DNA of 64,000 nucleotides from NCBI GenBank assembly GCA_945861435.1, contig CAMAUX010000008.1:1-64000 (forward strand). The letters are read 5' to 3'. Positions 1 through 64,000 of this stretch are shown piece after piece. The notes beneath the pieces were generated by a model. That model was not told the origin of the DNA, made no database searches, and saw nothing but the letters and a program-made list of their open reading frames with translations. The first letter of the stretch is position 1. Every line of letters starts with the position of its first letter. The position numbers and the translations under genes were made by a program. The stretch comes from Chthoniobacter flavus (GTDB taxonomy: Bacteria > Verrucomicrobiota > Verrucomicrobiia > Chthoniobacterales > Chthoniobacteraceae).

Positions 1-59
1 CCAAAGAGGTGACTTGCGCGGATTGCGTGCGCGGTAGATCTGCATGCGACTCCCACAAA

Positions 60-410
60 TGGAATCGGATGGAGAGGCATGGCTGCGGGACTGTTCCTAC
101 GCCCGAACTCCTTGTGAATGCAGATGCTTGAGACTGTCCAAAATGGCCAGCAATTGCGCGCTCACTGGGGAGATTCTTCAAAAACCCCACCATGAGCATT
201 TTGAAATAGACCACCGGATCGATCGGCGGACGGCCAACCTCGGTACTGGCAGAGAGAGGTGAGCAAAAGGCCCGGACGCATTCGGCAAAGCCCATCGCGG
301 ATAGTGTGTCGTCCAATTTTGTCGTAAAACTTACTGGCTTGAGGCTTCGGGAGGTTGCTTGGTGGGATCCAGAATTCGGCCTGTTTGCCGGACTTTTCAG
401 GCCGAGCCAT
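60..410 (-). pseudogene. Remnant of IS1182/IS5-type DDE transposase (N-terminal part)
   Basis: Read from 410 leftwards, the sequence starts MARPEKSGKQAEFW, a typical start of IS1182-like transposases. It reaches FYDK near 310 and then needs a one-base shift to continue as LDDTLSAMGFAECVRAFC and GRPPIDPVVYFKMLMVGF, the DUF772-type N-terminal domain, then KNLPSERAIAGHF. A second shift near 140 would restore an SIxIxxFG-like stretch. The catalytic DDE part is absent, so this is a decayed fragment of about 110 residues. No terminal inverted repeat was identified. The family call rests on the N-terminal motifs only. Confidence 0.7.
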
Positions 411-584
411 ATGGCGGCAGAAGCTCGCCGCGGCGCGTCACTTCTTCAATTGATTGGTCGACCAGTCGTTGAATATTTCGACAGGCTGTTAGGGGCTAGG
501 CGACGCTCCATCGACTCAGGGAGCGAATTCCCTAAAAGCATGAAGCTTTACATTGAGCCATATTCCCATATCGTGACCCATATC

Positions 585-872
585 ATGAAAACCACGCTTG
601 ATTTGCCGGACAACTTGCTGATCGCGGCCAAAGCGCTGGCTGCCCAGCGGAAAACCACCCTCAAAGCCATGGTGGAGCACGCCCTTCGGCGGGAAATCGC
701 TCCGCAGGAAAACCTCGCACCCGACAGCCCTTACGAAGTGGGGCCATTCGGCATCCTGAGTCTGAAAAAACGCACCGAAGGGCTGACTACCGAACAGGTG
801 CAGCATCTTGTTGATCATCAACACGATGAAGAAGACGCCAGAATCATCTCCATCTCCACGGGAAACTCATGA
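585..872 (+). CDS. VapB-like antitoxin (ribbon-helix-helix type)
   Basis: A 95-residue protein starting MKTTLDLPDNLLIAAKALAA, the usual ribbon-helix-helix opening of VapB antitoxins: a short strand, then a helix carrying the operator-binding dimer. The C-terminal half (PFGILSLKKRTEGL onward) would wrap the toxin. The open frame extends upstream to 306, but the ATG at 585 begins the recognisable domain and gives a normal family length. It overlaps the next gene by four bases (ATGA), the standard arrangement for a co-translated antitoxin-toxin pair. As in the family, it probably represses its own promoter. Function is inferred from family and context. Confidence 0.82.
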   Translation: MKTTLDLPDNLLIAAKALAAQRKTTLKAMVEHALRREIAPQENLAPDSPYEVGPFGILSLKKRTEGLTTEQVQHLVDHQHDEEDARIISISTGNS

Positions 873-1300
873 TCCACCTTCTCGATGTCAATGTGCTGAT
901 TGCGCTCGGGGACTCCAATCACCCGCACCGGGCTGCTGCCCTCCAGTTTTTTGAAAAGTGCGCCACCTTGGAAGGGTGGGCCACCTGCCCGCTCACCGAG
1001 AACGCCTTCATCCGCATTTTTGGCGCTCACAGTTATCCCCACGGCCCGGGTTCAACGGCAGAAGCAAGGCGGGTGCTAAACACATTTCGAGCCGCTCCGG
1101 GTCACCAATTTTGGCCTGACGACCTTTCCCTCGCTGATACCCATGCCTTCACGAACCTCCCGGCTTCCCCTCACCTCACCGACCTCTACCTTCTCGCCCT
1201 CGCGGTGAAACATGGAAGCAAACTGGCCACCTTTGATCAACGCATTGATCCTGCCCAACTCGCAGGTGGTGCTGCAGCGCTGCACCTCATCGCTCCATGA
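869..1300 (+). CDS. VapC-like PIN-domain toxin
   Basis: A 143-residue PIN-domain protein. It opens IHLLDVNVLIALGD with the first acidic metal ligand (D6), has a conserved E in TENAFIRI near residue 44, and carries the later acidic pair in LTDLYLLALAV and LATFDQRI. PIN toxins are Mg-dependent RNases that cut tRNA or rRNA and are held inactive by the partner antitoxin. The gene follows the antitoxin with an ATGA overlap. All expected acidic positions are present, so it looks intact. The RNA target cannot be told from sequence. Confidence 0.88.
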   Translation: MIHLLDVNVLIALGDSNHPHRAAALQFFEKCATLEGWATCPLTENAFIRIFGAHSYPHGPGSTAEARRVLNTFRAAPGHQFWPDDLSLADTHAFTNLPASPHLTDLYLLALAVKHGSKLATFDQRIDPAQLAGGAAALHLIAP

Positions 1301-1377
1301 TGCAACCCACGAGCGAAGCGCTGAGGAATCGGATTATGGACGGAGGTTGAAGGGGGATGCCGAGCGCGCTGGGGAGA

Positions 1378-2038
1378 TTATTCTTTTCCGGGAATTGTCG
1401 GCAGCCACTCTAGCCAGGTCAGGATGTGGTGGCGCATGAGGCGTTTGCACTCTGCGGGTGAGTTGGTTTTGAAGGCCTCCACGAGCTCTCGGTGACTGGC
1501 CGCGGTCTCGGCGCGGGTGCCGCGTGTTTGGAGTTGTTTTGAGCGATGGAGCCGCCCCAGCCAAAGTTCGAGTTCGCTGTGTCAGCGAGTGCCAGAGCTT
1601 GAGCAGGCGGGTGTTCCCGGATGCCTCGAGAATGATCTGGTGGAAATCGAGGTCGAGATGGGTGACATGGATCAAGGTGGATGCCCTGCCGGTGGCTCGG
1701 ATGTTTTTCTCGAGGAGGGAGGAGTCCTTCCGCAACGCGGATGCGGCGAGTCGCTTTGCGACCCGCTCCAGTGTGAGGCGCGGGACGTAAAGCTCCTCGA
1801 AATGACTGGGGGAAAGCTGCTTCACGAAAGCGCGCCCCGCGTTGCTGAACTCCATCAAACCGTCCCTTTCCAGTGCGAACAAGGCTTCTCGAACGGGAAC
1901 CCGGCTTACGCCGAGCTCTCTGGCGACCGCGGCTTCGGTGAGCAGGGATCCGGGTCGGCTCTCACCGGTGATGATGCGGAGCGGCAGTTGGGTGGTGGCG
2001 TATTCGAGGCGGGAGCGGGCGGCGCGCGGTCGTTTCAA
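1378..2038 (-). pseudogene. GntR/FadR-type transcriptional regulator, frameshifted
   Basis: The first 150 residues are a normal FadR-subfamily regulator: a winged helix-turn-helix (residues about 28-72, AVARELGVSRVPVREAL) and the start of an FCD ligand-binding domain (DLDFHQIILEASGN). Near 1573 the frame breaks. A different frame continues sensibly as LWLGRLHRSKQL, HRELVEAFKTNSPAECKRLM and HHILTWLEWL, the FCD C-terminus, and stops at 1378. Unshifted translation runs into arginine-rich nonsense ending at 1334. A single indel explains this: either the gene is broken or the base call is wrong. The ligand is unknown; no adjacent catabolic operon suggests a target. Confidence 0.8.
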
Positions 2039-2385
2039 AAGATATACTGTTCAATATCTGAAAAAACGGTGTTCTGAATTTGCTGAGTCGTGCAAGTCAG
2101 CGGTTGAAGATTTTTGCTAGTAATTAAATCCGATAAAACGACACCGGGGGGGAGGTCAGTTCGGCGTGCTTTGGATTGGTGGTCGCGATGCGCAGGAAGC
2201 CATGAATTTTGGTTCCCTCTGCGATGTGCTCAAGGATGGATGGGATCGGCCAGGCCAATGGTTGTCTGTGCTATGGGAGGGGGCACATGGACGACACGGA
2301 CTGCGAGAAGAGGTGCAGGAGGGAGTGCGGGATGGCCCATCGGAGGAGGCCGGGGAACAGTGGAGCTTGCCCGGTTCTTTCCTGA
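2039..2385. other. Intergenic stretch without a supportable gene
   Basis: About 350 bases between the GntR remnant and the nupC fragment. Open frames exist on both strands, but their translations are low-complexity and match no family I recognise. Given the debris on both sides, it is probably decayed coding DNA. Confidence 0.5.
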
Positions 2386-2545
2386 CTAGCCGACGATGAT
2401 GACGGCGATGACGGCGATGCAGGCGGATGGGAGGTTGGGGAGGGTGCCTGCGAGCATGGCGGGGAGGCCAAGGCGTGCGAGGGCGGCGCGGTGTTCGGGA
2501 ACGCGGGCGCCGATGCCGCCGACTTGGATGGCGATGGTGCACTCG
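2386..2545 (-). pseudogene. nupC: C-terminal remnant of NupC-type nucleoside transporter
   Basis: Reading leftwards from about 2540, the frame gives [19 protein letters not shown] and [16 protein letters not shown] and ends with a hydrophobic segment and a stop at 2386-2388. This matches the C-terminal end of concentrative nucleoside transporters, where a SSIAIQIGGIG-like motif and LARLG precede the last membrane helix. Nothing upstream of 2545 on this strand resembles the rest of the transporter; the sequence there is the antisense of a deoA fragment. Only about 50 residues remain, so the gene is dead. Confidence 0.65.
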
Positions 2546-2870
2546 GGCGAGACCGTGGATCTCTCAGGGATTGCGGGAGTGAAGGTGGACAAGCATTCGA
2601 CGGGCGGGGTGGGGGATACGACCACGCTGGTGCTCGCACTTCTGGTGGCGAGTCTTGGGATTGCTGAGCCGAAGATGTGGGGACGCGGATAGGGACGCAC
2701 GGGCGGGACGATGGACAAGTTGGAGTCTGTGTCCGGGTTCAATGCGGAGATTGGGAAGGAGCGGTTCATTGAACTGGTGAACCGGCAGCACGTGGCGGTG
2801 ATCGGGCAGACGGGGGCCGTGGCGCCCGCTGACAAGAAGCTTTATGCGCTGCGGGATGTGACGGGGATTG
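2528..2870 (+). pseudogene. deoA: Remnant of thymidine/pyrimidine-nucleoside phosphorylase
   Basis: One frame reads [39 protein letters not shown], an in-frame TAG at 2690-2692, then [16 protein letters not shown] and [20 protein letters not shown]. This is the phosphate- and nucleoside-binding core of DeoA/Pdp. The usual motif is KMSGRGLGHTGGTLDKLE, so the stop replaces the leucine codon (TTG to TAG would suffice). Similarity ends after YALRDVTG at about 2870, and the N-terminal domain is missing. The fragment abuts a nupC remnant on the other strand, so two genes of nucleoside salvage are broken at one junction. Confidence 0.8.
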
Positions 2871-3266
2871 CGAGCGTGCAATTTGGGGCGCTGGGCGAAC
2901 AGGTTCCGCAGGGTGGGGAGCGGCGGTTTGCGAATTGTCGTGTGTAGGTGGGGATGCAGTTTGGGAGGAAGCGCCATGCATGCCTGTCCCTTGTGGCGAA
3001 TTCCGAGACAACCCGCATTCTTTAAGCTCAGCAGGAGATCCGCCTTTGCGTATGGGGCTGCGAGGGCAAGGACCCAGACTCGGAATCGAGGGCGTTTAGG
3101 AGAGTGGCTTCGGGCCCTGACTCTCATTCGGATTCTTGGAGAGATTGAGAGAAGAGGGTGGAAGGCGGGTGACGCGTTCCGAGCGCAGTTATTCACGGAG
3201 CGGACGTGATACCAATCGCGGTGCAAAGCCGGGAGAAGAACGGCTTGAGGGGTTTGGGGGCGTTTT
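2871..3266. other. Non-coding or decayed stretch
   Basis: About 400 bases after the deoA similarity ends. No frame gives a recognisable protein, and no strong hairpin or repeat was seen. The distal part of the dead deoA may have decayed here. Confidence 0.4.
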
Positions 3267-3956
3267 TCAGCGGCCGAACTTGGCCTTCGCTATACGAACC
3301 TTGGGCTCTTCTGCACAGGGAACGCGCATGCGCACAGCGGCCGTGTATGCCGCATGAAATGCCGACAGAAACAAACCCACCCCGACGAGTTTGAACCCTT
3401 CATCGCCGATGCTGAAGAAACTCTGTAGCACTCGCGCCGCCCGGTTTTCGCCCAGCAACCAAACAGCCACGTCGTAACGATCGCCCGCCGCGTTTGCGAT
3501 CAAAGCGAGGACGAAGCAGCAGCCCCCCAGCACGAGGGGCCTGTGCATCCGCTGGAGTCCCAGCCATTCCCTGCGGTACAGCCACAAGACCACGGCGCCG
3601 CATACGCCGTATAGCAGCACCACCAAGTCATCAATCCGGTCGGTCCATGCCGTTTCCCGCATTCCCAGCATCTGGTGAATGCTGTCATCAATGCGCCCGT
3701 GAAGGGCGAACGCCTGATCGCAGGTCAGCACCAAAAAACCCGCGGCCGTCCACATCCAGAGGCGCGCCCCCGGCGTTTTTCCCCGGATTCTGCCAACCTG
3801 CAATGACACCCCAGCGGTGAGGAGCATTTGGAGGATCGCCGGACCGCTCGTTGCGCGGGAGTTGTCACAATAGCGGACTGGATTCCCTGTCCACCACCAG
3901 CCAACCGCGATGCACGTCAGCATCCACAGTACATTCGCTGCGGTGAGCCAACCCAT
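3267..3956 (-). CDS. Multi-pass membrane protein of unknown function
   Basis: A 229-residue protein with about five or six hydrophobic helices (for example LTAANVLWMLTCIAVGWWW, LWMWTAAGFLVLTC, LVVLLYGVCGAVVLWLY, PLVLGGCCFVLALIANAAG, LVGVGLFLSAFHAAYTAAV). The frame stays open to 4127, but the upstream part is hydrophilic and proline-rich. The ATG at 3956 directly precedes the first helix and is preceded by GGTGAG. The C-terminus is short and basic. I do not recognise a family. It stands alone between gene remnants, and the short soluble segment HGRIDDSIHQMLGMRETAW between helices offers no known motif. It probably sits in the inner membrane. Confidence 0.6.
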   Translation of the reverse strand: MGWLTAANVLWMLTCIAVGWWWTGNPVRYCDNSRATSGPAILQMLLTAGVSLQVGRIRGKTPGARLWMWTAAGFLVLTCDQAFALHGRIDDSIHQMLGMRETAWTDRIDDLVVLLYGVCGAVVLWLYRREWLGLQRMHRPLVLGGCCFVLALIANAAGDRYDVAVWLLGENRAARVLQSFFSIGDEGFKLVGVGLFLSAFHAAYTAAVRMRVPCAEEPKVRIAKAKFGR

Positions 3957-4442
3957 GGAGCGCTCACCCACCCGTCCCAAAACCCCTTTCCCACGCGTGT
4001 CAGTCACTGGCCGACAGCATTGCAAGACTGCGGGCGTGGGGGAAGTCGGGTTGGCTCCTGTTGGCGGCCTCCACTGGAATCGCTGAAGCAGCGGAGCCAG
4101 GCCAGAAACGGTGAGGTAATCTATCAACCAAAAAACGTGAATGGACGGCCCGCGGAATCCAGGGACGGGACGGAAGGAAGGGGGGAAATGAAGGGAATGA
4201 GGAGGCTGAGAGGCTGTTGCGTGGTCCGTGCATTCAGTGCGTTCCGTGGGCTATTGGGAGCTCTCCGGGTTCAGGCGGCTGCTGAGTCCTATCAGTGCCT
4301 GGGTACTTGAGGGTGACAGCCCTGTCGTTACCGACTTTGAAGATCGCTGAAAGAGACTCACCAAACGGGTGAGTCTGAAACGGGATGATTTTAAGCTGCA
4401 AATTCCGTTTCCACAGAAACTCAGATCAGATCCGACAAGTTT
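3957..4442. other. Intergenic region with an 8-bp dyad
   Basis: About 490 bases with no supportable gene. It holds a GACTCACC/GGTGAGTC inverted repeat at 4355-4375 with a five-base loop, and the string AGGGTGACAG near 4311, which recurs near 57583. It lies next to the broken end of the IS91-type transposase and may be mobile-element debris. Confidence 0.4.
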
Positions 4443-5060
4443 TCATCGCCGCATTGAGGATTCCTCGGGCATGGAGTGGAAACGGCCTCGTTTATCGAAG
4501 AGGCCATCGGCGGCGAGGACGTGGAGATGGGGATAAAAGACGAGGTAGTCGCCAAAGGTGTGAACGGGAGCGGCAGCGGCGATGCGATCGTTGGGCAGAC
4601 CGAGGCGTACGCGGAAAGCGTCTCGCAGGCATTCCGTGGCGGTCTGGAGGAGGGGATGGAGGAGGTGTCTGCGTTTGCGGAAGATGCCGCGCAGCATTTT
4701 TGGGAAGGTGAAGACGAACTGGCGGTGAGGGACTTGGTGGCAGAGGTACGAGGCGATCCAAGCGCCGGTCTGGCGAGTTCGGCGTTGATGGCAGGCGGGG
4801 CAGAAGTGGCGGGACTTGCAGGTGAATGCGAGGAGTTTCTCGTGGCCGCAATCTGGGCACAGGAAGCGGGTGAAACCTGCGGCGAGGTCGCCACGCCGGA
4901 GAAAGGCGCAGACGGAGTGGATGGAATCTTGGCGGAGCGGCCCCATGGTGGTGCGGTGGTCGATTTCGTAGGAGGCGATGAAGGCGTCCCATGCGTGGTG
5001 GACGATCTGCCAGAGAGGGGATGCGCGTGGCCGGCGTGGATGGTGGATTGCGGACATCAT
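4443..5060 (-). pseudogene. Truncated IS91-type (HUH/Y2) transposase
   Basis: A 205-residue frame. Residues about 65-95 form a zinc ribbon (CPDCGHEKLL, CKSRHFCPACHQRR), followed by TGAWIASYLCHQVPHRQFVF, TFPKMLRGIFRK and the HUH motif in YPHLHVLAADGLFDKRGRF. These are hallmarks of IS91 transposases, which nick and join single-stranded DNA. Family members are usually near 400 residues. The part with the catalytic tyrosines is missing because the frame ends a few residues after RGRFHSMPEES. The element is therefore inactive. The 3' junction lies near 4460, beside a short dyad. Confidence 0.85.
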
Positions 5061-5559
5061 GGGAGCCGTGGATGGGGGCGATGTCGGCGCTGGGAGGTTG
5101 GGGGGGAGGGATCTCGTTTTGGGATTACGCAGGGCAGGTTGATTTCATGATGGTTTCACGACGCGAGAGGCCTGAGGGCAGGGCTGCGACGCTCCCGGTT
5201 GGGGGCGATACGCAGTTTTTCAGCGGGGGACCGCGGTGCCTTGCTCTGTTTTGCATAGCTCCCCGCACTTGATCCGAATTCAGTTTCATTGTCCGCCCTC
5301 ATTGCCCCCCTCCGTTTGCGGGATCACCCGGAACCAAGAACCATCGAACTCGGCAGGAGCACCCCCCCCCCAAGGAAAAGGAAACGCATCGCGAGGACTG
5401 AGAGGCCTTGCGAGCCCGTGAATTGATTGAACCCGAAAACGGAAGTTGGGGCTTAAAAGCGACTTTAAATAACTAGTCGACCGATGGGGGCGTGGAAGAG
5501 GAGAGGGACGTGTTGATTAGTTTCCTGTGGGGCGGGATGCCGTGTTAGATAGGGGGTTC
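5061..5559. other. Intergenic region upstream of the DUF6172-engB-rsgA operon
   Basis: About 500 bases without a supportable gene. The left part probably belongs to the decayed IS91 element. A run of nine C residues lies near 5362. The right 100 bases, which include an AT-rich patch TTTAAATAACTAG near 5463, are the likely promoter region of the operon starting at 5560. No individual promoter box is convincing. Confidence 0.4.
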
Positions 5560-5922
5560 ATGAAAAAGACTTTTCCGCTCCATGCCCCTGGCCGTGAGGA
5601 CCGTCGGGTATTGGAAGCGATCAAAACTGAGATTGTGCGGTATCTGAAGAGGGAGCGTCGGAAGGCGCTTCCTGAGGGCGGGGATTTTTGGGGGTTCGAC
5701 TGCCGTGTGGGGAAGGGGCGGGAGGAGGCTGTGAAGGTGAGAGCGTCCGAGGTGGGGACTGCGGTGGACGCGGTGGCTGGGGAAGGCGCTGGAGAGGTGT
5801 ATGTGGAGATTCTTGCGTTTGCGGGGCGGCGCGCGCGGAGTGGCGGAGAGGATGCTGGTGAGAGTGCTGGTGAGAGTGCTGGTGAGAGTGCTGGTGAGAG
5901 TGCTGGGGGAGTGGAGCCATGA
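5560..5922 (+). CDS. DUF6172 family protein with GESA repeat tail
   Basis: A 120-residue protein. It begins MKKTFPLHAPGREDRRVLEA and continues RYLKRERRKALPEG and DFWGFDCRVG, the conserved core of the DUF6172 family, whose function is unknown. The start at 5560 is chosen over an in-frame one at 5527 because the family begins exactly at MKKTFPL. The last 25 residues are an AGES/GESA repeat encoded by a perfect 12-base unit (GGTGAGAGTGCT) at about 5853-5907, likely disordered and length-variable. It overlaps engB by four bases (ATGA), so the two are probably co-translated. Confidence 0.75.
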   Translation: MKKTFPLHAPGREDRRVLEAIKTEIVRYLKRERRKALPEGGDFWGFDCRVGKGREEAVKVRASEVGTAVDAVAGEGAGEVYVEILAFAGRRARSGGEDAGESAGESAGESAGESAGGVEP

Positions 5923-6554
5923 AGATTCGGAGTGCGGAGTTTGCTGCGAGTGCGCCGGACCTTGCATCGTGTCCGCCGGATGGGCGTCTGGAGTTTGCAT
6001 TCATTGGGCGATCGAACGTGGGGAAGTCGTCTTTGATCAACATGCTGACGGGGAGGGAGGGGCTTGCGCGGGTGTCTGCGGAGGCTGGGAAGACGCGGTT
6101 GATCAACATGTTCACGATCAACGGGGAGTGGAGCCTCGTGGATCTTCCGGGGTACGGATATGCGAAGGTGGGGCGTGAGACGCGGGGACGTTTCAGTGCG
6201 TTTGTGGCTGACTATCTGCAGAACCGGGCGAGTTTGCGGGGGACGTTTGTGCTGATTGATTCCCGCCTGAGTCCGCAGAAGGTGGATCTGGAGTTCTTGC
6301 AGTGGATGGTGGGCTGCGGACTGCCGCTGGTGCTGGTGTTCACGAAGGTGGACAAGATTTCCGCGGGTGCCTGCCAGGCGAACATGGAGGAGTTTCTGAA
6401 AGCTTTGCGTGAGTTGAGCGAGGACACGCCGGAGGTGGTGACGTGCTCCGCGAAGACGGGTGCTGGGCGCGAGGAGATTCTGAGGTTTATCGAGGGTGCT
6501 CTTTCGGAGGAGGAGCCGGAGGCTGTGGATGAAGAGGAGGATGGCGAGGCATGA
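5919..6554 (+). CDS. engB: Ribosome biogenesis GTPase EngB (YsxC/YihA)
   Basis: A 211-residue EngB family GTPase that helps assemble the large ribosomal subunit. The P-loop GRSNVGKSS is at residues 30-38, the switch KTR near 58-60, DLPGYGYAKV (G3) at 75-84, FTKVDK (G4) at 141-146, and SAKTG (G5) near 177. The length is normal, with an extra acidic tail (EEEPEAVDEEEDGEA). It overlaps the upstream DUF6172 gene and downstream rsgA by four bases each, making a tight three-gene unit in which two ribosome-assembly GTPases are translationally coupled. Confidence 0.96.
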   Translation: MKIRSAEFAASAPDLASCPPDGRLEFAFIGRSNVGKSSLINMLTGREGLARVSAEAGKTRLINMFTINGEWSLVDLPGYGYAKVGRETRGRFSAFVADYLQNRASLRGTFVLIDSRLSPQKVDLEFLQWMVGCGLPLVLVFTKVDKISAGACQANMEEFLKALRELSEDTPEVVTCSAKTGAGREEILRFIEGALSEEEPEAVDEEEDGEA

Positions 6555-7651
6555 CCCTTGAGGATCTGGGGTGGAACGGATTTTTCGCGGAGAGGTTTGC
6601 GGCGTATGAGGGCAAGGGCTGGCAGCCTGCGCGGCTGATTCGCGACAACAAGATCACGTACGGGGCTTTGCTGGGGGACGGGACCGAGCTGGAGGTGGTG
6701 ATGGGAGGGAAGGTGTATCACGATGCGGAGACGGATGCGGAGCTGCCGGCGGTGGGGGACTGGGTGGCGTTGGAAGTGGGCGGGGATGGGCGTGAGCACG
6801 TGATCCGGGCGCGGCTGCCGCGGCAGACTTGCCTGTCGCGCAAGATGCCTGGTCGGAGCACACAGGAGCAGGTGATCGCTGCGAATACGGACGTGGTGGT
6901 GGTGGTGACGGACGCGGGCACGGATTTCAATGTGCGGCGCATGGAGCGGTACTTTGCGATCATTGGGCGCAGCCGTGCGCGCGCGGTGGTGTTGGTGAAC
7001 AAGGCGGATCTTTTTTCGGAGGAACAGAGCCGGGGCGCGGCGGAGTCGATCCGTGCATTGAATCCGGAGGCGGAGGTGCTTGTGACGAGTCTGCGCAGGA
7101 AGGCGAGTCTTGCGGGGTTGAAGGCGCATCTGACGCGCGGGGTGTCGCTGACGTTTGTGGGATCGAGCGGGGTGGGGAAATCCTCGGTGATCAACCATCT
7201 GCTGGGCGGCGACTACCAGTGGACGGACGAGGTGAACGAGAACACGGGGAAGGGGCGGCATACGACGACGGCGCGCGAGCTGATGGTGCTGCGCAAGGGG
7301 GGGATCATCATCGACAATCCTGGCATCCGCGAGGTGCACATGTGGACTGATGAGACGACGTTGCGGGAGCGTTTCGCGGATATCGACGAACTTGCACGCC
7401 ATTGCAAGTTCGACAACTGCCAGCACGGGCCGCGGGCTGCGGGCTGCGCGATCCAGACGGCGCTGGCAGAGGGCAGGATGGATGCGCGGCGCTTGGAGGG
7501 TTTTTTGAAGCTGGACGAGGAGATTGCGAAACTGCGTGCGGCGCGTGAGAAGCGGCAGATGACGGTGGAGCGTCATGCCCGGCGTGAGCAGCAGAGCAAG
7601 TCGCGCAGGTACGCGGCGCGGCGCGATGCGGATCTTGAAGACGAGTACTGA
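6551..7651 (+). CDS. rsgA: Small ribosomal subunit biogenesis GTPase RsgA
   Basis: A 366-residue circularly permuted GTPase of the RsgA/YjeQ family, which acts late in 30S maturation. An N-terminal OB-fold (to about residue 100) is followed by G4 (VNKAD, 149-153), the P-loop GSSGVGKSS (204-212) and G3 (DNPG, 255-258), the permuted order typical of the family. The C-terminal zinc site is CKFDNCQHGPRAAGC (C285, C290, H292, C299). A basic tail rich in R and K (from about 330) may contact rRNA. The start overlaps the engB stop as ATGA. All active-site motifs are present. Confidence 0.96.
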   Translation: MTLEDLGWNGFFAERFAAYEGKGWQPARLIRDNKITYGALLGDGTELEVVMGGKVYHDAETDAELPAVGDWVALEVGGDGREHVIRARLPRQTCLSRKMPGRSTQEQVIAANTDVVVVVTDAGTDFNVRRMERYFAIIGRSRARAVVLVNKADLFSEEQSRGAAESIRALNPEAEVLVTSLRRKASLAGLKAHLTRGVSLTFVGSSGVGKSSVINHLLGGDYQWTDEVNENTGKGRHTTTARELMVLRKGGIIIDNPGIREVHMWTDETTLRERFADIDELARHCKFDNCQHGPRAAGCAIQTALAEGRMDARRLEGFLKLDEEIAKLRAAREKRQMTVERHARREQQSKSRRYAARRDADLEDEY

Positions 7652-7875
7652 GGCTGGCGGAGCGGCGGGGATGGGGGTGCGGTGAAAAGAGTGTGGGTTG
7701 GAAGGCGGATGGGATCGGAGGATGGAGGCCGCAGAGGGCGTGGCCGGCGGCATGCATGCGTTGAGATCGCAGGGGGAGGTGCGTGGTGGGGTTGATGGGC
7801 ATGGGAATGTTTGGTGGGGAAAAACAGGGTTGTCGCGGGGCGGGTGGGGGACACAGAGTGCGTGGCTAAGCCCGT

Positions 7876-9747
7876 GTGCGGGCTGAAATTGCGATGCAAC
7901 CGCCCTCCACCCCTTTGCGCAGCTCGCTTCGGCACAAGGTGCTGTTCGGGTTTGGACTGGCGTTGGTGCTGCTGTCGGTGGTGCCGCTGGTGGTGCTTCA
8001 CACGCACCGGGGCCTGCACCGGTGGGCTGTGGCGGTGGATCGGTCGCGGAAGATTCTGGATGCCGGGCAGCGCGTGCAGCGGCTTTTGATCAGCGCAGAG
8101 AACGAGTGGCGGGCGCTGGTGTTTGGAAAGGATGCGGGGGCGCAGGAACGTTTTGATGAAGCGCGTTCGCTCTCGAGGGAGGCTTTGGGGGTGATGGAGG
8201 AGGAGGCGGGGGAGGATGCTGCGCGGCTGGGGATTGTGCTGGAGCTGGAGAAGGGGGTGTTGGAGCACTTTGCGCAGCTCTCTGCGGACATGGGTGCGGA
8301 CGAGCCGCTGGTGGGAAAGGAAGCTGCGGAGCGGCAGAAGGCGGTGCTGGCGCGGCGCAAAGAGTTGGTGAAGGGGTTGGGGGAGTATGCGCGTGAGGAG
8401 CGTGCGCGGTTGGTGGAGCAGGAGAAGGCGGCGCAGGCGACGAGCAGGTATACGGTGACGGCGATCACGGTGGGGACGGTGCTGACGCTGGCGGTGCTGG
8501 TGGGGGCGGCGCGTTTGATCCTGCGGGACATTGCGGCACGGCGGCGTGCGGAGGATGCGCTTGCCGATCAGCACACGCTCTTGAGCAGCATCCTGGAGAC
8601 GATCCCCGACAGTCTCTTTGTGAAGGATTTGAAGGGACGTTATGTGCTGGGCAACCGTGCGCATCGGAGGTTCCTGCAGTTGGAGGACAGCGAGACGGTG
8701 GAGGGGCGGAGTGTGCATGACTTCTTTGCGTCTGAACATGCGGAGGCCTATGAGCGGGCGGACCGCGAGGTGTTGAGCACTGGGAAGGCGCTGATGAATC
8801 ACGAGGAGCGCGCGGTGACGCGCAAGGGGGTGGAGGTGTGGCTTTCGACGACGAAGGTGCCGTTGTTGGACCGTAGGGGACGCACGCTGGGGTTGGTGTG
8901 CGTGAGTTCGGATGTGACCGAGCGCCGGCAGGCCGAGGATCAGTTGCGGCATTTTGCAGCGCAGTTGGAGCGCAGCAACGCGGAGCTACAGCACTTCGCG
9001 TCGGTGGCATCGCATGACCTGCAGGAGCCGCTGCGCAAGGTGCAGGCGTTTGCGGACCGGCTTCGGTCCAAGTGCGGGGAACAGTTGGGGGAGGCGGGGC
9101 TCGATTATCTGGGGCGCATGGAGAATGCGGCGGAGCGGATGCGTGTGCTGATCCAGGATCTGTTGAAGCTCTCGCGGGTGACGAGTCGTGCGCAGCCCTT
9201 TGAGCGGTGCGACCTCGCGCTGGTGCTGCGAGAGGTGCTCGCGGATCTCGAGGTGGCGGTGGAACGGAACGGGGCGGTGGTGGATGCCGGGCCTTTGCCA
9301 GAGATCGATGCGGATCCGCTCCAGATGCGGCAGTTGTTCCAGAATCTCGTGGCCAACGCGCTCAAGTTCCATGCGGCGGGACGGGCTCCGCGTGTGACGG
9401 TGAGCGCAAAGATTCTTGAGGCGTCCGAGCACGGGCTGCAGGGGGTGGGATTCGCTACGCGGGCGTGCAGGCTGGAGTTCAGGGACAATGGGATCGGGTT
9501 TGATCCGAAGTTTGCGGAGCAGATTTTTGTGGTGTTCCAGCGTTTGCACAGCCGCAGCGAGTACGAGGGGACGGGGATCGGACTGGCGCTGTGCCGCAGG
9601 ATTGCGGAGCGGCACTTGGGTGTGGTGACGGCCTCGGCGGTGCCGGGCGAGGGGGCTGTGTTTGTGGTAACGCTTCCGATGGAGCAGCCCATGGTGGCGG
9701 GTGCGGAGGCCGGCGCGGGTGGCGTTGGCGGCGCTCGGGTGGAGTGA
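7876..9747 (+). CDS. Membrane sensor histidine kinase (CHASE3-like, PAS, HisKA, HATPase)
   Basis: A 623-residue kinase from GTG 7876; an ATG at 7894 is an equally good start. Helix 1 (VLFGFGLALVLLSVVPLVV, about 22-40) and helix 2 (about 195-216) bracket a helical extracytoplasmic region resembling CHASE3. A PAS domain follows (about 230-350, SILETIPDSLFVKDLKGRY). The phospho-acceptor is in ASVASHDLQEPLRKVQAF (H380), with an N box (LFQNLVANALKF), G1 (RDNGIGFD) and G2 (GTGIGLAL). The SHDLQEPLRK form is common in phytochrome-like kinases that use single-domain Rcp1-type response regulators. One such regulator lies 8 kb away at 17540. No regulator is adjacent. Confidence 0.9.
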   Translation: MRAEIAMQPPSTPLRSSLRHKVLFGFGLALVLLSVVPLVVLHTHRGLHRWAVAVDRSRKILDAGQRVQRLLISAENEWRALVFGKDAGAQERFDEARSLSREALGVMEEEAGEDAARLGIVLELEKGVLEHFAQLSADMGADEPLVGKEAAERQKAVLARRKELVKGLGEYAREERARLVEQEKAAQATSRYTVTAITVGTVLTLAVLVGAARLILRDIAARRRAEDALADQHTLLSSILETIPDSLFVKDLKGRYVLGNRAHRRFLQLEDSETVEGRSVHDFFASEHAEAYERADREVLSTGKALMNHEERAVTRKGVEVWLSTTKVPLLDRRGRTLGLVCVSSDVTERRQAEDQLRHFAAQLERSNAELQHFASVASHDLQEPLRKVQAFADRLRSKCGEQLGEAGLDYLGRMENAAERMRVLIQDLLKLSRVTSRAQPFERCDLALVLREVLADLEVAVERNGAVVDAGPLPEIDADPLQMRQLFQNLVANALKFHAAGRAPRVTVSAKILEASEHGLQGVGFATRACRLEFRDNGIGFDPKFAEQIFVVFQRLHSRSEYEGTGIGLALCRRIAERHLGVVTASAVPGEGAVFVVTLPMEQPMVAGAEAGAGGVGGARVE

Positions 9748-9777
9748 TGGCGGTGGTTTCTTTTCGCGACAAAGCAA

Positions 9778-9805
9778 AGCCCCGGCTCCTTGGGGAACCG
9801 GGGCT
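9778..9805 (-). terminator. Rho-independent terminator-like hairpin
   Basis: AGCCCCGG pairs perfectly with CCGGGGCT around a 12-base apex that itself can pair (CTCC with GGAA/GGGG). On the minus strand the stem is followed by TTTGCTTTG, so it best terminates the Spy-like gene whose stop is at 9846. It also lies 30 bases after the + strand kinase stop and may serve both directions, although the + side lacks a T run. Confidence 0.65.
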
Positions 9806-9845
9806 GCTGTGGTTGCGGATGTTGGGGCTGACGCGTTGCTGACTG

Positions 9846-10658
9846 TTATTGGGCGTCGCCGTCCTTCTTTGCGCGGGTGCCTGGGCGCGCGGGCGCGGAG
9901 TCTCCGGCGGACGGTGAGGCGCCTCTGGAACCATCGCGCATCTTGGCTTTTTGATCCGGGGTGAGGATCTCGGTGAACTCCTCCATCTGGCTGTGGATGA
10001 GTTCGCGGGCCTTTTGTTTATCGGCATCGGAGGTGTTTTCGCGGCCCTTGGACATGAGTTCGCGCAGTTCGCCGGCGTTTTTTTCAAAGATGGTGCGCGC
10101 CTTTTCCTGCTGCTCGGAGGTGAGGTCGAGCTTCTCAGTCATCGCCTTGATGCGGTCGCCCGCGTTGCCGCGTTGGGAGTCCGCGCTGGCGGAGCCCTGG
10201 CCATCCCGACGGCTTTTCATGGCCTCCATCATCTTGGATTTTTGGTCCGGGTTGAGGACGGCGGTGACTTCTTCCAACTGACTGCGCATCAACTCGCGGA
10301 ATTTCTCGCGGTCGGCCTCGGTGGCTTTTTCGCGGCCCTTGGCCATGAGTTCGCGCAACTGGCTGGCGTTCTTTTCGTAGATGTCGCGGATCTTCTGCTG
10401 CTGTTCGGAAGTGAGGCCGAGTTTTTCGGTCATCATCTTGAGGCGATCCTCGGGAGCCATGCGGGGGGCGTCTCCGGCGGGTCTTTGGGTGGAGTCGCCA
10501 TCCGGACGTCCGCGTTTTGGGGTGGACGCCTCAGCGGAGGGTTTGGGCTCTTCTGCGCGGGCGGGGAGAAGGGCGGAGGTGGCGAGGGTTGCGGTTGCGG
10601 TGAATGCAGCCAGACGCGCGAATCCGGATCCGAATGCTGGGGTGAACTGGGTTTTCAT
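9846..10658 (-). CDS. Secreted Spy/CpxP-like LTxxQ protein with duplicated module
   Basis: A 270-residue protein with a signal peptide ending near ALLPARAEE. It has two copies of an about 85-residue helical module. Each starts MTEKLxLTSEQQ, continues with xxIxEKNAxxLRELMxKGRE and ends LxPDQKxKM. LTxxQ motifs define the Spy/CpxP family of periplasmic chaperones and stress sensors, although metal-related functions are also known. Duplication of the whole module is less usual, since family proteins often have one copy plus a dimer interface. It stands alone, convergent with the kinase at 7876-9747. Confidence 0.78.
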   Translation of the reverse strand: MKTQFTPAFGSGFARLAAFTATATLATSALLPARAEEPKPSAEASTPKRGRPDGDSTQRPAGDAPRMAPEDRLKMMTEKLGLTSEQQQKIRDIYEKNASQLRELMAKGREKATEADREKFRELMRSQLEEVTAVLNPDQKSKMMEAMKSRRDGQGSASADSQRGNAGDRIKAMTEKLDLTSEQQEKARTIFEKNAGELRELMSKGRENTSDADKQKARELIHSQMEEFTEILTPDQKAKMRDGSRGASPSAGDSAPARPGTRAKKDGDAQ

Positions 10659-10816
10659 GTCTCTTTAGACCACCGATCCGGGTGGAAAGTTACCAAAAAT
10701 CTTCGGGGATGCTGTTCGTTGGTGAGGCTCAGCTCGGTTGGGATGGGTGTTGGGCGGCCGGATGATTGGCGAGTTGGAGGCGAAGGGGTGCCGGCGGGGG
10801 GCGGTCTGTTGGTTTG

Positions 10817-10862
10817 ACTCTTACTCTTACTCTTACTCTTACTTTTACTCTTACTTTTTACT
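10817..10862 (+). repeat. TTACTC-type hexanucleotide microsatellite
   Basis: A run of about seven CTTACT/CTTTTA hexamers. The complementary run GAGTAAGGAGTAAGAGTAAG follows shortly after at about 10881-10900, so the two can fold into a long A/T-rich hairpin. Shorter versions occur at about 11153-11180 and 11459-11475, the junctions of the tandem repeat. Confidence 0.8.
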
Positions 10863-11153
10863 CTTGCGTCTTAGTCTCAGGAGTAAGGAGTAAGAGTAAG
10901 GGGTGAGGTGAGTTGTCGCCGGAGGGGTGTCAGCGGGAAGATTAGGGATGGCCGGCTTCCGTCCGTTGGGGGGGAAGCCGGGGTTGGTGGTGCACGCGTG
11001 ATTTGAGATGGCCGTTTCTCGCGCCCCATGCCGGGGCGCGTCGCGTGAGGGGACGTGATCCGGTGGTTCCCTTCGTCCGCTTCGCGGACTGCGTCCACCA
11101 CCGGCTATTCGCTTGCATGCCTCCGGCACGCGGGCGGATGCTCGATCTGTTCT
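10840..11153 (+). repeat. Tandem 314-bp repeat, copy 1
   Basis: Nearly identical to the next 314 bases. The anchor CGTCTTAGTCTCAGGAG is at 10867 here and 11181 in copy 2, and CTCCGGCACG is at 11121 and 11436. The right third (about 11021-11130) is a GC-rich segment with CCGGTGGTTCCC that recurs once more at about 57397-57503. Confidence 0.85.
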
Positions 11154-11467
11154 TACTCTTACTCTTACTTTTTACTCTTACGTCTTAGTCTCAGGAGTAA
11201 GGAGTAAGAGTAAGGGGTGAGGTGAGTTGTCGCCGGAGGGGTGTCAGCGGGAAGATTAGGGATGGCCGGCTTCCGTCCGTTGGGGAGGGAGGCCGGGGTT
11301 GGTGGTGCGCGCGTGATATGAGATGGCCGTTTCTCGCGCCCCATGCCGGGGCGCGTCGCGTGAGGGGACGTGATCCGGTGGTTCCCTTCGTCCGCTTCGC
11401 GGACTGCGTCCACCACCGGCTATTCGCTTGCGTGCCTCCGGCACGCTGACATTTGTGCTCTTACTCT
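11154..11467 (+). repeat. Tandem 314-bp repeat, copy 2
   Basis: Second unit of the tandem duplication, differing from copy 1 by scattered substitutions and a changed right end (GCTGACATTTGTG in place of GCGGGCGGATGCTCG). The microsatellite at each junction is a likely substrate for the slippage or unequal exchange that made the duplication. Confidence 0.85.
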
Positions 11468-11536
11468 TACTCTTGGGAGTGGGCTTGCTTTGGATCCCTG
11501 CTGTGTCCCTGATGAGCGGTGGGGCCTGGCTTGGCT

Positions 11537-12964
11537 TTAGAACGTGATGGAGGTCTGGAGGTAGGCGAAGTCTGCGTCGTCGGCGGGGCCGGTGGCTTTG
11601 AGGTAGGTGCCGGCAAAGAAGTGGGCGTAGCCGAGATCGAGGGTGAAATGGGGTTTGGGAGCCCATTTGAGGACGAGATCCGTTTCCTGACCTGCGAAGT
11701 TGCCGGCGTTGATGGAGCGCACGTCGCGGCCGTCCGGGGTGTTGGTGCGCGCGGCGCTGATGCCGTTGGAGCGGGTCCAGTAGTCGGCGGTGTCGGCGAG
11801 CCAGTCGGCGTGGTAGGAGAGTTCACCGGAGAGGGTCTTGGTGAACTGGGCGCCGAGGCGGATCTGGGCGTTGTGGATGTTGCGCCAGGAGAAGAGGTCC
11901 AGTTCGCCGTACTTGCCGTGGTTGGATGCGAAGAGGTTGAGAAAGCCGGTGTTTTTGCCATCGGCCGGATTGTGATCGCCGGAGGCGAAGTTGTAGCCGG
12001 CGCCGAGGCGCGGGGAGAGCCATGCGGAGGACCATGTGTAGCCGACGTCGGCGTGTGCGGCGAAGGCTTGGTGGTGAAGAGCGGGAGTGGAGCGGTCGGT
12101 GGTCCAGAGGGAGCCGGTCTGCCATGCGGCTTCGGCGTTGTAATCCCAGCCGTTGTGGAGGTTGGATTTCCAGCGGGAGCCGATGGTGGTGATGCGTTGT
12201 GCGGGGCCGTTGAAGGTGCCGCGGGGGTTGATTGTGTTGGTGGGGTCGAGGTCGGGTTGGTTGTCGGTTTTGTCGCGGTGGAGGAGGTAGAGGTTCGTGG
12301 TTTGGAAGCTGAGGATGTTGGTGGAGTAATAGGCGCCGAGGAAGAGGTCGGAGCTGTCGCTGTCGTTGAGGACGTCTTGCTTGATCTGCACGGGGCGTGC
12401 CGCGAAGAGTTCGAGCCACTGGTCCTTGGAGGGTTGGGCGCGCAGTTTGAAGGCGTCGAAGGTGCGTCCGAGGTTGCCCCAGCGGCTGTCGGCGACGAGG
12501 CGTTGTTCGCCGTAGCTCAGGCGCTGGCGGCCGACGGTGAGGCCGAGAGGGAAGGCGTCGTAGTCTGCGAGTTCGAGGGAGAGTTGGCGGAGGTCGAGGT
12601 TGTCATCGCCTTCATTGCCGCGGATGCCCGGGGTGTTGGGGCGTTCGGAGTCGATCTCGCGGGTGTCCTTTCCCTGGGCGTAGATTTTGAGCCATGGGCG
12701 GGGTTTGAAGAGGAGGCCGAGTCGGAAACGTGTGAGGCCCCATGCGTTGTCGTTGTCGTCGTTGGTGTGGCGGTCGAAGTCGCGGTTGTTGGAACGGGCT
12801 TCGAAGCGTGCGCGGGCCTCGAGGTCGACGGTGAGGATGCCGTCGGCGAAGCTGAGCGGGTTGGTGGTGGGTGCTGCGGTGGGCTTGGGTGCTGGGTTGG
12901 AGCCTGCGAGCGCGGCGGATCCGGTGAGGATGGCGAGGCTGGCGGTGGAGAGACGGGGTTTCAT
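11537..12964 (-). CDS. Outer-membrane porin, alginate-export (AlgE-like) family
   Basis: A 475-residue protein with an N-terminal signal peptide, then DLEARARFEARSNN and GLTRFRLGLLFKPRPWLKIY, typical of the alginate-export beta-barrel family. Further strands include LTVGRQRLSYGEQRLV and the aromatic-ending C-terminus YLQTSITF, as expected for an outer-membrane barrel. Family members form large channels, and substrate prediction by name is unreliable. It lies 97 bases downstream of the M14 peptidase on the same strand and may be the last gene of the sulfonate-type operon, perhaps as its outer-membrane entry route. That link is inference. Confidence 0.78.
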   Translation of the reverse strand: MKPRLSTASLAILTGSAALAGSNPAPKPTAAPTTNPLSFADGILTVDLEARARFEARSNNRDFDRHTNDDNDNAWGLTRFRLGLLFKPRPWLKIYAQGKDTREIDSERPNTPGIRGNEGDDNLDLRQLSLELADYDAFPLGLTVGRQRLSYGEQRLVADSRWGNLGRTFDAFKLRAQPSKDQWLELFAARPVQIKQDVLNDSDSSDLFLGAYYSTNILSFQTTNLYLLHRDKTDNQPDLDPTNTINPRGTFNGPAQRITTIGSRWKSNLHNGWDYNAEAAWQTGSLWTTDRSTPALHHQAFAAHADVGYTWSSAWLSPRLGAGYNFASGDHNPADGKNTGFLNLFASNHGKYGELDLFSWRNIHNAQIRLGAQFTKTLSGELSYHADWLADTADYWTRSNGISAARTNTPDGRDVRSINAGNFAGQETDLVLKWAPKPHFTLDLGYAHFFAGTYLKATGPADDADFAYLQTSITF

Positions 12965-13061
12965 GGCGTGGACGAAGTCTGCGTGCTGCGCCTCCCCTTG
13001 GCGGGGTGGGAGCGGCAGGTCTGCGTTTGTGGTTAAACCTCCGGCGTGTGCCGGTGGGAGG

Positions 13062-13859
13062 TTAAAGTTCGCCCCCGTACGCCATCATCTGGCGGTAGCG
13101 GGTGAGGATTTCGCGAAGGGAGAGGACGAAGCCCTGGCGCTGGAGGTGCATGGGGGCGTGGCTCGGGGATTCGAGGATGATTTCGAAGGGGCTGGGTTCG
13201 GACTCTGGTGGAGCGGCGAGGATGCCTTCGTAGGCGGAGTGGATGATGCCTTGGGTGGCGGTGAATCCGTCGATGAGCGTGGAGGAGTTGACTGGGAGGG
13301 CTTGGGCGGCGGAGTCGAGTGCGGGGCGCAGGAGATGGCGGGTGAGGGTGGCGCCGCGTGCGAAGCCGTAGAAGCCGGTGCTGGTGTCGTCGCTGTGGAG
13401 GGCGATGAGGCCGTGGAAGTTTTCGCGGAGGATGGCGCGCTCAAGGAGCTGGACTTCGATTTCGCGGGTGCTGCGCCAGAACTCGCGGTTGAGATCGCGG
13501 CCGCTACGGGAGTGGCGTGTGCCGTCTTCGAAGCCTGTGGGATTGAGGAGCGGATAGAGGAGGAGTTCGTAGCCTGCGGCCCATTCCGGGTGGGTGGTGA
13601 GGGAGCGGGCGAAGTCGAGGAGGGCGAGGACGCCAGCGGGTTCATCGCCGTGGATTCCTGCGAAGAGGCCGAGTTTGAAATCGGCGGGACGCGAAGGATC
13701 GCGCCAGTGGAGGACGGGGAGGTGGTAGGTGGAGTTGTTGAGGGACCATGAGCCGAGGGATGCGTGGTGCCAGTGGCTTGGGCGGGTGGCGGCGATCTTG
13801 GGGAGGGCGCTGAGGATCGGCTGGGTGTGGGGCATGGCTGGCAGGGTGGCGTGGATCAT
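13062..13859 (-). CDS. M14-family zinc carboxypeptidase/deacylase (AstE/ASPA-like)
   Basis: A 265-residue protein with the M14 signature. FAGIHGDEPAG supplies H70 and E73, and LIALHSDDTS supplies H155 as third zinc ligand. SRSGRDLNREFW carries the substrate-binding arginine and asparagine, and FEIILESPSHAP near residue 235 the catalytic glutamate. The succinylglutamate desuccinylase/aspartoacylase branch removes acyl or amino acid groups. The frame is open far upstream, but the ATG at 13859 overlaps the DUF2292 stop as ATGA and gives a normal length. A second ATG lies at 13835. Its role with a sulfonate-type transporter is not obvious; it might process an imported amide. Confidence 0.82.
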   Translation of the reverse strand: MIHATLPAMPHTQPILSALPKIAATRPSHWHHASLGSWSLNNSTYHLPVLHWRDPSRPADFKLGLFAGIHGDEPAGVLALLDFARSLTTHPEWAAGYELLLYPLLNPTGFEDGTRHSRSGRDLNREFWRSTREIEVQLLERAILRENFHGLIALHSDDTSTGFYGFARGATLTRHLLRPALDSAAQALPVNSSTLIDGFTATQGIIHSAYEGILAAPPESEPSPFEIILESPSHAPMHLQRQGFVLSLREILTRYRQMMAYGGEL

Positions 13860-14056
13860 GCGGCTGGGGATCGGCGCGGCTGGCTGGTGGAAGGGAGAGG
13901 GGAGGGCTTTGGATCGGAGTCGATGCGTGTTTTTTCGGTGCTTTCGACTTGGGTGACGCGGCCTTCGTGGACGGTGATTTGGACGTGGCCGTAGCGGATG
14001 TCGGCGACTTTGCGCCGGAGGATTTCCATCCAGTGGTCGTGAGGTTTGTCGTTCAT
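13856..14056 (-). CDS. DUF2292 (YezD-like) small protein
   Basis: A 66-residue protein. The core ILRRKVADIRYGHVQITVHE and GRVTQVESTEKTRI matches DUF2292, a small family often found beside sulfur-assimilation and sulfonate-transport genes. Molecular function is unknown. It starts six bases after the permease stop and overlaps the M14 start by four bases, so it is in the middle of the operon. The proline-rich tail after STEKTRID is not part of the family core. Confidence 0.8.
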   Translation of the reverse strand: MNDKPHDHWMEILRRKVADIRYGHVQITVHEGRVTQVESTEKTRIDSDPKPSPLPSTSQPRRSPAA

Positions 14057-14062
14057 GGGAAG

Positions 14063-14827
14063 TTAGTCGCGGAGGCCCCAACGGCGGTGGAGGAAGCGTT
14101 CCCACGGGCCGAAGAGGAGTTTGTCTGCGGCGAAGCCGATGAGGATGATGAAGAGCATGAGGGCGACGACTTGGTCCATGGCGTGGAGTTCGCGGCCGTA
14201 GTGGAGGAGGTGGCCGAGGCCGTTGGAGCCGAGGACGGTGACGTAGATTTCTGCGGCCATGAGGGAGCGCCATGCGAAGGCCCAACCCTGCTTGGTGCCT
14301 GTGACGATATGTGGAAGCGAGGCGGGGAGGAGGACTTTGAGCCAGAGGTGGATGCCGCGGGAACCCATGGTGAGTGCGGCTTCGCGGTAGAGCGGAGGGA
14401 TCTGGCGGATGCCGTGTTCGGTGGCGAGGAGGACGGCCCAGACGGTGCCCATGAAGACGATGAAGAGCATGGCGTTTTCGGTGAGGCCGAACCAGAGGAT
14501 GGCGATGGGCACCCAGCAGACGCTGGGAAGGGTCTGGAGGCCGAGGGCGAGCGTGCCGATGGTGAGGTTTGCGAGTTTGAAGCGCGCGCTGAGAAGTCCG
14601 AGGGGGAGGCCGGCGAGGACGCCCGCCACATAGCCAAGGGAGAGCCTGCGCAGGGTGGTGAGCGTGGCGCTGACGAGGTCGCCGGATTGGAGGGAGTGCG
14701 CGAGGTAGAGGGCGACCTTGGTCGGGGGAGGCAGGAGGATGGCGGAGACACCGGAGGCTTGAGCGATCCATTCCCAGCCGAGGATGAGCAGGGCGAAGAG
14801 GAGGGCGGCGGCGAGGAGGTTCTTCAT
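14063..14827 (-). CDS. ABC transporter permease, sulfonate/taurine/nitrate type
   Basis: A 254-residue inner-membrane permease of the SsuC/TauC/NrtB group with about six helices. It begins with a hydrophobic segment (LLAAALLFALLILGWEWIA), carries LPPPTKV after it as in SsuC, and the coupling-loop motif EAALTMGSRGIHLWLKVLLP that contacts the ATPase. It overlaps the ATPase stop by four bases (14824-14827). Together with the two upstream genes it forms a complete importer. Confidence 0.92.
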   Translation of the reverse strand: MKNLLAAALLFALLILGWEWIAQASGVSAILLPPPTKVALYLAHSLQSGDLVSATLTTLRRLSLGYVAGVLAGLPLGLLSARFKLANLTIGTLALGLQTLPSVCWVPIAILWFGLTENAMLFIVFMGTVWAVLLATEHGIRQIPPLYREAALTMGSRGIHLWLKVLLPASLPHIVTGTKQGWAFAWRSLMAAEIYVTVLGSNGLGHLLHYGRELHAMDQVVALMLFIILIGFAADKLLFGPWERFLHRRWGLRD

Positions 14828-15657
14828 GGGCGTGTGTCCGTGGGTGCGAGGATGCGCTTGAAGGCGGCGGTGATTTCGCGTGAGAGGTCGGCTGCGGCGG
14901 CGTCGTTGAATTCGCGGGGTCTGGGCATATCGACGCGGAATTCACTGCGGATGAGGCCCGGGCGCGGGGAGAAGAGGAGGACGCGATCGGCGAGGCAGAC
15001 GGCCTCACGGACGTTGTGGGTGACGAAGAGGATGGTTTTTTGAAAGGCGGAGTGGATGCGCTGGAGGTCGCCGTAGAGTTGTTCGCGGGTCATGGCATCG
15101 AGGGAGGCGAAGGGTTCGTCCATGAGGAGGACGCGTGGGTTGGGGGCGAGCGCGCGGGCGAGTGCGACGCGTTGTTTCATGCCGCCGCTGAGTTCGTGGA
15201 TGGAGGCTTTTTCGAAGCGTTCGAGTCCGACGAGTTGGAGGTGGGAGCGTGCGATTTCGACGCGTTCTTTTTGAGTGAGGCCGGGTTTGAGGCCGAGGCT
15301 GAAGAGGACGTTGCCTAGCACGTCGAGCCATGGGAAGAGGGCGTGGTCCTGGAACATCATGGTGCGTTCGCGGCCGGGGACTTCGATGGGGTGACCGTCG
15401 ACATCGGCGTCGCCGGTGAAGCCGCGCTCGAGTCCGGCGATGATGCGCAGGAGGGTGCTTTTGCCACAGCCGCTGGGGCCGACGAAGCAGACGAACTCGC
15501 CGTCGTTCACCTCGAGGTTGATATCTTGGAGCGCGGTGAGGTCGCCTTGGGGGCCTGAGAAGACTTTGCTGACGCTGCGCAGGCGGATTTTTGGGGGGAC
15601 GGCGAGCGGGGCCGCGCTGATGGGCGTGCTTGTTGCCGAGGTGGCGGGTGTGCTCAT
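14824..15657 (-). CDS. ABC transporter ATP-binding protein, sulfonate/taurine/nitrate type
   Basis: A 277-residue ATPase of the SsuB/TauB/NrtD group. Walker A is GPSGCGKST, the Q-loop is in MMFQDHALFPWL, the signature is LSGGMKQRVALARAL, and Walker B is RVLLMDEPFASLD, followed by the switch histidine in LFVTHNVREAV. The frame is open to 15780, but the ATG at 15657 overlaps the binding-protein stop as ATGA and begins just before the domain. All catalytic motifs are intact. Confidence 0.93.
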   Translation of the reverse strand: MSTPATSATSTPISAAPLAVPPKIRLRSVSKVFSGPQGDLTALQDINLEVNDGEFVCFVGPSGCGKSTLLRIIAGLERGFTGDADVDGHPIEVPGRERTMMFQDHALFPWLDVLGNVLFSLGLKPGLTQKERVEIARSHLQLVGLERFEKASIHELSGGMKQRVALARALAPNPRVLLMDEPFASLDAMTREQLYGDLQRIHSAFQKTILFVTHNVREAVCLADRVLLFSPRPGLIRSEFRVDMPRPREFNDAAAADLSREITAAFKRILAPTDTRP

Positions 15658-16646
15658 GGGCGTGTGATGAGTTTGGCGAGGTCCGCTGTTTCGTTGAGGA
15701 GGCCAGCGGCGCGTGCGTCGCGCTGGAAGTCGGTGAAGTCTGCTGCTTGCAGGTCCGTGCTGAAGCGCAGTCGTGGCCATGCGCGCTCAAGGAGCGGCTG
15801 GGGGATGGGTTTGGTGGTGAGCTTGCCGATGGCGGATGCGACCAGGGGCTTTGCCCATTCGGGCTCGGCGGCGATTTTCGTGGTGAGGGCTTCGTGTGCG
15901 ACGAGGAGTTTCTGAAGCAGCTCGCGCTTGGTGGTGAGTGCGCGGGTTCCCGTGGCGAGGACGGTGGCGAGTGAGTCGTCCTGCTGCAGCAGAACCTCGG
16001 CGTCGGATTCCATTTCAAGGCGTGAGACCCAGGGTTCGACGGTCCATGCCGCGTCGAGCTCGCCGCGTTTGAGGAGGTCGAGTTGATCGGGGTTCTGTGT
16101 GGGGATGACGAAGGCGTCTCCGCCGCCTGGGGTGATCTTTAGTCCGCCCGATGCCAGCCATGCGCGGGCTGCGATGTCTTGGGTGTTGCCGAGTTGCGGG
16201 GTGGCGATTTTTTTTCCGCGGAAATCCGCGGGTGTTTTCAAGCTCGAGCCTTTGCGGATGAGGAGTGCGCTGCCGCCGCGCGCTGCGCCGGTGAGGACGC
16301 GGATGTCGGCGGTGGCGGTTCTGGTGTAGCCGTTGAGGGCAGGGCTGGGGCCGACGTAGGTGGCGTCGATGGATCCTGCGAGAAGGGCTTCGATGGCGCT
16401 GGGGCCGGCGTTGAAGGGGAGCCATTCGATTTTTGCGCCGGTGGCTTTTTCGAACCAGCCGTCAGAGCCTTTGGTGGTGGTCTCTTGGTAACCGATGAGG
16501 CCCTGCGCATGGGTGATGTTTGGGAAGAAGCCGATGCGGAGGACGGGCGGGGCGCCAGCTTCCTGATTGGGTGCTCGGTTGCAGCCGGCAAGGAGGAGGA
16601 TGGAGGCGAGGATGGTGAGTTGGTGTTGGATGGAGGAGAGGTGCAT
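15654..16646 (-). CDS. Substrate-binding lipoprotein, sulfonate-type ABC importer
   Basis: A 330-residue protein with a lipoprotein signal (SILLLAGC, cysteine near residue 22), then VLRIGFFPNITHAQGLIGYQ, EWLPFNAGPSAIEALLAGSI and YVGPSPALNGY. This is the SsuA/TauA/NrtA periplasmic-binding fold (NMT1-like). It captures the ligand outside the inner membrane and delivers it to the permease. First gene of the operon: the ATPase, permease, DUF2292 and M14 genes follow with overlaps. An Rrf2 regulator gene lies 173 bases upstream in the same direction. Aliphatic sulfonate is the favoured ligand, but nitrate, taurine or a thiamine precursor cannot be excluded. Confidence 0.88.
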   Translation of the reverse strand: MHLSSIQHQLTILASILLLAGCNRAPNQEAGAPPVLRIGFFPNITHAQGLIGYQETTTKGSDGWFEKATGAKIEWLPFNAGPSAIEALLAGSIDATYVGPSPALNGYTRTATADIRVLTGAARGGSALLIRKGSSLKTPADFRGKKIATPQLGNTQDIAARAWLASGGLKITPGGGDAFVIPTQNPDQLDLLKRGELDAAWTVEPWVSRLEMESDAEVLLQQDDSLATVLATGTRALTTKRELLQKLLVAHEALTTKIAAEPEWAKPLVASAIGKLTTKPIPQPLLERAWPRLRFSTDLQAADFTDFQRDARAAGLLNETADLAKLITRP

Positions 16647-16819
16647 GGGAATGCGTGGTGTTTGCGGCAGACTGGCCGCAGTTCAGGCGCCGGCGTGCTG
16701 TCCGTGGTCGGATCAGCAGCGGCGCTGGGGTGTCATGCACGGACAGAGGTCCCTCGCGCCGGATGGTGTTCCGGTGGCGGATGGGGTCGCGTGCATGGAC
16801 GGAAAGGGGCGCATCGGTT

Positions 16820-17362
16820 TTAGATGCAGAAATCGGGTTCCAGTGGCTTGGAGGCGGCCAGTTTGGAGCGTGCGGAGGTGTTGAGGTGGCGGATGAGTTC
16901 CACGACTGGGGGCACGAGTCCGTCGCGCTGGAGGTGTGCGAGGGTGACTTCGGCGAGTTGTGCGAGGCTGTGGTGGTCGAGGACGCCGGAGATGGCTTCG
17001 CGCACTTCCATCATGATGAGGCGGAGGCCGCAGTGTTCCTCGTCTGGGCAGGAGCAGCGTTCGTAGGCGGTGACGCTGGCGCAACTGATGGGGGCGAGTG
17101 GGCCGTCGATGTGGCGCACGAGGTCGCCGATCATGATTTGGGTGGCGGGTTTGGCGAGGGAGTAGCCGCCGTACTTGCCGCGGGTGCTTGCGAGGAAGCC
17201 GGCCTGGCGGAGGCTGATGAGGATTTGTTCGAGGAAGGTGGCGGGGATGTGCTGGGCCTCTGCGAGGGCGGTGAGGGGGACGAGTGGGCGTTCGAGGGCA
17301 TGGGCCATGGCGAGATCGAGCAGGGCTCGGAGTGCGTACTCGCCTCGTCTTGATAACCTCAT
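16820..17362 (-). CDS. Rrf2-family transcriptional regulator with four cysteines
   Basis: A 180-residue Rrf2 protein. The winged helix begins MRLSRRGEYALRALLDLA and includes IPATFLEQILISLRQAGFL and STRGKYGGYSLAK. Cysteines at 94, 103, 105 and 111 (ISCAS, ERCSCPDEEHC) fall where IscR and NsrR bind an Fe-S cluster. CymR, which controls cysteine and sulfonate genes, is an Rrf2 protein without a cluster. The start at 17362 is the family start; the longer frame is not credible. Lying just upstream of the sulfonate-type operon, it is the likely regulator of that operon. Effector unknown. Confidence 0.88.
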   Translation of the reverse strand: MRLSRRGEYALRALLDLAMAHALERPLVPLTALAEAQHIPATFLEQILISLRQAGFLASTRGKYGGYSLAKPATQIMIGDLVRHIDGPLAPISCASVTAYERCSCPDEEHCGLRLIMMEVREAISGVLDHHSLAQLAEVTLAHLQRDGLVPPVVELIRHLNTSARSKLAASKPLEPDFCI

Positions 17363-17539
17363 TTGTCTTATCCCAATTGATTTAGTCTGGATTGACAATG
17401 CTTTTTTTGAGGTTTTTTTGTCGCCCTCATGGTTTTGGGGTGGTTGCGCCCTGATTTCAGGGTCGTCACGGGGGTGAGGATTGTGGGAGAAGAGTGGAGC
17501 CGTGCTTCGAATGGACCCCTCGGGCCGGCGGAAAACGTC

Positions 17540-17995
17540 ATGAGCAAGAAACCTAATCCGATCACGATTTTGATGGCCGACGATGATGAGGACGACCGGC
17601 GTCTGACGCAGGAGGCGTTGGAGGAGGGGCGCCTTGCGAATCCGATCCGGTTTGTGAAAGACGGGGAGGAGTTGATGGATTATTTGAAGCGGACGGGGCC
17701 GTTTGCGCCGCCGGCGGAGGTGCCGCGTCCGGGGCTGATTCTTCTGGATTTGAACATGCCGCGGAAGGATGGGTGGAGTGTGTTGCAGGAGGTTCGGAAG
17801 GATCCGGAGTTGCGTCAGATTCCGGTGGTGGTGCTGACGACTTCGAAGGCGGATGAGGATGTGTTTCGGAGCTACGATCTTGGGGTGAACAGTTATATTG
17901 TGAAGCCGGTGACGTTTGAGGCGCTGGTGGACACGCTGCAGACGTTGGAGAAGTACTGGTTTGAGATCGTGGAATTGCCGGGCGGCAAGGAGTAG
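17540..17995 (+). CDS. Single-domain response regulator, Rcp1 type
   Basis: A 151-residue receiver protein without an output domain. ILMADDDEDDRRLTQEAL holds the acidic pocket, GLILLDLNMPRKDGW the phospho-acceptor aspartate, VVLTTSKADEDV the conserved threonine, and SYIVKPVTFEAL the lysine. The long insert after the first helix (RFVKDGEELMDYLKRTG) is typical of Rcp1-like regulators that serve phytochrome-type kinases. The start at 17540 is chosen at MSKKPNPITIL. It is divergent from the Rrf2 gene and lies 14 bases before pdxH. A likely partner kinase is the PAS kinase at 7876. Confidence 0.9.
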   Translation: MSKKPNPITILMADDDEDDRRLTQEALEEGRLANPIRFVKDGEELMDYLKRTGPFAPPAEVPRPGLILLDLNMPRKDGWSVLQEVRKDPELRQIPVVVLTTSKADEDVFRSYDLGVNSYIVKPVTFEALVDTLQTLEKYWFEIVELPGGKE

Positions 17996-18009
17996 GCGGG
18001 TTCGAGGGG

Positions 18010-18660
18010 ATGGCACTTTCGGCTGAGCAACTGGCTGCGCTGCGCTGCGATTATTCGCTGGCGCCGCTGAGGCGTGCGGATCTGGACGGGGATCCGGTGG
18101 TGCAGTTCAACCGTTGGCTGGAGCAGGCGCATGTGGCGGAGGTGATCGAGCCCAATGCGATGGTGCTTTCGACGGTGGACGGGGAGGGGCAGCCGTGGTC
18201 GCGCACGGTGTTGCTGAAGGTGTGCGATGAGAGGGGGTTCACGTTTTTCACCAATTACGGGAGCGCGAAGGGGCGGCAGATGGGTGGGAATGTGCGGGTG
18301 GCGCTGACGTTCTGGTGGGGTGCGCTGGAGCGGCAGGTGAATGTGACGGGGACGGTGGAGAAGACTTCGGTGGAGGAGAGTGCGGCTTATTTCCAGACGC
18401 GTCCGCGTAAGAGTCAGCTGGGGGCGTGGGCTTCGGCGCAGAGTGCGGTGGTGGAGGGGCGGGATGTTTTGGAGCGGCAGTTTGCGGAGGCGGAGGAGCG
18501 GTTCGGCGAGGGCGCGGTGCCGTTGCCGGAGCATTGGGGCGGGTTCCGTGTGCGAGCGCAGACGGTGGAATTCTGGCAGGGGCGTCGGAGCCGGTTGCAT
18601 GACCGGTTGCGGTATGTGCGGACGGCGGGGGGTTGGGAAGTGGGGCGGCTTTCGCCCTGA
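18010..18660 (+). CDS. pdxH: Pyridoxamine 5'-phosphate oxidase
   Basis: A 216-residue FMN-dependent oxidase that makes pyridoxal phosphate, the last step of vitamin B6 synthesis and salvage. The family landmarks are present: the N-terminal LRCDYSLAPLRRADL, NAMVLSTVDGEGQPWSRTVL, GFTFFTNYGSAKGRQM, LTFWWGALERQVNVTG, RPRKSQLGAWASAQS, and the C-terminal WGGFRVRAQTVEFWQG and RLHDRLRY. Length is normal. It begins 14 bases after the response regulator on the same strand. lysA, a PLP enzyme, follows. Confidence 0.96.
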   Translation: MALSAEQLAALRCDYSLAPLRRADLDGDPVVQFNRWLEQAHVAEVIEPNAMVLSTVDGEGQPWSRTVLLKVCDERGFTFFTNYGSAKGRQMGGNVRVALTFWWGALERQVNVTGTVEKTSVEESAAYFQTRPRKSQLGAWASAQSAVVEGRDVLERQFAEAEERFGEGAVPLPEHWGGFRVRAQTVEFWQGRRSRLHDRLRYVRTAGGWEVGRLSP

Positions 18661-18759
18661 ATTGGAGCGGGTGGAGGGGGTGGTTGTGGGGAGGGGCGGG
18701 CGAAGTGAGGCGAGCGGTGTCTTGATCGGCGGGGCGTGAGGCTATATATCGCGGCCCCC

Positions 18760-20040
18760 ATGAGCCACGCCCTTGAAGAGCTTCGCCGGATTGCTGAGAA
18801 AGTCGGAACCCCGTTTTGGATTTATGATGCGGAGGTGATCCGTCAGCGGATCGCTGATGTGCGGTATTTGACGGATGGGGAGGGATTGCAGGCGCGCTTT
18901 GCGATGAAGGCGTGTCCGGCGACGCGGGTGCTGCGGGAGATGCAGCGTGCGGGGATCTGGATTGATGCGGTGTCCGGGAACGAGGTGTTGAGGGCGCTGG
19001 GTGCGGGGCATGCGGCGGGGAATCGGCCGCCGGTGGTTTGTTTTACGGCGGATGTGTTCCGGGACAATGCGTTGCGGGTGGTTTTGGAGAATGGGATTTT
19101 GCCGAACATCGGGTCGGCGGGGATGATCCGGGATCTTGCGCAGGCGGGGTATCGCGGGCCGGTGTCGATCCGGGTGAATCCGGGGTTTGGGCACGGGCAT
19201 GTGAATGCGTGCGACACGGGGGGGCCGAGTTCGAAGCATGGGGTGTGGTTTGAGGATTTGGAGCGGACGGCTTCCGAAGTGGAGGCGGCGGGGATGAGTG
19301 TGGTGATGCTGCATGCGCATATTGGGAGCGGGCCGCAGTTTGAGGAATTGCACGACAATCTCAGTCGTCTGGCGGAGGAGTACGCGCAGTTGATCGGGCG
19401 GTTCCCGGCGGTGGAGGCGGTGAGCCTCGGGGGTGGGATTCCGCACAATTACCGCGATGCGCATGCGAAGGTGCCGTTGGAGCGGCTGCGTGCGTTGTTT
19501 GTGGAGTGTCGTGCGAAGTTGGTGGAGGCCGCGGGGCGTCCGCTGCGTCTGGAGATCGAGCCGGGGCGTTATTATGTGGCGCCGGGTTGTTCGCTGGTGA
19601 CGCGGGTGACGGATCTGAAGGAGACGCGCAGCAATGCGAAGGGGCAGGGGGTGCGTTTTGCGATGGTGGATGCCGGGTTTGTGGATTTGGTGCGTCCGGC
19701 GATGTACGGGAGTTACCACCGCATTGAGGTGGTGGGAAAAGAGGATGCGCCGACGGCGGGCGAGTTGGTGGTGGCGGGGCCGTTGTGTGAGAGCGGCGAT
19801 ATTTTCACGCGGGATGATGCGGAGTTGCTTGTGCCGCGTGCGTTGCCGGAGGTGGAGGCCGGGGATCTGCTTCGGATTTGCGATGCGGGTGCGTACGGGT
19901 ACGCGATGAGCAGCAATTACAATTCCATCGGGCGAGCGCCGCAGGTGTGGATGGAGGAGGGGGGAAGAGCGGAATTGATTTCGCGTCGGGAATCTCTTGA
20001 GGACCTGCTCAAGGCCGAGGTGAGCGAGGTGCTGGGCTGA
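18760..20040 (+). CDS. lysA: Diaminopimelate decarboxylase
   Basis: A 426-residue fold-III PLP decarboxylase. The PLP lysine is K50 in ARFAMKACPATRVL. HAHIGSGPQFEEL, SLGGGIPHNY, LEIEPGRYYVAPG and the catalytic cysteine motif CESGDIF follow. DAGAYGYAMSSNYNS is characteristic of LysA-type enzymes, which convert meso-diaminopimelate to lysine. The ATG at 18760 matches the family; an upstream GTG at 18736 is in frame. A carboxynorspermidine decarboxylase is the main alternative, but the GAYG...SNYN motif favours LysA. Its 3' end overlaps the convergent response-regulator gene by 32 bases. Confidence 0.9.
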   Translation: MSHALEELRRIAEKVGTPFWIYDAEVIRQRIADVRYLTDGEGLQARFAMKACPATRVLREMQRAGIWIDAVSGNEVLRALGAGHAAGNRPPVVCFTADVFRDNALRVVLENGILPNIGSAGMIRDLAQAGYRGPVSIRVNPGFGHGHVNACDTGGPSSKHGVWFEDLERTASEVEAAGMSVVMLHAHIGSGPQFEELHDNLSRLAEEYAQLIGRFPAVEAVSLGGGIPHNYRDAHAKVPLERLRALFVECRAKLVEAAGRPLRLEIEPGRYYVAPGCSLVTRVTDLKETRSNAKGQGVRFAMVDAGFVDLVRPAMYGSYHRIEVVGKEDAPTAGELVVAGPLCESGDIFTRDDAELLVPRALPEVEAGDLLRICDAGAYGYAMSSNYNSIGRAPQVWMEEGGRAELISRRESLEDLLKAEVSEVLG

Positions 20041-20425
20041 GGGCGCAGAGTGCGCTTGTCTGGTCGAGGATGGGGGTGAGTTCTCCTGGCGAGAAGGGTT
20101 TGATGAGGTGGTGGTCGAATCCTGCGCGATGGCTGCGTGCGAGGTCTGGTGCGGAGCAGTAGCCGCTCATGGCGACGGCGACTGCGGGGCGTTGGGGGCC
20201 GAGTTCGCGCAGGAGTTGCCAGCCGGTGCCGTCTGGGAGTTTGAGGTCGCAGAGGAGGAGATCGGAGGGATTCGAAGGCAGTTCGTGCAGGGCCTCGCGA
20301 AGGTCGCGCGCGGTGTTGACCTCGTGCCCGAGGAGGGTGAGGTGGGTTTCGAGTGCAGGAAGGAGGACGGTGTCGTTCTCTACAACGAAGATGCGGAGGG
20401 GGTGATGGGAGGCTGTGAATTCCAT
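20009..20425 (-). CDS. Stand-alone receiver-domain protein with altered acidic pocket
   Basis: A 138-residue receiver protein. The phospho-acceptor aspartate is in LLLCDLKLPDGTGW and the lysine in HLIKPFSPGE. The first-strand acidic pair is replaced: RIFVVENDTVLL has E-N where D-D is usual. AVAMSGYCSAPDLARSH gives a serine in place of the usual threonine. With no output domain, it either acts by protein contact or, with the altered pocket, responds atypically. Its last 32 bases overlap the end of lysA on the opposite strand. No kinase is adjacent. Confidence 0.8.
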   Translation of the reverse strand: MEFTASHHPLRIFVVENDTVLLPALETHLTLLGHEVNTARDLREALHELPSNPSDLLLCDLKLPDGTGWQLLRELGPQRPAVAVAMSGYCSAPDLARSHRAGFDHHLIKPFSPGELTPILDQTSALCALSPAPRSPRP

Positions 20426-20605
20426 GTGCGCCGATCGGTTTTTGCTGCGCAGAGGGATCGTGGCCTAGGGTGTGCATGGCTGGATTGACGATGCATGGAG
20501 GGTGCGTCGGGAGCGTGGGGGCGCGCGCTTGCGATCCGGCACGGTCCAGTTGCCGGCTGCTTTCTTGTCGCGGCAGGGGGCGTTGACGCCCTGAGGTGTG
20601 GCCCC

Positions 20606-22918
20606 CTATTTTCCGGGGTTGGGATCGCGGGGGGCGTGGATGTTCGAGGGCGTGATCACGTGGACATCGCCGTCCACTGAGAGTTGGTGCCCGGCGATTT
20701 CTGCGCAGAAGCGGAGGGCTTTGTGAGCGGGAACATTGCTGAACTGGAGGGTGATCCTGGCCTTGGGATCGCCGCCGGGTTTGACGAGGACGTTCAGGCC
20801 TTTTTTCTGGGGATCGAGTTCGCGGCTTTTGATGCGGATGAACTCCACGGCCTCTGTGAGTGAGGCGTCCTTGAACTGCACATTTGGGAGGATGATCGCG
20901 CGGGCGTGGGCCTCGGCGGGGCTCTGGGCTTGGGGGGCTGGGGCGGCGGGCGGGATGTTGGTGCTTTTCTGTTGAGCTTCAAAGTCGGACTGCGGGAGCA
21001 GGGTGACGGTGAAACGTTCGACCGCGAGGTGGAGGTTGGAGAGTTGGGCCACATACTTGAGTGCCTCACCGAGGGGGATGTGATTGAGGCTCAGGGTGAT
21101 TGTGGGCCCCGGGGTTTTATCGTCCGGTTTGATGACGATGTTGACGCCCTTCTGCGTTGGATCCGTGGTGGTCGTGTCAAGGTCGATGCTTCTGCGGCGG
21201 AGGAACTCGACCGCCTCGGTGAGGGTGGCGTTTTGGAACTGCACCTGAGGGATCACGATTGCGTCCAGCTTGGCTTGGATCGGGCTTTTCTCGGTGGCAG
21301 GTTGGGGATCGATGGGCTGGCCGGAGGCGGGATCGATGAGACGCGCGGTGACAAAGACGATGATGCGCTTTGTGGTGGGCGCCGTTGTTGTGCTGGCGGG
21401 GCTTGCGGGGCGGTCTGCGGGGGGTTGGTTTTTTGTGGTGGAGGGTAATTCGATCACGACGGTTCCTCCGGAGATGATGCTGACGAGGGTTGTGACCTTG
21501 CGTTCGTTAAAGACGGGTTGCGGGTTTGTGCCGTCCGCTTTTGTCATGCCTTCGAGTTCCACGATTTGGGGTGACAGCTCGAGTTCGATTTCGTTCCGTG
21601 CGCCTTTGATGGGGAGCACGGTGAGAGTGGTGCCGAGGTTTTTCGCGGCTGGCTTGCCCTCGGTGTTCACGTAGGCGAATTCGCGGATGATCTCGATCGT
21701 GGCCTTGCGGCCGGACTGGGTGGTGATTCGAGGGGTGGAGAGGACGTCGACTCCCTTGGCGGTCTCGATCTTTTTCCACAGGGTGCTGAGTTCCCCGCTG
21801 GTGAGGACGCCGGCGACGCTTGGTGAAGCCGATGAGGAAGCAAAGGGGGAGAGGAGGTCTTTTGCTTCCTCACTGGCCTCGATGAATCTGGCTTCGATGT
21901 CCACCTGTGGGGCTTTGTTGTCCGGTGGGACGGCCTTGGTGATGCCGAGGAAGGTGAGGAGCGCGATGGCGGGGGCGAGCGAGGTTTTCATGAAAGGATG
22001 CTGGGTGGGGTGGGCTGCGATGGACTGGATGCGCGAACGGAGGGCGGCGCCGCGCTGGAAGATGCCGACGAAGCCGAGGCTGAGTTTGTGGTGGCCGAAG
22101 GCGTTTTCCACTTTCAGGAGCGTGTGCCCGTAGGCGACGCGTTCCGGTTGTGGTGCGTGGTCGAGCATCTGGGCATCGCAGGCGGCTTCGCGTTCGGTGC
22201 GGGCTTTGAAGAAGGCGAGCCAGAGGAGGGGCTTGAACCAGTGCAGTGAGAGGAGCAGGCAGAGCAGGGCGTTGAGGGGAAGGTCGCCACGCTTGATGTG
22301 GGTGAGTTCATGCTTGAGGACGAACCGGGCCTCTTGGGCGGTGAGTGCTTCTTCGAAGTGGGCTGGGAGGAGCAGCGTGGGATGGAGCAAGCCGGTGACG
22401 GCGGGGCTGCGGATTTCCGGGCTCATCCACACGCGTGGGCAGCGGGGAAGGCCGGTCTGGCGCGCGAGCGTGGCGATTTCGAGGAGGAGCGCATCAGTTG
22501 CGGGGACTTGGCTGCGTTGGAAACGCCGGAGTGTTTGCACGAATGCACCGAGGCTGAACAGCGCGACGCCGGCGGCACCGGTCAGCCATACGAGGCTGAG
22601 AATGGGGCGCCATGCGATGGGCGCGGTGGGTGCGTGGGTTGCGACAATCTGCAGGGTGGAGTTGGGTGCTGGTTGCATCATCGCGGGTGCGGGCGATGGG
22701 GTGGGGGAGGAGTGGATGATGGATTCGACGCTCCAAGGGCTTCCTGGAAAAGCGGGTGTCAGCAGCACTGCGAGCACCGGCATCCACAGTGCGTAGCGCC
22801 AGCGGGCGGGGACGCGTTTCCGCAGGATGAACTGCACGATGAGCACGGCCACGGTGAGAAGGGAGGCGCGGGTGCTGGTGGCGAGGACCCAGTCAAAGAG
22901 GGGGGTGGGCGAGTGCAT
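20606..22918 (-). CDS. M56 (BlaR1-like) membrane metallopeptidase fused to secretin-like and two STN-like modules
   Basis: A 770-residue chimera. Residues 1-250 are an M56 peptidase with transmembrane helices, the zinc site HELTH (203-207) and the downstream EREAACDAQM helix. This is the BlaR1/MecR1 module that cleaves a cytoplasmic repressor on signal. Another helix follows (about 311-330). Residues about 340-550 resemble a secretin core (DVLSTPRITTQSGRKATIEI, LELSPQIVEL, RIIVFVTARLID). Then come two related STN-like modules, each starting VQFxxAxLTEAVEF. The BlaR1 penicillin-binding sensor is absent. A BlaI-like gene lies seven bases upstream, so signalling by repressor cleavage is likely. 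Confidence 0.85.
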   Translation of the reverse strand: MHSPTPLFDWVLATSTRASLLTVAVLIVQFILRKRVPARWRYALWMPVLAVLLTPAFPGSPWSVESIIHSSPTPSPAPAMMQPAPNSTLQIVATHAPTAPIAWRPILSLVWLTGAAGVALFSLGAFVQTLRRFQRSQVPATDALLLEIATLARQTGLPRCPRVWMSPEIRSPAVTGLLHPTLLLPAHFEEALTAQEARFVLKHELTHIKRGDLPLNALLCLLLSLHWFKPLLWLAFFKARTEREAACDAQMLDHAPQPERVAYGHTLLKVENAFGHHKLSLGFVGIFQRGAALRSRIQSIAAHPTQHPFMKTSLAPAIALLTFLGITKAVPPDNKAPQVDIEARFIEASEEAKDLLSPFASSSASPSVAGVLTSGELSTLWKKIETAKGVDVLSTPRITTQSGRKATIEIIREFAYVNTEGKPAAKNLGTTLTVLPIKGARNEIELELSPQIVELEGMTKADGTNPQPVFNERKVTTLVSIISGGTVVIELPSTTKNQPPADRPASPASTTTAPTTKRIIVFVTARLIDPASGQPIDPQPATEKSPIQAKLDAIVIPQVQFQNATLTEAVEFLRRRSIDLDTTTTDPTQKGVNIVIKPDDKTPGPTITLSLNHIPLGEALKYVAQLSNLHLAVERFTVTLLPQSDFEAQQKSTNIPPAAPAPQAQSPAEAHARAIILPNVQFKDASLTEAVEFIRIKSRELDPQKKGLNVLVKPGGDPKARITLQFSNVPAHKALRFCAEIAGHQLSVDGDVHVITPSNIHAPRDPNPGK

Positions 22919-22924
22919 GGGGGC

Positions 22925-23305
22925 TCAGGATTTGAGGGATTGATCGAGGATCCGCTTCAACTCGCGCACCTCGTCGGCGGTGAGTTTGTTGTTTTGAGCG
23001 AAGTGGACGAGGAGGGGTTTGGCTGCGCCGCCGAAGATGCGTGTCATGAAGGACTCTCCTTCTGCGCGGACGCAGGTCTCGCGTTTGACTGCGGGGCGGT
23101 AGGTGCGGGTGCCTGAGGTGTTCTCGCCCGTGCTGAGGGCGCCCTTTTGGAGCAGGCGGGTGAGGAGTGTGCGCACGGTGTTCTCGGCCCAGTGCATGGA
23201 GGGGCGGAGTGTTTTTGTGAGTTCGGAGGCGGTCTGAGGGGAGGACTTCCACAGGGCCTCCATGAGGATCCATTCGGAGGCGGAGATATCGGGTGGAGCT
23301 GGCAT
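22925..23305 (-). CDS. BlaI/MecI-family transcriptional repressor
   Basis: A 126-residue winged-helix repressor. ISASEWILMEALWKSSPQTA, AENTVRTLLTRLLQKGAL and the basic wing RTYRPAVKRE are typical of BlaI/MecI/CopY. The C-terminal helices form the dimer and carry the usual proteolysis region. The start at 23305 is preferred; an in-frame ATG at 23317 overlaps the first operator dyad. Two TACA/TGTA-type dyads lie directly upstream (23317-23355). The M56 gene follows after seven bases. By analogy with BlaR1-BlaI, the peptidase would inactivate this repressor. Confidence 0.9.
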   Translation of the reverse strand: MPAPPDISASEWILMEALWKSSPQTASELTKTLRPSMHWAENTVRTLLTRLLQKGALSTGENTSGTRTYRPAVKRETCVRAEGESFMTRIFGGAAKPLLVHFAQNNKLTADEVRELKRILDQSLKS

Positions 23306-23316
23306 GGATGGTATCA

Positions 23317-23328
23317 CTACATGTGTAG
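23317..23328 (-). promoter_or_regulatory. BlaI-type operator dyad, proximal
   Basis: CTACATGTGTAG: arms CTACA and TGTAG around two bases. The BlaI/MecI consensus is a TACA/TGTA dyad. It lies 12 bases before the chosen start codon, so bound repressor would block transcription or initiation of the repressor-M56 operon. Confidence 0.72.
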
Positions 23329-23341
23329 GGCTTTTTGGTCA

Positions 23342-23355
23342 ACTACAATTGTAGT
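23342..23355 (-). promoter_or_regulatory. BlaI-type operator dyad, distal perfect palindrome
   Basis: ACTACAATTGTAGT is a perfect 14-base palindrome and fits the BlaI/MecI TACA-N-TGTA pattern. Its centre is about 26 bases from the proximal dyad, so two dimers could bind on nearly the same face of the helix. Confidence 0.78.
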
Positions 23356-23570
23356 GGTTCTTGGTCCGGCTGGGGAATCGTGGGTGCGCGGGTTGGCACG
23401 CGTTCAACAACCGCCTCGCATCTCATCCGTTCGGAGTCCGTTCGGAGGAGGGTGCGTGCCGGGGTGGGCTTGATTTGCGACGACTGTGCTGTGCCGCCGC
23501 CTCTGGGAGGGGATTTGCGCGAGCGGGTGCCGGCCGTTGGTTGCGGGGCCAGCCGGAGGCTTGCGGCTTT

Positions 23571-24320
23571 TTAGTGGAGGACGTAGACGAGGTTTTCCAT
23601 GACGCCGTTGGCCCAGCGGATGGCGTCCTCGCCGTTATAGTGGATGCCGTCGCTTCCTGTTTTGCCGCGGACGTAGTGGGTGAGTCTGCGGGAGTCGATG
23701 AGGGCCTCGAAGCGTTCCTTGTAGGCGCTGCTGCGGATGATTTCGCGGACGGTGGCTTGTGCGGATTTGGAGAATTTGGAGGAGTCCGGAGGGAGGATCC
23801 AGATGACGCGTTTGCCGCGGAGGGCGGTGCCGAGGTTGTGGAGGACGGCTTGTTTTTTGCGGATATCCTCGGTGGAGGATTCCTTGGCGAAGTCGTCGAG
23901 CCAGTTGGTGCCGAGCTGGATGATGACGACCTCGGGTTTGTGGAGAGCGAGGAGCTTTTCGATTTTTGGGGTGTTGACGGCTGGCGGGCGCTTGCCGTCG
24001 ACGTAGTCGATGTAGGCGGAGCGGGTGCTGGTGGTCATGCGGAAGCCGCACCGGGTGACGAAGGTGGGTTCGTTGGCGAGCCAGTGTTCGGGGGAAGAGC
24101 CGCAGGAGGCGTAGAGGGCGAAGTTGGACGCGCCGTAGCGGGCGATGAGTTGTCCTTGGATGGAGGAGCCGAAGGTGCCGACGCTCAGAGAGTCGCCGAT
24201 GAAGAGGATGGACGGGGGGGCCGTGGGCGTATTGGGAGAGGCCGGTGTGGCGGCCGGAGTGGTGCGCGCAGCGAGGATGAGCAGGCAGGAGGAGACCAGG
24301 AGGAGAAGGCGGCGGGACAT
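23571..24320 (-). CDS. Secreted SGNH/GDSL hydrolase
   Basis: A 249-residue protein with a signal peptide (LLLLVSSCLLILAARTTPA). SGNH block I is ILFIGDSLSVGTFG (serine near 44). Block III is in VVIIQLGTNWLDDF, and the catalytic D-x-x-H is in GSDGIHYNGEDA. A YASCGSSPEHWL segment is shared with the larger protein at 24343-26691 (YMACGTVPLSWL), so the two are paralogues. SGNH proteins in such loci act as O-acetyltransferases or esterases on polysaccharide. It begins 22 bases after the FHA-SGNH stop, on the same strand. Confidence 0.82.
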   Translation of the reverse strand: MSRRLLLLVSSCLLILAARTTPAATPASPNTPTAPPSILFIGDSLSVGTFGSSIQGQLIARYGASNFALYASCGSSPEHWLANEPTFVTRCGFRMTTSTRSAYIDYVDGKRPPAVNTPKIEKLLALHKPEVVIIQLGTNWLDDFAKESSTEDIRKKQAVLHNLGTALRGKRVIWILPPDSSKFSKSAQATVREIIRSSAYKERFEALIDSRRLTHYVRGKTGSDGIHYNGEDAIRWANGVMENLVYVLH

Positions 24321-24342
24321 GGGTGGGGCTTGGGGCCTCGGG

Positions 24343-26691
24343 TCACTCTCCGCGGGCGGGAAACTTGGAGTCGTCTACGGTTTGGATGAAAGGAAGGAGT
24401 TCGGCGCGGCCCGACTGATCGCTGGCCTTGATGGCGCCCCAGGGGGTTTCGTCGAGGTCGCGGAGGACGAGTTCGTAGGTCTGGCCGACGCGGTATTTGC
24501 TGAGGGATTGCGGCTGGAGGCGGATATGGGAGGGGTGCATGACGAGGACTTGTTTGTCCTGATATTCGCCGTCGATGACTTTGAGGACGTCGTAGACGTA
24601 GGCGACGACGGATTCCTGATAGGGGAGGAACTGGTTGGTGCGCAGTGGGGTGGATTTGAATGTGAGGCGGGCTTGGAGGGCGACGGTGCGTTTGCGTTTC
24701 TCGATCCCTTGCGTGAGGGGTTGAGGGGATTCGGAGGTGTGCTCGGCGGTGAGTGTGGTGGGGAGGTCGCCGGAGTGGACGTCGTGCAGGATTTGATCGA
24801 AGACCTTGTCGGCCCAGCGGTCCATGTCTGCGCCCATGAAGTGTTCCTTGTCGGGCTGCATGCTGGTGTAGGGGTAGCTGATGAGGGTGCGGCTGTTGAT
24901 GACGGTGGCGGCGGGGCCTGCGTATTTGCGTGCGCGTTCGAGGAGGAAGTCTTGGACGGCCTCGCCCATGCGGCCGGAGGTGGGTGGGGCGACCCAGTAG
25001 ACCTTGCGCAGGGAGGAGTGGGATTCGAGGAGCTTCTGGGTGAAGGGGTTGATGTAGTTTCTGAGCATCGTGTCGTGGCGGTCCGGGTTGACCGTCTTGC
25101 AGTCGGAGAACAAACCGAAAAGATTGGTTCCTGTCTGCATGACGAGGATGTCAGGTTGGAGTTTTGTGAGCAGGTCCTCGAGTTTTGGGACGGTGTGAGG
25201 GCCCGGACGGTAGCCGCGGCGCATGCCGTAGGTGTCTTGGAGGGAGATGGGTTTGCCGGCCGATTGTTCGATGCTCCAGAACCCGCAGCAGGTGCGGATG
25301 TTGGCGTACCCCGGTACTTTGAGCCAACTGAGTGGGACGGTGCCGCAGGCCATGTAGGTGTAGGTGGCTTTGACCTCTGGGGTGTCGCGGAAGCGGGAGT
25401 CGAGGCGCTTGCCGAAGCCGCAGAGACTGAGGGAGTCTCCAAGGATGAGGACGGTGAGGTCCTTCGTCGGCTTCGCCGTGCGAGCCTTTTCCGGTCCATT
25501 GGCTACGGGGTGTGGTGTGGTGTCCTTGCTCTGGTCTGTGGAGCGGAAGGCGAGCATCGGCTTCTCCACGGAGTCCGGGGTTTCCTTGGGGGGAGCGGTG
25601 TCGGCTGGATCTGGCGTCGCGCTCTGGGGTTGTTCGGGTGACGGGGTTTGGGTGGCCGGAGTGGCGGATGGCTCAGGAGTGGAATCCTTCTTCGGCTCGG
25701 GAGTTGGGGACTGTGGCTGATCTGGCGCGGCGGATTTTTCTGCGATGGGTTCGGCGGAGACAGCCGAGGCACTCGCTGGTGGTGAGGGGGGAGGAGGACG
25801 GAAGGTCGGTGCTGCGGATTCGGAATCCTTTTCGGGCGGTGCTGGTGTGGTGTCCTCGAGCTTGGGACTTTCTATGGACTCAGTTGCAGGGTCTTGGCGT
25901 TCCTCAGTGGCTGAGATGTCCTGAGGGACGGTGCTGGGGAGCGTGGTCTGGGTCTCTCGCGCGGGCTCTGGTTCTGGTTGAGTGGAGTTCGTTGAGAGCG
26001 CGAGTTCCGTGACGCTGAGCCTGTCACTGGCGGCGAGGATTGCAGCGATCGGAGGGGGTTGAGTGGTAGCAGCTTCTGCTGAGGTGGGTTCGGTGGCGAA
26101 GGGCTGGGTCGGGGGGCGGTGGGCTGCGAACTTGGCGATGGCGATGCTGCCGGTGCCGACGAGCAGGAGGATGAGGACGGCGGCGACTTGGAGCCAGGGG
26201 CGGTTTTGCTTCCGGGGATTGGTGGTTGGATCTTGGGGTGTCGCCGTGGAATCGCTCGCTCGCGACTCGTGTAAATCAGACGCGCGTGCATCTGCATGGA
26301 CAGCGGCAATGGTGGCGGGATGCTGCGATTGCGGGGGGAGTGCGGATGCGGGCGACTGAATGGGGAGGGCTTCGAGGCGGCAGGCGACGGAGCCGAGGTG
26401 GAAGGTGCAGGGCAGGCGGAGCTCGACTTCGGTGATCTGGGATCCGTTGACGAGGACGCCGTTGAGGGAACCGAGGTCGCGGAGGAGGAGGGAGCTGTCG
26501 CTCAGGCGGATGAATTCGGCGTGGGTGCGAGAGACGCTTTCGGAGAGGATCTGGGCTTGGTTGTTGTCGAGGCGTCCTGCGGTGAAGCGTTCGGAGGAGA
26601 CTTGAATTTGGAAGGGATCGCCTTCCGTGGGTGTGGCTGTGAGGAGCCACGTCGCCAGTGTTGCGGGTTGGTTGGGGGCGGCGGCGTTCAC
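24343..26691 (-). CDS. FHA domain - transmembrane - proline-rich linker - SGNH hydrolase fusion
   Basis: A 782-residue fusion. Residues about 20-105 are an FHA domain (FTAGRLDNN, SESVSRTHAEFI, DLGSLNGVLVNG), which binds phosphothreonine. A single helix follows (about 183-205, VAAVLILLLVGTGSIAI), then some 200 residues of Pro/Thr/Ser/Glu-rich linker. An SGNH domain starts VLILGDSLSLCGFG and has MQTGTNLFGLF. After it comes a C-terminal domain of about 110 residues (PYQESVVAYVYDVL) that seems related to the C-terminus of the protein at 29338-31053. FHA would face the cytoplasm and SGNH the periplasm, linking kinase signalling to cell-surface modification. That last step is inference. Confidence 0.82.
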   Translation of the reverse strand: MNAAAPNQPATLATWLLTATPTEGDPFQIQVSSERFTAGRLDNNQAQILSESVSRTHAEFIRLSDSSLLLRDLGSLNGVLVNGSQITEVELRLPCTFHLGSVACRLEALPIQSPASALPPQSQHPATIAAVHADARASDLHESRASDSTATPQDPTTNPRKQNRPWLQVAAVLILLLVGTGSIAIAKFAAHRPPTQPFATEPTSAEAATTQPPPIAAILAASDRLSVTELALSTNSTQPEPEPARETQTTLPSTVPQDISATEERQDPATESIESPKLEDTTPAPPEKDSESAAPTFRPPPPSPPASASAVSAEPIAEKSAAPDQPQSPTPEPKKDSTPEPSATPATQTPSPEQPQSATPDPADTAPPKETPDSVEKPMLAFRSTDQSKDTTPHPVANGPEKARTAKPTKDLTVLILGDSLSLCGFGKRLDSRFRDTPEVKATYTYMACGTVPLSWLKVPGYANIRTCCGFWSIEQSAGKPISLQDTYGMRRGYRPGPHTVPKLEDLLTKLQPDILVMQTGTNLFGLFSDCKTVNPDRHDTMLRNYINPFTQKLLESHSSLRKVYWVAPPTSGRMGEAVQDFLLERARKYAGPAATVINSRTLISYPYTSMQPDKEHFMGADMDRWADKVFDQILHDVHSGDLPTTLTAEHTSESPQPLTQGIEKRKRTVALQARLTFKSTPLRTNQFLPYQESVVAYVYDVLKVIDGEYQDKQVLVMHPSHIRLQPQSLSKYRVGQTYELVLRDLDETPWGAIKASDQSGRAELLPFIQTVDDSKFPARGE

Positions 26692-26703
26692 GGAGGGGAC
26701 GAC

Positions 26704-27813
26704 TTACTTGGTGAGCGGGACCAACTGCCAACCGGAGTCCGCCTCGGTGAATTCGCGCGCGCTCAAACACCAGACGACGACCTTTTTATGCGTCAGGTAG
26801 GCGGGATCTTTGACGCTGCGACGGAAGAGGCTGAGGCGGACGGGAGTGGCGCCGCTGCCTCGGGTGCCGATGACGTCCGGGGCGAAGCCCAGTTCGTGGG
26901 CGAGCTGGTCCGCGAGACCGGAGCGTTCGGCGAGGAAGTCGTGGAAGACGAGGGTGTGGCTGTCGCCGAGGAGGAGGAGGGGGCTGGAGGGGTCTGTGTC
27001 CACTGGGGCGCCGCTCCCGGAATGGCTGATGGAGCGGACGTCGATTTTTTCCGGGGATGGGGTCGTGGATGCTGCGCCTGCGAGTGTGAGGAGGTCGCCT
27101 TGGATGGGGACGGATTTCCATTCCGCCTGGAAGGTGTTGGGAGCGGGCGTGGGGAGTTTTGAGCGGATGGAGCCCGCAATTTCCTGAGCGGCCAGCACGC
27201 AGGCGCTACCGGACCAGTGAGTGTCGGTGGCGCAGAACATGGGGCCGTGTGCTCCGGCGCGGTTGGCGGTGAAGAGTGGGGCGAGGTCGAGGGTTTCGAC
27301 GCCGGCCTCGCGCAGTGCGGCGAGGAAGTTTGCGATCGGCGCTGTGGTGGGGGCGGAGGGTGTGGAGCCGGTGCCGAAGAGTTTCTCCGGGTAGATGGAG
27401 GCCTTTGGGGGGACGGGTACGAGGAGGAGGGTGATGCCGCGCGCCTTGAGTTGGGTGTGGAAGTTGACGATGGCAGGGAGCGGGTCCGCCCATTCGGGTT
27501 TGGGGGAGCGGCTGGTTTTTGGGGCGTCTGCGCCCCAGAAGCGCGGGAAGGAGAGCATCCGCAATTCTGCGGGGAGGAAGAGCCAGCCGTCGGAGCCTTG
27601 GACGACGTTTTGGCCTGCGCGTTCAGCGGTTTGGAAGCGTGCGGCGAAGTCTGCCGGGGAGGGATCTGCGGTGGCCTGCAGGGTGAGTGCTAGGGAGGCG
27701 GCGAGTGCGCACGGGAGGGTGCGCGCTAGCAGCGTTCCGAGGGGCTTGGAAGTGGACGGGAATAAGGCTCCCAGCATTTCCCCGATCATTAGCCTCGGGG
27801 GGGCGGGATTCAA
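26704..27813 (-). CDS. AlgX/AlgJ-like O-acetyltransferase (SGNH-like)
   Basis: A 369-residue secreted protein resembling the alginate O-acetyltransferases AlgJ and AlgX. VVQGSDGWLFLPAELRMLSF opens the domain. Then come ARGITLLLVPVPPKASIYPE, the catalytic D-x-H in CATDTHWSGSA, and the serine motif LLLLGDSHTLVFHDFLAE. The export signal is LPCALAASLALTLQATA. Starts at 27789 or 27777 would give a more compact signal peptide. It lies 12 bases before the FHA-SGNH gene and is divergent from the MBOAT gene at 27866. It likely transfers acetyl groups delivered by the MBOAT protein to a polysaccharide. Confidence 0.83.
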   Translation of the reverse strand: MNPAPPRLMIGEMLGALFPSTSKPLGTLLARTLPCALAASLALTLQATADPSPADFAARFQTAERAGQNVVQGSDGWLFLPAELRMLSFPRFWGADAPKTSRSPKPEWADPLPAIVNFHTQLKARGITLLLVPVPPKASIYPEKLFGTGSTPSAPTTAPIANFLAALREAGVETLDLAPLFTANRAGAHGPMFCATDTHWSGSACVLAAQEIAGSIRSKLPTPAPNTFQAEWKSVPIQGDLLTLAGAASTTPSPEKIDVRSISHSGSGAPVDTDPSSPLLLLGDSHTLVFHDFLAERSGLADQLAHELGFAPDVIGTRGSGATPVRLSLFRRSVKDPAYLTHKKVVVWCLSAREFTEADSGWQLVPLTK

Positions 27814-27865
27814 CTTTCAATTTGGGTTATGCAGATCTAGTTTTGCGTGCTCGGAGCGCGGCGGC

Positions 27866-29338
27866 ATGGTTTTCAGTTCGCATATCTTCATCTACTTTTT
27901 TCTGCCGCTGACCCTTTTGGGTTATTACCTGCTGCGAGGCGCGCCGCAGCGCTGGCGAAACCTGTGGCTGGCGGGGACTGGGTACGTGTTTTATGGGTGG
28001 GCTGAGCCGCGTTTTGTGGGGCTGATGTTTGCCACCACGTCGTTGGATTGGATGCTGAGTCTTGTGATCGCGCACGACGAGTGGCGGCCGTGGCGGTGGA
28101 GGGGGGAGCCGCCGGGTTTGGAGCGCGGGGGTGCGCGCAGTGGGAGGCAGAGGCGGGCGCTGCTGGGGTCGGTGATGAGCAACCTGCTGGCGCTCGGGGT
28201 GTTCAAGTACTTCAACTTTGGATTGGAGAGTCTGAACGCGATGCTGGCCGGTTGCGGGCTTGATCAAATGCAGTGGGAACCGGCGTGGCGCATTGTGCTG
28301 CCGCTGGGCATTAGCTTCTACACGTTCCAGGCTCTTAGCTATATCATCGATGTGTACCGCGGGGACGCGCGGGCGATGGCGAACTTCGTGGATTTTTCGT
28401 GTTTCGCCTCGATGTTGCCGCATCTGGTGGCGGGGCCGATCCTGAAGTTCTCGTTCCTTGCCGAGCAACTGCGTTCGCGGACGTTGACGGTGGACAAGTT
28501 TGCACGCGGTGCGGCGTTCTTTTTGATGGGTCTTTCCAAGAAGGTGCTGCTGGCCAATCCGTGCGGGAAGATCGCGGATACGGCTTTCGACGCGGGAGCG
28601 CGAGGGGTGGTGGAGGCGTGGATGGGGGCGGTGGGTTATGCGTTCCAGATTTATTTCGATTTCAGCGGGTACTCGGACATGGCGGTGGGGTTGGGGCTGA
28701 TGTTCGGATTCGTATTCGCGAAGAATTTTGACGCGCCGTACCGGGCGGAATCGCTGACGGACTTTTGGCGCAGATGGCACATCTCACTGTCCACCTGGCT
28801 GCGGGAATACCTGTACATTCCGCTGGGCGGGAATCGGCGGGGGACGGTGCGCACGTACTTCAATCTTGTGGTGACGATGGTGCTGGGCGGGCTCTGGCAC
28901 GGGGCGTCGTGGAATTTTCTGATCTGGGGAGGGTTGCACGGTGGTGTTCTGGCGTGGGAGCGGATGCAAGGGGGAGGAGGGGTGTTGCGGAAGGCGCCGA
29001 GGGTGGTGCGAATGGGGCTGACTTTTGGGGTGGTGCTGGTGGGGTGGGTGTTTTTTCGTGCGGCGGATCTGCCGCGAGCGTGGAGGTATCTGGGCGATTT
29101 ACTCGGGCTGCATGCCGTGCCGGAGTCGGCTTCCCTGCTGGGCGGAGCGCTGATGCGGCCCTCGCTTCTTGGGGCGCTGGGGGTGGCGGCGCTGGTGGTG
29201 TGGGGTGGGCGGCAGACATGGGAATGGACGCAGCGGCTCACGCTGGCGAAGGCTGCGGTTTGCCTTGGGGTGGGGGCGCTGGCGCTCGTGGTGCTGGCGA
29301 CGCAGGAGTATAATCCGTTCATCTATTTCATCTTCTGA
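27866..29338 (+). CDS. AlgI-like membrane-bound O-acyltransferase (MBOAT)
   Basis: A 490-residue multi-pass protein starting MVFSSHIFIYFFLPLTLLGY, the standard AlgI/DltB-like start. It contains VLPLGISFYTFQALSYIIDV, LPHLVAGPILKF, YFDFSGYSDMAVGLGLMFGF, DFWRRWHISLSTWLREYLYI and the catalytic histidine region LGGLWHGASWNFLIWGGLHG. Family members move acetyl groups from cytoplasmic donors across the inner membrane to a periplasmic partner. The downstream AlgJ-like gene overlaps its stop (start codon at 29338), so the two are co-translated. A divergent AlgX-like gene starts 52 bases away. Confidence 0.93.
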   Translation: MVFSSHIFIYFFLPLTLLGYYLLRGAPQRWRNLWLAGTGYVFYGWAEPRFVGLMFATTSLDWMLSLVIAHDEWRPWRWRGEPPGLERGGARSGRQRRALLGSVMSNLLALGVFKYFNFGLESLNAMLAGCGLDQMQWEPAWRIVLPLGISFYTFQALSYIIDVYRGDARAMANFVDFSCFASMLPHLVAGPILKFSFLAEQLRSRTLTVDKFARGAAFFLMGLSKKVLLANPCGKIADTAFDAGARGVVEAWMGAVGYAFQIYFDFSGYSDMAVGLGLMFGFVFAKNFDAPYRAESLTDFWRRWHISLSTWLREYLYIPLGGNRRGTVRTYFNLVVTMVLGGLWHGASWNFLIWGGLHGGVLAWERMQGGGGVLRKAPRVVRMGLTFGVVLVGWVFFRAADLPRAWRYLGDLLGLHAVPESASLLGGALMRPSLLGALGVAALVVWGGRQTWEWTQRLTLAKAAVCLGVGALALVVLATQEYNPFIYFIF

Positions 29339-31053
29339 TGAGCACGCCGCCCCCACATTCCGAGGCAGGGTTGCGTCGTGCGGAACCGGCGCCCAGACCG
29401 ACGCTCCTCAGTCGAGAAGAGGAGGCGGAGCAGACGCTTGGGAACTCTGAGTTCGGGGCGGGCGCGCGAGCGCTGCTGGTGGGCGGGTTTCTTGCGGTGA
29501 TGCTTCTTGTGCCGGTGATGCAGGTGGTTGCCGAGGCGCGCGCACACGGGCTGGGCGGGCGGTGGCCGATGCTGGGGGTGTTGCGCGTGCTGCCGTCCTT
29601 GGCGGAGGTGCGGGCCGTTCGTTCGCTTTCAGGATTGTGGGCTTTGGTGCCGCATGCCGAGCGGATCAAGGCTGCGGAGAAGCAGCTGGAGAAGGAGTCG
29701 GTGCTCGCTCTGGGGCTGAGGCCGCGGGTGCAGGAGTTTTGCACGGGTGTGCTGGGCGCTGGGAGTGAGCAGGCGCTGCCCGGCAGTGGGGGATGGTTGT
29801 TTTATCGGCCGGATGTGGAGTACGTGACGGGGCCTGCTTTTCTGGATGGGGCGAGGCAGTTGCAGAGAAGGCGGGAGGCGGGTGTGCAGCCGGATCCGAT
29901 GGCGGCGATTGTGGATTTCCGGGATCAGTTGAAGCGGCGCGGTATTGAACTGTGGGTGGTGCCGGTGCCTGTGAAGCCCTGCGTGGAGGGGCGCCACTTT
30001 GGAGCGGAGTCGGAGCGTGTGTTGCACAACGCCTCTTTCGGGGAGTTCTGTGCGCGGATGGAACGGGCGGGGGTGCGGATGTTTGATGTGGGGGCCGAAC
30101 TGGAGCGGGTGCGAGTGAAGACGGGCGGTGGGCCGTTGTATTTGGAGGCGGACACTCACTGGAGGCCGGAGACGATGCGGGCGGTGGCGGAGGCGCTTGC
30201 TGTGAGGATCGATCCGCAGGCGTTGGGCGTCGGATCCGGAGGGACTCGTGAGGCGGCGCTATTGGAGAAGCGGGTTTCCGGGATGGGGGATACGGTGGCG
30301 CTGTTGGGTTTGGCATCGACGCAGACGCGGTACCGGGCTCAGGAGGTGACGATCTGGCAGGTGCCGCAGGGCAGCGGGCTGTGGCGGCCGAGTCCGTCGG
30401 CGGATGTGCTGTTGCTGGGCGACAGTTTTGCAAACCTGTATTCGATGGAGGCGATGGGATGGGGCGAGGGGGCGGGTTTCGCGGAGCATTTGAGCCGTGG
30501 GTTGGGGCGGCCGGTGGATGCGATTGTGCGCAATAGTGACGGGGCGTTTGCTACGCGGGAGTTGCTGGCGCGCGAACTGCGTCAGGGGCGGGACCGGCTT
30601 GCGGGCAAGAAAGTGGTGGTGTGGGAGTTCGCGGCGCGTGAGCTGGCGTTTGGGGATTGGAAGCTGTTGGCGCTGGAGCTCGGGCAGCGCGCGGAGTCGC
30701 GGTTTCTGAGTGTGGAAGCGGGGCGCGAGGTGAGTGTGGAGGCGACGGTGGCTTCGGTGTCGGTGGTGCCGCGGCCGGGATCGGTGCCGTATTCCGAGCA
30801 CATTTTGACGGCGCATCTTGTGGATTTGGCGAGTGGTGGTGGGACGCGCGGAGCCGATGCGCTGGTGTGCGTCTGGAGCATGCGCGGGCAGCAGTGGACG
30901 GCGGCGGCGCGTTGGCGGGCGGGGGATCGCGTGCGATTGCGTGTGCGCGCGTGGGGGGACGTGGCGGGACGTTATGAGAAGATCAACCGCAGCGAGCTTT
31001 CGGACGCGGTCCTGCAGTTGGAGGAGCCGCTCTGGGGAGAGCTTGAACCGTAG
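29338..31053 (+). CDS. AlgJ-like O-acetyltransferase with C-terminal extra domain
   Basis: A 571-residue protein with one membrane anchor (about 46-66, LLVGGFLAVMLLVPVMQVV). The SGNH-like domain has SGGWLFYRPDVEYVTG, RRGIELWVVPVPVKPCVEG, the D-x-H in LEADTHWRPET and the serine motif VLLLGDSFANLYS. From about residue 460 a beta-rich domain follows (PYSEHILTAHLVDL, ALVCVWSM, RWRAGDRVRLRV). This is not part of typical AlgJ and seems related to the FHA-SGNH protein's C-terminus. It probably works with the overlapping MBOAT partner to acetylate an exported polysaccharide. Confidence 0.85.
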   Translation: MSTPPPHSEAGLRRAEPAPRPTLLSREEEAEQTLGNSEFGAGARALLVGGFLAVMLLVPVMQVVAEARAHGLGGRWPMLGVLRVLPSLAEVRAVRSLSGLWALVPHAERIKAAEKQLEKESVLALGLRPRVQEFCTGVLGAGSEQALPGSGGWLFYRPDVEYVTGPAFLDGARQLQRRREAGVQPDPMAAIVDFRDQLKRRGIELWVVPVPVKPCVEGRHFGAESERVLHNASFGEFCARMERAGVRMFDVGAELERVRVKTGGGPLYLEADTHWRPETMRAVAEALAVRIDPQALGVGSGGTREAALLEKRVSGMGDTVALLGLASTQTRYRAQEVTIWQVPQGSGLWRPSPSADVLLLGDSFANLYSMEAMGWGEGAGFAEHLSRGLGRPVDAIVRNSDGAFATRELLARELRQGRDRLAGKKVVVWEFAARELAFGDWKLLALELGQRAESRFLSVEAGREVSVEATVASVSVVPRPGSVPYSEHILTAHLVDLASGGGTRGADALVCVWSMRGQQWTAAARWRAGDRVRLRVRAWGDVAGRYEKINRSELSDAVLQLEEPLWGELEP

Positions 31054-31084
31054 AGTGCGGTTCGTTTGTGGGTGGAGAGTCTGA

Positions 31085-31111
31085 CCCGCTGTTGCGACGG
31101 GACGGTTTTTT
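31085..31111 (+). terminator. Possible weak terminator after the acetylation genes
   Basis: CCCG at 31085-31088 can pair with CGGG at 31098-31101 and is followed by ACGGTTTTTT. The stem is short, so this is tentative. It lies between the stop at 31053 and the convergent transporter stop at 31110. Confidence 0.35.
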
Positions 31112-32045
31112 AGAACAGCGCGGCCAGCTCCGGAATTTGGAAGGCGCCGATGAGGCAGGTGACGGAGATCATGCTGGCGAGGGTGGAGTAGAAGACGGAG
31201 GCGGCGGCGAACTCGGCGTCGGCGTTGAATTCGTGGGCGATGAGGGCTGTGTTGACGGCGGTGGGGAATCCCGCGCTGACGATCATGATGACGGCCTGCT
31301 GTCCGTGGAATCCGAAGGGGTGGACGAGGAGTGCAGCGACGATGGGGCCGCCGAGGAGGCGCAAGGCGAGGGCCCACGAGAGGCGGGAGCGGTGTTCGTG
31401 GGGGCGGGTTTGGGAAAGTTGGACGCCGAGGGTGACGAGGGCGACGCCCACGAGTGCGTTGTGGAGGTATTCGATCGGCACCCAGAACCAGCGCCACTCA
31501 GTCACGGGCAGGTGGAGCCAGCGCACGAGGAGGGCGGCTGCGACGGCCCAGAGGGAGACCTGGCGGAGCATGGGGAGGGCGGTGCGCAGCAGGGATCTGT
31601 GGGCGGAGGCGGCGAGGGCGAGGCCTACGGTGAAGGTGCAGATGTTCTGGGTGAGGACGACGAAGACTTGGAGCAGGGGGCCTATGCCGGGGAAGGCGAG
31701 GGTCATGAGCGGCACGCCGTAATTGCCGGAGTTGTAGAACATGGTGGCCAGTTGCAGTGCGCGGGTCTGGCCGGTGTCGTAGCCCCTCCATTTGCCGACG
31801 CAGAGGCTGAGCGCGAACATGGAGGCGATGACGGTTGTGGTGAAGAGGATGACCCGCAGTGCGAGTCCACCGGAGAGGGAGGAGGTGACGACTTGGTGGA
31901 AGATGAATGCCGGGACGACGAGGTAGATGTTGAGGCGTACGAGAGTGGAGAGGTCCAGGCGTCGGCGTGCGTCGAGCACCCACCCGAACCCGACGAGGAC
32001 GAGGATGGGAAGCAGCACCTGACTGAATACTTTCCACAGAAGCAT
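31110..32045 (-). CDS. AEC-family (auxin efflux carrier-like) permease
   Basis: A 311-residue, about ten-helix transporter of the AEC family. LLPILVLVGFGWVLD opens the protein, LNIYLVVPAFIFHQV and YNSGNYGVPLMTLAF are the conserved N-terminal half motifs, and GFPTAVNTALIAHEFNAD is the conserved C-terminal half motif. Bacterial members export or take up organic acids such as malate; the substrate cannot be predicted here. It is convergent with the acetylation genes and is the last gene before the change in strand composition at about 32.1 kb. Confidence 0.88.
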   Translation of the reverse strand: MLLWKVFSQVLLPILVLVGFGWVLDARRRLDLSTLVRLNIYLVVPAFIFHQVVTSSLSGGLALRVILFTTTVIASMFALSLCVGKWRGYDTGQTRALQLATMFYNSGNYGVPLMTLAFPGIGPLLQVFVVLTQNICTFTVGLALAASAHRSLLRTALPMLRQVSLWAVAAALLVRWLHLPVTEWRWFWVPIEYLHNALVGVALVTLGVQLSQTRPHEHRSRLSWALALRLLGGPIVAALLVHPFGFHGQQAVIMIVSAGFPTAVNTALIAHEFNADAEFAAASVFYSTLASMISVTCLIGAFQIPELAALF

Positions 32046-32424
32046 GCGGCGGATTTAGGAGGGGAGTGGGCGGGGAGGCAAGCCGTGGGTGGGGGCCTGG
32101 TCTGAGATTTACGAATGTCTATCCTTCCATTGGGTGTCGTCGGGTTTTGATGATCGCCGCGTGTTATCCGCGCGTTGCGATTTGCCGGACACGGCGGCTG
32201 GCGGGAGGCGGATGGTGGAGCGACAGGATCGCCGCGCGGTGGAGGAATCGATCAAGAAATGCGTGCAGGCTCTCCGTGTTTCCATGGTGCGTGGTGCCTC
32301 GGTATGCCCTTCAGGCGGCGTTTCTCACACCAAGGCATCAGGCCACCAAGGAGGAAAAAGGTGGGGAATACCGTTCTGTGCCTGTCGCTTTTTGAAGGTC
32401 GCTTGGAACGCGAGGGCGGGAGAT
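32046..32424. other. Boundary stretch without a supportable gene
   Basis: About 380 bases. The left part is strongly G-rich like the flanking core; the right part is not. No frame gives a recognisable protein, and no att-like direct repeat, tRNA or integrase was seen. This is the likely left edge of the compositionally distinct segment. Confidence 0.45.
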
Positions 32425-33867
32425 TCAACCTTCCGCGGCGGTGAAGTCGATCCGTTGCGTGCAGGCTTTTTCGAGCCAGCCGCGAATCGTTTCGCGCAGC
32501 GAGGCACGCTGCGCGGGGGTCATCCGGTCGGCGCGGATATCGGCGAAGATTTTCTCGCAAGCGCGATCGCTCAACTGCGTGCTGCTCACGCCGTGCGCAC
32601 TGAGGACCGCCTTGAGTTCCGCGACGCGCAGCGTCACGCGGTCGCGTCGCGCGTGCGGGCGCTGGCTCGCGTAGGCGAAGGTGCCGATTGCGCGGTCGAG
32701 AAGAATCCACGGGAAATCGAGCGCCGCGCAGCCGACCGACCGTGCGCGGCCGCTCACGGGCTGCCGGATTTTCTCGGGAAGAAATCTCTCCGCAAATTGG
32801 GGAATCCACGTCGAGCGCAGCGGGATATCCACCGCCAGCTCGGGCTGCGTCTTGCCGACGATGAGCGCACCGCCTGCGCCGATCGCGCCACCGATGAGAG
32901 TGCCCAGACCGAAACTATGCCCGACCGTGAGGACATCGAATGCGAGTCCCGCTGCGCCACCGGTGAAGCCGGCCACGGTCGCCAGTTGCGCTGTGCTCAG
33001 GCCCAGCAGACTCCACGTTTCTTCGCTGAAAAGTCCCGCATCGAGCAGGTTCTCACCTGCGCCGACGAGGTGGTGCTTGAACTTCTCGATGAGCTGTCGG
33101 TGCGCCTTCGCCTCCTCACCCGCGATGGTGCGGCGGTAGTCAGCGCGCAGCTTTTCGTCGGAGTCAGCGATGCTCGTTTCGCGGTGCGCGAGGCAGCGGC
33201 AGAGCATCTCGGTGATGATCTCCGCACACTCGCTGATCTTCTGTGTGCGGTCTTCGCGGAGAATCCGCACCGCTTGGCGAATCTTCGGCGCCCATGATTG
33301 TTCGAGGCTGGCGAGCGCTTCGATGAGTGCGAGGCGGTCCTCGAAAGATGCGCGCTGCGCGTTCAGTTCCCACACGATCTTGAAGTGCTGGTCGAGCCGC
33401 GCTTTCCAATCGGCGACATGATCCGCGGCGCTCGTGCGATTGATGATGGTGACGCGCGGCTGGCCGGTGAGCCGTAGGATTTCCATCTCGGCGAGGTTGA
33501 TCTCGCGCAGTGGCTTCGAACCGTCGACGACGTAAATGATGCCGACGCCCTCTGTGATCTTCGCGAGTAACCGGCACTCGGCATCGAACGCGTGCTCGCC
33601 GCGATGCCGCTCGATGAATTGACGGAACACGAGCAGCGGCTCCTTCGCATTGCGCGCCGACTCGAGCTCGGCGAGCGCCTCCGGCGCGTTTTGGAAACCG
33701 GGCGTGTCGAAGAAGACGAAGAGATCATCGAGCACGAACTGCTCGCAGTCGGCCGTCTCGCCGGGGATCGGGCTGACGCGCACGCGGTCGTTCTCGGCGA
33801 GCGTCGAGACGATCGACGATTTGCCGGGATTCACCGCGCCGACGACTGCGAAGGTGGGTGTGTTCAC
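32425..33867 (-). CDS. GTPase with DUF3482-type C-terminal domain
   Basis: A 480-residue protein. The GTPase core has the P-loop VVGAVNPGKSS near the N-terminus, G3 in FFDTPGFQNAPEAL, and IINRTSAADH in the G4 position, a deviation from NKxD. The C-terminal half contains a glycine-rich membrane-like hairpin (VAGFTGGAAGLAFDVL, LGTLIGGAIGAGGALIVG), as in DUF3482 proteins. The frame stays open to 34104, but the GTG at 33867 overlaps the DUF2868 stop as GTGA and directly precedes the P-loop strand. DUF2868-DUF3482 pairs occur in many proteobacteria; function is unknown. Confidence 0.78.
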   Translation of the reverse strand: MNTPTFAVVGAVNPGKSSIVSTLAENDRVRVSPIPGETADCEQFVLDDLFVFFDTPGFQNAPEALAELESARNAKEPLLVFRQFIERHRGEHAFDAECRLLAKITEGVGIIYVVDGSKPLREINLAEMEILRLTGQPRVTIINRTSAADHVADWKARLDQHFKIVWELNAQRASFEDRLALIEALASLEQSWAPKIRQAVRILREDRTQKISECAEIITEMLCRCLAHRETSIADSDEKLRADYRRTIAGEEAKAHRQLIEKFKHHLVGAGENLLDAGLFSEETWSLLGLSTAQLATVAGFTGGAAGLAFDVLTVGHSFGLGTLIGGAIGAGGALIVGKTQPELAVDIPLRSTWIPQFAERFLPEKIRQPVSGRARSVGCAALDFPWILLDRAIGTFAYASQRPHARRDRVTLRVAELKAVLSAHGVSSTQLSDRACEKIFADIRADRMTPAQRASLRETIRGWLEKACTQRIDFTAAEG

Positions 33868-35288
33868 GTGCACGCCTCCACGTCGACGCGCAGCCTCTCG
33901 CGGGCGGCGAAGTCGCGCCACAGTTTCGTGCGGGCTGGATCGTCCTCGGAAAGCAGCACGAGGACACTGCCGTTCGTGCTTGCAGCGGCGACGACCTCGC
34001 CGAGGAAAAGCGTGATCGCGACGATCGGGTCGCGCTCCGCGGGAATGACGACGACGACGTTTGCCGGCGCGGCTTCGCGCACGGCTGCGAACTGCGCGGC
34101 GCACGCGTGGCGCTGGTCGATTTTCACCGGAAACGTCTTCCCGACATGGAGGCGGAATACGCGTGCGACGTGATCGCGCAGCGCGTCGTCGTCGGGTTTG
34201 AGTTCGTCAGAGACGAGAGCGATGCACGCGCTATCTTGTGCGGGGTGCGTGGGCAAAGGCGCGGGGACGGTCTGCGGCGGCGCGGGCTGGCTCTGGGATT
34301 TCACGAGCGGGCCGTTGAGCCGTCGCCACAGTGCGTTTGCCTCGGCGTGATCGAACTGCAGCCTGTGGAGTGCGAGGCGCAGCTTCCGCATTGCGAAGGC
34401 GAGCAGCGCGCCTCGCACGGCGAGGCCGTAAAAGCCGACGGACCAAAACAGAAACGGCCACCACGCGCGCATTGCCTCGGCTGGCAGCGTGGCGTGCGAC
34501 TGGTGCGGCGCGTAGCGCGTGGCGATGACCTGCGCGGCGGTCGGGTGCGCATTCGGCGCCCACGCCCACGGCGAGGCGAAAGACGCGACGAAGCGGCCCG
34601 CGCTTTCCGAGCTGATGTCGAGTGTCGTCTGCCAGCCGAAGCGTTGGTCATGTCCGGCGACGCGCCAGAGCAGCGTGCCGAGCACGCCGATATTGAAGCA
34701 GACCGCGAAGAGCTGCGTGCAGACGAGCAGGGGCCACACGGCGAGCGGGCCGTAGATTTCCCGCCGCCGATCGAGTCGTCCCAGCGCCGCGCCGAGCTGC
34801 AGTCTTTGCTCGCCGGGCAGCCGCCGCATCCCCTCGCCGACTAGGACGAGCAACGCGCGGACGGTGGCCTGCAGTGGACGCCAGGCTGCGGGCAGGAGCG
34901 ATGCGCGACGCAAGAGCCACACGACGAGAGCGCCGAAGATCAGCAGCAGTTGCACACCGAGCGCGCACCCCAGGAAATCGACGACGTTCACCGGTTCCTC
35001 GCCGTGGTAGAGTAGCGCGGGCGACGCGATGATCGCGCCGAGCAGCAACGCCGCGACGATCGCGACAGTGAGCAGGGTGTGCCAGCCCGTGATGAACTGT
35101 TCGCCTGGCAACCCGTCACCTTCCGTTCGCCGCGCGTCGAGCCACGCGTGGAAGATGTCGCGCCGATTGCGCAATCCGAGTGCTGCGATCTTCTCCTCGA
35201 AAATGCGCCGGTCGCGCGTCTCGTCGCCATCGCGCGAGACGAGCGCTTCAAAGTCGATGACGTCAGCGAGCGACCACGAGCGGTTCAC
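33864..35288 (-). CDS. DUF2868 membrane protein, partner of the DUF3482 GTPase
   Basis: A 474-residue protein matching DUF2868 in layout. The soluble N-terminus begins NRSWSLADVIDFEALVSRD. Four hydrophobic segments follow (ITGWHTLLTVAIVAALLLGA, LGVQLLLIFGALVVWLL, LLVCTQLFAVCFNIGVLGTL, WSVGFYGLAVRGALLAFAM). A cytoplasmic C-terminal domain then has ACIALVSDELKP and VVVIPAERDPIVAITLFLGE. The GTG at 35288 is chosen because the family begins there; the 5' extension to 35411 reads through a dispersed-repeat-bearing region. It overlaps the GTPase by four bases, so the two are surely one unit. Confidence 0.75.
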   Translation of the reverse strand: MNRSWSLADVIDFEALVSRDGDETRDRRIFEEKIAALGLRNRRDIFHAWLDARRTEGDGLPGEQFITGWHTLLTVAIVAALLLGAIIASPALLYHGEEPVNVVDFLGCALGVQLLLIFGALVVWLLRRASLLPAAWRPLQATVRALLVLVGEGMRRLPGEQRLQLGAALGRLDRRREIYGPLAVWPLLVCTQLFAVCFNIGVLGTLLWRVAGHDQRFGWQTTLDISSESAGRFVASFASPWAWAPNAHPTAAQVIATRYAPHQSHATLPAEAMRAWWPFLFWSVGFYGLAVRGALLAFAMRKLRLALHRLQFDHAEANALWRRLNGPLVKSQSQPAPPQTVPAPLPTHPAQDSACIALVSDELKPDDDALRDHVARVFRLHVGKTFPVKIDQRHACAAQFAAVREAAPANVVVVIPAERDPIVAITLFLGEVVAAASTNGSVLVLLSEDDPARTKLWRDFAARERLRVDVEACT

Positions 35289-35703
35289 GGCGGGGAAGAT
35301 AGCGGGGTGGTGCGCACAGGGGCAAGTTGCACATCGCGGGCCATTCCGGCCGAAGCGAAGGCGGCAAGAGGCGCACAGCGCAGTCGAGGAAGCCGGAGCC
35401 CACAGAGACAAACTGGTCCATCGTATCTCTGTTAGATGCCGTGAGGTTTTCGACTTGTGCGGGATCCTGCGCGCTTAAAGGCGATGACATCCCAAAACCT
35501 CTCCGGCCGGAGGGCAACCGCAGGTAACGGCGCACGGCGAGGAGCAGGCGGAGCGATGGCTGGCAAAGGGGCTGAAAGCGGGGGGCCTGAGGCAAAGGAT
35601 CTGACCGGGTTGAAAGGAACGCATCCGCGGAAGCTGGCTCTTCCTGAGTTGCTCTGGAAAAGGAGGACAGTTTCGCAGTCCTGCCCCCATTTCCCCACCA
35701 GCT
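35289..35703. other. Intergenic region holding a dispersed repeat
   Basis: About 415 bases. It carries one copy of a 53-base GC-rich repeat (35509-35561) seen again at 58461-58512, and a small AGGAC/GTCCT dyad near 35667. No gene is supported. Confidence 0.55.
35509..35561 (+). repeat. 53-bp dispersed repeat, copy A
   Basis: Matches 58461-58512 with two substitutions and one single-base gap. The shared core is ACGGCGCACGGCGAGGAGCA. Both copies are in intergenic DNA inside the distinct 32-61 kb segment. Confidence 0.8.
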
Positions 35704-36744
35704 TCACCGCGTTCCCGGAACTGCCGCCTTGCCGGTGGGCACCTCGGGTCCGTTGCCGGGCAGGAAGATGCGTAGGGACTGCCCCAGCGACAACCGGCTC
35801 GCGACGCGGGCATTGATGACGAGTTGCAGCCGCTGGCGCGAGTCCACGGGCTGGGTCGAGATGATCGCTGCTCCAAAGGAACCGGTTCCGTCCACCGGCG
35901 TCACGGCGACCATGTCTCCCGGCTTGAATTGCTTCGCGCGCGCCGCACTGCTCCACGCGACGGTGGCGGTCAGCGAACCGGTCAGCACTTCGACGTCGTT
36001 CACGTAGGCGGGCAGCCCAAGCCGTTCCTCATCCTGGCGGTGCCGTGCATCCTGCGTCGCGCGAATCGCGTCGTCGCCTTTGCGATCCACGATTTCGACG
36101 GTGACGAGTTTTCCATCCTCTTCGATCTGCTGCTGGATGACCTCGTCGCCGACCTGCAATCCCTCGATGCCTGTGGGAGTCACGCCTTTCCAGACCTTCA
36201 CCGTGGGCGTGAAACGGTATTCCTTGTCCTCGGATTTCGTCACCGTCCCCTCCTTGTTCCTCTGTTCGCGGCGGGTGGCGTAGGTGCGCTGTGCGCGGTC
36301 AATCCGGGTCACCGTTGCGAACCAGCCGTGGCGCGCCGAGACGTGGAGGTCGTCCTGGATGGCGCGTGGGTAGGTCCAGTTCCTGCCCTCGTCCACGTAC
36401 ATGAAGAGCATCACATGCTGGCCGGGGAAGTAATCGCTCAACTCGCCCCACGAATCCCGGAAGTGCAGCTCGGTGTCGTCCTTGATGGGCACCCGTACAC
36501 GCTCGCCGTCGTGGTCGCGCTTCACGACGAGCACGCGCGCCTTGGCATCCACTTCCAGGATGACGCAAAAAGCCCGGGCCATCTCGCCGAAGTAATCACT
36601 TTGAAACTGCGGGCTGGGGATCTTGGCCTGCACTGGCGCGCTGGCACCGGGTGCGGAGACTGGCGCGTCAGCCGCCATGGCGCCAGCGGACGCGAAGAGG
36701 AGCGCGGCGGTGAAGGATGTGTGGAAGGGAAAGCGGGACGTCAT
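35704..36744 (-). CDS. Secreted protein of unknown function
   Basis: A 346-residue protein with a signal peptide (FTAALLFASAGAMAADA). Beta-rich segments follow (CVILEVDAKARVLVVKRDHD, FRDSWGELSDYFPGQHVMLF), a basic stretch (YATRREQRNKEGTV), and a repeat-like pattern of metal- or wall-binding appearance that I cannot name. IEGLQVGDEVIQQQIEEDGK looks like a small OB or SH3 barrel. The start at 36744 is preferred over 36768 because the signal peptide then begins normally. The start codon lies inside a dispersed repeat (36731-36890), so the promoter is probably repeat-borne. Confidence 0.6.
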   Translation of the reverse strand: MTSRFPFHTSFTAALLFASAGAMAADAPVSAPGASAPVQAKIPSPQFQSDYFGEMARAFCVILEVDAKARVLVVKRDHDGERVRVPIKDDTELHFRDSWGELSDYFPGQHVMLFMYVDEGRNWTYPRAIQDDLHVSARHGWFATVTRIDRAQRTYATRREQRNKEGTVTKSEDKEYRFTPTVKVWKGVTPTGIEGLQVGDEVIQQQIEEDGKLVTVEIVDRKGDDAIRATQDARHRQDEERLGLPAYVNDVEVLTGSLTATVAWSSAARAKQFKPGDMVAVTPVDGTGSFGAAIISTQPVDSRQRLQLVINARVASRLSLGQSLRIFLPGNGPEVPTGKAAVPGTR

Positions 36745-36890
36745 GATGGGGTAAAAGTGATACCCCATGGAGCCGCCTTCCTTAGCCGGCCGCTATCCAA
36801 AACGTCGGGGGTGTCCCGCGGGCTGAATGGTTTCAGGATGCAGCGCATCTCCGTTGCAGATCTGCGGGCGTTTTCTTTGCCGGCTTACTT
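36731..36890 (+). repeat. About 160-bp dispersed repeat, copy 1 (ISVADLRA element)
   Basis: Matches 42641-42800 over most of its length: TCATGATGG, GCCGCCTTCCT, GGGGGTGT, CGCGGGCT, AATGGT and ATCTCCGTTGCAGAT are shared in order. In the + frame both encode RGLNG, then M-x-RISVAD-x-RA. Here no + gene follows; the minus-strand gene at 35704-36744 starts inside it. Confidence 0.75.
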
Positions 36891-37610
36891 TGGCAGCGGT
36901 GCCACGGTGATGTCGTCGAACCACGCGAGGCCGGGGGATTTTTTGTCGCCGTCGGCTTCGAGGCTGAGGCTGCGCAGAGGCTGATCCTGCTGGAGCTTCA
37001 TCGTTACTGACTCTTTCCCGTCGAGGAGCATCCGGACGTCGCTGCCTTTCACTTCCAGCACGAGGGCGTGCCAGGTTCCGGGAGTCACTCCGCCGTTGGA
37101 TTTTTGCTCAAAAACGGTGTTGCGGTACTTTCTCGATTCCTTGTCTGCGGCCGGGGCGGTCAGCTCGCGGTTGCCATTCCAAAGACGCAGACCTGCGGCG
37201 GAGACGTCGAGCGCGAGCACGTGATTATCGGTGGCCTCCTGCGAATGAGGGCCGCTGGAGATCCCGAAGAGCCGCAGGGTGCCCCGGCTGGTTTCGGTGA
37301 CCTTGATGCGCCAGGAAACGCGTGCGCCGGTTTCAGCGAGCTTGGCCTGGGGGAGGCTCTCTGTCCGCGAGATGCCGGCGGGGTGTTTCTCGTCGGGGAA
37401 GTTTTGTCCGCGCAGCGCTCCCTCATCCAGTATCCACCACTCTGGGCGGGCCTTGCCAATACCCTGCGCCCAAGTGCCGTCGGCGAGCCGACCGTAGGGC
37501 ACCCATTTTTCGGCAAACTGGGTTGCATCGGAGAAGTCTTCCTTCAAATCCGCCCGCGTGATCAGCGGTGCGAGCAGAAGAGCGGTGAGGAGCAGGAGGA
37601 GGGGCTTCAT
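36885..37610 (-). CDS. Secreted DUF1080/LamG-like protein
   Basis: A 241-residue protein with a signal peptide (LLLLLTALLLAPLITRA), then a jelly-roll-like domain. DFSDATQFAEKWVPYGRLAD, WWILDEGALRGQNFPDEKH, RVSWRIKVTETSRGTLRLF, TPGTWHALVLEVKGSDVRML and LDGKESVTMKL resemble the 3-keto-disaccharide hydrolase-like (DUF1080) domain common in planctomycetes and verrucomicrobia. It probably binds or processes sugar in the periplasm. It is 33 bases downstream of the repeat protein at 37644, on the same strand, and is the last gene of that run. Confidence 0.68.
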   Translation of the reverse strand: MKPLLLLLTALLLAPLITRADLKEDFSDATQFAEKWVPYGRLADGTWAQGIGKARPEWWILDEGALRGQNFPDEKHPAGISRTESLPQAKLAETGARVSWRIKVTETSRGTLRLFGISSGPHSQEATDNHVLALDVSAAGLRLWNGNRELTAPAADKESRKYRNTVFEQKSNGGVTPGTWHALVLEVKGSDVRMLLDGKESVTMKLQQDQPLRSLSLEADGDKKSPGLAWFDDITVAPLPK

Positions 37611-37643
37611 GGTTGAGGTTCTTGGTAATGCGTCCTGAGTTGC

Positions 37644-38678
37644 TCACTTCCCGGCGGTCAGCGGGAGGGGGCGCGGCAGGAGCAGGTTTTTGTGGGCTTG
37701 CAGGGCGGCGTGGCTCTCGGGGCTGAGTTTGGTGAGGCCTGTGAGATGGAGGCGGCCCGGGTGTTTGGCGAGGGCCGCGGCGGTGTCGGGAGTCAGTTCG
37801 GTGATGGCCTTGAGCACGAGTTCGCCGGTGAAAGATGCGAGCGCGGCGGCGGATTCGGGGGAGAGGGTCTCCAGCCCGTTGAGCACGAGGGTGCCGGTTC
37901 GTTTGGCCGTGACACTTGACCCATTCGCGCGCACCGCTGTGCTGTTGCCGACGCGTTTGGCGAGCGCGGTGGCGACCGCGGGCGGGAGTGAGGTGAGGTC
38001 GTTGAGCACGAGCACGCCTTCGTGCACGGCAAGGGCTTCCGCAGTCTCGGGTGAGAGAGAGGAGATGTTGTCGATGCGCAGGACGGAGGCTGCGCCGTCC
38101 TGGCGGCGGAAGATGACACCAGGCCGTGTTCTGTCCTCGTCGGTGCCGCGGTGTTTGGCGAGTTCGGCGGCAATGGGCGCTGAAAGCTCCGTGAGCCCAA
38201 GACGCAGTTCCCCCCACTGCCGCGCGAGCTTTTGTGCGAGCGGGATGGAGTCGAGTTTTTCCAGCGAGTGGAGAAGTACTTTGCCCTGATGAGCTGCCAA
38301 GGCCTCGGCGGCTTTTGGGGAGAGGGTTTTCAGGCCGTTGAGGCGAAGGTCGGCGTAGCCGAACTGCTTGACGGGCTTGTGAGTGGCTATCACCGCGGCT
38401 GTTTCGGGAGACAACTCCGTGAGGCCGTTGAGTGACAGCGCGCCCTCGTTGTGAACAAGCACCTCCGCCACCTCGGGAGTGAGCGTGGTGAGGGAATCAA
38501 AAGACCCGAAACCCCCATCGACGGAATGCACGACGTGAGGCTTCCTCGCCATCACCTCGCGGGCCTGCCCGACGTTGAGGGTGGTGAGCTTGCTCGAGTC
38601 CTGCGCAAGTGCCAGAGAAGGCAGGGCGGAGACGGCGATGACGGCGAAGAAAAGACGATGGGACAAAATCATGTTCAT
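37644..38678 (-). CDS. Secreted repeat protein (LSPE/ALAxH repeats)
   Basis: A 344-residue protein with a signal peptide (LFFAVIAVSALPSLALA). The rest is repeats of about 23-40 residues with the pattern L-x-GL-xx-LSPE-xA-x-ALA-x-H-x-G-x-L-x-L, for example LNGLTELSPETAAVIATHK and LNGLETLSPESAAALASFTG. This gives a solenoid resembling leucine-rich repeats, seen in planctomycete and verrucomicrobial secreted proteins. The ATG at 38678 begins the signal peptide. It sits 11 bases after the DUF1592 stop and is probably co-transcribed. It may act as a binding scaffold. Confidence 0.7.
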   Translation of the reverse strand: MNMILSHRLFFAVIAVSALPSLALAQDSSKLTTLNVGQAREVMARKPHVVHSVDGGFGSFDSLTTLTPEVAEVLVHNEGALSLNGLTELSPETAAVIATHKPVKQFGYADLRLNGLKTLSPKAAEALAAHQGKVLLHSLEKLDSIPLAQKLARQWGELRLGLTELSAPIAAELAKHRGTDEDRTRPGVIFRRQDGAASVLRIDNISSLSPETAEALAVHEGVLVLNDLTSLPPAVATALAKRVGNSTAVRANGSSVTAKRTGTLVLNGLETLSPESAAALASFTGELVLKAITELTPDTAAALAKHPGRLHLTGLTKLSPESHAALQAHKNLLLPRPLPLTAGK

Positions 38679-38689
38679 TTTCGGGTCCC

Positions 38690-41347
38690 TTATTTCTGGG
38701 TGATGAGCTCGCTCTCGCAGCACAGCAGGACGAGGTCGCGGAGGCGGTAGCCGTTGGCGGCGGCCTGCTCGACGATCCTGCGGATGGCTGGACGGTCGGC
38801 GGCGGTCAACTCGCGACCGAGCGCGTGGATGAGCAGTTTCTCCACGAGGCAGCGGGCGAACTGCGACTGCCGCTGGACGAGCGCTTGTTTGAAGCCAATC
38901 ACATCCTTGAACTTCGCCTCGCCGAACTCGCCGCTGGGATCGACCGGCAGCGCCTTGTTGTTGACGGTGTTGTAGTGTCCGCGCCAGCGGCCGATGGCAT
39001 CGAAGCTCTCGAGCGCAAAACCGGGTGGGTCGATTTGCCGGTGGCAACTCATGCACGAGGGGTTGTCGCGATGCTTCTGCAAGCGATCGCGGATGGTGGT
39101 CGTGCCGCGGATGTCCGGCTCGATCACGGCGACATTCGGCGGCGGTGGCGCGGGCGGGGCACCGAGGATGTTCTCCAGCAGCCATGCGCCTCGGATGACG
39201 GGAGAGGTGTCCACGCCGTTGGCGGTGAGCGTGAGGACGCTCGCCTGGCCGAGCAGCCCGCCGCGGCGCTTGTCGGTGAGTTTGACTTGGACAAAGCCTT
39301 GCGAGGGCGCATCGCCAGCGCCGTCGGGTTGGAGATCGCGGCGCGTCAGGCCTTCCACGGGCTTGCCGATCTGGGGCTCGGCGGCCTGCCAGTCGAGGTC
39401 ATACAGCTTGGCGAGGCCGCGGTTGATGAAGGTGTAGTCGGAGTCGAGGAGGTCGGCGATGGGGCCGTTCACATTCAGCAACCGCTTGAAGAAAAGCCGC
39501 GTCTCCGTGCGCATCGCTGGCTCGAGGTTGTCGTCGTAGTAAACGTTGAAGCCGCCGCCCTGGGGCTTCATCGAGCCGAGCTTCCGCATCGCGAGCCAGC
39601 CGTCGAGAAACTCGCGCACGAAGGTGTCGGAGCGCGCATCGGCGAGCAATCGCTCGGCTTCTTTGAGCCGCACTTCGGGACGAGTGAGATCACCAGCAGA
39701 GGCACGAGCCGTCAGTTCATCGTCGGGCAGCGAGGACCACAGGAAATAGGAAAGGCGGGAAGCGATCTCGTGGCCGTCCAGTCTTTGGCCGCGTTCTTCG
39801 CGGTAGAGGAACTCCGGCGCGCAAAGCACCGCTTTGATGCCCTGCGTGATGGCCGACTGCGCGGCCTGCGGCGGGAGCATGCCCGCATTGATTGCCGCAT
39901 TTTCTGAGGCGCGTACAAGCTTCAGGATCGGCTCCACGTCTGCGTGCGTCACCGGCCGCCGCCAGGCCCGCTCGGCGAAAGTGCGCAGCAACTCGCCCGC
40001 ATTCGCCGAGGGGTACGGTGTGTCGCCAAAAATGGCGCGGTGGCTTGGCGGCGGCCATTGCTCGTTGAGCGGACCTTTCACCTCGGCTTTGTGAAGGCGG
40101 ATCCGCGGTGTCTCGAAGAAGATCAGCAGGCCACCGTCGCCGCCGAGATCTGCTTCCTCAAAGGCCGCGAGCTGCCTTTTGTCGAGCAGGGTGTGTTTGT
40201 TATCTTTGACGAAGCCAGTGATGCGGAAATTGCCATTGGAGGGTCCATTCGGGAACGAGAACCTCGGGAACTGCCCAGCCTCCAGCCAGACCCGGCATTC
40301 GAGCCAGGTCGGCACATCGTCGGGAACGTCCCAGAGGGCGACGGCGCGACCATCCGTCGAGACGACATCGCCGTAGCTGCCGATCAGCGCATCGCGGACG
40401 GCATCCTTGCTCGCCGGGTCCACGCCGATGAGTGTGCTGAGCGTCATCGCCAGCCGATGCGGCTGATTCGGGTCAATGAGGGCGGTGCCGCCGAACATTT
40501 TTTTCGGGTCCATGTCTGCATACCGAAACTTTGCCTCGGCGAGCACGCGGATGGAATACCAGCCCGCCACCGGAACGCCGTCCCGCAGGTCTTCCAGGGG
40601 CACGCTGCTATCGCGGTATTCGAGCGTCTGGTAAGGCTGCGGCTGGCGGAGACGCTTTGCATACCACTCCCGCTCGGAGTAGCGATGTGCCAGCGAAATT
40701 CTCTCGAACGGCGGCGCGAGGGAGACGGTGCGGACCTCGGGCTGTGGCTCAAAATGGACCGCGCGCTGCACGACATCCTTTGCTGCCGTGAGGTAGTGAC
40801 GCATCAGGTAGCTCGAAGTCACCAGCTTTTCGCCGTTCGAGGCAAAGCCGTGCGAGCGGTTGTCATCCGGGAACTCGATCGTTGGATCGCGCCTGCTCAG
40901 GTCGAGATGCAGGAGATCCTCCAGCGTGCGGCGGTATTCCGTCCGGTTCAGTCTGCGCAGCACCGCGCTCTCGCGCACGGGCTTGCTTTGAGAAAAGGAC
41001 GCGAGCGTTCCCTCCAGGGCCAGCACCGCTGCGAGCCGTTCCTCAGCCGCCGGCTGTTTCTTTTTGGGCGGGGGCATGGTGCCGCGTTCGATCTGCTCGA
41101 GGGCGCGGAGCCAGCCGATGGCTGTGCCGTCGGTGACGGAGCCGCCGAGTGCCTCCAGCGAGACTTCGCCTTTGCTGCTGGCATCGTCGTGACAGTCGAA
41201 GCAGTGCGTGGAGACGAAGGAGCGGACTTCACTGCTGATGGCGGAGGGTTCTCCGGCGGGCGCGCGGCCACGCTCGGCGCAGAGGCCCGCCATCGGGGCG
41301 AACAGCAGCGCGGCGATTGCGAATGCCGTGTTTTTTGCGTGTCTCAT
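38690..41347 (-). CDS. DUF1592/DUF1588/DUF1587/DUF1595/DUF1585 cytochrome-domain protein
   Basis: An 885-residue secreted protein. An N-terminal heme site CFDCH (about residue 49) begins a planctomycete-type cytochrome c domain. RRLNRTEYRRTLEDLLHLDL (DUF1587), ASRLSYFLWSSLPDDEL (DUF1592), RGGLLGQASVLTLTANGVDT (DUF1588) and SCMSCHRQIDPPGFALESFD, with a second heme site, follow. ERLLIHALGREL-like text (LLIHALGREL) and the C-terminal ESELITQK belong to DUF1585. Such multi-domain proteins are typical of planctomycetes and verrucomicrobia and may be redox enzymes on polymers. Its start overlaps the DUF1552 stop (ATGA). Confidence 0.88.
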   Translation of the reverse strand: MRHAKNTAFAIAALLFAPMAGLCAERGRAPAGEPSAISSEVRSFVSTHCFDCHDDASSKGEVSLEALGGSVTDGTAIGWLRALEQIERGTMPPPKKKQPAAEERLAAVLALEGTLASFSQSKPVRESAVLRRLNRTEYRRTLEDLLHLDLSRRDPTIEFPDDNRSHGFASNGEKLVTSSYLMRHYLTAAKDVVQRAVHFEPQPEVRTVSLAPPFERISLAHRYSEREWYAKRLRQPQPYQTLEYRDSSVPLEDLRDGVPVAGWYSIRVLAEAKFRYADMDPKKMFGGTALIDPNQPHRLAMTLSTLIGVDPASKDAVRDALIGSYGDVVSTDGRAVALWDVPDDVPTWLECRVWLEAGQFPRFSFPNGPSNGNFRITGFVKDNKHTLLDKRQLAAFEEADLGGDGGLLIFFETPRIRLHKAEVKGPLNEQWPPPSHRAIFGDTPYPSANAGELLRTFAERAWRRPVTHADVEPILKLVRASENAAINAGMLPPQAAQSAITQGIKAVLCAPEFLYREERGQRLDGHEIASRLSYFLWSSLPDDELTARASAGDLTRPEVRLKEAERLLADARSDTFVREFLDGWLAMRKLGSMKPQGGGFNVYYDDNLEPAMRTETRLFFKRLLNVNGPIADLLDSDYTFINRGLAKLYDLDWQAAEPQIGKPVEGLTRRDLQPDGAGDAPSQGFVQVKLTDKRRGGLLGQASVLTLTANGVDTSPVIRGAWLLENILGAPPAPPPPNVAVIEPDIRGTTTIRDRLQKHRDNPSCMSCHRQIDPPGFALESFDAIGRWRGHYNTVNNKALPVDPSGEFGEAKFKDVIGFKQALVQRQSQFARCLVEKLLIHALGRELTAADRPAIRRIVEQAAANGYRLRDLVLLCCESELITQK

Positions 41348-42597
41348 GACAGTCCTTCGAAAGTGCTCTTGCTCTTGCCAAACGAACCCGTCTCGACTCC
41401 GAAGCGTTGCGCCATCGAGAGGTAGAGATTGCACAGCGGCACGCGTTTCTCTTTTGCCTCGGGCAGGATCATGTGAGTGCGGTGCTGGTAGCCGCCGCCC
41501 GCGAGGAGCACGGGAAGGCTCTCGTTGGTGTGAGCGCTGCCATCGCCCATGCCGCTGCCGAAGAGCACCTGCGTGGTGTCGAGAAGGGCAAAGTCCTGGA
41601 GCTTCGTGAGGAACTTGGCCAAGTGTAGCATTTGGTAGCGTTCCACCTTTCTCATGCCCTCCATCAGCAGCGGGTCTTTGCCGTGGTGCGAGTAGCCGTG
41701 GTAGCCCTTTTCCTCGATGCCCATCGCGGCGGTGTCGAACGAGCCCGGCACTTCGATTGTGGCAACGCGTGTGGAGTCGGTCTGCAGGGCCAGCGCCACG
41801 AGATCGAAGAGGATCGGTAGTTGCTGGCTCACGGTGCCGTCCTTCGGCTCCTTTGCGTCCACTTTCGGACGAGGCCGCGAGAGCCATGCCTTTTCCTGTT
41901 CGAGGGATTTCTCCACGTCGCGGATGGCGGTGAAATACTGGTCCAGCTTCTCTTTGTCGCGACCCGAGAGACGGCCCGTCATGCTTTTGGCCTGATGGTT
42001 CACGGCGTCGAGGATGGAGCCCTGCTGCTCGTAGTCCGTGCCGCGAGCGGCGTTCTGCCCTGCGGGCTCATCCACGAAGAGCATCTTGAAGACGCGCGAC
42101 ACCTGCTGCACTGGCGGCACCATCACGCCGGTGCGAGTCCAGCAAAGCTCCACGCCACCTCCGCCGACGGGTCCAGCCGAGGTGTTGAGCACGGGAAACC
42201 GCGTCTGACCGGCGACGTGCCGCGCGAAGCACTGATCGAGCGAGATGTTGCCGTCCGGCATGGCGGCAGCCTCCGACGATTTCACTCCCGAGAGGAACAT
42301 GTGTGTGCCGCCGTGGCCTCCGTTGTTCCCGTGGTCGAGGTTCGAGAAGATGGTGAACTTGCCGCGCAGCGATTCAAAGGGGTCGAGATTACCGGGGAGC
42401 TTGGCTTGCAGCCCGTCCTCGGTCGGAAAGAAGGCATCGCGGATCATGCCAAAGGGATTCGCCACACAGACGAATCGCTGCGTTGATGCGGGTCCAGTCG
42501 CCCTCGCGAGAGTCTCCAGCCATGGGAGTGCGATGGTGACGCCGACGCCGCGCAGGAAGTGGCGTCGTGAAAGAGGGGAGGAGAACATGGGGCGCAT
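41344..42597 (-). CDS. DUF1552 protein with Tat signal
   Basis: A 417-residue protein. The twin-arginine signal SRRHFLRGVGVTIALPWLE is at residues about 10-28. The DUF1552 body includes CVANPFGMIRDAFFPTEDGL, HGGTHMFLSGVKSSEA, LQTDSTRVATIEVPGSFDT, YHGYSHHGKD and LLDTTQVLFGSGMGDGSAHT. Tat export implies a folded, cofactor-bound or pre-assembled partner. DUF1552 and DUF1592 genes are almost always paired. The two overlap by four bases (ATGA), with DUF1552 first, unlike the second pair at 50-54 kb where DUF1592 comes first. Confidence 0.88.
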   Translation of the reverse strand: MRPMFSSPLSRRHFLRGVGVTIALPWLETLARATGPASTQRFVCVANPFGMIRDAFFPTEDGLQAKLPGNLDPFESLRGKFTIFSNLDHGNNGGHGGTHMFLSGVKSSEAAAMPDGNISLDQCFARHVAGQTRFPVLNTSAGPVGGGGVELCWTRTGVMVPPVQQVSRVFKMLFVDEPAGQNAARGTDYEQQGSILDAVNHQAKSMTGRLSGRDKEKLDQYFTAIRDVEKSLEQEKAWLSRPRPKVDAKEPKDGTVSQQLPILFDLVALALQTDSTRVATIEVPGSFDTAAMGIEEKGYHGYSHHGKDPLLMEGMRKVERYQMLHLAKFLTKLQDFALLDTTQVLFGSGMGDGSAHTNESLPVLLAGGGYQHRTHMILPEAKEKRVPLCNLYLSMAQRFGVETGSFGKSKSTFEGLS

Positions 42598-42640
42598 GGG
42601 TTCGGGGGGGGAATGGGTTTTCGTTTTCGAATAAAAACGA

Positions 42641-42800
42641 AAGCGGGGGTCATGATGGAAGCAACAGACTTCGCGATGGTGCCGCCTTCCTCAGCGTACA
42701 GCTACCCCCGAAAACTCGGGGGGTGTTACGCGGGCTTAATGGTGCCAACATGCGCCGTATCTCCGTTGCAGATATGCGTGCGTCTTCTTCACGGGCTTGG
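42641..42800 (+). repeat. About 160-bp dispersed repeat, copy 2 (ISVADMRA element)
   Basis: Second copy of the element at 36731-36890. Here it fills the gap between the divergent DUF1552 gene (start 42597) and the sensor kinase. Its + frame, MRRISVADMRASSSRAW, runs straight into the kinase signal peptide. It may act as a two-way promoter cassette. Confidence 0.75.
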
Positions 42801-44813
42801 ATGGCGATGCTTCGCCGGCTTTCCGTCGTGTTTACGACCGGAGTGGTGTTGCTGCGCCCATGCCTCGCGGCGGATTCAGGCGAGAGCATCGGAGGAAAAA
42901 TCGTCCGCTTTCTCAGCCCGGAAATGCGGGGGCTCGATGCGGAACGGCTGACATTGACCCTCGCGCTCCCCTCGCTGCCCACAGCACCCGAACCCGAGTT
43001 CACCCAACGACTTGGCTGGCACAGTCAGTTCTCCCCCTCGGCGGACACCGTCGAATGGGTGGATCTCGGGCTCGCCCAACCGGAGGCGCTCGATACCGTG
43101 GTGCTCATTGCGCCAACTTCTGGAGGCGGCGCCAACGCGCCTGGTTACGGATTCCCTCTGCGCTTCCGGGTTGAGGTTTTGAGCGGTCCCGATTCATCCG
43201 AGCGCACGATCATTGCCGATTACACGAGGGAGGACTTCCCTAATCCCGGATGGCTGCCGGTCGTGATTCCGGCTCACGGGGTCGTCGCGGCCAAAGTCCG
43301 CATCACGGCAACGCGATTGTTCCGGGAGGATGAACGCCATCTCTTTGCGCTCGGCGAGGTGATGCTGCTGCAGGGCGGTCGCAACCTTGGATCACCGATT
43401 GAAGCCATTGGTCCTGTCGCCGTTCTCACGAGTAGCAGCCAGGGAACGCGACCCGCTTGGGGACGCATCAATCTGGTGGACGGACAGAGCGTCCTCGGCC
43501 CGCCGTTGGGCGTGAAGCCGAGCCTTGCGCTTGGCTTTCGAAGCAATCCCGCAAGCGAACGCAGTGCACGGAGGGTGCAGGAAGTATCTGTGGATCTCGG
43601 CAGTGCCATGGCGATCGACGAGGTGCGTTTGTTTCCCGCGCATCCGCCGGAGTTCGCCCACAGTCATGGCTATGGCTATCCCGTGCGGTATCAAATCGAG
43701 CTGCGGGAAACCACCGCTGCGGCGCCTGTGATTCTGACACCGCCTGCATCTGGCAACTACAGTGGTCCTCCCGGAGACAACGTGGTCACCCTCATGGCTG
43801 GCGGTCGGATTGCGCGCCATATCGGCCTGTCGGTTCTGGAGCCGCATGTGAGCAATGGTTTCGCAGTGCTCGCCCTCGCTGAGATGCAGGTGTGGTCCGG
43901 CGGCAAAAATGTGGCGCTTGGCAAGGTCGTGAGCGCCTCGGATTCCACCGAGAGCGGCGGCTGGTCAAAGGCTGCTCTCGTCGATGGATTCACCAGCACG
44001 GCAAACATCGTTGACTGGCCCGAATGGCTCGCCGGTCTCTCGAAGCGACGCGAGGCCTTGCAGCAAATCGCATCGGTCGAAACGCGCCAGCGGCAACTCG
44101 TCCAGCAGTGGCAGCACTATGGCATCGGCGCGCTGGGCGTGCTCATCATGGCAGGCATCGCCGCGGCCATCGCATGGTCCATGCGGCAACGGCGTGTGCG
44201 ACTCCGCGAGATGGAGGCCTTGAGGCAGCGCATCGCTCGGGATTTGCACGATGAGATCGGCAGCAGCCTCGGCAGCATCGCGCTCATCACGCAGGACATC
44301 CTCGCCAGCAGCGGCGACGGCGCGCAGACGCGCGAGGACCTCGCCGAGATCAAACACATCGCGGATGAAACCGTCAGCGCCATGCGCGACATCACGCGTC
44401 TTATTCAGAGCGACCGCTACGGCTCCGACGACCTCGCCACGCTGATGCGCGAAACCGCCGCGCGACTGCTGCGCACCATTCCGCACACCTTGAGCACCGA
44501 AGCCGGGACAGCCAGCCGCAAACTGCCCGTCGATCGCCAGCGAGACCTGATCCTCATGTTGAAAGAGGCGATTCACAACATCACGCGCCACGCCGCCGCC
44601 ACCGCCGTGGACATCCATCTTGCGCAAAGCAGCACCGAGCTCAGCGTCACCCTGCGCGACAACGGCCGCGGCTTTGACCCCGCCGCCGTCACCGAAGGCA
44701 TGGGACTCACCAATCTCCAGCGTCGCGCGGCCAAGCACGGAGGCAGCGTCCGCATCGACGCCGCACCGGCGCGGGGCACCAAGCTCACCATCACACTTCC
44801 CGTTCATGACTGA
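42801..44813 (+). CDS. Sensor histidine kinase with tandem discoidin/NPCBM-like sensor domains
   Basis: A 670-residue kinase. The start at 42801 gives a signal peptide (LRRLSVVFTTGVVLLRPCLA); ATG 42750 is also open. Two extracytoplasmic galactose-binding-like domains follow. The first has DTVVLIAPTSGGGANAPGYG and LFALGEVMLLQGGRNLG; the second has EVRLFPAHPPEFAHSHGYGY and VLALAEMQVWSGGKNVALGK. A helix at about 442-462 leads to HisKA_3: IARDLHDEIGSSLGSIALI, H483. The ATPase part ends NGRGFDPAAVTEGMGLTNLQ. The downstream response regulator overlaps it by eight bases. The sensor would likely detect a carbohydrate. Confidence 0.87.
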   Translation: MAMLRRLSVVFTTGVVLLRPCLAADSGESIGGKIVRFLSPEMRGLDAERLTLTLALPSLPTAPEPEFTQRLGWHSQFSPSADTVEWVDLGLAQPEALDTVVLIAPTSGGGANAPGYGFPLRFRVEVLSGPDSSERTIIADYTREDFPNPGWLPVVIPAHGVVAAKVRITATRLFREDERHLFALGEVMLLQGGRNLGSPIEAIGPVAVLTSSSQGTRPAWGRINLVDGQSVLGPPLGVKPSLALGFRSNPASERSARRVQEVSVDLGSAMAIDEVRLFPAHPPEFAHSHGYGYPVRYQIELRETTAAAPVILTPPASGNYSGPPGDNVVTLMAGGRIARHIGLSVLEPHVSNGFAVLALAEMQVWSGGKNVALGKVVSASDSTESGGWSKAALVDGFTSTANIVDWPEWLAGLSKRREALQQIASVETRQRQLVQQWQHYGIGALGVLIMAGIAAAIAWSMRQRRVRLREMEALRQRIARDLHDEIGSSLGSIALITQDILASSGDGAQTREDLAEIKHIADETVSAMRDITRLIQSDRYGSDDLATLMRETAARLLRTIPHTLSTEAGTASRKLPVDRQRDLILMLKEAIHNITRHAAATAVDIHLAQSSTELSVTLRDNGRGFDPAAVTEGMGLTNLQRRAAKHGGSVRIDAAPARGTKLTITLPVHD

Positions 44814-45450
44814 CCGCATCCAAGTCTGGCTCATCGAAGACCACAAAACCTACGGCGAGCGCCTCGCCCGTGCGCTCAACCGCCTGGACGGCATCGCCTG
44901 TCCGCGGCGCTTCACCGCCTGCGAAGACGCCCTCGACGCACTGCCGGAAAACGACGTCCCGCAGGTTCTCCTCCTCGATGTCGAACTTCCCGGAATGAAT
45001 GGCATCGAAGGCATCGCCCGTCTGCGCCAGCTCGCACCGCGCGCCGCGGTCGTCATTCTCACCGTCTTCGAGGACGACGACAAAATCTTCCGCGCCATCT
45101 GCGCCGGAGCCGCGGGTTATCTTTTGAAAACCAGCAGCACTGAGGACATTGGCGCCGCCATCCGCAGCGCCGCCAGCGGAGGATCGCCCATCAATCCGAC
45201 CATTGCGCGTCGCGTGCTGGACATGTTTTCCAAAGCCAACCCGCCGCAGAAAGACTACGGCCTGACCGCGCGCGAAAAGGAGATTCTCCAACTCCTCGTG
45301 CAGGACCACAGCACCAAAGAAGCCGCCGCCCAGCTTCACATCAGCTACCACACCGCCGACGGCTACATCCGCGACATCTACGAGAAGCTCCAAGTCAACA
45401 CCCGCAGCGGAGCCGTGGCGAAGGCTGTGAAGGAAGGGCTGGTCGGCTGA
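44806..45450 (+). CDS. NarL/FixJ-type response regulator
   Basis: A 214-residue regulator. The receiver has VWLIEDHKTYGERLARALNR, the aspartate in VLLLDVELPGMNGIEG, and the lysine in AAGYLLKTSSTEDI. The LuxR-type output is at about 145-210: LTAREKEILQLLVQDHSTKE, AAAQLHISYHTADGYI and LQVNTRSGAVAKAVKEGLV. It overlaps the kinase by eight bases, so the two form a pair. Likely targets are the adjacent DUF1552/DUF1592 operon, transcribed divergently from the kinase, and perhaps the FG-GAP gene; this is inference. Confidence 0.93.
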   Translation: MTDRIQVWLIEDHKTYGERLARALNRLDGIACPRRFTACEDALDALPENDVPQVLLLDVELPGMNGIEGIARLRQLAPRAAVVILTVFEDDDKIFRAICAGAAGYLLKTSSTEDIGAAIRSAASGGSPINPTIARRVLDMFSKANPPQKDYGLTAREKEILQLLVQDHSTKEAAAQLHISYHTADGYIRDIYEKLQVNTRSGAVAKAVKEGLVG

Positions 45451-45489
45451 GAGGCCGGGCGGTGGTCATTGAATGCGGGCGGCACCCGC

Positions 45490-48400
45490 TCAGGGGCCGT
45501 ATTCGATCAGGAGCTGCGGCCGTCGCTTTACGTCCTTCGACGCTGTGCCGAAGAACGTGTGGCCGACGAGCGACGTGTAGTGGCCGAGGTATTCCGAGCG
45601 GACGAGCAGGTCGATGGCTGCCGAAGGGGATGCCGCGGCGGCGTTGACGGCCGTGGTGACATCCCATTCGATCCACGGCATCGCCGTGATGCTGCGGCGC
45701 GGGATTGCGAAGGACACGAACTTGCCGCGGGTCGCGTGCTCGCCCGCCCAAGGCTTTCCGTTGCCGGTGTCGAGCCACGTCGCACCGGGCCCCCACGATG
45801 CGGCCGGCAGAAGGTTGACCGAAATGCGATCTTCCATGGCTCCGGCGAGGGCGAGCGGCACGTGATTGACGCAGAGTCGCAGCACGGCCCGCCGCACCGG
45901 CTGGGGCGGTAGCTTCTCGAAGCGGACGATCGCGAGTTTCTCGTTCTTTTTGGGCTTCGAACCCCAGTGGCCCTCGCAGGTGCGCGCCTCGAAGCGTTCG
46001 CGGCCTTCGAAGGGCTGCGACTCCTGAGCGGCGTCGATGGTGGCGGCCGTGCAGCCGGCGTAGTCGGGGAAACAGTCGCCGTCGGCGGGGCCGTTGCGGA
46101 GGACGATCTGTGTCGCGGGCGGGGCCGCAACTGGGACGCTCGGCGACACCGCCGAGCCATCGCCGACCGCGGAGAAGGAGCGGATAGAGATGTAATGCGC
46201 ACCCCGTGGGAGCCGCGTCAGCATGGCTTCCTGTGTGGCGCCACCGCTGGTGGCATAGTCGCCCCGTTGCACTGGTAGCGTCGCCCACTGCTGCTCGCCG
46301 ATTTCCGGCTGGTCGCTCCAGCGGATTTCCCACCGTGCAGGTTTGCCCGTGGGGACGCTCCAGCGGACCTTCAGCCCGCCGCCGTCCACCGCCACCGCCA
46401 CCGCCACCGGGCGCAGGTCTTCGATCCGAGCGGGTGCGTTGGGGGCCAGTCCGCTGAAGACGAAGGGCATGCCGGAGTCGCAGTTGACGACGTCCGGTCG
46501 GCCGTCGCCATCCATGTCAGCGATGTCGAAGTACCGGTAGCGTCCCGTGAACTCGAACTTCCCGCCTGCCGCCGTATTGACGACGGCTGGCTTCGTGAAC
46601 CTGGGCGTTAGCGGATCGGGCGAGACGTTCTTCAGGAAGAGCAGTTCGCTTTTCGGGGTGAATCCCTCGATGACGAGGTCGCGGAGGCCATCGCCGTCGA
46701 GGTCGAGGGCCTTCACGCCGCAGTGCATGGCGTATTGGTCGTACCAATGCGCATTCACGGCCAGCGGCGTGCCCGCTTCGTCGGCGATAGGAATGGTCTG
46801 CTCGAATACTGGGTCGTCGTTCGTCCCGGTGTTGCGCAGGAGTGTGAAGGTTTTGGCACTGGGCCAGTTGCAGAACGCGCGAGTCATTCCCAGCAGGATG
46901 TCCCAGCGGCCGTCGCCATCCCAGTCGACGGGTTCGGGAAAGACGGAGATTCGGTCGTTTTGGGTGCGGTTGCCGACCACCGTCCATTCCTTGCCATCGG
47001 CCGAGACCTCGACCTTGTAGTGGTAAAAGATCTCGTTCTCCTCGAATCCCACCCGCAGCAGTCGGCCCTGCCAGAGGAAGCTGTCGAGCTGGTTGTACCA
47101 CTCGGTCTGGCGGTTGGAGAGGAGGAAGCGGATCTGTTCGAGCGCCGCCGGCGTTTTCAGCTTGATGACCGCGCCGCCCCGGTAGAAGCCGAACGTCGTT
47201 GCCCGCAGCTCGGTGTCGGTGTCGGCGTTGCCGGGTTGGAACATATTCATCGGGCGGACGACCATCGGCTTCTTGCTGATGTCGTCCCGGGTTCCGGTGA
47301 CGGATTCGATTGCTTCGGGTGCCGCGATGTTCCTGCCACTGGCGAAGAGTTCCAAGCGGACGAGGTGGAGGTGTCCGTCGTTGAAGTTGCCCATGCCGTT
47401 GGCATCGTTGGAGATTCGCACGTACTGCACCGGCTGCGGCTTTCCGATGGGGATGTCCTGCCAGCCCTTCATGCGGTTGGTCTGGCCGGGTAGGGGGATT
47501 GGTCGCATCCGCTCGAACGTGAACCCGTCCTTGGCAAGGTGGTCGAAGAGGAAGAGCTTCGATCCAACCGAGGCGAGCAACCGCTTCTGCTCCCCGGGGA
47601 CCACGGCGAGGGCCGAGCGGTAGCGGTCGTACTGATGGGACTCCTCCGTCACCGGGATCAGGTCCGGGTTGCCGCGGTAATTGAAGAAGCCCTCCATGCG
47701 GAAGGAGCAGGGCCCATCCTGGGCGCTCGTGTTGCGGAGCAGCGCGGCGCGACGCAGGGAGAACTTGCAGTGGGAGTCGGTCTCGCCGAAGAGGATCAGG
47801 TCGCGGGAATCCTTCGCGAACCAGTCGGTGATCGTCGGCTGGTACGACCGCTCGAAGCGGGGGAATGCGCGGCCGCGCAGCACCGTGGGCGGACTCAAGC
47901 GCATGGGTTCCCGTTCGGTTGAGGCCAGATTTTTGTACCAACGAACCGCGCCCTGATCACCGCCATCGAGCACGAGCAGGTCGCGGACGCCGACGCCCCG
48001 CATGTCGTGGAACACTGCGGCGACGCCTGCCGGGATGGCGCGGCCGTCTGCGTCCTTCACCGGCTCGGCCTTTGCGAGCCGATCTGCCGCGTCGCCTTCA
48101 CGGCGAAACCAGACGAGTTCGGGGCGGGTCGGCCAGTCCACGCGGAAGGCGTTGCGGTGGATCGGCGTCTCGCAAGAGACGAGGTCCGGCCGACCATCGC
48201 CGTTGAGATCGACGACCGTCGGATTGGGGGCGACGATCGCCGCGTCGCTGGCGTCACTCAGCACGAGTCCGGCGTCAAAGTGGGGCTCCGTTTTCGTGCC
48301 GACGTTTTTGTAGAAGACGCTCTCGCGGTCGGGCGCCGTGGCCAAACGGTCGGGCGGCGCCGGCGAATGGGCCGCCGCGAACGCGGGCGACGGAGGGATG

Positions 48401-49122
48401 CCTGCGGGAATCCGAGCCGTCATCCAAGGCGCCCATTTCTCGCCCGTGTCGGAGGGATGGACCGGCGCGAGTCCCGGCGCCTCCCCTTTGAATCGGCAGA
48501 CGATGAGGTCTTCCAGGCCGTCGCCATCCCAGTCGGCTGCGGTCATGGTCAGGACCTGCCGCGGGAACACCCCTTTGTTCCAGAACATGCTTTCGGGGCC
48601 TGAGGGAAAGCGGGTGTTCTCCTGGCACATCCGCGGAGTGCCCGGAAAGAACCAAGGTTTGTTGGGCCACATGGTCCACCAGTACGGCGCGAGGGGCGTG
48701 CCGATGTCGGGCAGGTAGCGCAGGCGGCCTTCGTAGAGCACCATGTCGGGCCGGCCATCGTGGTTCAAATCGCAGAACGTCCGCGCCATGACGTGCTCGA
48801 TGGTTGTCGGCGCGGTCTCGGTGCAGTTGTAGGGCAGCCAGATTCCGCGAGCGTATCGCGGCTCCGCTTGCGTCCCTTCGTTGAGGTAGATCGTCACGCT
48901 GCCGATCGATCCGGTGTCGTGGAAGAGCAGGTCGGGCAGGCCATCGCGGTTCCAGTCCATGACCGTGAGGCCCGCATCACTGTGAAAATGGTTGCCACCA
49001 ACGGGGATTCCCGTCGGCGCCAGTCGCAGTGGCGACTGGGGGGGAGCGGCGGAAAGAAAGCGGGCTGACGTGAACAGCAGCAGGACGGCGAGAGTCCGCC
49101 GTAAACACATCGTTTTTCTCAT
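45490..49122 (-). CDS. Large secreted FG-GAP/VCBS repeat protein
   Basis: A 1210-residue secreted protein. The signal peptide contains TLAVLLLFTSARFLSAAP. At least seven calcium-binding FG-GAP loops follow: DWNRDGLPD, DLNHDGRPD, DWDGDGLED, DLNGDGRPD, DWDGDGRWD, DLDGDGLRD and DMDGDGRPD. A middle part resembles a discoidin-like domain (HLHLVRLELFASGRN). Near the C-terminus a fibronectin III-like domain (GLKVRWSVPTG) precedes a CBM96/DNRLRE-like domain (DLLVRSEYLGHYTSLVGHTF). The start at 49122 is chosen because the longer frame would begin in a mobile element. It likely binds cell-surface polymers; no catalytic site was seen. Confidence 0.82.
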   Translation of the reverse strand: MRKTMCLRRTLAVLLLFTSARFLSAAPPQSPLRLAPTGIPVGGNHFHSDAGLTVMDWNRDGLPDLLFHDTGSIGSVTIYLNEGTQAEPRYARGIWLPYNCTETAPTTIEHVMARTFCDLNHDGRPDMVLYEGRLRYLPDIGTPLAPYWWTMWPNKPWFFPGTPRMCQENTRFPSGPESMFWNKGVFPRQVLTMTAADWDGDGLEDLIVCRFKGEAPGLAPVHPSDTGEKWAPWMTARIPAGIPPSPAFAAAHSPAPPDRLATAPDRESVFYKNVGTKTEPHFDAGLVLSDASDAAIVAPNPTVVDLNGDGRPDLVSCETPIHRNAFRVDWPTRPELVWFRREGDAADRLAKAEPVKDADGRAIPAGVAAVFHDMRGVGVRDLLVLDGGDQGAVRWYKNLASTEREPMRLSPPTVLRGRAFPRFERSYQPTITDWFAKDSRDLILFGETDSHCKFSLRRAALLRNTSAQDGPCSFRMEGFFNYRGNPDLIPVTEESHQYDRYRSALAVVPGEQKRLLASVGSKLFLFDHLAKDGFTFERMRPIPLPGQTNRMKGWQDIPIGKPQPVQYVRISNDANGMGNFNDGHLHLVRLELFASGRNIAAPEAIESVTGTRDDISKKPMVVRPMNMFQPGNADTDTELRATTFGFYRGGAVIKLKTPAALEQIRFLLSNRQTEWYNQLDSFLWQGRLLRVGFEENEIFYHYKVEVSADGKEWTVVGNRTQNDRISVFPEPVDWDGDGRWDILLGMTRAFCNWPSAKTFTLLRNTGTNDDPVFEQTIPIADEAGTPLAVNAHWYDQYAMHCGVKALDLDGDGLRDLVIEGFTPKSELLFLKNVSPDPLTPRFTKPAVVNTAAGGKFEFTGRYRYFDIADMDGDGRPDVVNCDSGMPFVFSGLAPNAPARIEDLRPVAVAVAVDGGGLKVRWSVPTGKPARWEIRWSDQPEIGEQQWATLPVQRGDYATSGGATQEAMLTRLPRGAHYISIRSFSAVGDGSAVSPSVPVAAPPATQIVLRNGPADGDCFPDYAGCTAATIDAAQESQPFEGRERFEARTCEGHWGSKPKKNEKLAIVRFEKLPPQPVRRAVLRLCVNHVPLALAGAMEDRISVNLLPAASWGPGATWLDTGNGKPWAGEHATRGKFVSFAIPRRSITAMPWIEWDVTTAVNAAAASPSAAIDLLVRSEYLGHYTSLVGHTFFGTASKDVKRRPQLLIEYGP

Positions 49123-49144
49123 GGCAGTGAGAATGTGGAGCATT

Positions 49145-49290
49145 CTAGCAGCCCGTCGGACTAAGGCCATTTTTGAGCGAAATCACCAATTTTTTACCAT
49201 CAAATCACCTTGCCTGAAAATTAGAGGTGCCTTAACGGGCATTTTAGAGCGTTGATTTTAGTACGCATACGTAAGTCCGACAGGCTCCTA
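49145..49290. mobile_element. MITE-like element or IS remnant with terminal inverted repeats
   Basis: A 146-base A/T-rich element. The left end CTAGCAGCCCGTCGGACTAA and the inverted right end CTAGGAGCCTGTCGGACTTA match at 17 of 20 positions. CTAG occurs at both outer edges, as either part of the repeats or a target duplication. No transposase is encoded, so mobilisation would need a relative elsewhere. It lies 22 bases upstream of the FG-GAP start codon and could affect that promoter. Confidence 0.72.
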
Positions 49291-49363
49291 GCGGGCGTAA
49301 TGGAAAGCGGAAACTCGCCTCGTTTTTGTCAGGATTCGCCCTCTGCCCCACTTTTCCTCGGCA

Positions 49364-49765
49364 TCACACCTGCACGACGGTGAACCCGCGCACGCGTCCG
49401 AATTCACGGGCGTTGCCGGTGGCGACGGGAAGGCCGTGCGTCATGGCGGCGGCGGCGATCCACAGATCGTTCGTCCCGATCAACTCACCCCTTGGCGCAA
49501 GATCGCGGTAAACTGCGCCATCGATCCACCCAGTCTCACGGGTGATTTCCAGCATTTCATGGGGCGCGAAGGCTTCATCCCAAAGCCCTCGATCCGCCAT
49601 GGAAATGCCTGAGCAAAACTCGCATGCAATCGTGGGCGTGATGCAAATACGTCTCTGAGGAAGCTTTCCAAGAAAGCTCGTGGCAGGCCCGGTCTCTCCT
49701 TTGCGCAACTCGCGCTCTCATCGGATCAAGACGTTGGTATCGAGAAGCGTGCTGGATCCTGCCAC
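49364..49765 (-). pseudogene. VapC toxin, duplicate copy, broken by an in-frame stop
   Basis: The reading frame from GTG 49765 gives AGSSTLLDTNVLIR, then TGA, then ERELRKGETGPATSF and a complete remainder (ITPTIACEFCSGISMADRGL, NDLWIAAAAMTHGLPVATGN). The paralogue at 60310-60711 has IQLERELR where this has IR-stop-ERELR; TTG to TGA in that codon suffices. Re-initiation at an internal start would lose the first acidic ligand (LDTN). So the toxin is presumably dead while the antitoxin frame upstream remains. Confidence 0.85.
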
Positions 49766-49995
49766 GGATTGTCCGGAGGAGAATCGGTGCGATCCACCTC
49801 TTCCAACCGAGTCAGATCGTGCTCAGTCAGAAAGCGTCGCCTCTCCCGCGGGACGGCAACCACGGCGGCTCCGTCTCTGGGCGTGCATGGGAGGATGCAT
49901 CGGCGCACGACTGACGAGAAAGATTCGCGCCCGCGCTTGGCTGCAGCGAGCTTCTCATAAGCGTCGAGTTCCAAGGTAATGGTCTTCGTAGGCAT
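49726..49995 (-). CDS. VapB-like antitoxin, partner of the broken toxin
   Basis: An 89-residue antitoxin. ITLELDAYEKLAAAKRGRES, FSSVVRRCILP and EERRRFLTEHDLTRLEE-like text (RERRRFLTEHDLTRLEEVDR) match the copy at 60693-60941. The start at 49995 is the same as in that copy. Its stop lies further on (RFSIPTS tail) because the paralogue's stop codon has been lost. The promoter -10 region is TCTGAT here versus TATGAT in the other copy. It may still be able to bind the intact toxin from the other copy. Confidence 0.75.
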   Translation of the reverse strand: MPTKTITLELDAYEKLAAAKRGRESFSSVVRRCILPCTPRDGAAVVAVPRERRRFLTEHDLTRLEEVDRTDSPPDNPWQDPARFSIPTS

Positions 49996-50037
49996 GCACG
50001 AATCAGACACGAATTGGAATGGATTGCGATGATCGCA

Positions 50038-50067
50038 GGTGCACCGGAAACGGTCGGAATGCGGACG
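50038..50067 (+). repeat. 30-bp dispersed repeat, copy 1
   Basis: GGTGCACCGGAAACGG-type motif ending CGGAATGCGGACG. It matches 62328-62357 at 28 of 30 positions. Both copies are just upstream of a toxin-antitoxin module. Confidence 0.65.
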
Positions 50068-50109
50068 GGCCTTTGCGATGACCGGTTGGCGCGCCTGCAG
50101 TTCGCAGGT

Positions 50110-51402
50110 TTAGGCGACAAGTTCCCTGACCACCCCGGAGCTATCCCCGTGCCGTTCCAGTTCGATGCCCAGTCCGCGGAGCAGGGTCAGCCAGACGTTG
50201 CAGAGCGGCGTGTTCCGCGGCAGCAGGAGGTTGTGGCCGAGCTTGAATCCGGCGCCGCGGCCCGCGACCAGAGTCGGACAGCTCTCGAGGGTGTGGACGG
50301 TCCGCAGGTTGCTGCCGAACACCACCACGGTGCTGTCGAGAAGGCTGTTCCCCGCGGTGTCCTTCTCGGCCTCCAGCCGATCCAGAAATCCCGCCAGCAG
50401 CTCGCTTTGGACCTGGTCGCGCCTCTGGGAGGCCTCCATCCGCTGTCCGGCGCTGTAGTGGCTCATGTCATGAGGTGCGACCTTGATGGACAGGCTTTTG
50501 AGCAGGTTGGAAATCGGCTGGCGGTAGGTGGCGACCCGGGTGCTGTCGGTCTTGAAAGCCGCCACCAGCAAGTCGTACATGAGTTTGACTTCCTCCACCC
50601 CCTCGAGTCCGGGTGCAGGCTCCCGCAGCGGTGCCGCAGGCTTTGGAACGGCCAGCCACTTCTCTTCGCGCGCCATCCGCAGTTCGATCTCGCGGATCCC
50701 CTGGAAGTACTCCTCAAGCTTGTCGTGGTCGCGCCGATTGAGCCCTCGCTTGAGGTCCGAAAGTTCCTCCCCGACCGCGTCCAGCACGCTGCGCTTTTCG
50801 CGCAACGCCGCCTGGCGCCGTTCCAGCGGCAGGCCGTCTGCAGAAAAGAGCTTGTGGAAAAGCGCCACCGGATTGTTGACCCCCGCCATGGGTTTACCCC
50901 GTACATCCCACGCCAGCGAAAGCCCGGCTCCGTGGCCCGGCCCGGCGAGGTCTGGATCGGACCCATTGAGCTGGAGCGAGGCAAACCGGGTATCGCGGCC
51001 GAGTGCGGCGGTGGCGACCTGATCGGCTGAAATGCTGTTGTGCATGCTGCTGCTGCCATCGCCGTACCGATTGGCGCCGGTGAGCCAGTAGGTGCTTCCC
51101 CAGTGCGCTTCCGCCGAGAGTTTGTTGGAGACGCCTTGGACGATGCTGAAGGCCTTCCGGTGGCGTTCCAGCGGCTTCAATCCCTCAGGCAGCACATAGG
51201 AGGAACCGGGTTCCTCCAACGACGGAAACCAAGTCTCCTGCGTCACCCCGTAACCGATGCCGAGGAAAACCGCCCGTCGGGGCGGAGGCAGCGGTGCGGC
51301 CGCGCGCGCAAACCGCCTGAATCCCGCTGACTCCAATGCCGGCAAAGCCAGCAGGGTTCCCGCCGTGCGAAGGAATTTTCTGCGGCTCAATGATGCGTTC
51401 AT
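50110..51402 (-). CDS. DUF1552 protein with Tat signal, second copy
   Basis: A 430-residue paralogue of 41344-42597. The twin-arginine signal is SRRKFLRTAGTLLALPALES. Body motifs are AVFLGIGYGVTQETWFPSLE, AHWGSTYWLTGANRYG, AAFKTDSTRVATYRQPISN, KVAPHDMSHYSAG, TVVVFGSNLRTVHTLESCP and PLCNVWLTLLRGLGIELER. The start at 51402 begins just before the signal; 51423 is also in frame. It follows the DUF1592 gene by 17 bases, the reverse order of the first pair. Function unknown; export in a folded state is likely. Confidence 0.87.
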   Translation of the reverse strand: MNASLSRRKFLRTAGTLLALPALESAGFRRFARAAAPLPPPRRAVFLGIGYGVTQETWFPSLEEPGSSYVLPEGLKPLERHRKAFSIVQGVSNKLSAEAHWGSTYWLTGANRYGDGSSSMHNSISADQVATAALGRDTRFASLQLNGSDPDLAGPGHGAGLSLAWDVRGKPMAGVNNPVALFHKLFSADGLPLERRQAALREKRSVLDAVGEELSDLKRGLNRRDHDKLEEYFQGIREIELRMAREEKWLAVPKPAAPLREPAPGLEGVEEVKLMYDLLVAAFKTDSTRVATYRQPISNLLKSLSIKVAPHDMSHYSAGQRMEASQRRDQVQSELLAGFLDRLEAEKDTAGNSLLDSTVVVFGSNLRTVHTLESCPTLVAGRGAGFKLGHNLLLPRNTPLCNVWLTLLRGLGIELERHGDSSGVVRELVA

Positions 51403-51419
51403 GGCTGGATTCTCCGGTT

Positions 51420-54140
51420 TCATTTGCTCCTGAAAGTCTCACTCAACACGAGGCCCGACACCAGTTCCCGGACTGGGTGGCCCCGTGGCCCGCCTCGTTT
51501 GAGCATGGCGTCCACCAGCGGTTCGTCGGTGAACCCGTACGGGCGGCCCAGTCCGTACTCGCAAAGGGCCTCCGCAAAGCCTTTTGCAAAATCCTCACTG
51601 CGCTCCGCCACGAGTTTGCGCAGCTCCTGATAGTCCTTGAAGGCTGGGCCGTTGTGGAACGCACCGGCGGGATCAATCACCCACTTCTTCTCTCCTTTGC
51701 CGGGCTGCTCGTATCGATCCTCCGTCCGCCACTGTCCCGCCGCGTCGAAGTTTTCGAGGCCGAAACCAATCGGGTCGATCCTTCGGTGACAGTTGGCGCA
51801 CTGGGCCTCCTCTTGGTGCAACCCCAGACGTTCCCGCGTTGTGAGCAATTTGCCCTCCAGTCGCGCAAGCTGCGGCACGTTCGGGGGCGCGGGCGGAGGC
51901 GGAGCATGCAGTAATTTGCGCAGCACCCATGCCCCTCGGTCCACGGGACTGGTGAGTTCCCCGTTGCTTCCCATTGCAAGGACCGCGGCCATCCCAAGGA
52001 ACCCGCCCCGCGGCGAATCCGCAGGCACCGGCACTGGTCGGAAGGCGTCCCCGTTCACGCCGGGCAGGCCGTAATAGTCCGCCATCAGCGCATTCACTGT
52101 CACATGATCCGAAGTGAGCAGTTGTCTCAGCGGCCCGTTCTCCCGGATCAATTGGCCCACCGTTTCGTACACCTCCTGTCGCGCGGCGTTTTTCACGCAC
52201 AGGTCAAAGTCCGGGTACTTGTTCCCGTTGAATTGGAAAAAATTGAGCCGGTCCATCCCCAGCCACTGGTGTGTGAACGCGATCACGAAGTCCCGGTTGC
52301 GCGCGTCGTCGAGCAGACGGGTTATTTGCGCCGCCAGCACCCCGGGATCCTCGATCCCTCCCTCCCTCCCAAGCCTCTGCAGCTCATCGTCCGGAGGCAT
52401 CCCCCACAGGAAATACGAGAGCCGCGACGCAAGCTCCGGCCCTGTGAGCTTCCGCCGAACGTCGTCCCCGGAGGCCGGCTCGGAAAGGTAAAGAAACCGC
52501 GGTGACGTCAGCACCACAGCCAGCACCTGCCGGAGGGCTTCCCCCGGTTTTTTTCCCGCCGCCCGGTGGTCCGCATGGATCTTCAGAAGCCGATCCAAAA
52601 ACGCGCCGGAAGGCTGGGCGCCCCGGTAGGCCAGTTCCGCAAACCGTGCGAGTCCGGCCCGGAGGTCGGCCGGCGCGATTTCCTGGTCGCCCATCGCAGC
52701 AACTGGAAGCCCGGCCCGTTCGAGACTGGCACCCACCTTTGGTCCCGGGTCCGGGGCGCTTTCGATTTCGAGCCAGTCCACCCAGAGGACGAGGTCCGGT
52801 CCGACTCCGTTGTCGCGGACGCCGGCAAAGTACTTGCGATTGCCTTGGGAATCGTCGTCGAGGCAGCCGCGTTCGGCGACGTAGAAGTTGCGCTCGGCGT
52901 TGCTCCGCAGCTCCACCGGGATCTCGATCACCTGCGGATCTTTGAGCGTGCCGGTCACCTGATAACTGCTTCCCGCCGTGGACCGGCCCATGATCCGGCG
53001 ACCAAACTCAAGAAAGCGGCGTTTGGCGGGACTGCCCTCCACCGCCCCCACGCGGACTCGGACCACATATCGGCCGGGCGGCCAGCCGCCGATGCCGAGT
53101 TCGAGTGAGTTGCAGGCGGCGTTGTCACCGGGGGTGAGAAACGCCCCTCTCTGGCTTTCCGGCTGCGAGACGTAATAGGAAAGGAACGGCACCAGCGCCC
53201 AGTGCCCCTCACCATCGTGTCTTGCGCGGGTGTAATCCACGAAACCAAAGGCGGTGGGGGGCGGCGCATCCTTGATCCGTTCCCAGGACCGGTAGGGTTC
53301 CTCCGGGTGCTTCAAGGCGCGCAGTTCCTGAAGGACCGCGTGGTTTTCGGGACGTCGGCCGGCCTCGTCCACGGCATGGATCCAGCGGGTGTAACGCCGC
53401 CGTTCGTTCAGCCGTTCGTGGAGCGACTTGCGGATCCCTTCCAGCCGTGACTCGCCCTCCACCCGCAGGCTCAGGTGCTTCTCGGGAGCCGCGCGGCGCG
53501 TGTACACCTCGTTCAGGGCTTCAAGGGCCAGTGCATGGTACTGCTCAAATTGGTCGCCCGACATCAGCAACGACAGCGCGTTCGTGTCAAACCCACCCAA
53601 CCCGCCATCCGCTGGCAATTCGCTCACGTCGAGGTTCACCCCGAGCAGCGCATGGATCGTGTTCCGGTACTCGCGCCGATTCAGACGCCGAGCAATGCTC
53701 ACGCCGCCTTGGTCCGCAAGCACCCGGCGCGCCACCACCATCGACTCCTGAAGCTCGTCTAAAAACTCCAGCTTCGCCTCCCGAACCGGCTGTTTCTCGT
53801 CCTCCGGCGGCATCTCACCGGAATTCACCGCGTTCAACACCTTCTGCCAGCGTTCCGCCACCCGGGCATCTCCGATCGCAAGCGGCAGGTCATCCACCCG
53901 GAAGGAGCCCTTCTGTTTCTCGACGCCATGACACCGCTCACAGTGCTCCCCGAGGAAGCGCCGCTGAGCCTCCGGCATCGGCGTACCACCCTGGCGGCGC
54001 GGCCCCTCGGCCCCGGACGCACCCGCCCCGGCTGACACCAGGCACAACGCCAGAACCGGCAGCTGTAAAAAAAGCCGCCGTGCGTGCCCGAAAACCTCTC
54101 GGGCTTGATGTGGAGTTGGGATGTGTTTTTGAACGTCCAT
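51420..54140 (-). CDS. DUF1592-type cytochrome-domain protein, second copy
   Basis: A 906-residue paralogue of 38690-41347. The N-terminal heme site is CERCHGVEKQKGSFRVDDLP. DUF1587 is RRLNRREYRNTIHALLGVNL and DUF1592 is ASRLSYFLWGMPPDDEL. DUF1588 is GGFLGMAAVLAMGSNGELTS. The C-terminal heme site is QCANCHRRIDPIGFGLENFD, and LCEYGLGRPYGFTDEPLVDA belongs to DUF1585. A carbohydrate-binding-like region lies in the middle (LELGIGGWPPGRYVVRVRVG). The frame is open to 54326; ATG 54140 is chosen because the signal peptide follows, with 54173 as an alternative. Confidence 0.85.
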   Translation of the reverse strand: MDVQKHIPTPHQAREVFGHARRLFLQLPVLALCLVSAGAGASGAEGPRRQGGTPMPEAQRRFLGEHCERCHGVEKQKGSFRVDDLPLAIGDARVAERWQKVLNAVNSGEMPPEDEKQPVREAKLEFLDELQESMVVARRVLADQGGVSIARRLNRREYRNTIHALLGVNLDVSELPADGGLGGFDTNALSLLMSGDQFEQYHALALEALNEVYTRRAAPEKHLSLRVEGESRLEGIRKSLHERLNERRRYTRWIHAVDEAGRRPENHAVLQELRALKHPEEPYRSWERIKDAPPPTAFGFVDYTRARHDGEGHWALVPFLSYYVSQPESQRGAFLTPGDNAACNSLELGIGGWPPGRYVVRVRVGAVEGSPAKRRFLEFGRRIMGRSTAGSSYQVTGTLKDPQVIEIPVELRSNAERNFYVAERGCLDDDSQGNRKYFAGVRDNGVGPDLVLWVDWLEIESAPDPGPKVGASLERAGLPVAAMGDQEIAPADLRAGLARFAELAYRGAQPSGAFLDRLLKIHADHRAAGKKPGEALRQVLAVVLTSPRFLYLSEPASGDDVRRKLTGPELASRLSYFLWGMPPDDELQRLGREGGIEDPGVLAAQITRLLDDARNRDFVIAFTHQWLGMDRLNFFQFNGNKYPDFDLCVKNAARQEVYETVGQLIRENGPLRQLLTSDHVTVNALMADYYGLPGVNGDAFRPVPVPADSPRGGFLGMAAVLAMGSNGELTSPVDRGAWVLRKLLHAPPPPAPPNVPQLARLEGKLLTTRERLGLHQEEAQCANCHRRIDPIGFGLENFDAAGQWRTEDRYEQPGKGEKKWVIDPAGAFHNGPAFKDYQELRKLVAERSEDFAKGFAEALCEYGLGRPYGFTDEPLVDAMLKRGGPRGHPVRELVSGLVLSETFRSK

Positions 54141-54427
54141 TCGGAGGCTGCTTTCTTCCGTTTCCTCTATCATCCGCAGGGTGACGCCAACCTTGGTATA
54201 AAAATCCCGCGTCTGCAGGAATCCTGGGGCACTGGTGCGCATTCTGCGCCTCGGACTCGACCGCGCAAAGGCTCCGGGATGTGGTCGTGAAAAGCCTGTT
54301 CCGGCGCGGCCCGCCGAAGCACACATTGCGGGGAATTGTTTTTGCGTCCTGTGCGTCTGGAGTTGCTTCTTAACACAGGGACTTATTCCCCCCTACGGAC
54401 CCTGATCTCACTCGGGCTTTGGCCGAC

Positions 54428-57145
54428 TCAAAACTCCACCTTTCCCAGCGCCTTTGTGGCTGCGCCATACGGTGCATCAAGCCAGAGGAGGGCCTGGCCG
54501 TTGCGGCCGCGAGCGGCGTTGAAGCCCCAGGACTCGCCGGGCTTGGGTGAGGCGCCGAGGTCGGTGAAGGGGATCTTGAACCATGCGGTCCAGATGCGGT
54601 CAGGCAGTGAGTAAGGACCTTTTTTTCCGGTGACGTTGAAGCGGAACTCCCAAGTGCCGTTCCACGTCTTGTCTTCGACGAGGTCGCGTTTGCCCGGGGC
54701 GTAAATGGCGTCGTAGCGCGAGCCTTCCACGGGGTTCGCGGCGATGCGATACACTTTGCCGCCAGCGTCCGGCGGCGCGATGGCGAGTTCTACATACTCC
54801 TGCGTGAAGGTGTCCTTGTCGGGCTCGTGTTGGTAGAGATCCTCGGGATGCACGAGTGGGTGCAGGCATTCGAGGCGGACGTAGAGATGGGTCTTGTCGC
54901 GCAGCAGCTTCATGCGCGTGGAGATGTTCGCGAAGGGCATGCCGTCATGCACACGGAAGCAGGACTCCGGCACAGGGTCCCACGCTTTCGATTCCATTGT
55001 GGGCTCGGTGTCCACGCTTGCGATCTTGAGTTCGTGGTTGTCGGTGAGCACACCGGCGCGGATGGCGCGCGTGTCCCAGTTGAGACAGGTCTTGTTCCAC
55101 TGCTGCTGGTAGCCTTGGTTCTCCAGCGCGGCGTGCGTGTAGAAGTGGCCGCTGAAAGGCGTCATCTGCGGCCAGTCGGCGAGGGGTTTCATGGACGAGC
55201 GCCCGCGCCCACCTGCCATTTTTTCGAGGCTCGCGTGCCATGCATCAATCGCGTCCATGAGCGGTTCGAGGTTTCCTTGGGAGGGGTTCATGGTCCACGC
55301 GTTCTGCAGATAAAAGATGCGTGAGAGCTGGCGCGCGTAGTCGAGGTCGATGCGGATCAGATGCAGCCGGGCGAGGACGTCGGCGTCCTTCGTGCCCGAC
55401 TCAGCGCGTGCGAGCAGGCGGTCTGCATCTGCGCAGAACTCCGGAGTGTAGAGGTTCATGACGTGCCACTTGCTGTCGTGATACAGCGAGCGGGAATACT
55501 TGCGATCCCACGCGGGCATGAAGACGCCGAAGAAGTCGGAGTAAACGGCCATCTTCGTGTGCAGCAGATCGAAGAAATCGTTCATCGTCTTTGCGACATT
55601 ACCGAAGGCCGCCTCGCAAAACTCCTCCTGCAGAGCGTGCCAGTCCGCCGTGGGATCATCCATGAGACGGCCATAGACGTAGTAGGCGGGTGCTTGCAGG
55701 CCGCGCACATAGCCCATGGCGCCATCGCGGTTCGACCACTTCACCTTGTTGCGCGCCATGGTTTGAACCACCTCCGCCATGTGTGCCGGGGTGCGCTCGG
55801 CGATATACGGGCCTGCCTGCCCGAAGCCGGTGAAGGTTTCTTCAAAGCCGCTGATGCCTGCGGGAAACTCAACGCCCGCGAGCTTGTCGAAGTCATGCTG
55901 CGAAGCGAACTGGATGTGCACGATGACGTTCTCCGGGAAGCGAGGGATGATATCGGCGGACACCGGCGTGTCCTGGTAGTTCAGCACGACAAAACGCACC
56001 GCCGGATGCTTGGCGCGCGCCCGCTCGGTGATGCGGAAGTAGGCCTGCCAGAGTTTACCGCTGGCTCCGCGCGCTTTGACATCGTTGAACGCCAGCGCCT
56101 TGCTGCCGAAGAGCTTCACGCAGTCCGCGCAGTTGCACTGGCAGAGCCGGAAACCATCCATCGGGCTGAGGTGGATGAGCGTGTGCCCTTCAGCGATGCG
56201 CTGCTCCACCGCTGCATCCATGAGGTCCTGCACGCCTTGGTTCATGGGGCAGTACATCATGTGATCATCAAAGCCGACCTTCAGCTCGCTGGCGCGTTTG
56301 CCATTGGGCAGAAGCGCGAAGAACTCCGGGTTCGTTTTGGCGAACTTCGCCGTCGGCATCACCGTGTCCCAGCGCACCTCGCCGCCCTGCAAGGAGCCGA
56401 GACGAGGGAAGAAGTTGTTCGCGATGTTGAAGAGCGTCTCGTTCGAGTGATCGTAGTTCGCGAGCATCAGCGGCTTTTTTTGACGATCCAAATTCGTGGG
56501 TACGGAGATCGTGTTCAGCGGGAGGATTGCAAGGCTGCGCGTGTCGAAGGTGAGGGGTTGCGCGTCCTTCTCAGCCTGCCTCTTCGCATCATCGACTGGG
56601 TAGATGCCGGGCTCGAAATTGATGAAGAGAAACCGTGCGCCTGCGCGCTCGCGCAGGAAATCGCACACGCCCTTCACCGTGCCGAGCAAGGCTCGTGGGG
56701 TCATGCGTTCCTTGCTGTCTTTTACGGGATCACGCTTGTCGCGACCCGCGATGATGACATCGCGTCCGACGACCTTTTGGTAATACGTCCAGTCGTCGAG
56801 TTGTTCCACCGTCACGCCCTGCGCCTTGGCGAACTGCGTCGCGCCGAGATAGAGCCCTGGCTTGTCCTTCGCCCTCGCTCCCTCGGTGGTGACCGAGAGC
56901 TCGAAACCATTCTTCACGAATGCCGCCTGAGTCAGCCGCGCCGCCAGCCTCAGCCAGCCGTCCACGATCACATCGCCGGTCGGTTCCGGCACGATGATCT
57001 GGTAATCGGTCGTCTTGTTTTCAGCGATGACGAGATCAGCGGCATGCGAGGGGGCCGCGATCGCAAGAGAGGTGACGATGAGAAGCAGGCTTTGTATCAG
57101 TGAAACAGAGCATCTGCGGTGGACGGGAAGAGGGGGGGACATCAT
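54428..57145 (-). CDS. Secreted DUF4838 protein with C-terminal CBM9-like domain
   Basis: A 905-residue secreted protein with a long signal (VSLIQSLLLIVTSLAIAAPS). A DUF4838-type region includes DLVIAENKTTDYQIIVPEPT, GLYLGATQFAKAQG and RERAGARFLFINFEPGIYPV. Cys-rich GFRLCQCNCADCVKLFGSK and GISGFEETFTGFGQAGPYIA follow in a TIM-barrel-like part. The C-terminus (ESCFRVHDGMPFANISTRMK, YVRLECLHPLVHPEDL, WGFNAARGRNGQALLWLDAP) resembles CBM9-like domains. It probably acts on polysaccharides, perhaps as a glycosidase. The start at 57145 (next ATG 57142) begins the signal; the longer frame runs into a repeat. Confidence 0.75.
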   Translation of the reverse strand: MMSPPLPVHRRCSVSLIQSLLLIVTSLAIAAPSHAADLVIAENKTTDYQIIVPEPTGDVIVDGWLRLAARLTQAAFVKNGFELSVTTEGARAKDKPGLYLGATQFAKAQGVTVEQLDDWTYYQKVVGRDVIIAGRDKRDPVKDSKERMTPRALLGTVKGVCDFLRERAGARFLFINFEPGIYPVDDAKRQAEKDAQPLTFDTRSLAILPLNTISVPTNLDRQKKPLMLANYDHSNETLFNIANNFFPRLGSLQGGEVRWDTVMPTAKFAKTNPEFFALLPNGKRASELKVGFDDHMMYCPMNQGVQDLMDAAVEQRIAEGHTLIHLSPMDGFRLCQCNCADCVKLFGSKALAFNDVKARGASGKLWQAYFRITERARAKHPAVRFVVLNYQDTPVSADIIPRFPENVIVHIQFASQHDFDKLAGVEFPAGISGFEETFTGFGQAGPYIAERTPAHMAEVVQTMARNKVKWSNRDGAMGYVRGLQAPAYYVYGRLMDDPTADWHALQEEFCEAAFGNVAKTMNDFFDLLHTKMAVYSDFFGVFMPAWDRKYSRSLYHDSKWHVMNLYTPEFCADADRLLARAESGTKDADVLARLHLIRIDLDYARQLSRIFYLQNAWTMNPSQGNLEPLMDAIDAWHASLEKMAGGRGRSSMKPLADWPQMTPFSGHFYTHAALENQGYQQQWNKTCLNWDTRAIRAGVLTDNHELKIASVDTEPTMESKAWDPVPESCFRVHDGMPFANISTRMKLLRDKTHLYVRLECLHPLVHPEDLYQHEPDKDTFTQEYVELAIAPPDAGGKVYRIAANPVEGSRYDAIYAPGKRDLVEDKTWNGTWEFRFNVTGKKGPYSLPDRIWTAWFKIPFTDLGASPKPGESWGFNAARGRNGQALLWLDAPYGAATKALGKVEF

Positions 57146-57396
57146 GTGTTTGTGCGAGATGCCACGGGGTGATGGCGTTGTCGAGGCGTGCGAGGCTGCG
57201 AATGGAGATGAGTTTTTGCGTGCGGTGGACCCGAAGCGGTTTGCATGCGGGCGGGCCGCAGGGAGTGGGTGGGACGTCCCGAATGACACTGAGATAAGGA
57301 GCTTCGCCGTGGTATTGAGGGCCGCAGCAGGCAGGCAGGCGCTGCAGACAGTGGAGCCGATAGGGACAGGGAGGGTTTCCTCTCATCGTCGTGCTT

Positions 57397-57503
57397 CGCG
57401 CGCCCGCTGCCGGGGCGCGTTGCGTGGGGAAACGCGAACCGGTGGTTCCCTCGATCCGCGTTGCGGATTGCGTTCACCGACCGGCTTCCATGCCTCCGGC
57501 ATG
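57397..57503 (+). repeat. Dispersed GC-rich repeat, third copy
   Basis: Diverged copy of the right third of the tandem units at 10.8-11.5 kb. Shared landmarks in order: GCCGGGGCGCGT, GCGTG, CCGGTGGTTCCC, TCCGCNTNGCGGANTGCGT, CACC, CCGGC, ATGCCTCCGGCA. Confidence 0.78.
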
Positions 57504-57566
57504 TTGAGCGGTAAGAGTGAACTTTTCGTGGCCGAGTTACCCATGGAGGTATGGGTGGTGCCCTTA

Positions 57567-57778
57567 TTGAGTATTGCTAAGTAGGGTGACAGGCGATTGT
57601 GAGGAGTTGAGGCTTCGCCGGGTGTATCACGGCCAAAAATCCCGAAATTCCGTTCGATACATGCCGCGACGTCAAAATCCGCTCAAAACTTCCCGACGCG
57701 CGAAAATTGGAATTTTTAGCTAGGCTGCCAAGCCTTCAGCCGGCGCGCGTCACCCTGTGGCCTGTTGAGTAATGCTCT
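57567..57778. mobile_element. Candidate decayed mobile element
   Basis: AGGGTGACAGG at about 57583 and GTCACCCT at about 57748 are inverted. Outside them, TTGAGTATTGCT (57567) and TTGAGTAATGCT (57766) form a near-identical direct repeat. This is the layout of a small element with a target duplication, but the inverted repeats are short and the call is tentative. Confidence 0.35.
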
Positions 57779-57835
57779 ATCGCAGAGACCGGACAGGCTC
57801 TGGCTTATCGCTGCGCAAGGGATTTCAAGGTGTGC

Positions 57836-58096
57836 TTATTTTCCAGAGAGCAGCCGGTCGTAGTCGGAATGGTGCCCGATCCAGAACCATTGGAGTCCGT
57901 CCGGGTGATCCATGGCCAGCGCACGGTAATGCCGACCCACACGCACAGAGTGAACTGGCCCGATTTTTTTGAAGCGGAGAGAAGGGTGGGTGAAATTCGC
58001 CTTCAGGAGCGCGAAGTTTTTGTCAGCCAGTTGACGGATGGCTTCAGGGAGCCGGTGATAGGCCGACCAGAAATCAGGGTCAGCGTAGTGCTTCAA
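57836..58096 (-). CDS. RelE/ParE-superfamily toxin
   Basis: An 86-residue basic protein. DPDFWSAYHRLPEAIRQLAD, KNFALLKANFTHPSLRFKKI, HSVRVGRHYRALAM and FWIGHHSDYDRLLSG give the RelE/ParE/HigB fold pattern: two helices, then a sheet with conserved R-Y-R and a C-terminal H-x-x-Y. RelE members cut mRNA in the ribosome; ParE members poison gyrase. Which applies cannot be told. Its start overlaps the antitoxin stop by four bases. Confidence 0.82.
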   Translation of the reverse strand: MKHYADPDFWSAYHRLPEAIRQLADKNFALLKANFTHPSLRFKKIGPVHSVRVGRHYRALAMDHPDGLQWFWIGHHSDYDRLLSGK

Positions 58097-58290
58097 AGCG
58101 GGGTGACGCGCCCCGCCTCTCGATGCTCCTCTGCCCGACTGAGAGACTCATTCAGGCGCCCGGCAGCGGCATCACGCTCGATGTGGCGATCCCACTGTTC
58201 GGCTGCGTACTCCTCGAACCATTGGGAAAAAACGGAGAGTTCCTGAGCCGAGAGCTTCGCCACGGCTTCCTCGATTTCCTGAATGCTCAT
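58093..58290 (-). CDS. Antitoxin partner of the RelE/ParE-like toxin
   Basis: A 65-residue acidic protein, SIQEIEEAVAKLSAQELSVF then SQWFEEYAAEQWDRHIERDA. This helical pattern is common in short antitoxins next to RelE-like toxins (addiction-module type). No DNA-binding motif is evident in this short sequence. It is upstream of the toxin with an ATGA overlap, the normal order. Confidence 0.75.
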   Translation of the reverse strand: MSIQEIEEAVAKLSAQELSVFSQWFEEYAAEQWDRHIERDAAAGRLNESLSRAEEHREAGRVTPL

Positions 58291-58696
58291 GGCGGGAGGC
58301 TATGACCGAGAGTGACTCAAATCAAGGGATAGGCTTGGACGCCCGCTGCAGCCATTTGCCGCGCTGTTGGTATTGGGGCAGCCAAGCGTGCGCCGGGAAA
58401 ATGGCGCGAGTTTTCGGAAAAGCTGATGAAGGAGCGGAAGAAACTGACGCGGGCCCTCCCGGAGGGCACCGCAGGTGACGGCGCACGGCGAGGAGCAGGT
58501 GGAGCGATGGCTTGACACGCGACCGCGCCGAGTGATCAACCACGTCAGCTGGCAGTAATTTTTTTGCGCTCCGTGCAACGGAAACGGGCGGGACGCGGAG
58601 GGGTGGCAGGGGAGTGAGGGGAGCTGTTCCCGCCACTTTTATTTGCCTGAAATCGCTCCGGTTCCGGAGCACGGACGCGTTGGACGGGTTGCCCGC
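58291..58696. other. Intergenic region with the second copy of the 53-bp repeat
   Basis: About 400 bases with no supportable gene. It holds the dispersed repeat at 58461-58512. The remainder shows no recognisable signal. Confidence 0.5.
58461..58512 (+). repeat. 53-bp dispersed repeat, copy B
   Basis: See copy A at 35509-35561. Same orientation, in intergenic DNA between a toxin-antitoxin pair and an oxidoreductase gene. Confidence 0.8.
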
Positions 58697-60070
58697 TTAG
58701 ACGAGCTTCCATCCCGCGCGGTACTCGCGCTGGAGCAGCTGGTTGGCGGCCTCGTTGTCCGTCTTGCCGCTCAGGTGATCCCACTTGATCTGCCGACCCG
58801 AGCGGTAGGCAACGCCTCCGAGGTGATTGGCAATGGTCAGGAGACCCGAGTAGCTGAAGTCGCATGGCGCTTTTTTCCCCGCCCGCACACACTCGACAAA
58901 CTGTTGCTGATGGCTCGGCCCGTCTTCGATGGTTTTTGCGGGGCGCTTGAATTCCTGGACCTTGTCATCAAGCAGGAGGAGGTGGCCGCCGTAATTTGCG
59001 AGGACCATTCCGCGTTCGCCAATGAAGAGGGAGCCGTCCTTCCACTGCGGGATTTTTCCCTCGGTCCAGATCTTCGGTTTGTCGGTGCCCTGATACCAGT
59101 GGTGGGTGAGAGGAGCGAGGTCGCCTCGCTGTCCGTAGGTCCACGTGGCGCGCATGTTTGCGGGGGCGATCTCCGGGTGCGGTGCGGGACCGTGTCCCTC
59201 GACAGTGAGCGGGTGGTCGAGCTTGAGCGCCCAAAACGGGAGGTCGTTGGAGTGGCTGCCGAGGTCGCTCATGGTTCCATTGGCGAAGTTCCAGTAGCGG
59301 TACCAGCGGGGCCCGGGAAAATAGATCTCGTGGTAGGGGCGCATCTGGGCCGGGCCGATCCACAAATCCCAATCCAGTTCCGTGGGGACGGGCATCGCCT
59401 CGGAGGGCATTTTATCGATGTAGTCGAGCATTGAGCTTTTGGAGAAAAGGTCCCCGTTCGCCTCGGCCTCCGCGCGGGACTGCATCCCCCAGGAACGGGA
59501 GACCCATGTGTGGACCTCCTTGATCTGGCCGATGACGCCGCTCTGGATGAGTTCAACCGTCCGGTGGTACGCGGGGGCTGAATGCATCTGGGTTCCCATC
59601 TGGGTGATGACGTTCGCCTTTCTGGCTTCCTCCATCACCATGCGGCACTCGTGAACATCGCGTGTCAGGGGTTTTTCACAATACACGTGCTTGCCCGCGC
59701 GCAGCGCTGGGATGATTGCGAAGGCGTGGGTGTGTTCCGTGGTGGCGATGAACACGGCGTCGATGTCGTCCATCTTGGTGTGCAGTTCGCGGAAATCCCG
59801 GTAGGTGCGCACGCCTGGGAACTGGGCTGCAGCGCGTTCGAGGTTTTTTGAATTCACGTCACACATCGCAACCATCTGCGTGAGATCGGCCATTTTCTTC
59901 ACCTCGCTGACATGCGAGCCGCCGCGCCCTCCGACGGCGATGCAGGCGACGTTGAGCTTGGAGTTGGGTGATTTGGCGGATGTGATTGCTGGAAATCCAA
60001 AGGCGGCGGCGCCGCCGGCTAGGAGTGAACGTTCAATGAAGGCTCTTCGGGAAACGCGGGGGGTGTTCAT
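58697..60070 (-). CDS. Gfo/Idh/MocA-family oxidoreductase with Tat signal
   Basis: A 457-residue protein. The twin-arginine signal SRRAFIERSLLAGGAAAFGF is followed by the NAD-binding strand NVACIAVGGRGGSHVSEVKK. HVYCEKPLTRDVHECRMVME carries the catalytic EKP motif. Further landmarks are TQMGTQMHSAPAYHRTVELI, GTMSDLGSHSNDLPFWALKL and LTIANHLGGVAYRSGRQI. This is the typical secreted verrucomicrobial/planctomycete Gfo/Idh/MocA layout. Tat export suggests it folds with NAD(P) before export. Likely substrates are sugars or polyols outside the cytoplasm. It stands alone; no operon partner is evident. Confidence 0.9.
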   Translation of the reverse strand: MNTPRVSRRAFIERSLLAGGAAAFGFPAITSAKSPNSKLNVACIAVGGRGGSHVSEVKKMADLTQMVAMCDVNSKNLERAAAQFPGVRTYRDFRELHTKMDDIDAVFIATTEHTHAFAIIPALRAGKHVYCEKPLTRDVHECRMVMEEARKANVITQMGTQMHSAPAYHRTVELIQSGVIGQIKEVHTWVSRSWGMQSRAEAEANGDLFSKSSMLDYIDKMPSEAMPVPTELDWDLWIGPAQMRPYHEIYFPGPRWYRYWNFANGTMSDLGSHSNDLPFWALKLDHPLTVEGHGPAPHPEIAPANMRATWTYGQRGDLAPLTHHWYQGTDKPKIWTEGKIPQWKDGSLFIGERGMVLANYGGHLLLLDDKVQEFKRPAKTIEDGPSHQQQFVECVRAGKKAPCDFSYSGLLTIANHLGGVAYRSGRQIKWDHLSGKTDNEAANQLLQREYRAGWKLV

Positions 60071-60309
60071 AAGTGGGGTGATGTCCTTGAGCGTTGGTCA
60101 TGCACGCAGGTTTCGGCAATCCGAAAGGCGGTGCCGTTTTGAGAATTCGCCTTTTGGCAACTTTGCAGCAGAGGCGGCGGCTGGACTGGGTAAAGGCACT
60201 GGATAAGGTGCCGCTCAGAATGTGGAGTTCCCTGGCGGGTGTGAGGGAAAGCGGAAATTGATTTTGCTTTTGTCGGGCTTTGGACGCTGACGCCATTTTC
60301 TACGCAGCA

Positions 60310-60711
60310 TCACACCTGCACGACGATTAACCCGCGCACGCGTTCGAATTCGCTGGCGTTGCCGGTGGCGAGGGGAAGGCCGTGCGTCATGGCGGTGGCG
60401 GCGATCCACAGATCGTTCGCCCCGATCAACTCGCCCCTCGTCGCAAGATCCCGGTAAACTGCGCCGTAGATCCACCCGGTCTCACGGGTGATTTCCAGCA
60501 TCTCATAGGGAGCCAAGGCTTCGTCCCAAAGCCCGCGATCGGCCATGGAAATGCCGGAGCAAAACTCGCCTGCGATGGTGGGCGTGATGCAAATGCGTCC
60601 CTGAGGAAGCTTTTCAAGAAAGCTCGTGGCAGGTCCGGTTTCTCCTTTGCGCAACTCGCGCTCCAATTGGATTAAGACGTTGGTATCGAGGATCACGCTG
60701 GGTCTTCCCAC
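60310..60711 (-). CDS. VapC-like PIN-domain toxin, intact copy
   Basis: A 133-residue PIN toxin, starting at GTG 60711. VILDTNVLIQLERELRKGET holds the first acidic residue, ITPTIAGEFCSGISMADRGL the conserved glutamate, and GANDLWIAATAMTHGLPLAT the later acidic residues, with a normal C-terminus. It overlaps the antitoxin by 19 bases. It is the intact paralogue of the broken gene at 49364-49765. Confidence 0.88.
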   Translation of the reverse strand: MGRPSVILDTNVLIQLERELRKGETGPATSFLEKLPQGRICITPTIAGEFCSGISMADRGLWDEALAPYEMLEITRETGWIYGAVYRDLATRGELIGANDLWIAATAMTHGLPLATGNASEFERVRGLIVVQV

Positions 60712-60941
60712 GGATTGTTCGGAGGAGAATCGGTGCGATCCGCCTCCTCCAAGCGAGTCAGATCGTGCTCACTCAGGAAGCGTCGCCGTTCCCGCAGGAC
60801 GGCGACCACGGAGGCACCGTCTCTGGGAGCGCCTGGGAGGATGCATCGGCGCACGACTGACGAGAAAGATTCACGTCCGCGCTTGGCCGCTGCGAGCTTT
60901 TGATAAGCGTCGAGTTCCAAGGTGATGGTCTTTGTTGCCAT
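60693..60941 (-). CDS. VapB-like antitoxin, intact copy
   Basis: An 82-residue antitoxin. ITLELDAYQKLAAAKRGRES is the DNA-binding start, and RRFLSEHDLTRLEEADRTDS the toxin-binding tail. The start at 60941 is chosen over longer frames because it is conserved in both copies. No Shine-Dalgarno sequence precedes it; the -10 box ends seven bases before the start, suggesting a leaderless message. Confidence 0.85.
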   Translation of the reverse strand: MATKTITLELDAYQKLAAAKRGRESFSSVVRRCILPGAPRDGASVVAVLRERRRFLSEHDLTRLEEADRTDSPPNNPWEDPA

Positions 60942-61427
60942 GCACGAATCATACACGAATTGGAATGGACTGCAATTTTTGGAGGATGAGATGTGGGTGG
61001 CGCGCCCCAAGCGCCCGTCGCCTCTCCCTCGCCGCCTCAGCTTTCGAGCACACTCCCGTGAGGGAAAAGCGCTGCCCCTGTGCAAACCATTCCCACAAAA
61101 AGTCCTGCTTCAGCGGAGCGCATGTTGGGAAGCACCTGCTTCGAGTCGCGCATGAACTGGGAAGACTCCAAGGCAGGACGTGGGTGGGCGAGTTGCGCGC
61201 AGAGATGCGGGAACGCGCCCGCCACCTCCCGAAAGCAAACGTTCCCGCATGCGGGCAAAGTGCCCGCGCTCTTTTCGTCGTTGATAATTCCCGACGTTGC
61301 CTCCCTGCGCATGGTGAGCCCTCACGGAGCATCTTTTCCCGAACTCCGCTCTGACCATGTCCCGCCTGAACTGTTTCAAGCGACGGGAGTAGCGACAACA
61401 ACAGGGCTGCGTCTGGGGGGAGAGGGA
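60942..61427. other. Intergenic region with hairpins
   Basis: About 490 bases. The left 35 bases belong to the vapB promoter. At 61251-61267 GCGGGCA and TGCCCGC form a perfect 7-bp hairpin followed by GCTCTTTT, like a terminator on the + strand with no + gene before it. The + strand becomes strongly G-rich again near 61.4 kb. Confidence 0.5.
60948..60975 (-). promoter_or_regulatory. Promoter of the intact vapBC copy
   Basis: Minus-strand reading: TTGCAG (-35), 16 bases, TATGAT (-10), with two ATTCGTG direct repeats over the -10 and start region as likely operator half-sites. The expected start point falls at the ATG, so the mRNA would have no leader. In the duplicate at 49996-50028 the boxes read TCGCAA and TCTGAT. 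Confidence 0.6.
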
Positions 61428-61841
61428 TTACGGATTGGGGGTTATGAAGGGGTTGAAGATGGGGAGGTTGAGATTTTCAAAGTCGCGGGTGTTGCGGGTG
61501 GCAAGGATGGCTTGGTGGGTGGCGGCGGTGGCGGCGATCAGGAGGTCGGCTTGGGTGCGGGTCTGGCCTTGATTTGCGAGCGCGCCGCGCATTTCACCGG
61601 CGCGGATGGCGATGCGGGCATCGATGGGGAGACATTCGCAGCGGGCGTCGACGAAGCGGTTGAGCCAGTCGCGTTTTTGGTGGAGGTGTTTGCGCAGCAG
61701 TCCGAAGTGGAGTTCTTCCAAAGAGAGGACGCTGAGGAGGATGGTGTCCTGAGCTTCGAGCCAGCGCCGCACATTCTGCTGCGGGTGGGGGCGCATGAGT
61801 TCGCTGATGATGTTGGTGTCGCAGAGAAAACTCGTGGCCAT
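61428..61841 (-). CDS. VapC/FitB-like PIN-domain toxin
   Basis: A 137-residue PIN toxin. FLCDTNIISELMRPHPQQNV is the FitB-like opening with the first acidic residue; LLSVLSLEELHFGLL carries the glutamate; TQADLLIAATAATHQAILAT and RNTRDFENLNLPIFNP complete the active site. It follows the Phd-type antitoxin by two bases, a normal operon. Intact; the RNA target is unknown. Confidence 0.9.
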   Translation of the reverse strand: MATSFLCDTNIISELMRPHPQQNVRRWLEAQDTILLSVLSLEELHFGLLRKHLHQKRDWLNRFVDARCECLPIDARIAIRAGEMRGALANQGQTRTQADLLIAATAATHQAILATRNTRDFENLNLPIFNPFITPNP

Positions 61842-61843
61842 GC

Positions 61844-62122
61844 TCAGTCGAAATCGGGTTGTGGGCGGTTCACGCGGGGCGGCGGATCGCCGAAGTCGGG
61901 TTCCGTTTGGTTGATGCCGTCGAGTTCAGAGAGCAGGGCGGCCATGGTCGGGCGCTCGGTTTGGGATTGGAAGCGCTGGTAGGCGCGGAACTCGTCTATG
62001 CCAATGACGGCGGCCACAGGCTTGTTGCGGCTGTAGAGAAGCTGGGGGGATTTGCCGCTGGCCTGCACAAGTTCGGAAAAGCGGGCCTTGGCTTCGGCAA
62101 TTTTCCAGCCAGAGTTGGTCAT
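61844..62122 (-). CDS. Phd/YefM-type antitoxin
   Basis: A 92-residue antitoxin. SGWKIAEAKARFSELVQASG and SPQLLYSRNKPVAAVIGIDE are the Phd/YefM DNA-binding core, with a disordered C-terminal toxin-binding tail (DPPPRVNRPQPDFD). The start at 62122 begins the family. AT-rich DNA, including TATAAT directly before the ATG, precedes it and likely holds the operator-promoter. Confidence 0.87.
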   Translation of the reverse strand: MTNSGWKIAEAKARFSELVQASGKSPQLLYSRNKPVAAVIGIDEFRAYQRFQSQTERPTMAALLSELDGINQTEPDFGDPPPRVNRPQPDFD

Positions 62123-62456
62123 ATTATATAGTCTTAATGACCAGATTAAAAAGTCAAGAGTGGGGCGTGTAATTGGGTCGGCGAACTTGCCTGCAATGCG
62201 GGGATCAAGTGGGGGGGCAGACTTGAGAATTCGGAAAAGTTCGGGGGCGACGATGGGGCCGTGCGGGCGGCGAATTTTTTTGGGCGGCTGGATGAGCGCT
62301 GGTTTTGGGTGCGGGCTGTTCTTCAGCGGTGCACCGGAAAAGGGCGGAATGCGGACGTGTGGCGTGGAGTGGTTCCGGGGGCTTGCGGCCGTGCAATTCT
62401 TCTGGGAAGGCTGTGAAGTAATGCGATCCCCTTTTTCGGCCCTGCCATGAATCCTC
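62123..62456. other. Intergenic region with a dispersed 30-bp repeat
   Basis: About 330 bases. The left 35 bases are AT-rich and probably the promoter of the antitoxin-toxin pair. The 30-base repeat at 62328-62357 matches 50038-50067. No gene is supported. Confidence 0.5.
62328..62357 (+). repeat. 30-bp dispersed repeat, copy 2
   Basis: Matches 50038-50067 at 28 of 30 positions in the same orientation. Confidence 0.65.
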
Positions 62457-62783
62457 ATGACTAATGCGGGGGATTGTGCGGATTCCGCAGATGGCGGTCA
62501 GCCCGCCCTTTATTTGGAGTACGGTACGGATGCTTCGCGCTGCACGCGCTTTGAGCTTTCGGAAAACGGGATGTGCTTTGCGTCGCGGTGGGGGTTCGCG
62601 CTCGGGATGCAACTAGGCGTGGTACTGGTGGCTGACGGAGCGGGCGCCCGCGCGGGAAGGGTGGCCGTGGAGGGGGTGGTGGTGGGGTGCGAGGAGGAGG
62701 GGGCGGGCATCGAGCGCACCTACCGGACGACGCTTTTTTTTCCGGAATGTCCGGAGGCAGTGCGTGCGTTCCTGCCGCAGTGA
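62457..62783 (+). CDS. Small PilZ-like protein
   Basis: A 108-residue protein. RCTRFELSENGMCFASRWGF, LGMQLGVVLVADGAG, VAVEGVVVGCEEEGAG and YRTTLFFPECPEAVRAFLPQ give the strand order and LSxxG-like motif of PilZ domains. The usual c-di-GMP arginine pair RxxxR before it is not clear, so ligand binding is uncertain. The start at 62457 is the only convincing ATG. It is convergent with the FtsK-like gene at the window end. No partner is adjacent. Confidence 0.5.
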   Translation: MTNAGDCADSADGGQPALYLEYGTDASRCTRFELSENGMCFASRWGFALGMQLGVVLVADGAGARAGRVAVEGVVVGCEEEGAGIERTYRTTLFFPECPEAVRAFLPQ

Positions 62784-62879
62784 GGGTGCAGGGAGGCTGG
62801 GGGGAGCTGGATGCTGCGGGATCCTCAGGCGGCGATTTGCAACGGAATCGTTCCGGCTCAGGAGGCGTTGGTGCGTCGT

Positions 62880-64000
62880 TCAGGAGGGGGGCAGGAGCAG
62901 GCGTGCGCGGAGGCGTGCGCCGATTTCTGCGAGCCATGCGGAGTCCGGGAGTGCGTAGGGGCGGAAGGTTTCGAGGGAGCCGAGTTGCTGGTTGGAGTAG
63001 AGGGCGCGGTGGAGGCCGAGGGAGGCGGCCTGCGGGGAGTCGACGAGGCTGGCGGAATCGTTGGCGCTCATTTGGAAGATAACGCGCATTTCGAATTCGG
63101 CGAGAGCCTTGCGGCTGAGGCAGCGCTGGACGGAGGCGAGGCTGTCGAGGGAGGCGATGAGGTGCATGCCGACGGCGCTGCCGTTGGTGATGAGCTCGTT
63201 GAGGAGGAGGCCGGGGTTGGGGGCGTCGTCGGAGCCGCTGAAGGCGAATGCCGCGTCTTCGTCGTAGCGCAGCTTGCGGTTGCGGTGCAGGCCCGGGGCG
63301 AAGAGGAAGAGGATGGGGCGTGAGGCGGCGGCGGTGTCGTCGGAGGTCCGGAGCTTGAGTTCCGCGCCGAGGCGTTCCATGACGGCGACGGCTTCGTTGC
63401 CGGCGGCGCAGGAGACGGGGTGGGGGATTTGAGCGAGGAGTTGTTCGAGGAAGAGGGCTTCGGTGGAGTCCGGCGAAGCGCAGTGGAGGAGGTGGAACTC
63501 TGCGGAGCCGATGGGGAATTGGGCTGCGAGAGCGAGGAGGGAGAAGGCGATGAGGGCGAGTGCGGCGTCCTCGCGCTGGCCTGCGATGAGGAGGTGTTGT
63601 CCGCTTTGGCGGGTGAAGCGGACTTCGGTGGGGCCTTTGATGGCGTTGGGGGTGCCGAGCCATGCGCGTGGCGCGGTGGCGGGAGCGGGGGCTGGGGCGG
63701 TCGGGGCAAGGAGGGAGTCGAATTCGGTGTTCTCGCGGATATCGGCTGGGGCGTTGCCTTCGAAGACGACGGGTGGGTGGAAGGGGGAGGGGAGTTGTTG
63801 GGAGAGGAGGGTGATTTGGCGGAGGTGGCGGTCGCGTTCTTCGTCGGAGAGCCAGACGACTTGGAAGGGGCTGTTGCCCTCGAGGGCGCCCGCGGCGTCG
63901 TTGTAGATGCCTTCGCCGGGGCGTGAGAGGAGGCGCGGGGCGGCGTTGTTCTCATCCATGATGAGGTAGGAATCGGCCTCGTTGCACTGGAGGGCGATGC
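62880..64000 (-). CDS. FtsK/SpoIIIE-like ATPase, C-terminal part (5' end outside window)
   Basis: The frame is open through the right window edge and reads IALQCNEADSYLIMDENN at the edge. It continues RLLSRPGEGIYNDAAGALEG, SPFQVVWLSDEERDRHL and, after a linker, TRQSGQHLLIAGQREDAALA. Here the P-loop-like position lacks the GKS/T triad, as in the last, degenerate ATPase module of FtsK/EssC-type proteins. RPILFLFAPGLHRNRKLRYD and MHLIASLDSLASVQRCLSRK follow the FtsK order. It is probably the end of a multi-module translocase. The upstream catalytic module lies beyond the window. Confidence 0.65.
   Translation of the reverse strand, partial: IALQCNEADSYLIMDENNAAPRLLSRPGEGIYNDAAGALEGNSPFQVVWLSDEERDRHLRQITLLSQQLPSPFHPPVVFEGNAPADIRENTEFDSLLAPTAPAPAPATAPRAWLGTPNAIKGPTEVRFTRQSGQHLLIAGQREDAALALIAFSLLALAAQFPIGSAEFHLLHCASPDSTEALFLEQLLAQIPHPVSCAAGNEAVAVMERLGAELKLRTSDDTAAASRPILFLFAPGLHRNRKLRYDEDAAFAFSGSDDAPNPGLLLNELITNGSAVGMHLIASLDSLASVQRCLSRKALAEFEMRVIFQMSANDSASLVDSPQAASLGLHRALYSNQQLGSLETFRPYALPDSAWLAEIGARLRARLLLPPS

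Follow-up and report, generated by a model that had tools for sequence, protein, structure and literature searches.

A conserved MBOAT-SGNH gene cassette of Chthoniobacterales with a genus-specific FHA-membrane tether on one of its SGNH proteins

The 64,000-nucleotide stretch of DNA analysed here (the window), part of a 132 kb contig in a 5.35 Mb genome that is closest, among named relatives, to Spartobacteria/Chthoniobacterales of the Verrucomicrobiota, carries at 23571-31053 a cassette of five open reading frames that is, with high confidence, an MBOAT-SGNH system for the acylation of an envelope polymer, and in which one SGNH protein is joined through a predicted membrane segment and a long linker to an FHA domain. 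We put the probability of our best explanation as a whole, an acyl-transfer module with an FHA-positioned SGNH enzyme, at about one half (0.5), and its more specific part, a phospho-dependent dock on one SGNH enzyme that is peculiar to this genus, is a tentative proposal to which we give slightly less than even odds. To our knowledge, little is understood of how the acylation of bacterial surface polymers is regulated once the genes have been expressed, and the existence of closely similar cassettes in which the same enzyme either carries or lacks a phosphothreonine reader offers a natural comparison between phosphorylation inside the cell and a mark outside it.

The five-gene cassette and its conservation

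A preliminary description of this DNA had placed five genes around one divergent promoter, and all five frames are present with the domains it had stated. On the minus strand, the order of transcription is the AlgJ/AlgX-like gene (26704-27813), the FHA-TM-linker-SGNH-OB gene (24343-26691), and a second canonical SGNH gene (23571-24320), separated by 12 and 22 bp, while on the plus strand the MBOAT gene (27866-29338, with its corrected start at the ATG at 27866) is followed by the AlgJ-like gene (29338-31053) with a one-base overlap at 29338. The start of the AlgX-like gene is probably the ATG at 27789 or the one at 27777, and with the former the divergent intergenic gap measures about 76 bp (27790-27865); this is the presumed promoter region, and no sigma-70 consensus was found in the locus.

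At least 22 loci have all five genes side by side or close by, nearly all of these loci in Chthoniobacterales (19 related loci, L085, L088, and the window), and because the same five recur together in at least 21 loci besides our own, the set is more than a chance neighbourhood and is a real module. The loci share the divergent arrangement apart from L070 and L085, in which the pair of SGNH-OB and SGNH genes has been relocated and the MBOAT and AlgX-like genes still diverge; in genome G012 the SGNH-OB gene lies apart from the other four, and some of the cassette loci stand at contig ends. The SGNH and C-terminal half of the FHA protein was found in 15 of the 40 family genomes searched and in 40 of the 213 searched in the order, which fall into 12 of 45 genera. 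Outside the order, 388 genomes sampled evenly across the phylum gave no full-length SGNH-OB protein.

In an all-against-all BLAST of the flanking frames, no neighbours were broadly conserved between genera, with some flanks common to members within one genus (g2), and we therefore consider the cassette self-contained, with no polymer synthase linked to it or conserved beside it, which agrees with what the preliminary description had read from the window alone. The whole looks like a conserved five-gene set of a soil-and-freshwater verrucomicrobial lineage, built to add acetyl-type groups to a surface sugar polymer.

The acyl-transfer proteins

The 490 aa protein encoded on the plus strand at 27866-29338 is an AlgI/DltB/PatA-type MBOAT (Pfam MBOAT 2e-29; DltB structure 6bug, E 6e-25) with the histidine motif GLWHGASW, and its C-terminal FIYFIF (29318-29335, plus strand) fits the FxYxxF acyl-shuttle motif; in PatA and DltX, it is the tyrosine of this motif that bears the acyl group (PMC12148441). 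This ending is present in 25 of 26 MBOAT sequences, the exception, L050, looking frameshifted. With the histidine motif, the FxYxxF tyrosine, and linked extracytoplasmic SGNH partners all in place, the cassette is of the type of the MBOAT-SGNH acyl-transfer systems. The closest solved relatives of this MBOAT by sequence are DltB proteins, with the NCBIfam DltB match below its cut-off, which would favour the transfer of D-alanyl or another group than acetyl, or a lipid or protein target instead of a polysaccharide; we hold this to be improbable, given that the partners are of the AlgJ/AlgX type and not of the DltD type, and that no DltA or DltC gene is seen within the five-gene set. A second MBOAT is encoded elsewhere in the window genome (contig C9, locus L048, 8809-9966), and the 20 kb around it yielded no relatives of the remaining cassette proteins.

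Both AlgX-like proteins exceed the cut-off of the ALGX profile and carry D-T/S-H-W ahead of GDS, and so belong to the AlgJ/AlgX family (PF16822), this being the circularly permuted motif order that AlgJ has been described to have (PMC4148444). Among solved structures, their closest relatives are AlgJ and AlgX. The minus-strand protein (26704-27813), with DTHW before GDS, is the secreted AlgJ/AlgX-like SGNH protein (Pfam ALGX 5.5e-31; AlgJ 4o8v, E 4e-10), and seems too short to hold the carbohydrate-binding module of AlgX. The plus-strand protein (29338-31053, 571 aa; Pfam ALGX 1.3e-28; AlgJ 4o8v, E 1.3e-11 with profile A2) is the membrane-anchored, AlgJ-like one, and consists, in this order, of a cytoplasmic tail, a TM segment, the AlgX domain, and a C-terminal extension, its P-x-K and DTHW/GDS residues being invariant among orthologues. 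The cytoplasmic N-terminal tail has a conserved SREEEA..L motif, and several relatives have in it a PTPETHRK motif, which is missing from the FHA-bearing genus.

The other two SGNH proteins have their motifs in the canonical order. The 249 aa protein at 23571-24320 (minus strand) has a signal peptide and the series GDS-GTN-DxxH, and matches the GDSL and DUF459/PatB families weakly (Lipase_GDSL 4e-4; DUF459 1e-3, E 0.0013, below cut-off). The catalytic domain of the FHA protein (24772-25449, minus strand), with GDSLS, GTN, and DKEHF, finds practically nothing in Pfam (DUF459 E 0.15), so that neither of the two passes the Pfam DUF459 cut-off of the DUF459/PatB SGNH family. In nearly all related loci, a homologue of the shorter protein adjoins the orthologue of the FHA protein, and GDS, GTN, and DxxH are kept in nearly all orthologues of both. 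Searched against PDB sequences, the SGNH-OB profile gave no match. The fold was read from an AF2 model of medium confidence (mean pLDDT 68 for the SGNH core), for which Foldseek alone gave many spurious long alignments and the values quoted are those of the VIA re-alignment. This model aligns with Ape1, PatB, and CE3 enzymes at Z 13-14.7 over 171-184 residues, the best match being the peptidoglycan O-acetylesterase 4k3u (Z 14.7, 2.9 A, 184 residues). The modelled core thus combines a PatB-like fold with the GDS/DxxH order, tied with the esterases, and such a fold alone is insufficient as proof of membership in the PatB family; indeed, as PatB, CE3, and other esterases all score within about 1.5 Z of the top match, the sequence and fold of this SGNH domain do not separate a transferase from an esterase.

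This leaves room for the canonical SGNH proteins being Ape1/CE-like de-O-acylases, in which case the one locus would add the group and take it off again, with the FHA controlling the removal of the group instead of its addition. We regard this as a genuine possibility, if the lesser one, and as compatible with our best explanation: an esterase heads the structural matches with CE3 and others close behind, and the transferase roles are already filled by the two AlgJ/AlgX-type proteins, yet PatB transferases lie within about 1.4 Z (7tlv, Z 13.3), and the 23571-24320 protein leans weakly toward DUF459/PatB.

The FHA-TM-linker-SGNH-OB protein

The central protein of the minus strand (24343-26691, 782 aa, GTG start) begins with an FHA domain at residues 37-100 (26392-26583; Pfam FHA E 3e-11, over cut-off), followed by a single predicted TM segment at residues 167-185 (26137-26193; mean Kyte-Doolittle hydrophobicity 2.35), a linker of about 229 residues rich in Pro, Ala, Thr, Ser, and Glu (25450-26136), which is a predicted periplasmic leash, and the SGNH and C-terminal domains. 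Because RKQNR stands on the N-terminal side of the TM segment, an N-in/C-out topology is predicted. The corresponding protein of G002, a genome of the same genus, likewise has one TM segment after basic residues, and the Pro-rich linker comes to about 180-230 residues in the two, from which the SGNH domain should stay periplasmic, like the signal-peptide forms.

Both FHA cases come from metagenome-assembled or draft genomes, which might suggest an artefact of assembly or gene calling. This is scarcely credible, since the FHA, TM, linker, and SGNH parts run through one uninterrupted frame in the window, and the independent genome G002 (locus L049, on a 155 kb contig) repeats the order FHA-TM-linker-SGNH-OB, also in one frame.

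The FHA domain combines a profile match with the GR, SxxH, and NG residues of a phosphothreonine-binding FHA, and all six canonical site residues (G39, R40, S54, H57, N77, and G78) are identical in the window and in G002, so that the doubt raised beforehand, whether this FHA keeps such residues, is settled at the level of sequence for both genomes. Between the same two proteins, the identity is 34% in the FHA, 69% in the SGNH domain, and 63% in the C-terminal domain. Serine/threonine kinases are present, with 21 kinase-domain matches in the window genome and 20 in G002, and none lies on the cassette contig of either.

Among the 213 genomes of the order that were searched, 40 have the SGNH-OB protein and only two of these, the window genome and G002, have the FHA-TM-linker part. 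At 23 distinct loci besides these, the N-terminus was read directly and no FHA was found, and the remaining cases were judged by frame length; where the start is clear, it is a Sec-type signal peptide, or in L070 a twin-arginine-like signal (SRRSFLFGMGALAFGG). SGNH-OB frames longer than 700 aa are found in the wider order in G000 and G002 only; that of G010 reaches 627 aa because it stays open upstream of a start with a signal peptide. A profile search of 39 cassette genomes placed no FHA at other cassette positions among the matches listed, down to about E 2e-8, and a 2.4 kb insertion between the cassette genes of L088 contains, by eye, an acid-phosphatase-like frame and no stray FHA. In genus g2 (L037, L039, L040, L041, L042, L043, L045, and L046), the SGNH-OB orthologues share a conserved CPC/CAC motif after the signal peptide.

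In a tree of 30 sequences, the FHA proteins of the two genomes group as a single nested clade (support 97/91), which makes a gain in this genus the simplest account, and the FHA was probably acquired by an N-terminal replacement of the signal peptide. With 38 of the 40 orthologues of the order devoid of FHA, and with signal peptides at the clear N-termini, gating cannot be a built-in property of the system. The preliminary description had proposed acetylation gated by phosphothreonine; what remains of it is that an FHA-TM-linker-SGNH protein does lie inside an MBOAT cassette, in both cases recovered by a search among homologues of this SGNH protein, and what is lost is its generality. The oddity of a membrane-tethered FHA on an SGNH enzyme is likewise borne out, but it is rare, and the literature searched contained no relevant paper joining FHA with SGNH proteins or with exopolysaccharide acetylation.

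Proposed mechanism

The sequences show the motifs, their conservation, the synteny, the domain swap, and the intact phosphothreonine-site residues; the topology, the acyl identity, the polymer, and the phospho-dependence in the following scheme are our inference. The MBOAT would take an acyl group from acyl-CoA in the cytoplasm, most likely an acetyl group, load it onto the tyrosine of its FIYFIF ending, and present it on the periplasmic side, from where it would pass to an SGNH serine and then to the polymer. The membrane-anchored AlgJ-like and the secreted AlgX-like proteins would hand the group on to an envelope or extracellular polysaccharide, AlgX being the terminal transferase in alginate acetylation (PMC4148444), and the two canonical SGNH proteins would have this polymer as their target too, whether they serve as additional transferases or as editing esterases.

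In most relatives, the SGNH-OB protein would be freely secreted, and in this genus the FHA-TM-linker would hold its SGNH domain at the inner membrane; such retention is nearly certain if the predicted topology is right. The FHA in the cytoplasm would bind a phosphothreonine protein, which may be a Ser/Thr kinase or some phosphorylated component of the synthesis machinery, and this binding would decide the place or the time of SGNH action, with a phosphothreonine dependence that is likely but hypothetical. In its full form, a Ser/Thr-kinase signal would act through the FHA so that the TM segment and leash position or switch the periplasmic SGNH enzyme, and a surface polysaccharide would be O-acylated or de-acylated in a phospho-gated manner, the gate having arisen from the swap of a signal peptide for an FHA-TM part in one genus; we consider this complete chain possible rather than probable. 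The FHA would more likely control where the enzyme is than gate its catalysis directly, as a flexible linker of 180-230 residues conducts a conformational change poorly.

Since the system works without an FHA in most relatives, control by the FHA would be a lineage-specific add-on to a system otherwise free of it, and the domain may be an anchor only. Some secretion-system proteins have FHA-like domains that join or hold partners without phospho-control, and a passive, constitutive anchor or scaffold of this kind would fit the many orthologues that do without the FHA, the lack of a cassette-linked kinase, and the far greater divergence of the FHA compared with the SGNH domain. We nevertheless think it the less likely reading, given that a mere anchor would not need the six phosphothreonine-site residues, yet both diverged copies keep every one of them. 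Returning to the FHA-positioned SGNH enzyme that we prefer, its wiring through the membrane to an outside-facing enzyme in this genus alone hints at signal control of surface modification.

Relation to known systems

The cassette resembles the alginate O-acetylation system of Pseudomonas (AlgI/AlgJ/AlgF/AlgX) in having an MBOAT, an anchored AlgJ-like protein, and a secreted AlgX-like protein with the permuted DxHW...GDS order, but in the genes looked at around the locus no AlgF was recognised and no alginate synthase lies nearby, and it adds two canonical SGNH proteins and the FHA tether. With the peptidoglycan system PatA/PatB/Ape1, it shares an MBOAT with the FxYxxF C-terminus and canonical-order SGNH proteins of PatB/Ape1-like fold, whereas PatB has no FHA; the cassette joins AlgJ/AlgX-type and PatB/Ape1-type SGNH proteins with one MBOAT.

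The mycobacterial FhaA-MviN and Rv1747 are FHA proteins controlling envelope steps, and the likeness lies in a cytoplasmic FHA that is attached to a membrane-bound envelope machine or acts on it, together with the presence of Ser/Thr kinases; these envelope-controlling FHAs are not known to be fused across one TM segment to a periplasmic SGNH enzyme.

The MBOAT and AlgJ-like SGNH pair also recalls the cellulose acetylation systems WssFGHI and CcsHI, but the cassette stands outside any cellulose-synthase operon. Cellulose was considered as the substrate and is unsupported, the window genome (96% complete) having no TIGR03030 CelA match at E 1e-20, and CelA is not found over the cut-off in the 40 genomes of the family. 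Many genomes of the same family without the cassette have a single CelA-like match, mostly of about 500-550 aa, and most cassette-bearing genomes of genus g2, together with the window genome, have none, so that the cassette and a CelA-like gene are possibly inversely associated in the family.

The C-terminal domain and other observations

The C-terminal domain of the FHA protein (24346-24714, minus strand) has no Pfam match, and its AF2 model, built from 32 sequences (pLDDT 90.7), is a predicted OB/NTR-like beta barrel, for which the matches to solved structures are weak and consistently of this kind (complement C345C, PriB, and SSB, Z 5.5-6.6); we therefore assign the fold tentatively. Outside the order, the domain ends long proteins or sits in AlgX-domain proteins (L080, L105, L107, and L116), often with MBOAT or AlgX-like genes adjoining. 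In L080 (around 5211-9981), a long protein with the domain and a LamG match is directly followed by an MBOAT gene and two AlgX-like genes, and in L116 and L107 the domain lies inside AlgX-domain proteins, with an MBOAT gene following in L107. By this recurrence in other MBOAT-AlgX loci, the C-terminal domain is a modular part of these systems, perhaps for docking or glycan binding, and it points to an unnamed OB/NTR-like domain travelling with MBOAT systems in Verrucomicrobiota. A kinship between this domain and the C-terminal extension of the AlgJ-like protein was also considered and is unsupported (profile comparison probability 2.8%), a possible link between the two being only through the L116 AlgX-domain protein that carries the OB/NTR-like domain.

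Around the cassette, the frame at 20606-22918 (minus strand) encodes a single 770 aa protein that unites a BlaR1-type M56 peptidase domain with a secretin-family domain, an unusual combination, and a BlaI-type repressor gene (22925-23317) adjoins it. On the other side, at 32425-35411 (minus strand), a DUF3482 GTPase and a DUF2868 protein are encoded side by side, a pair that looks conserved.
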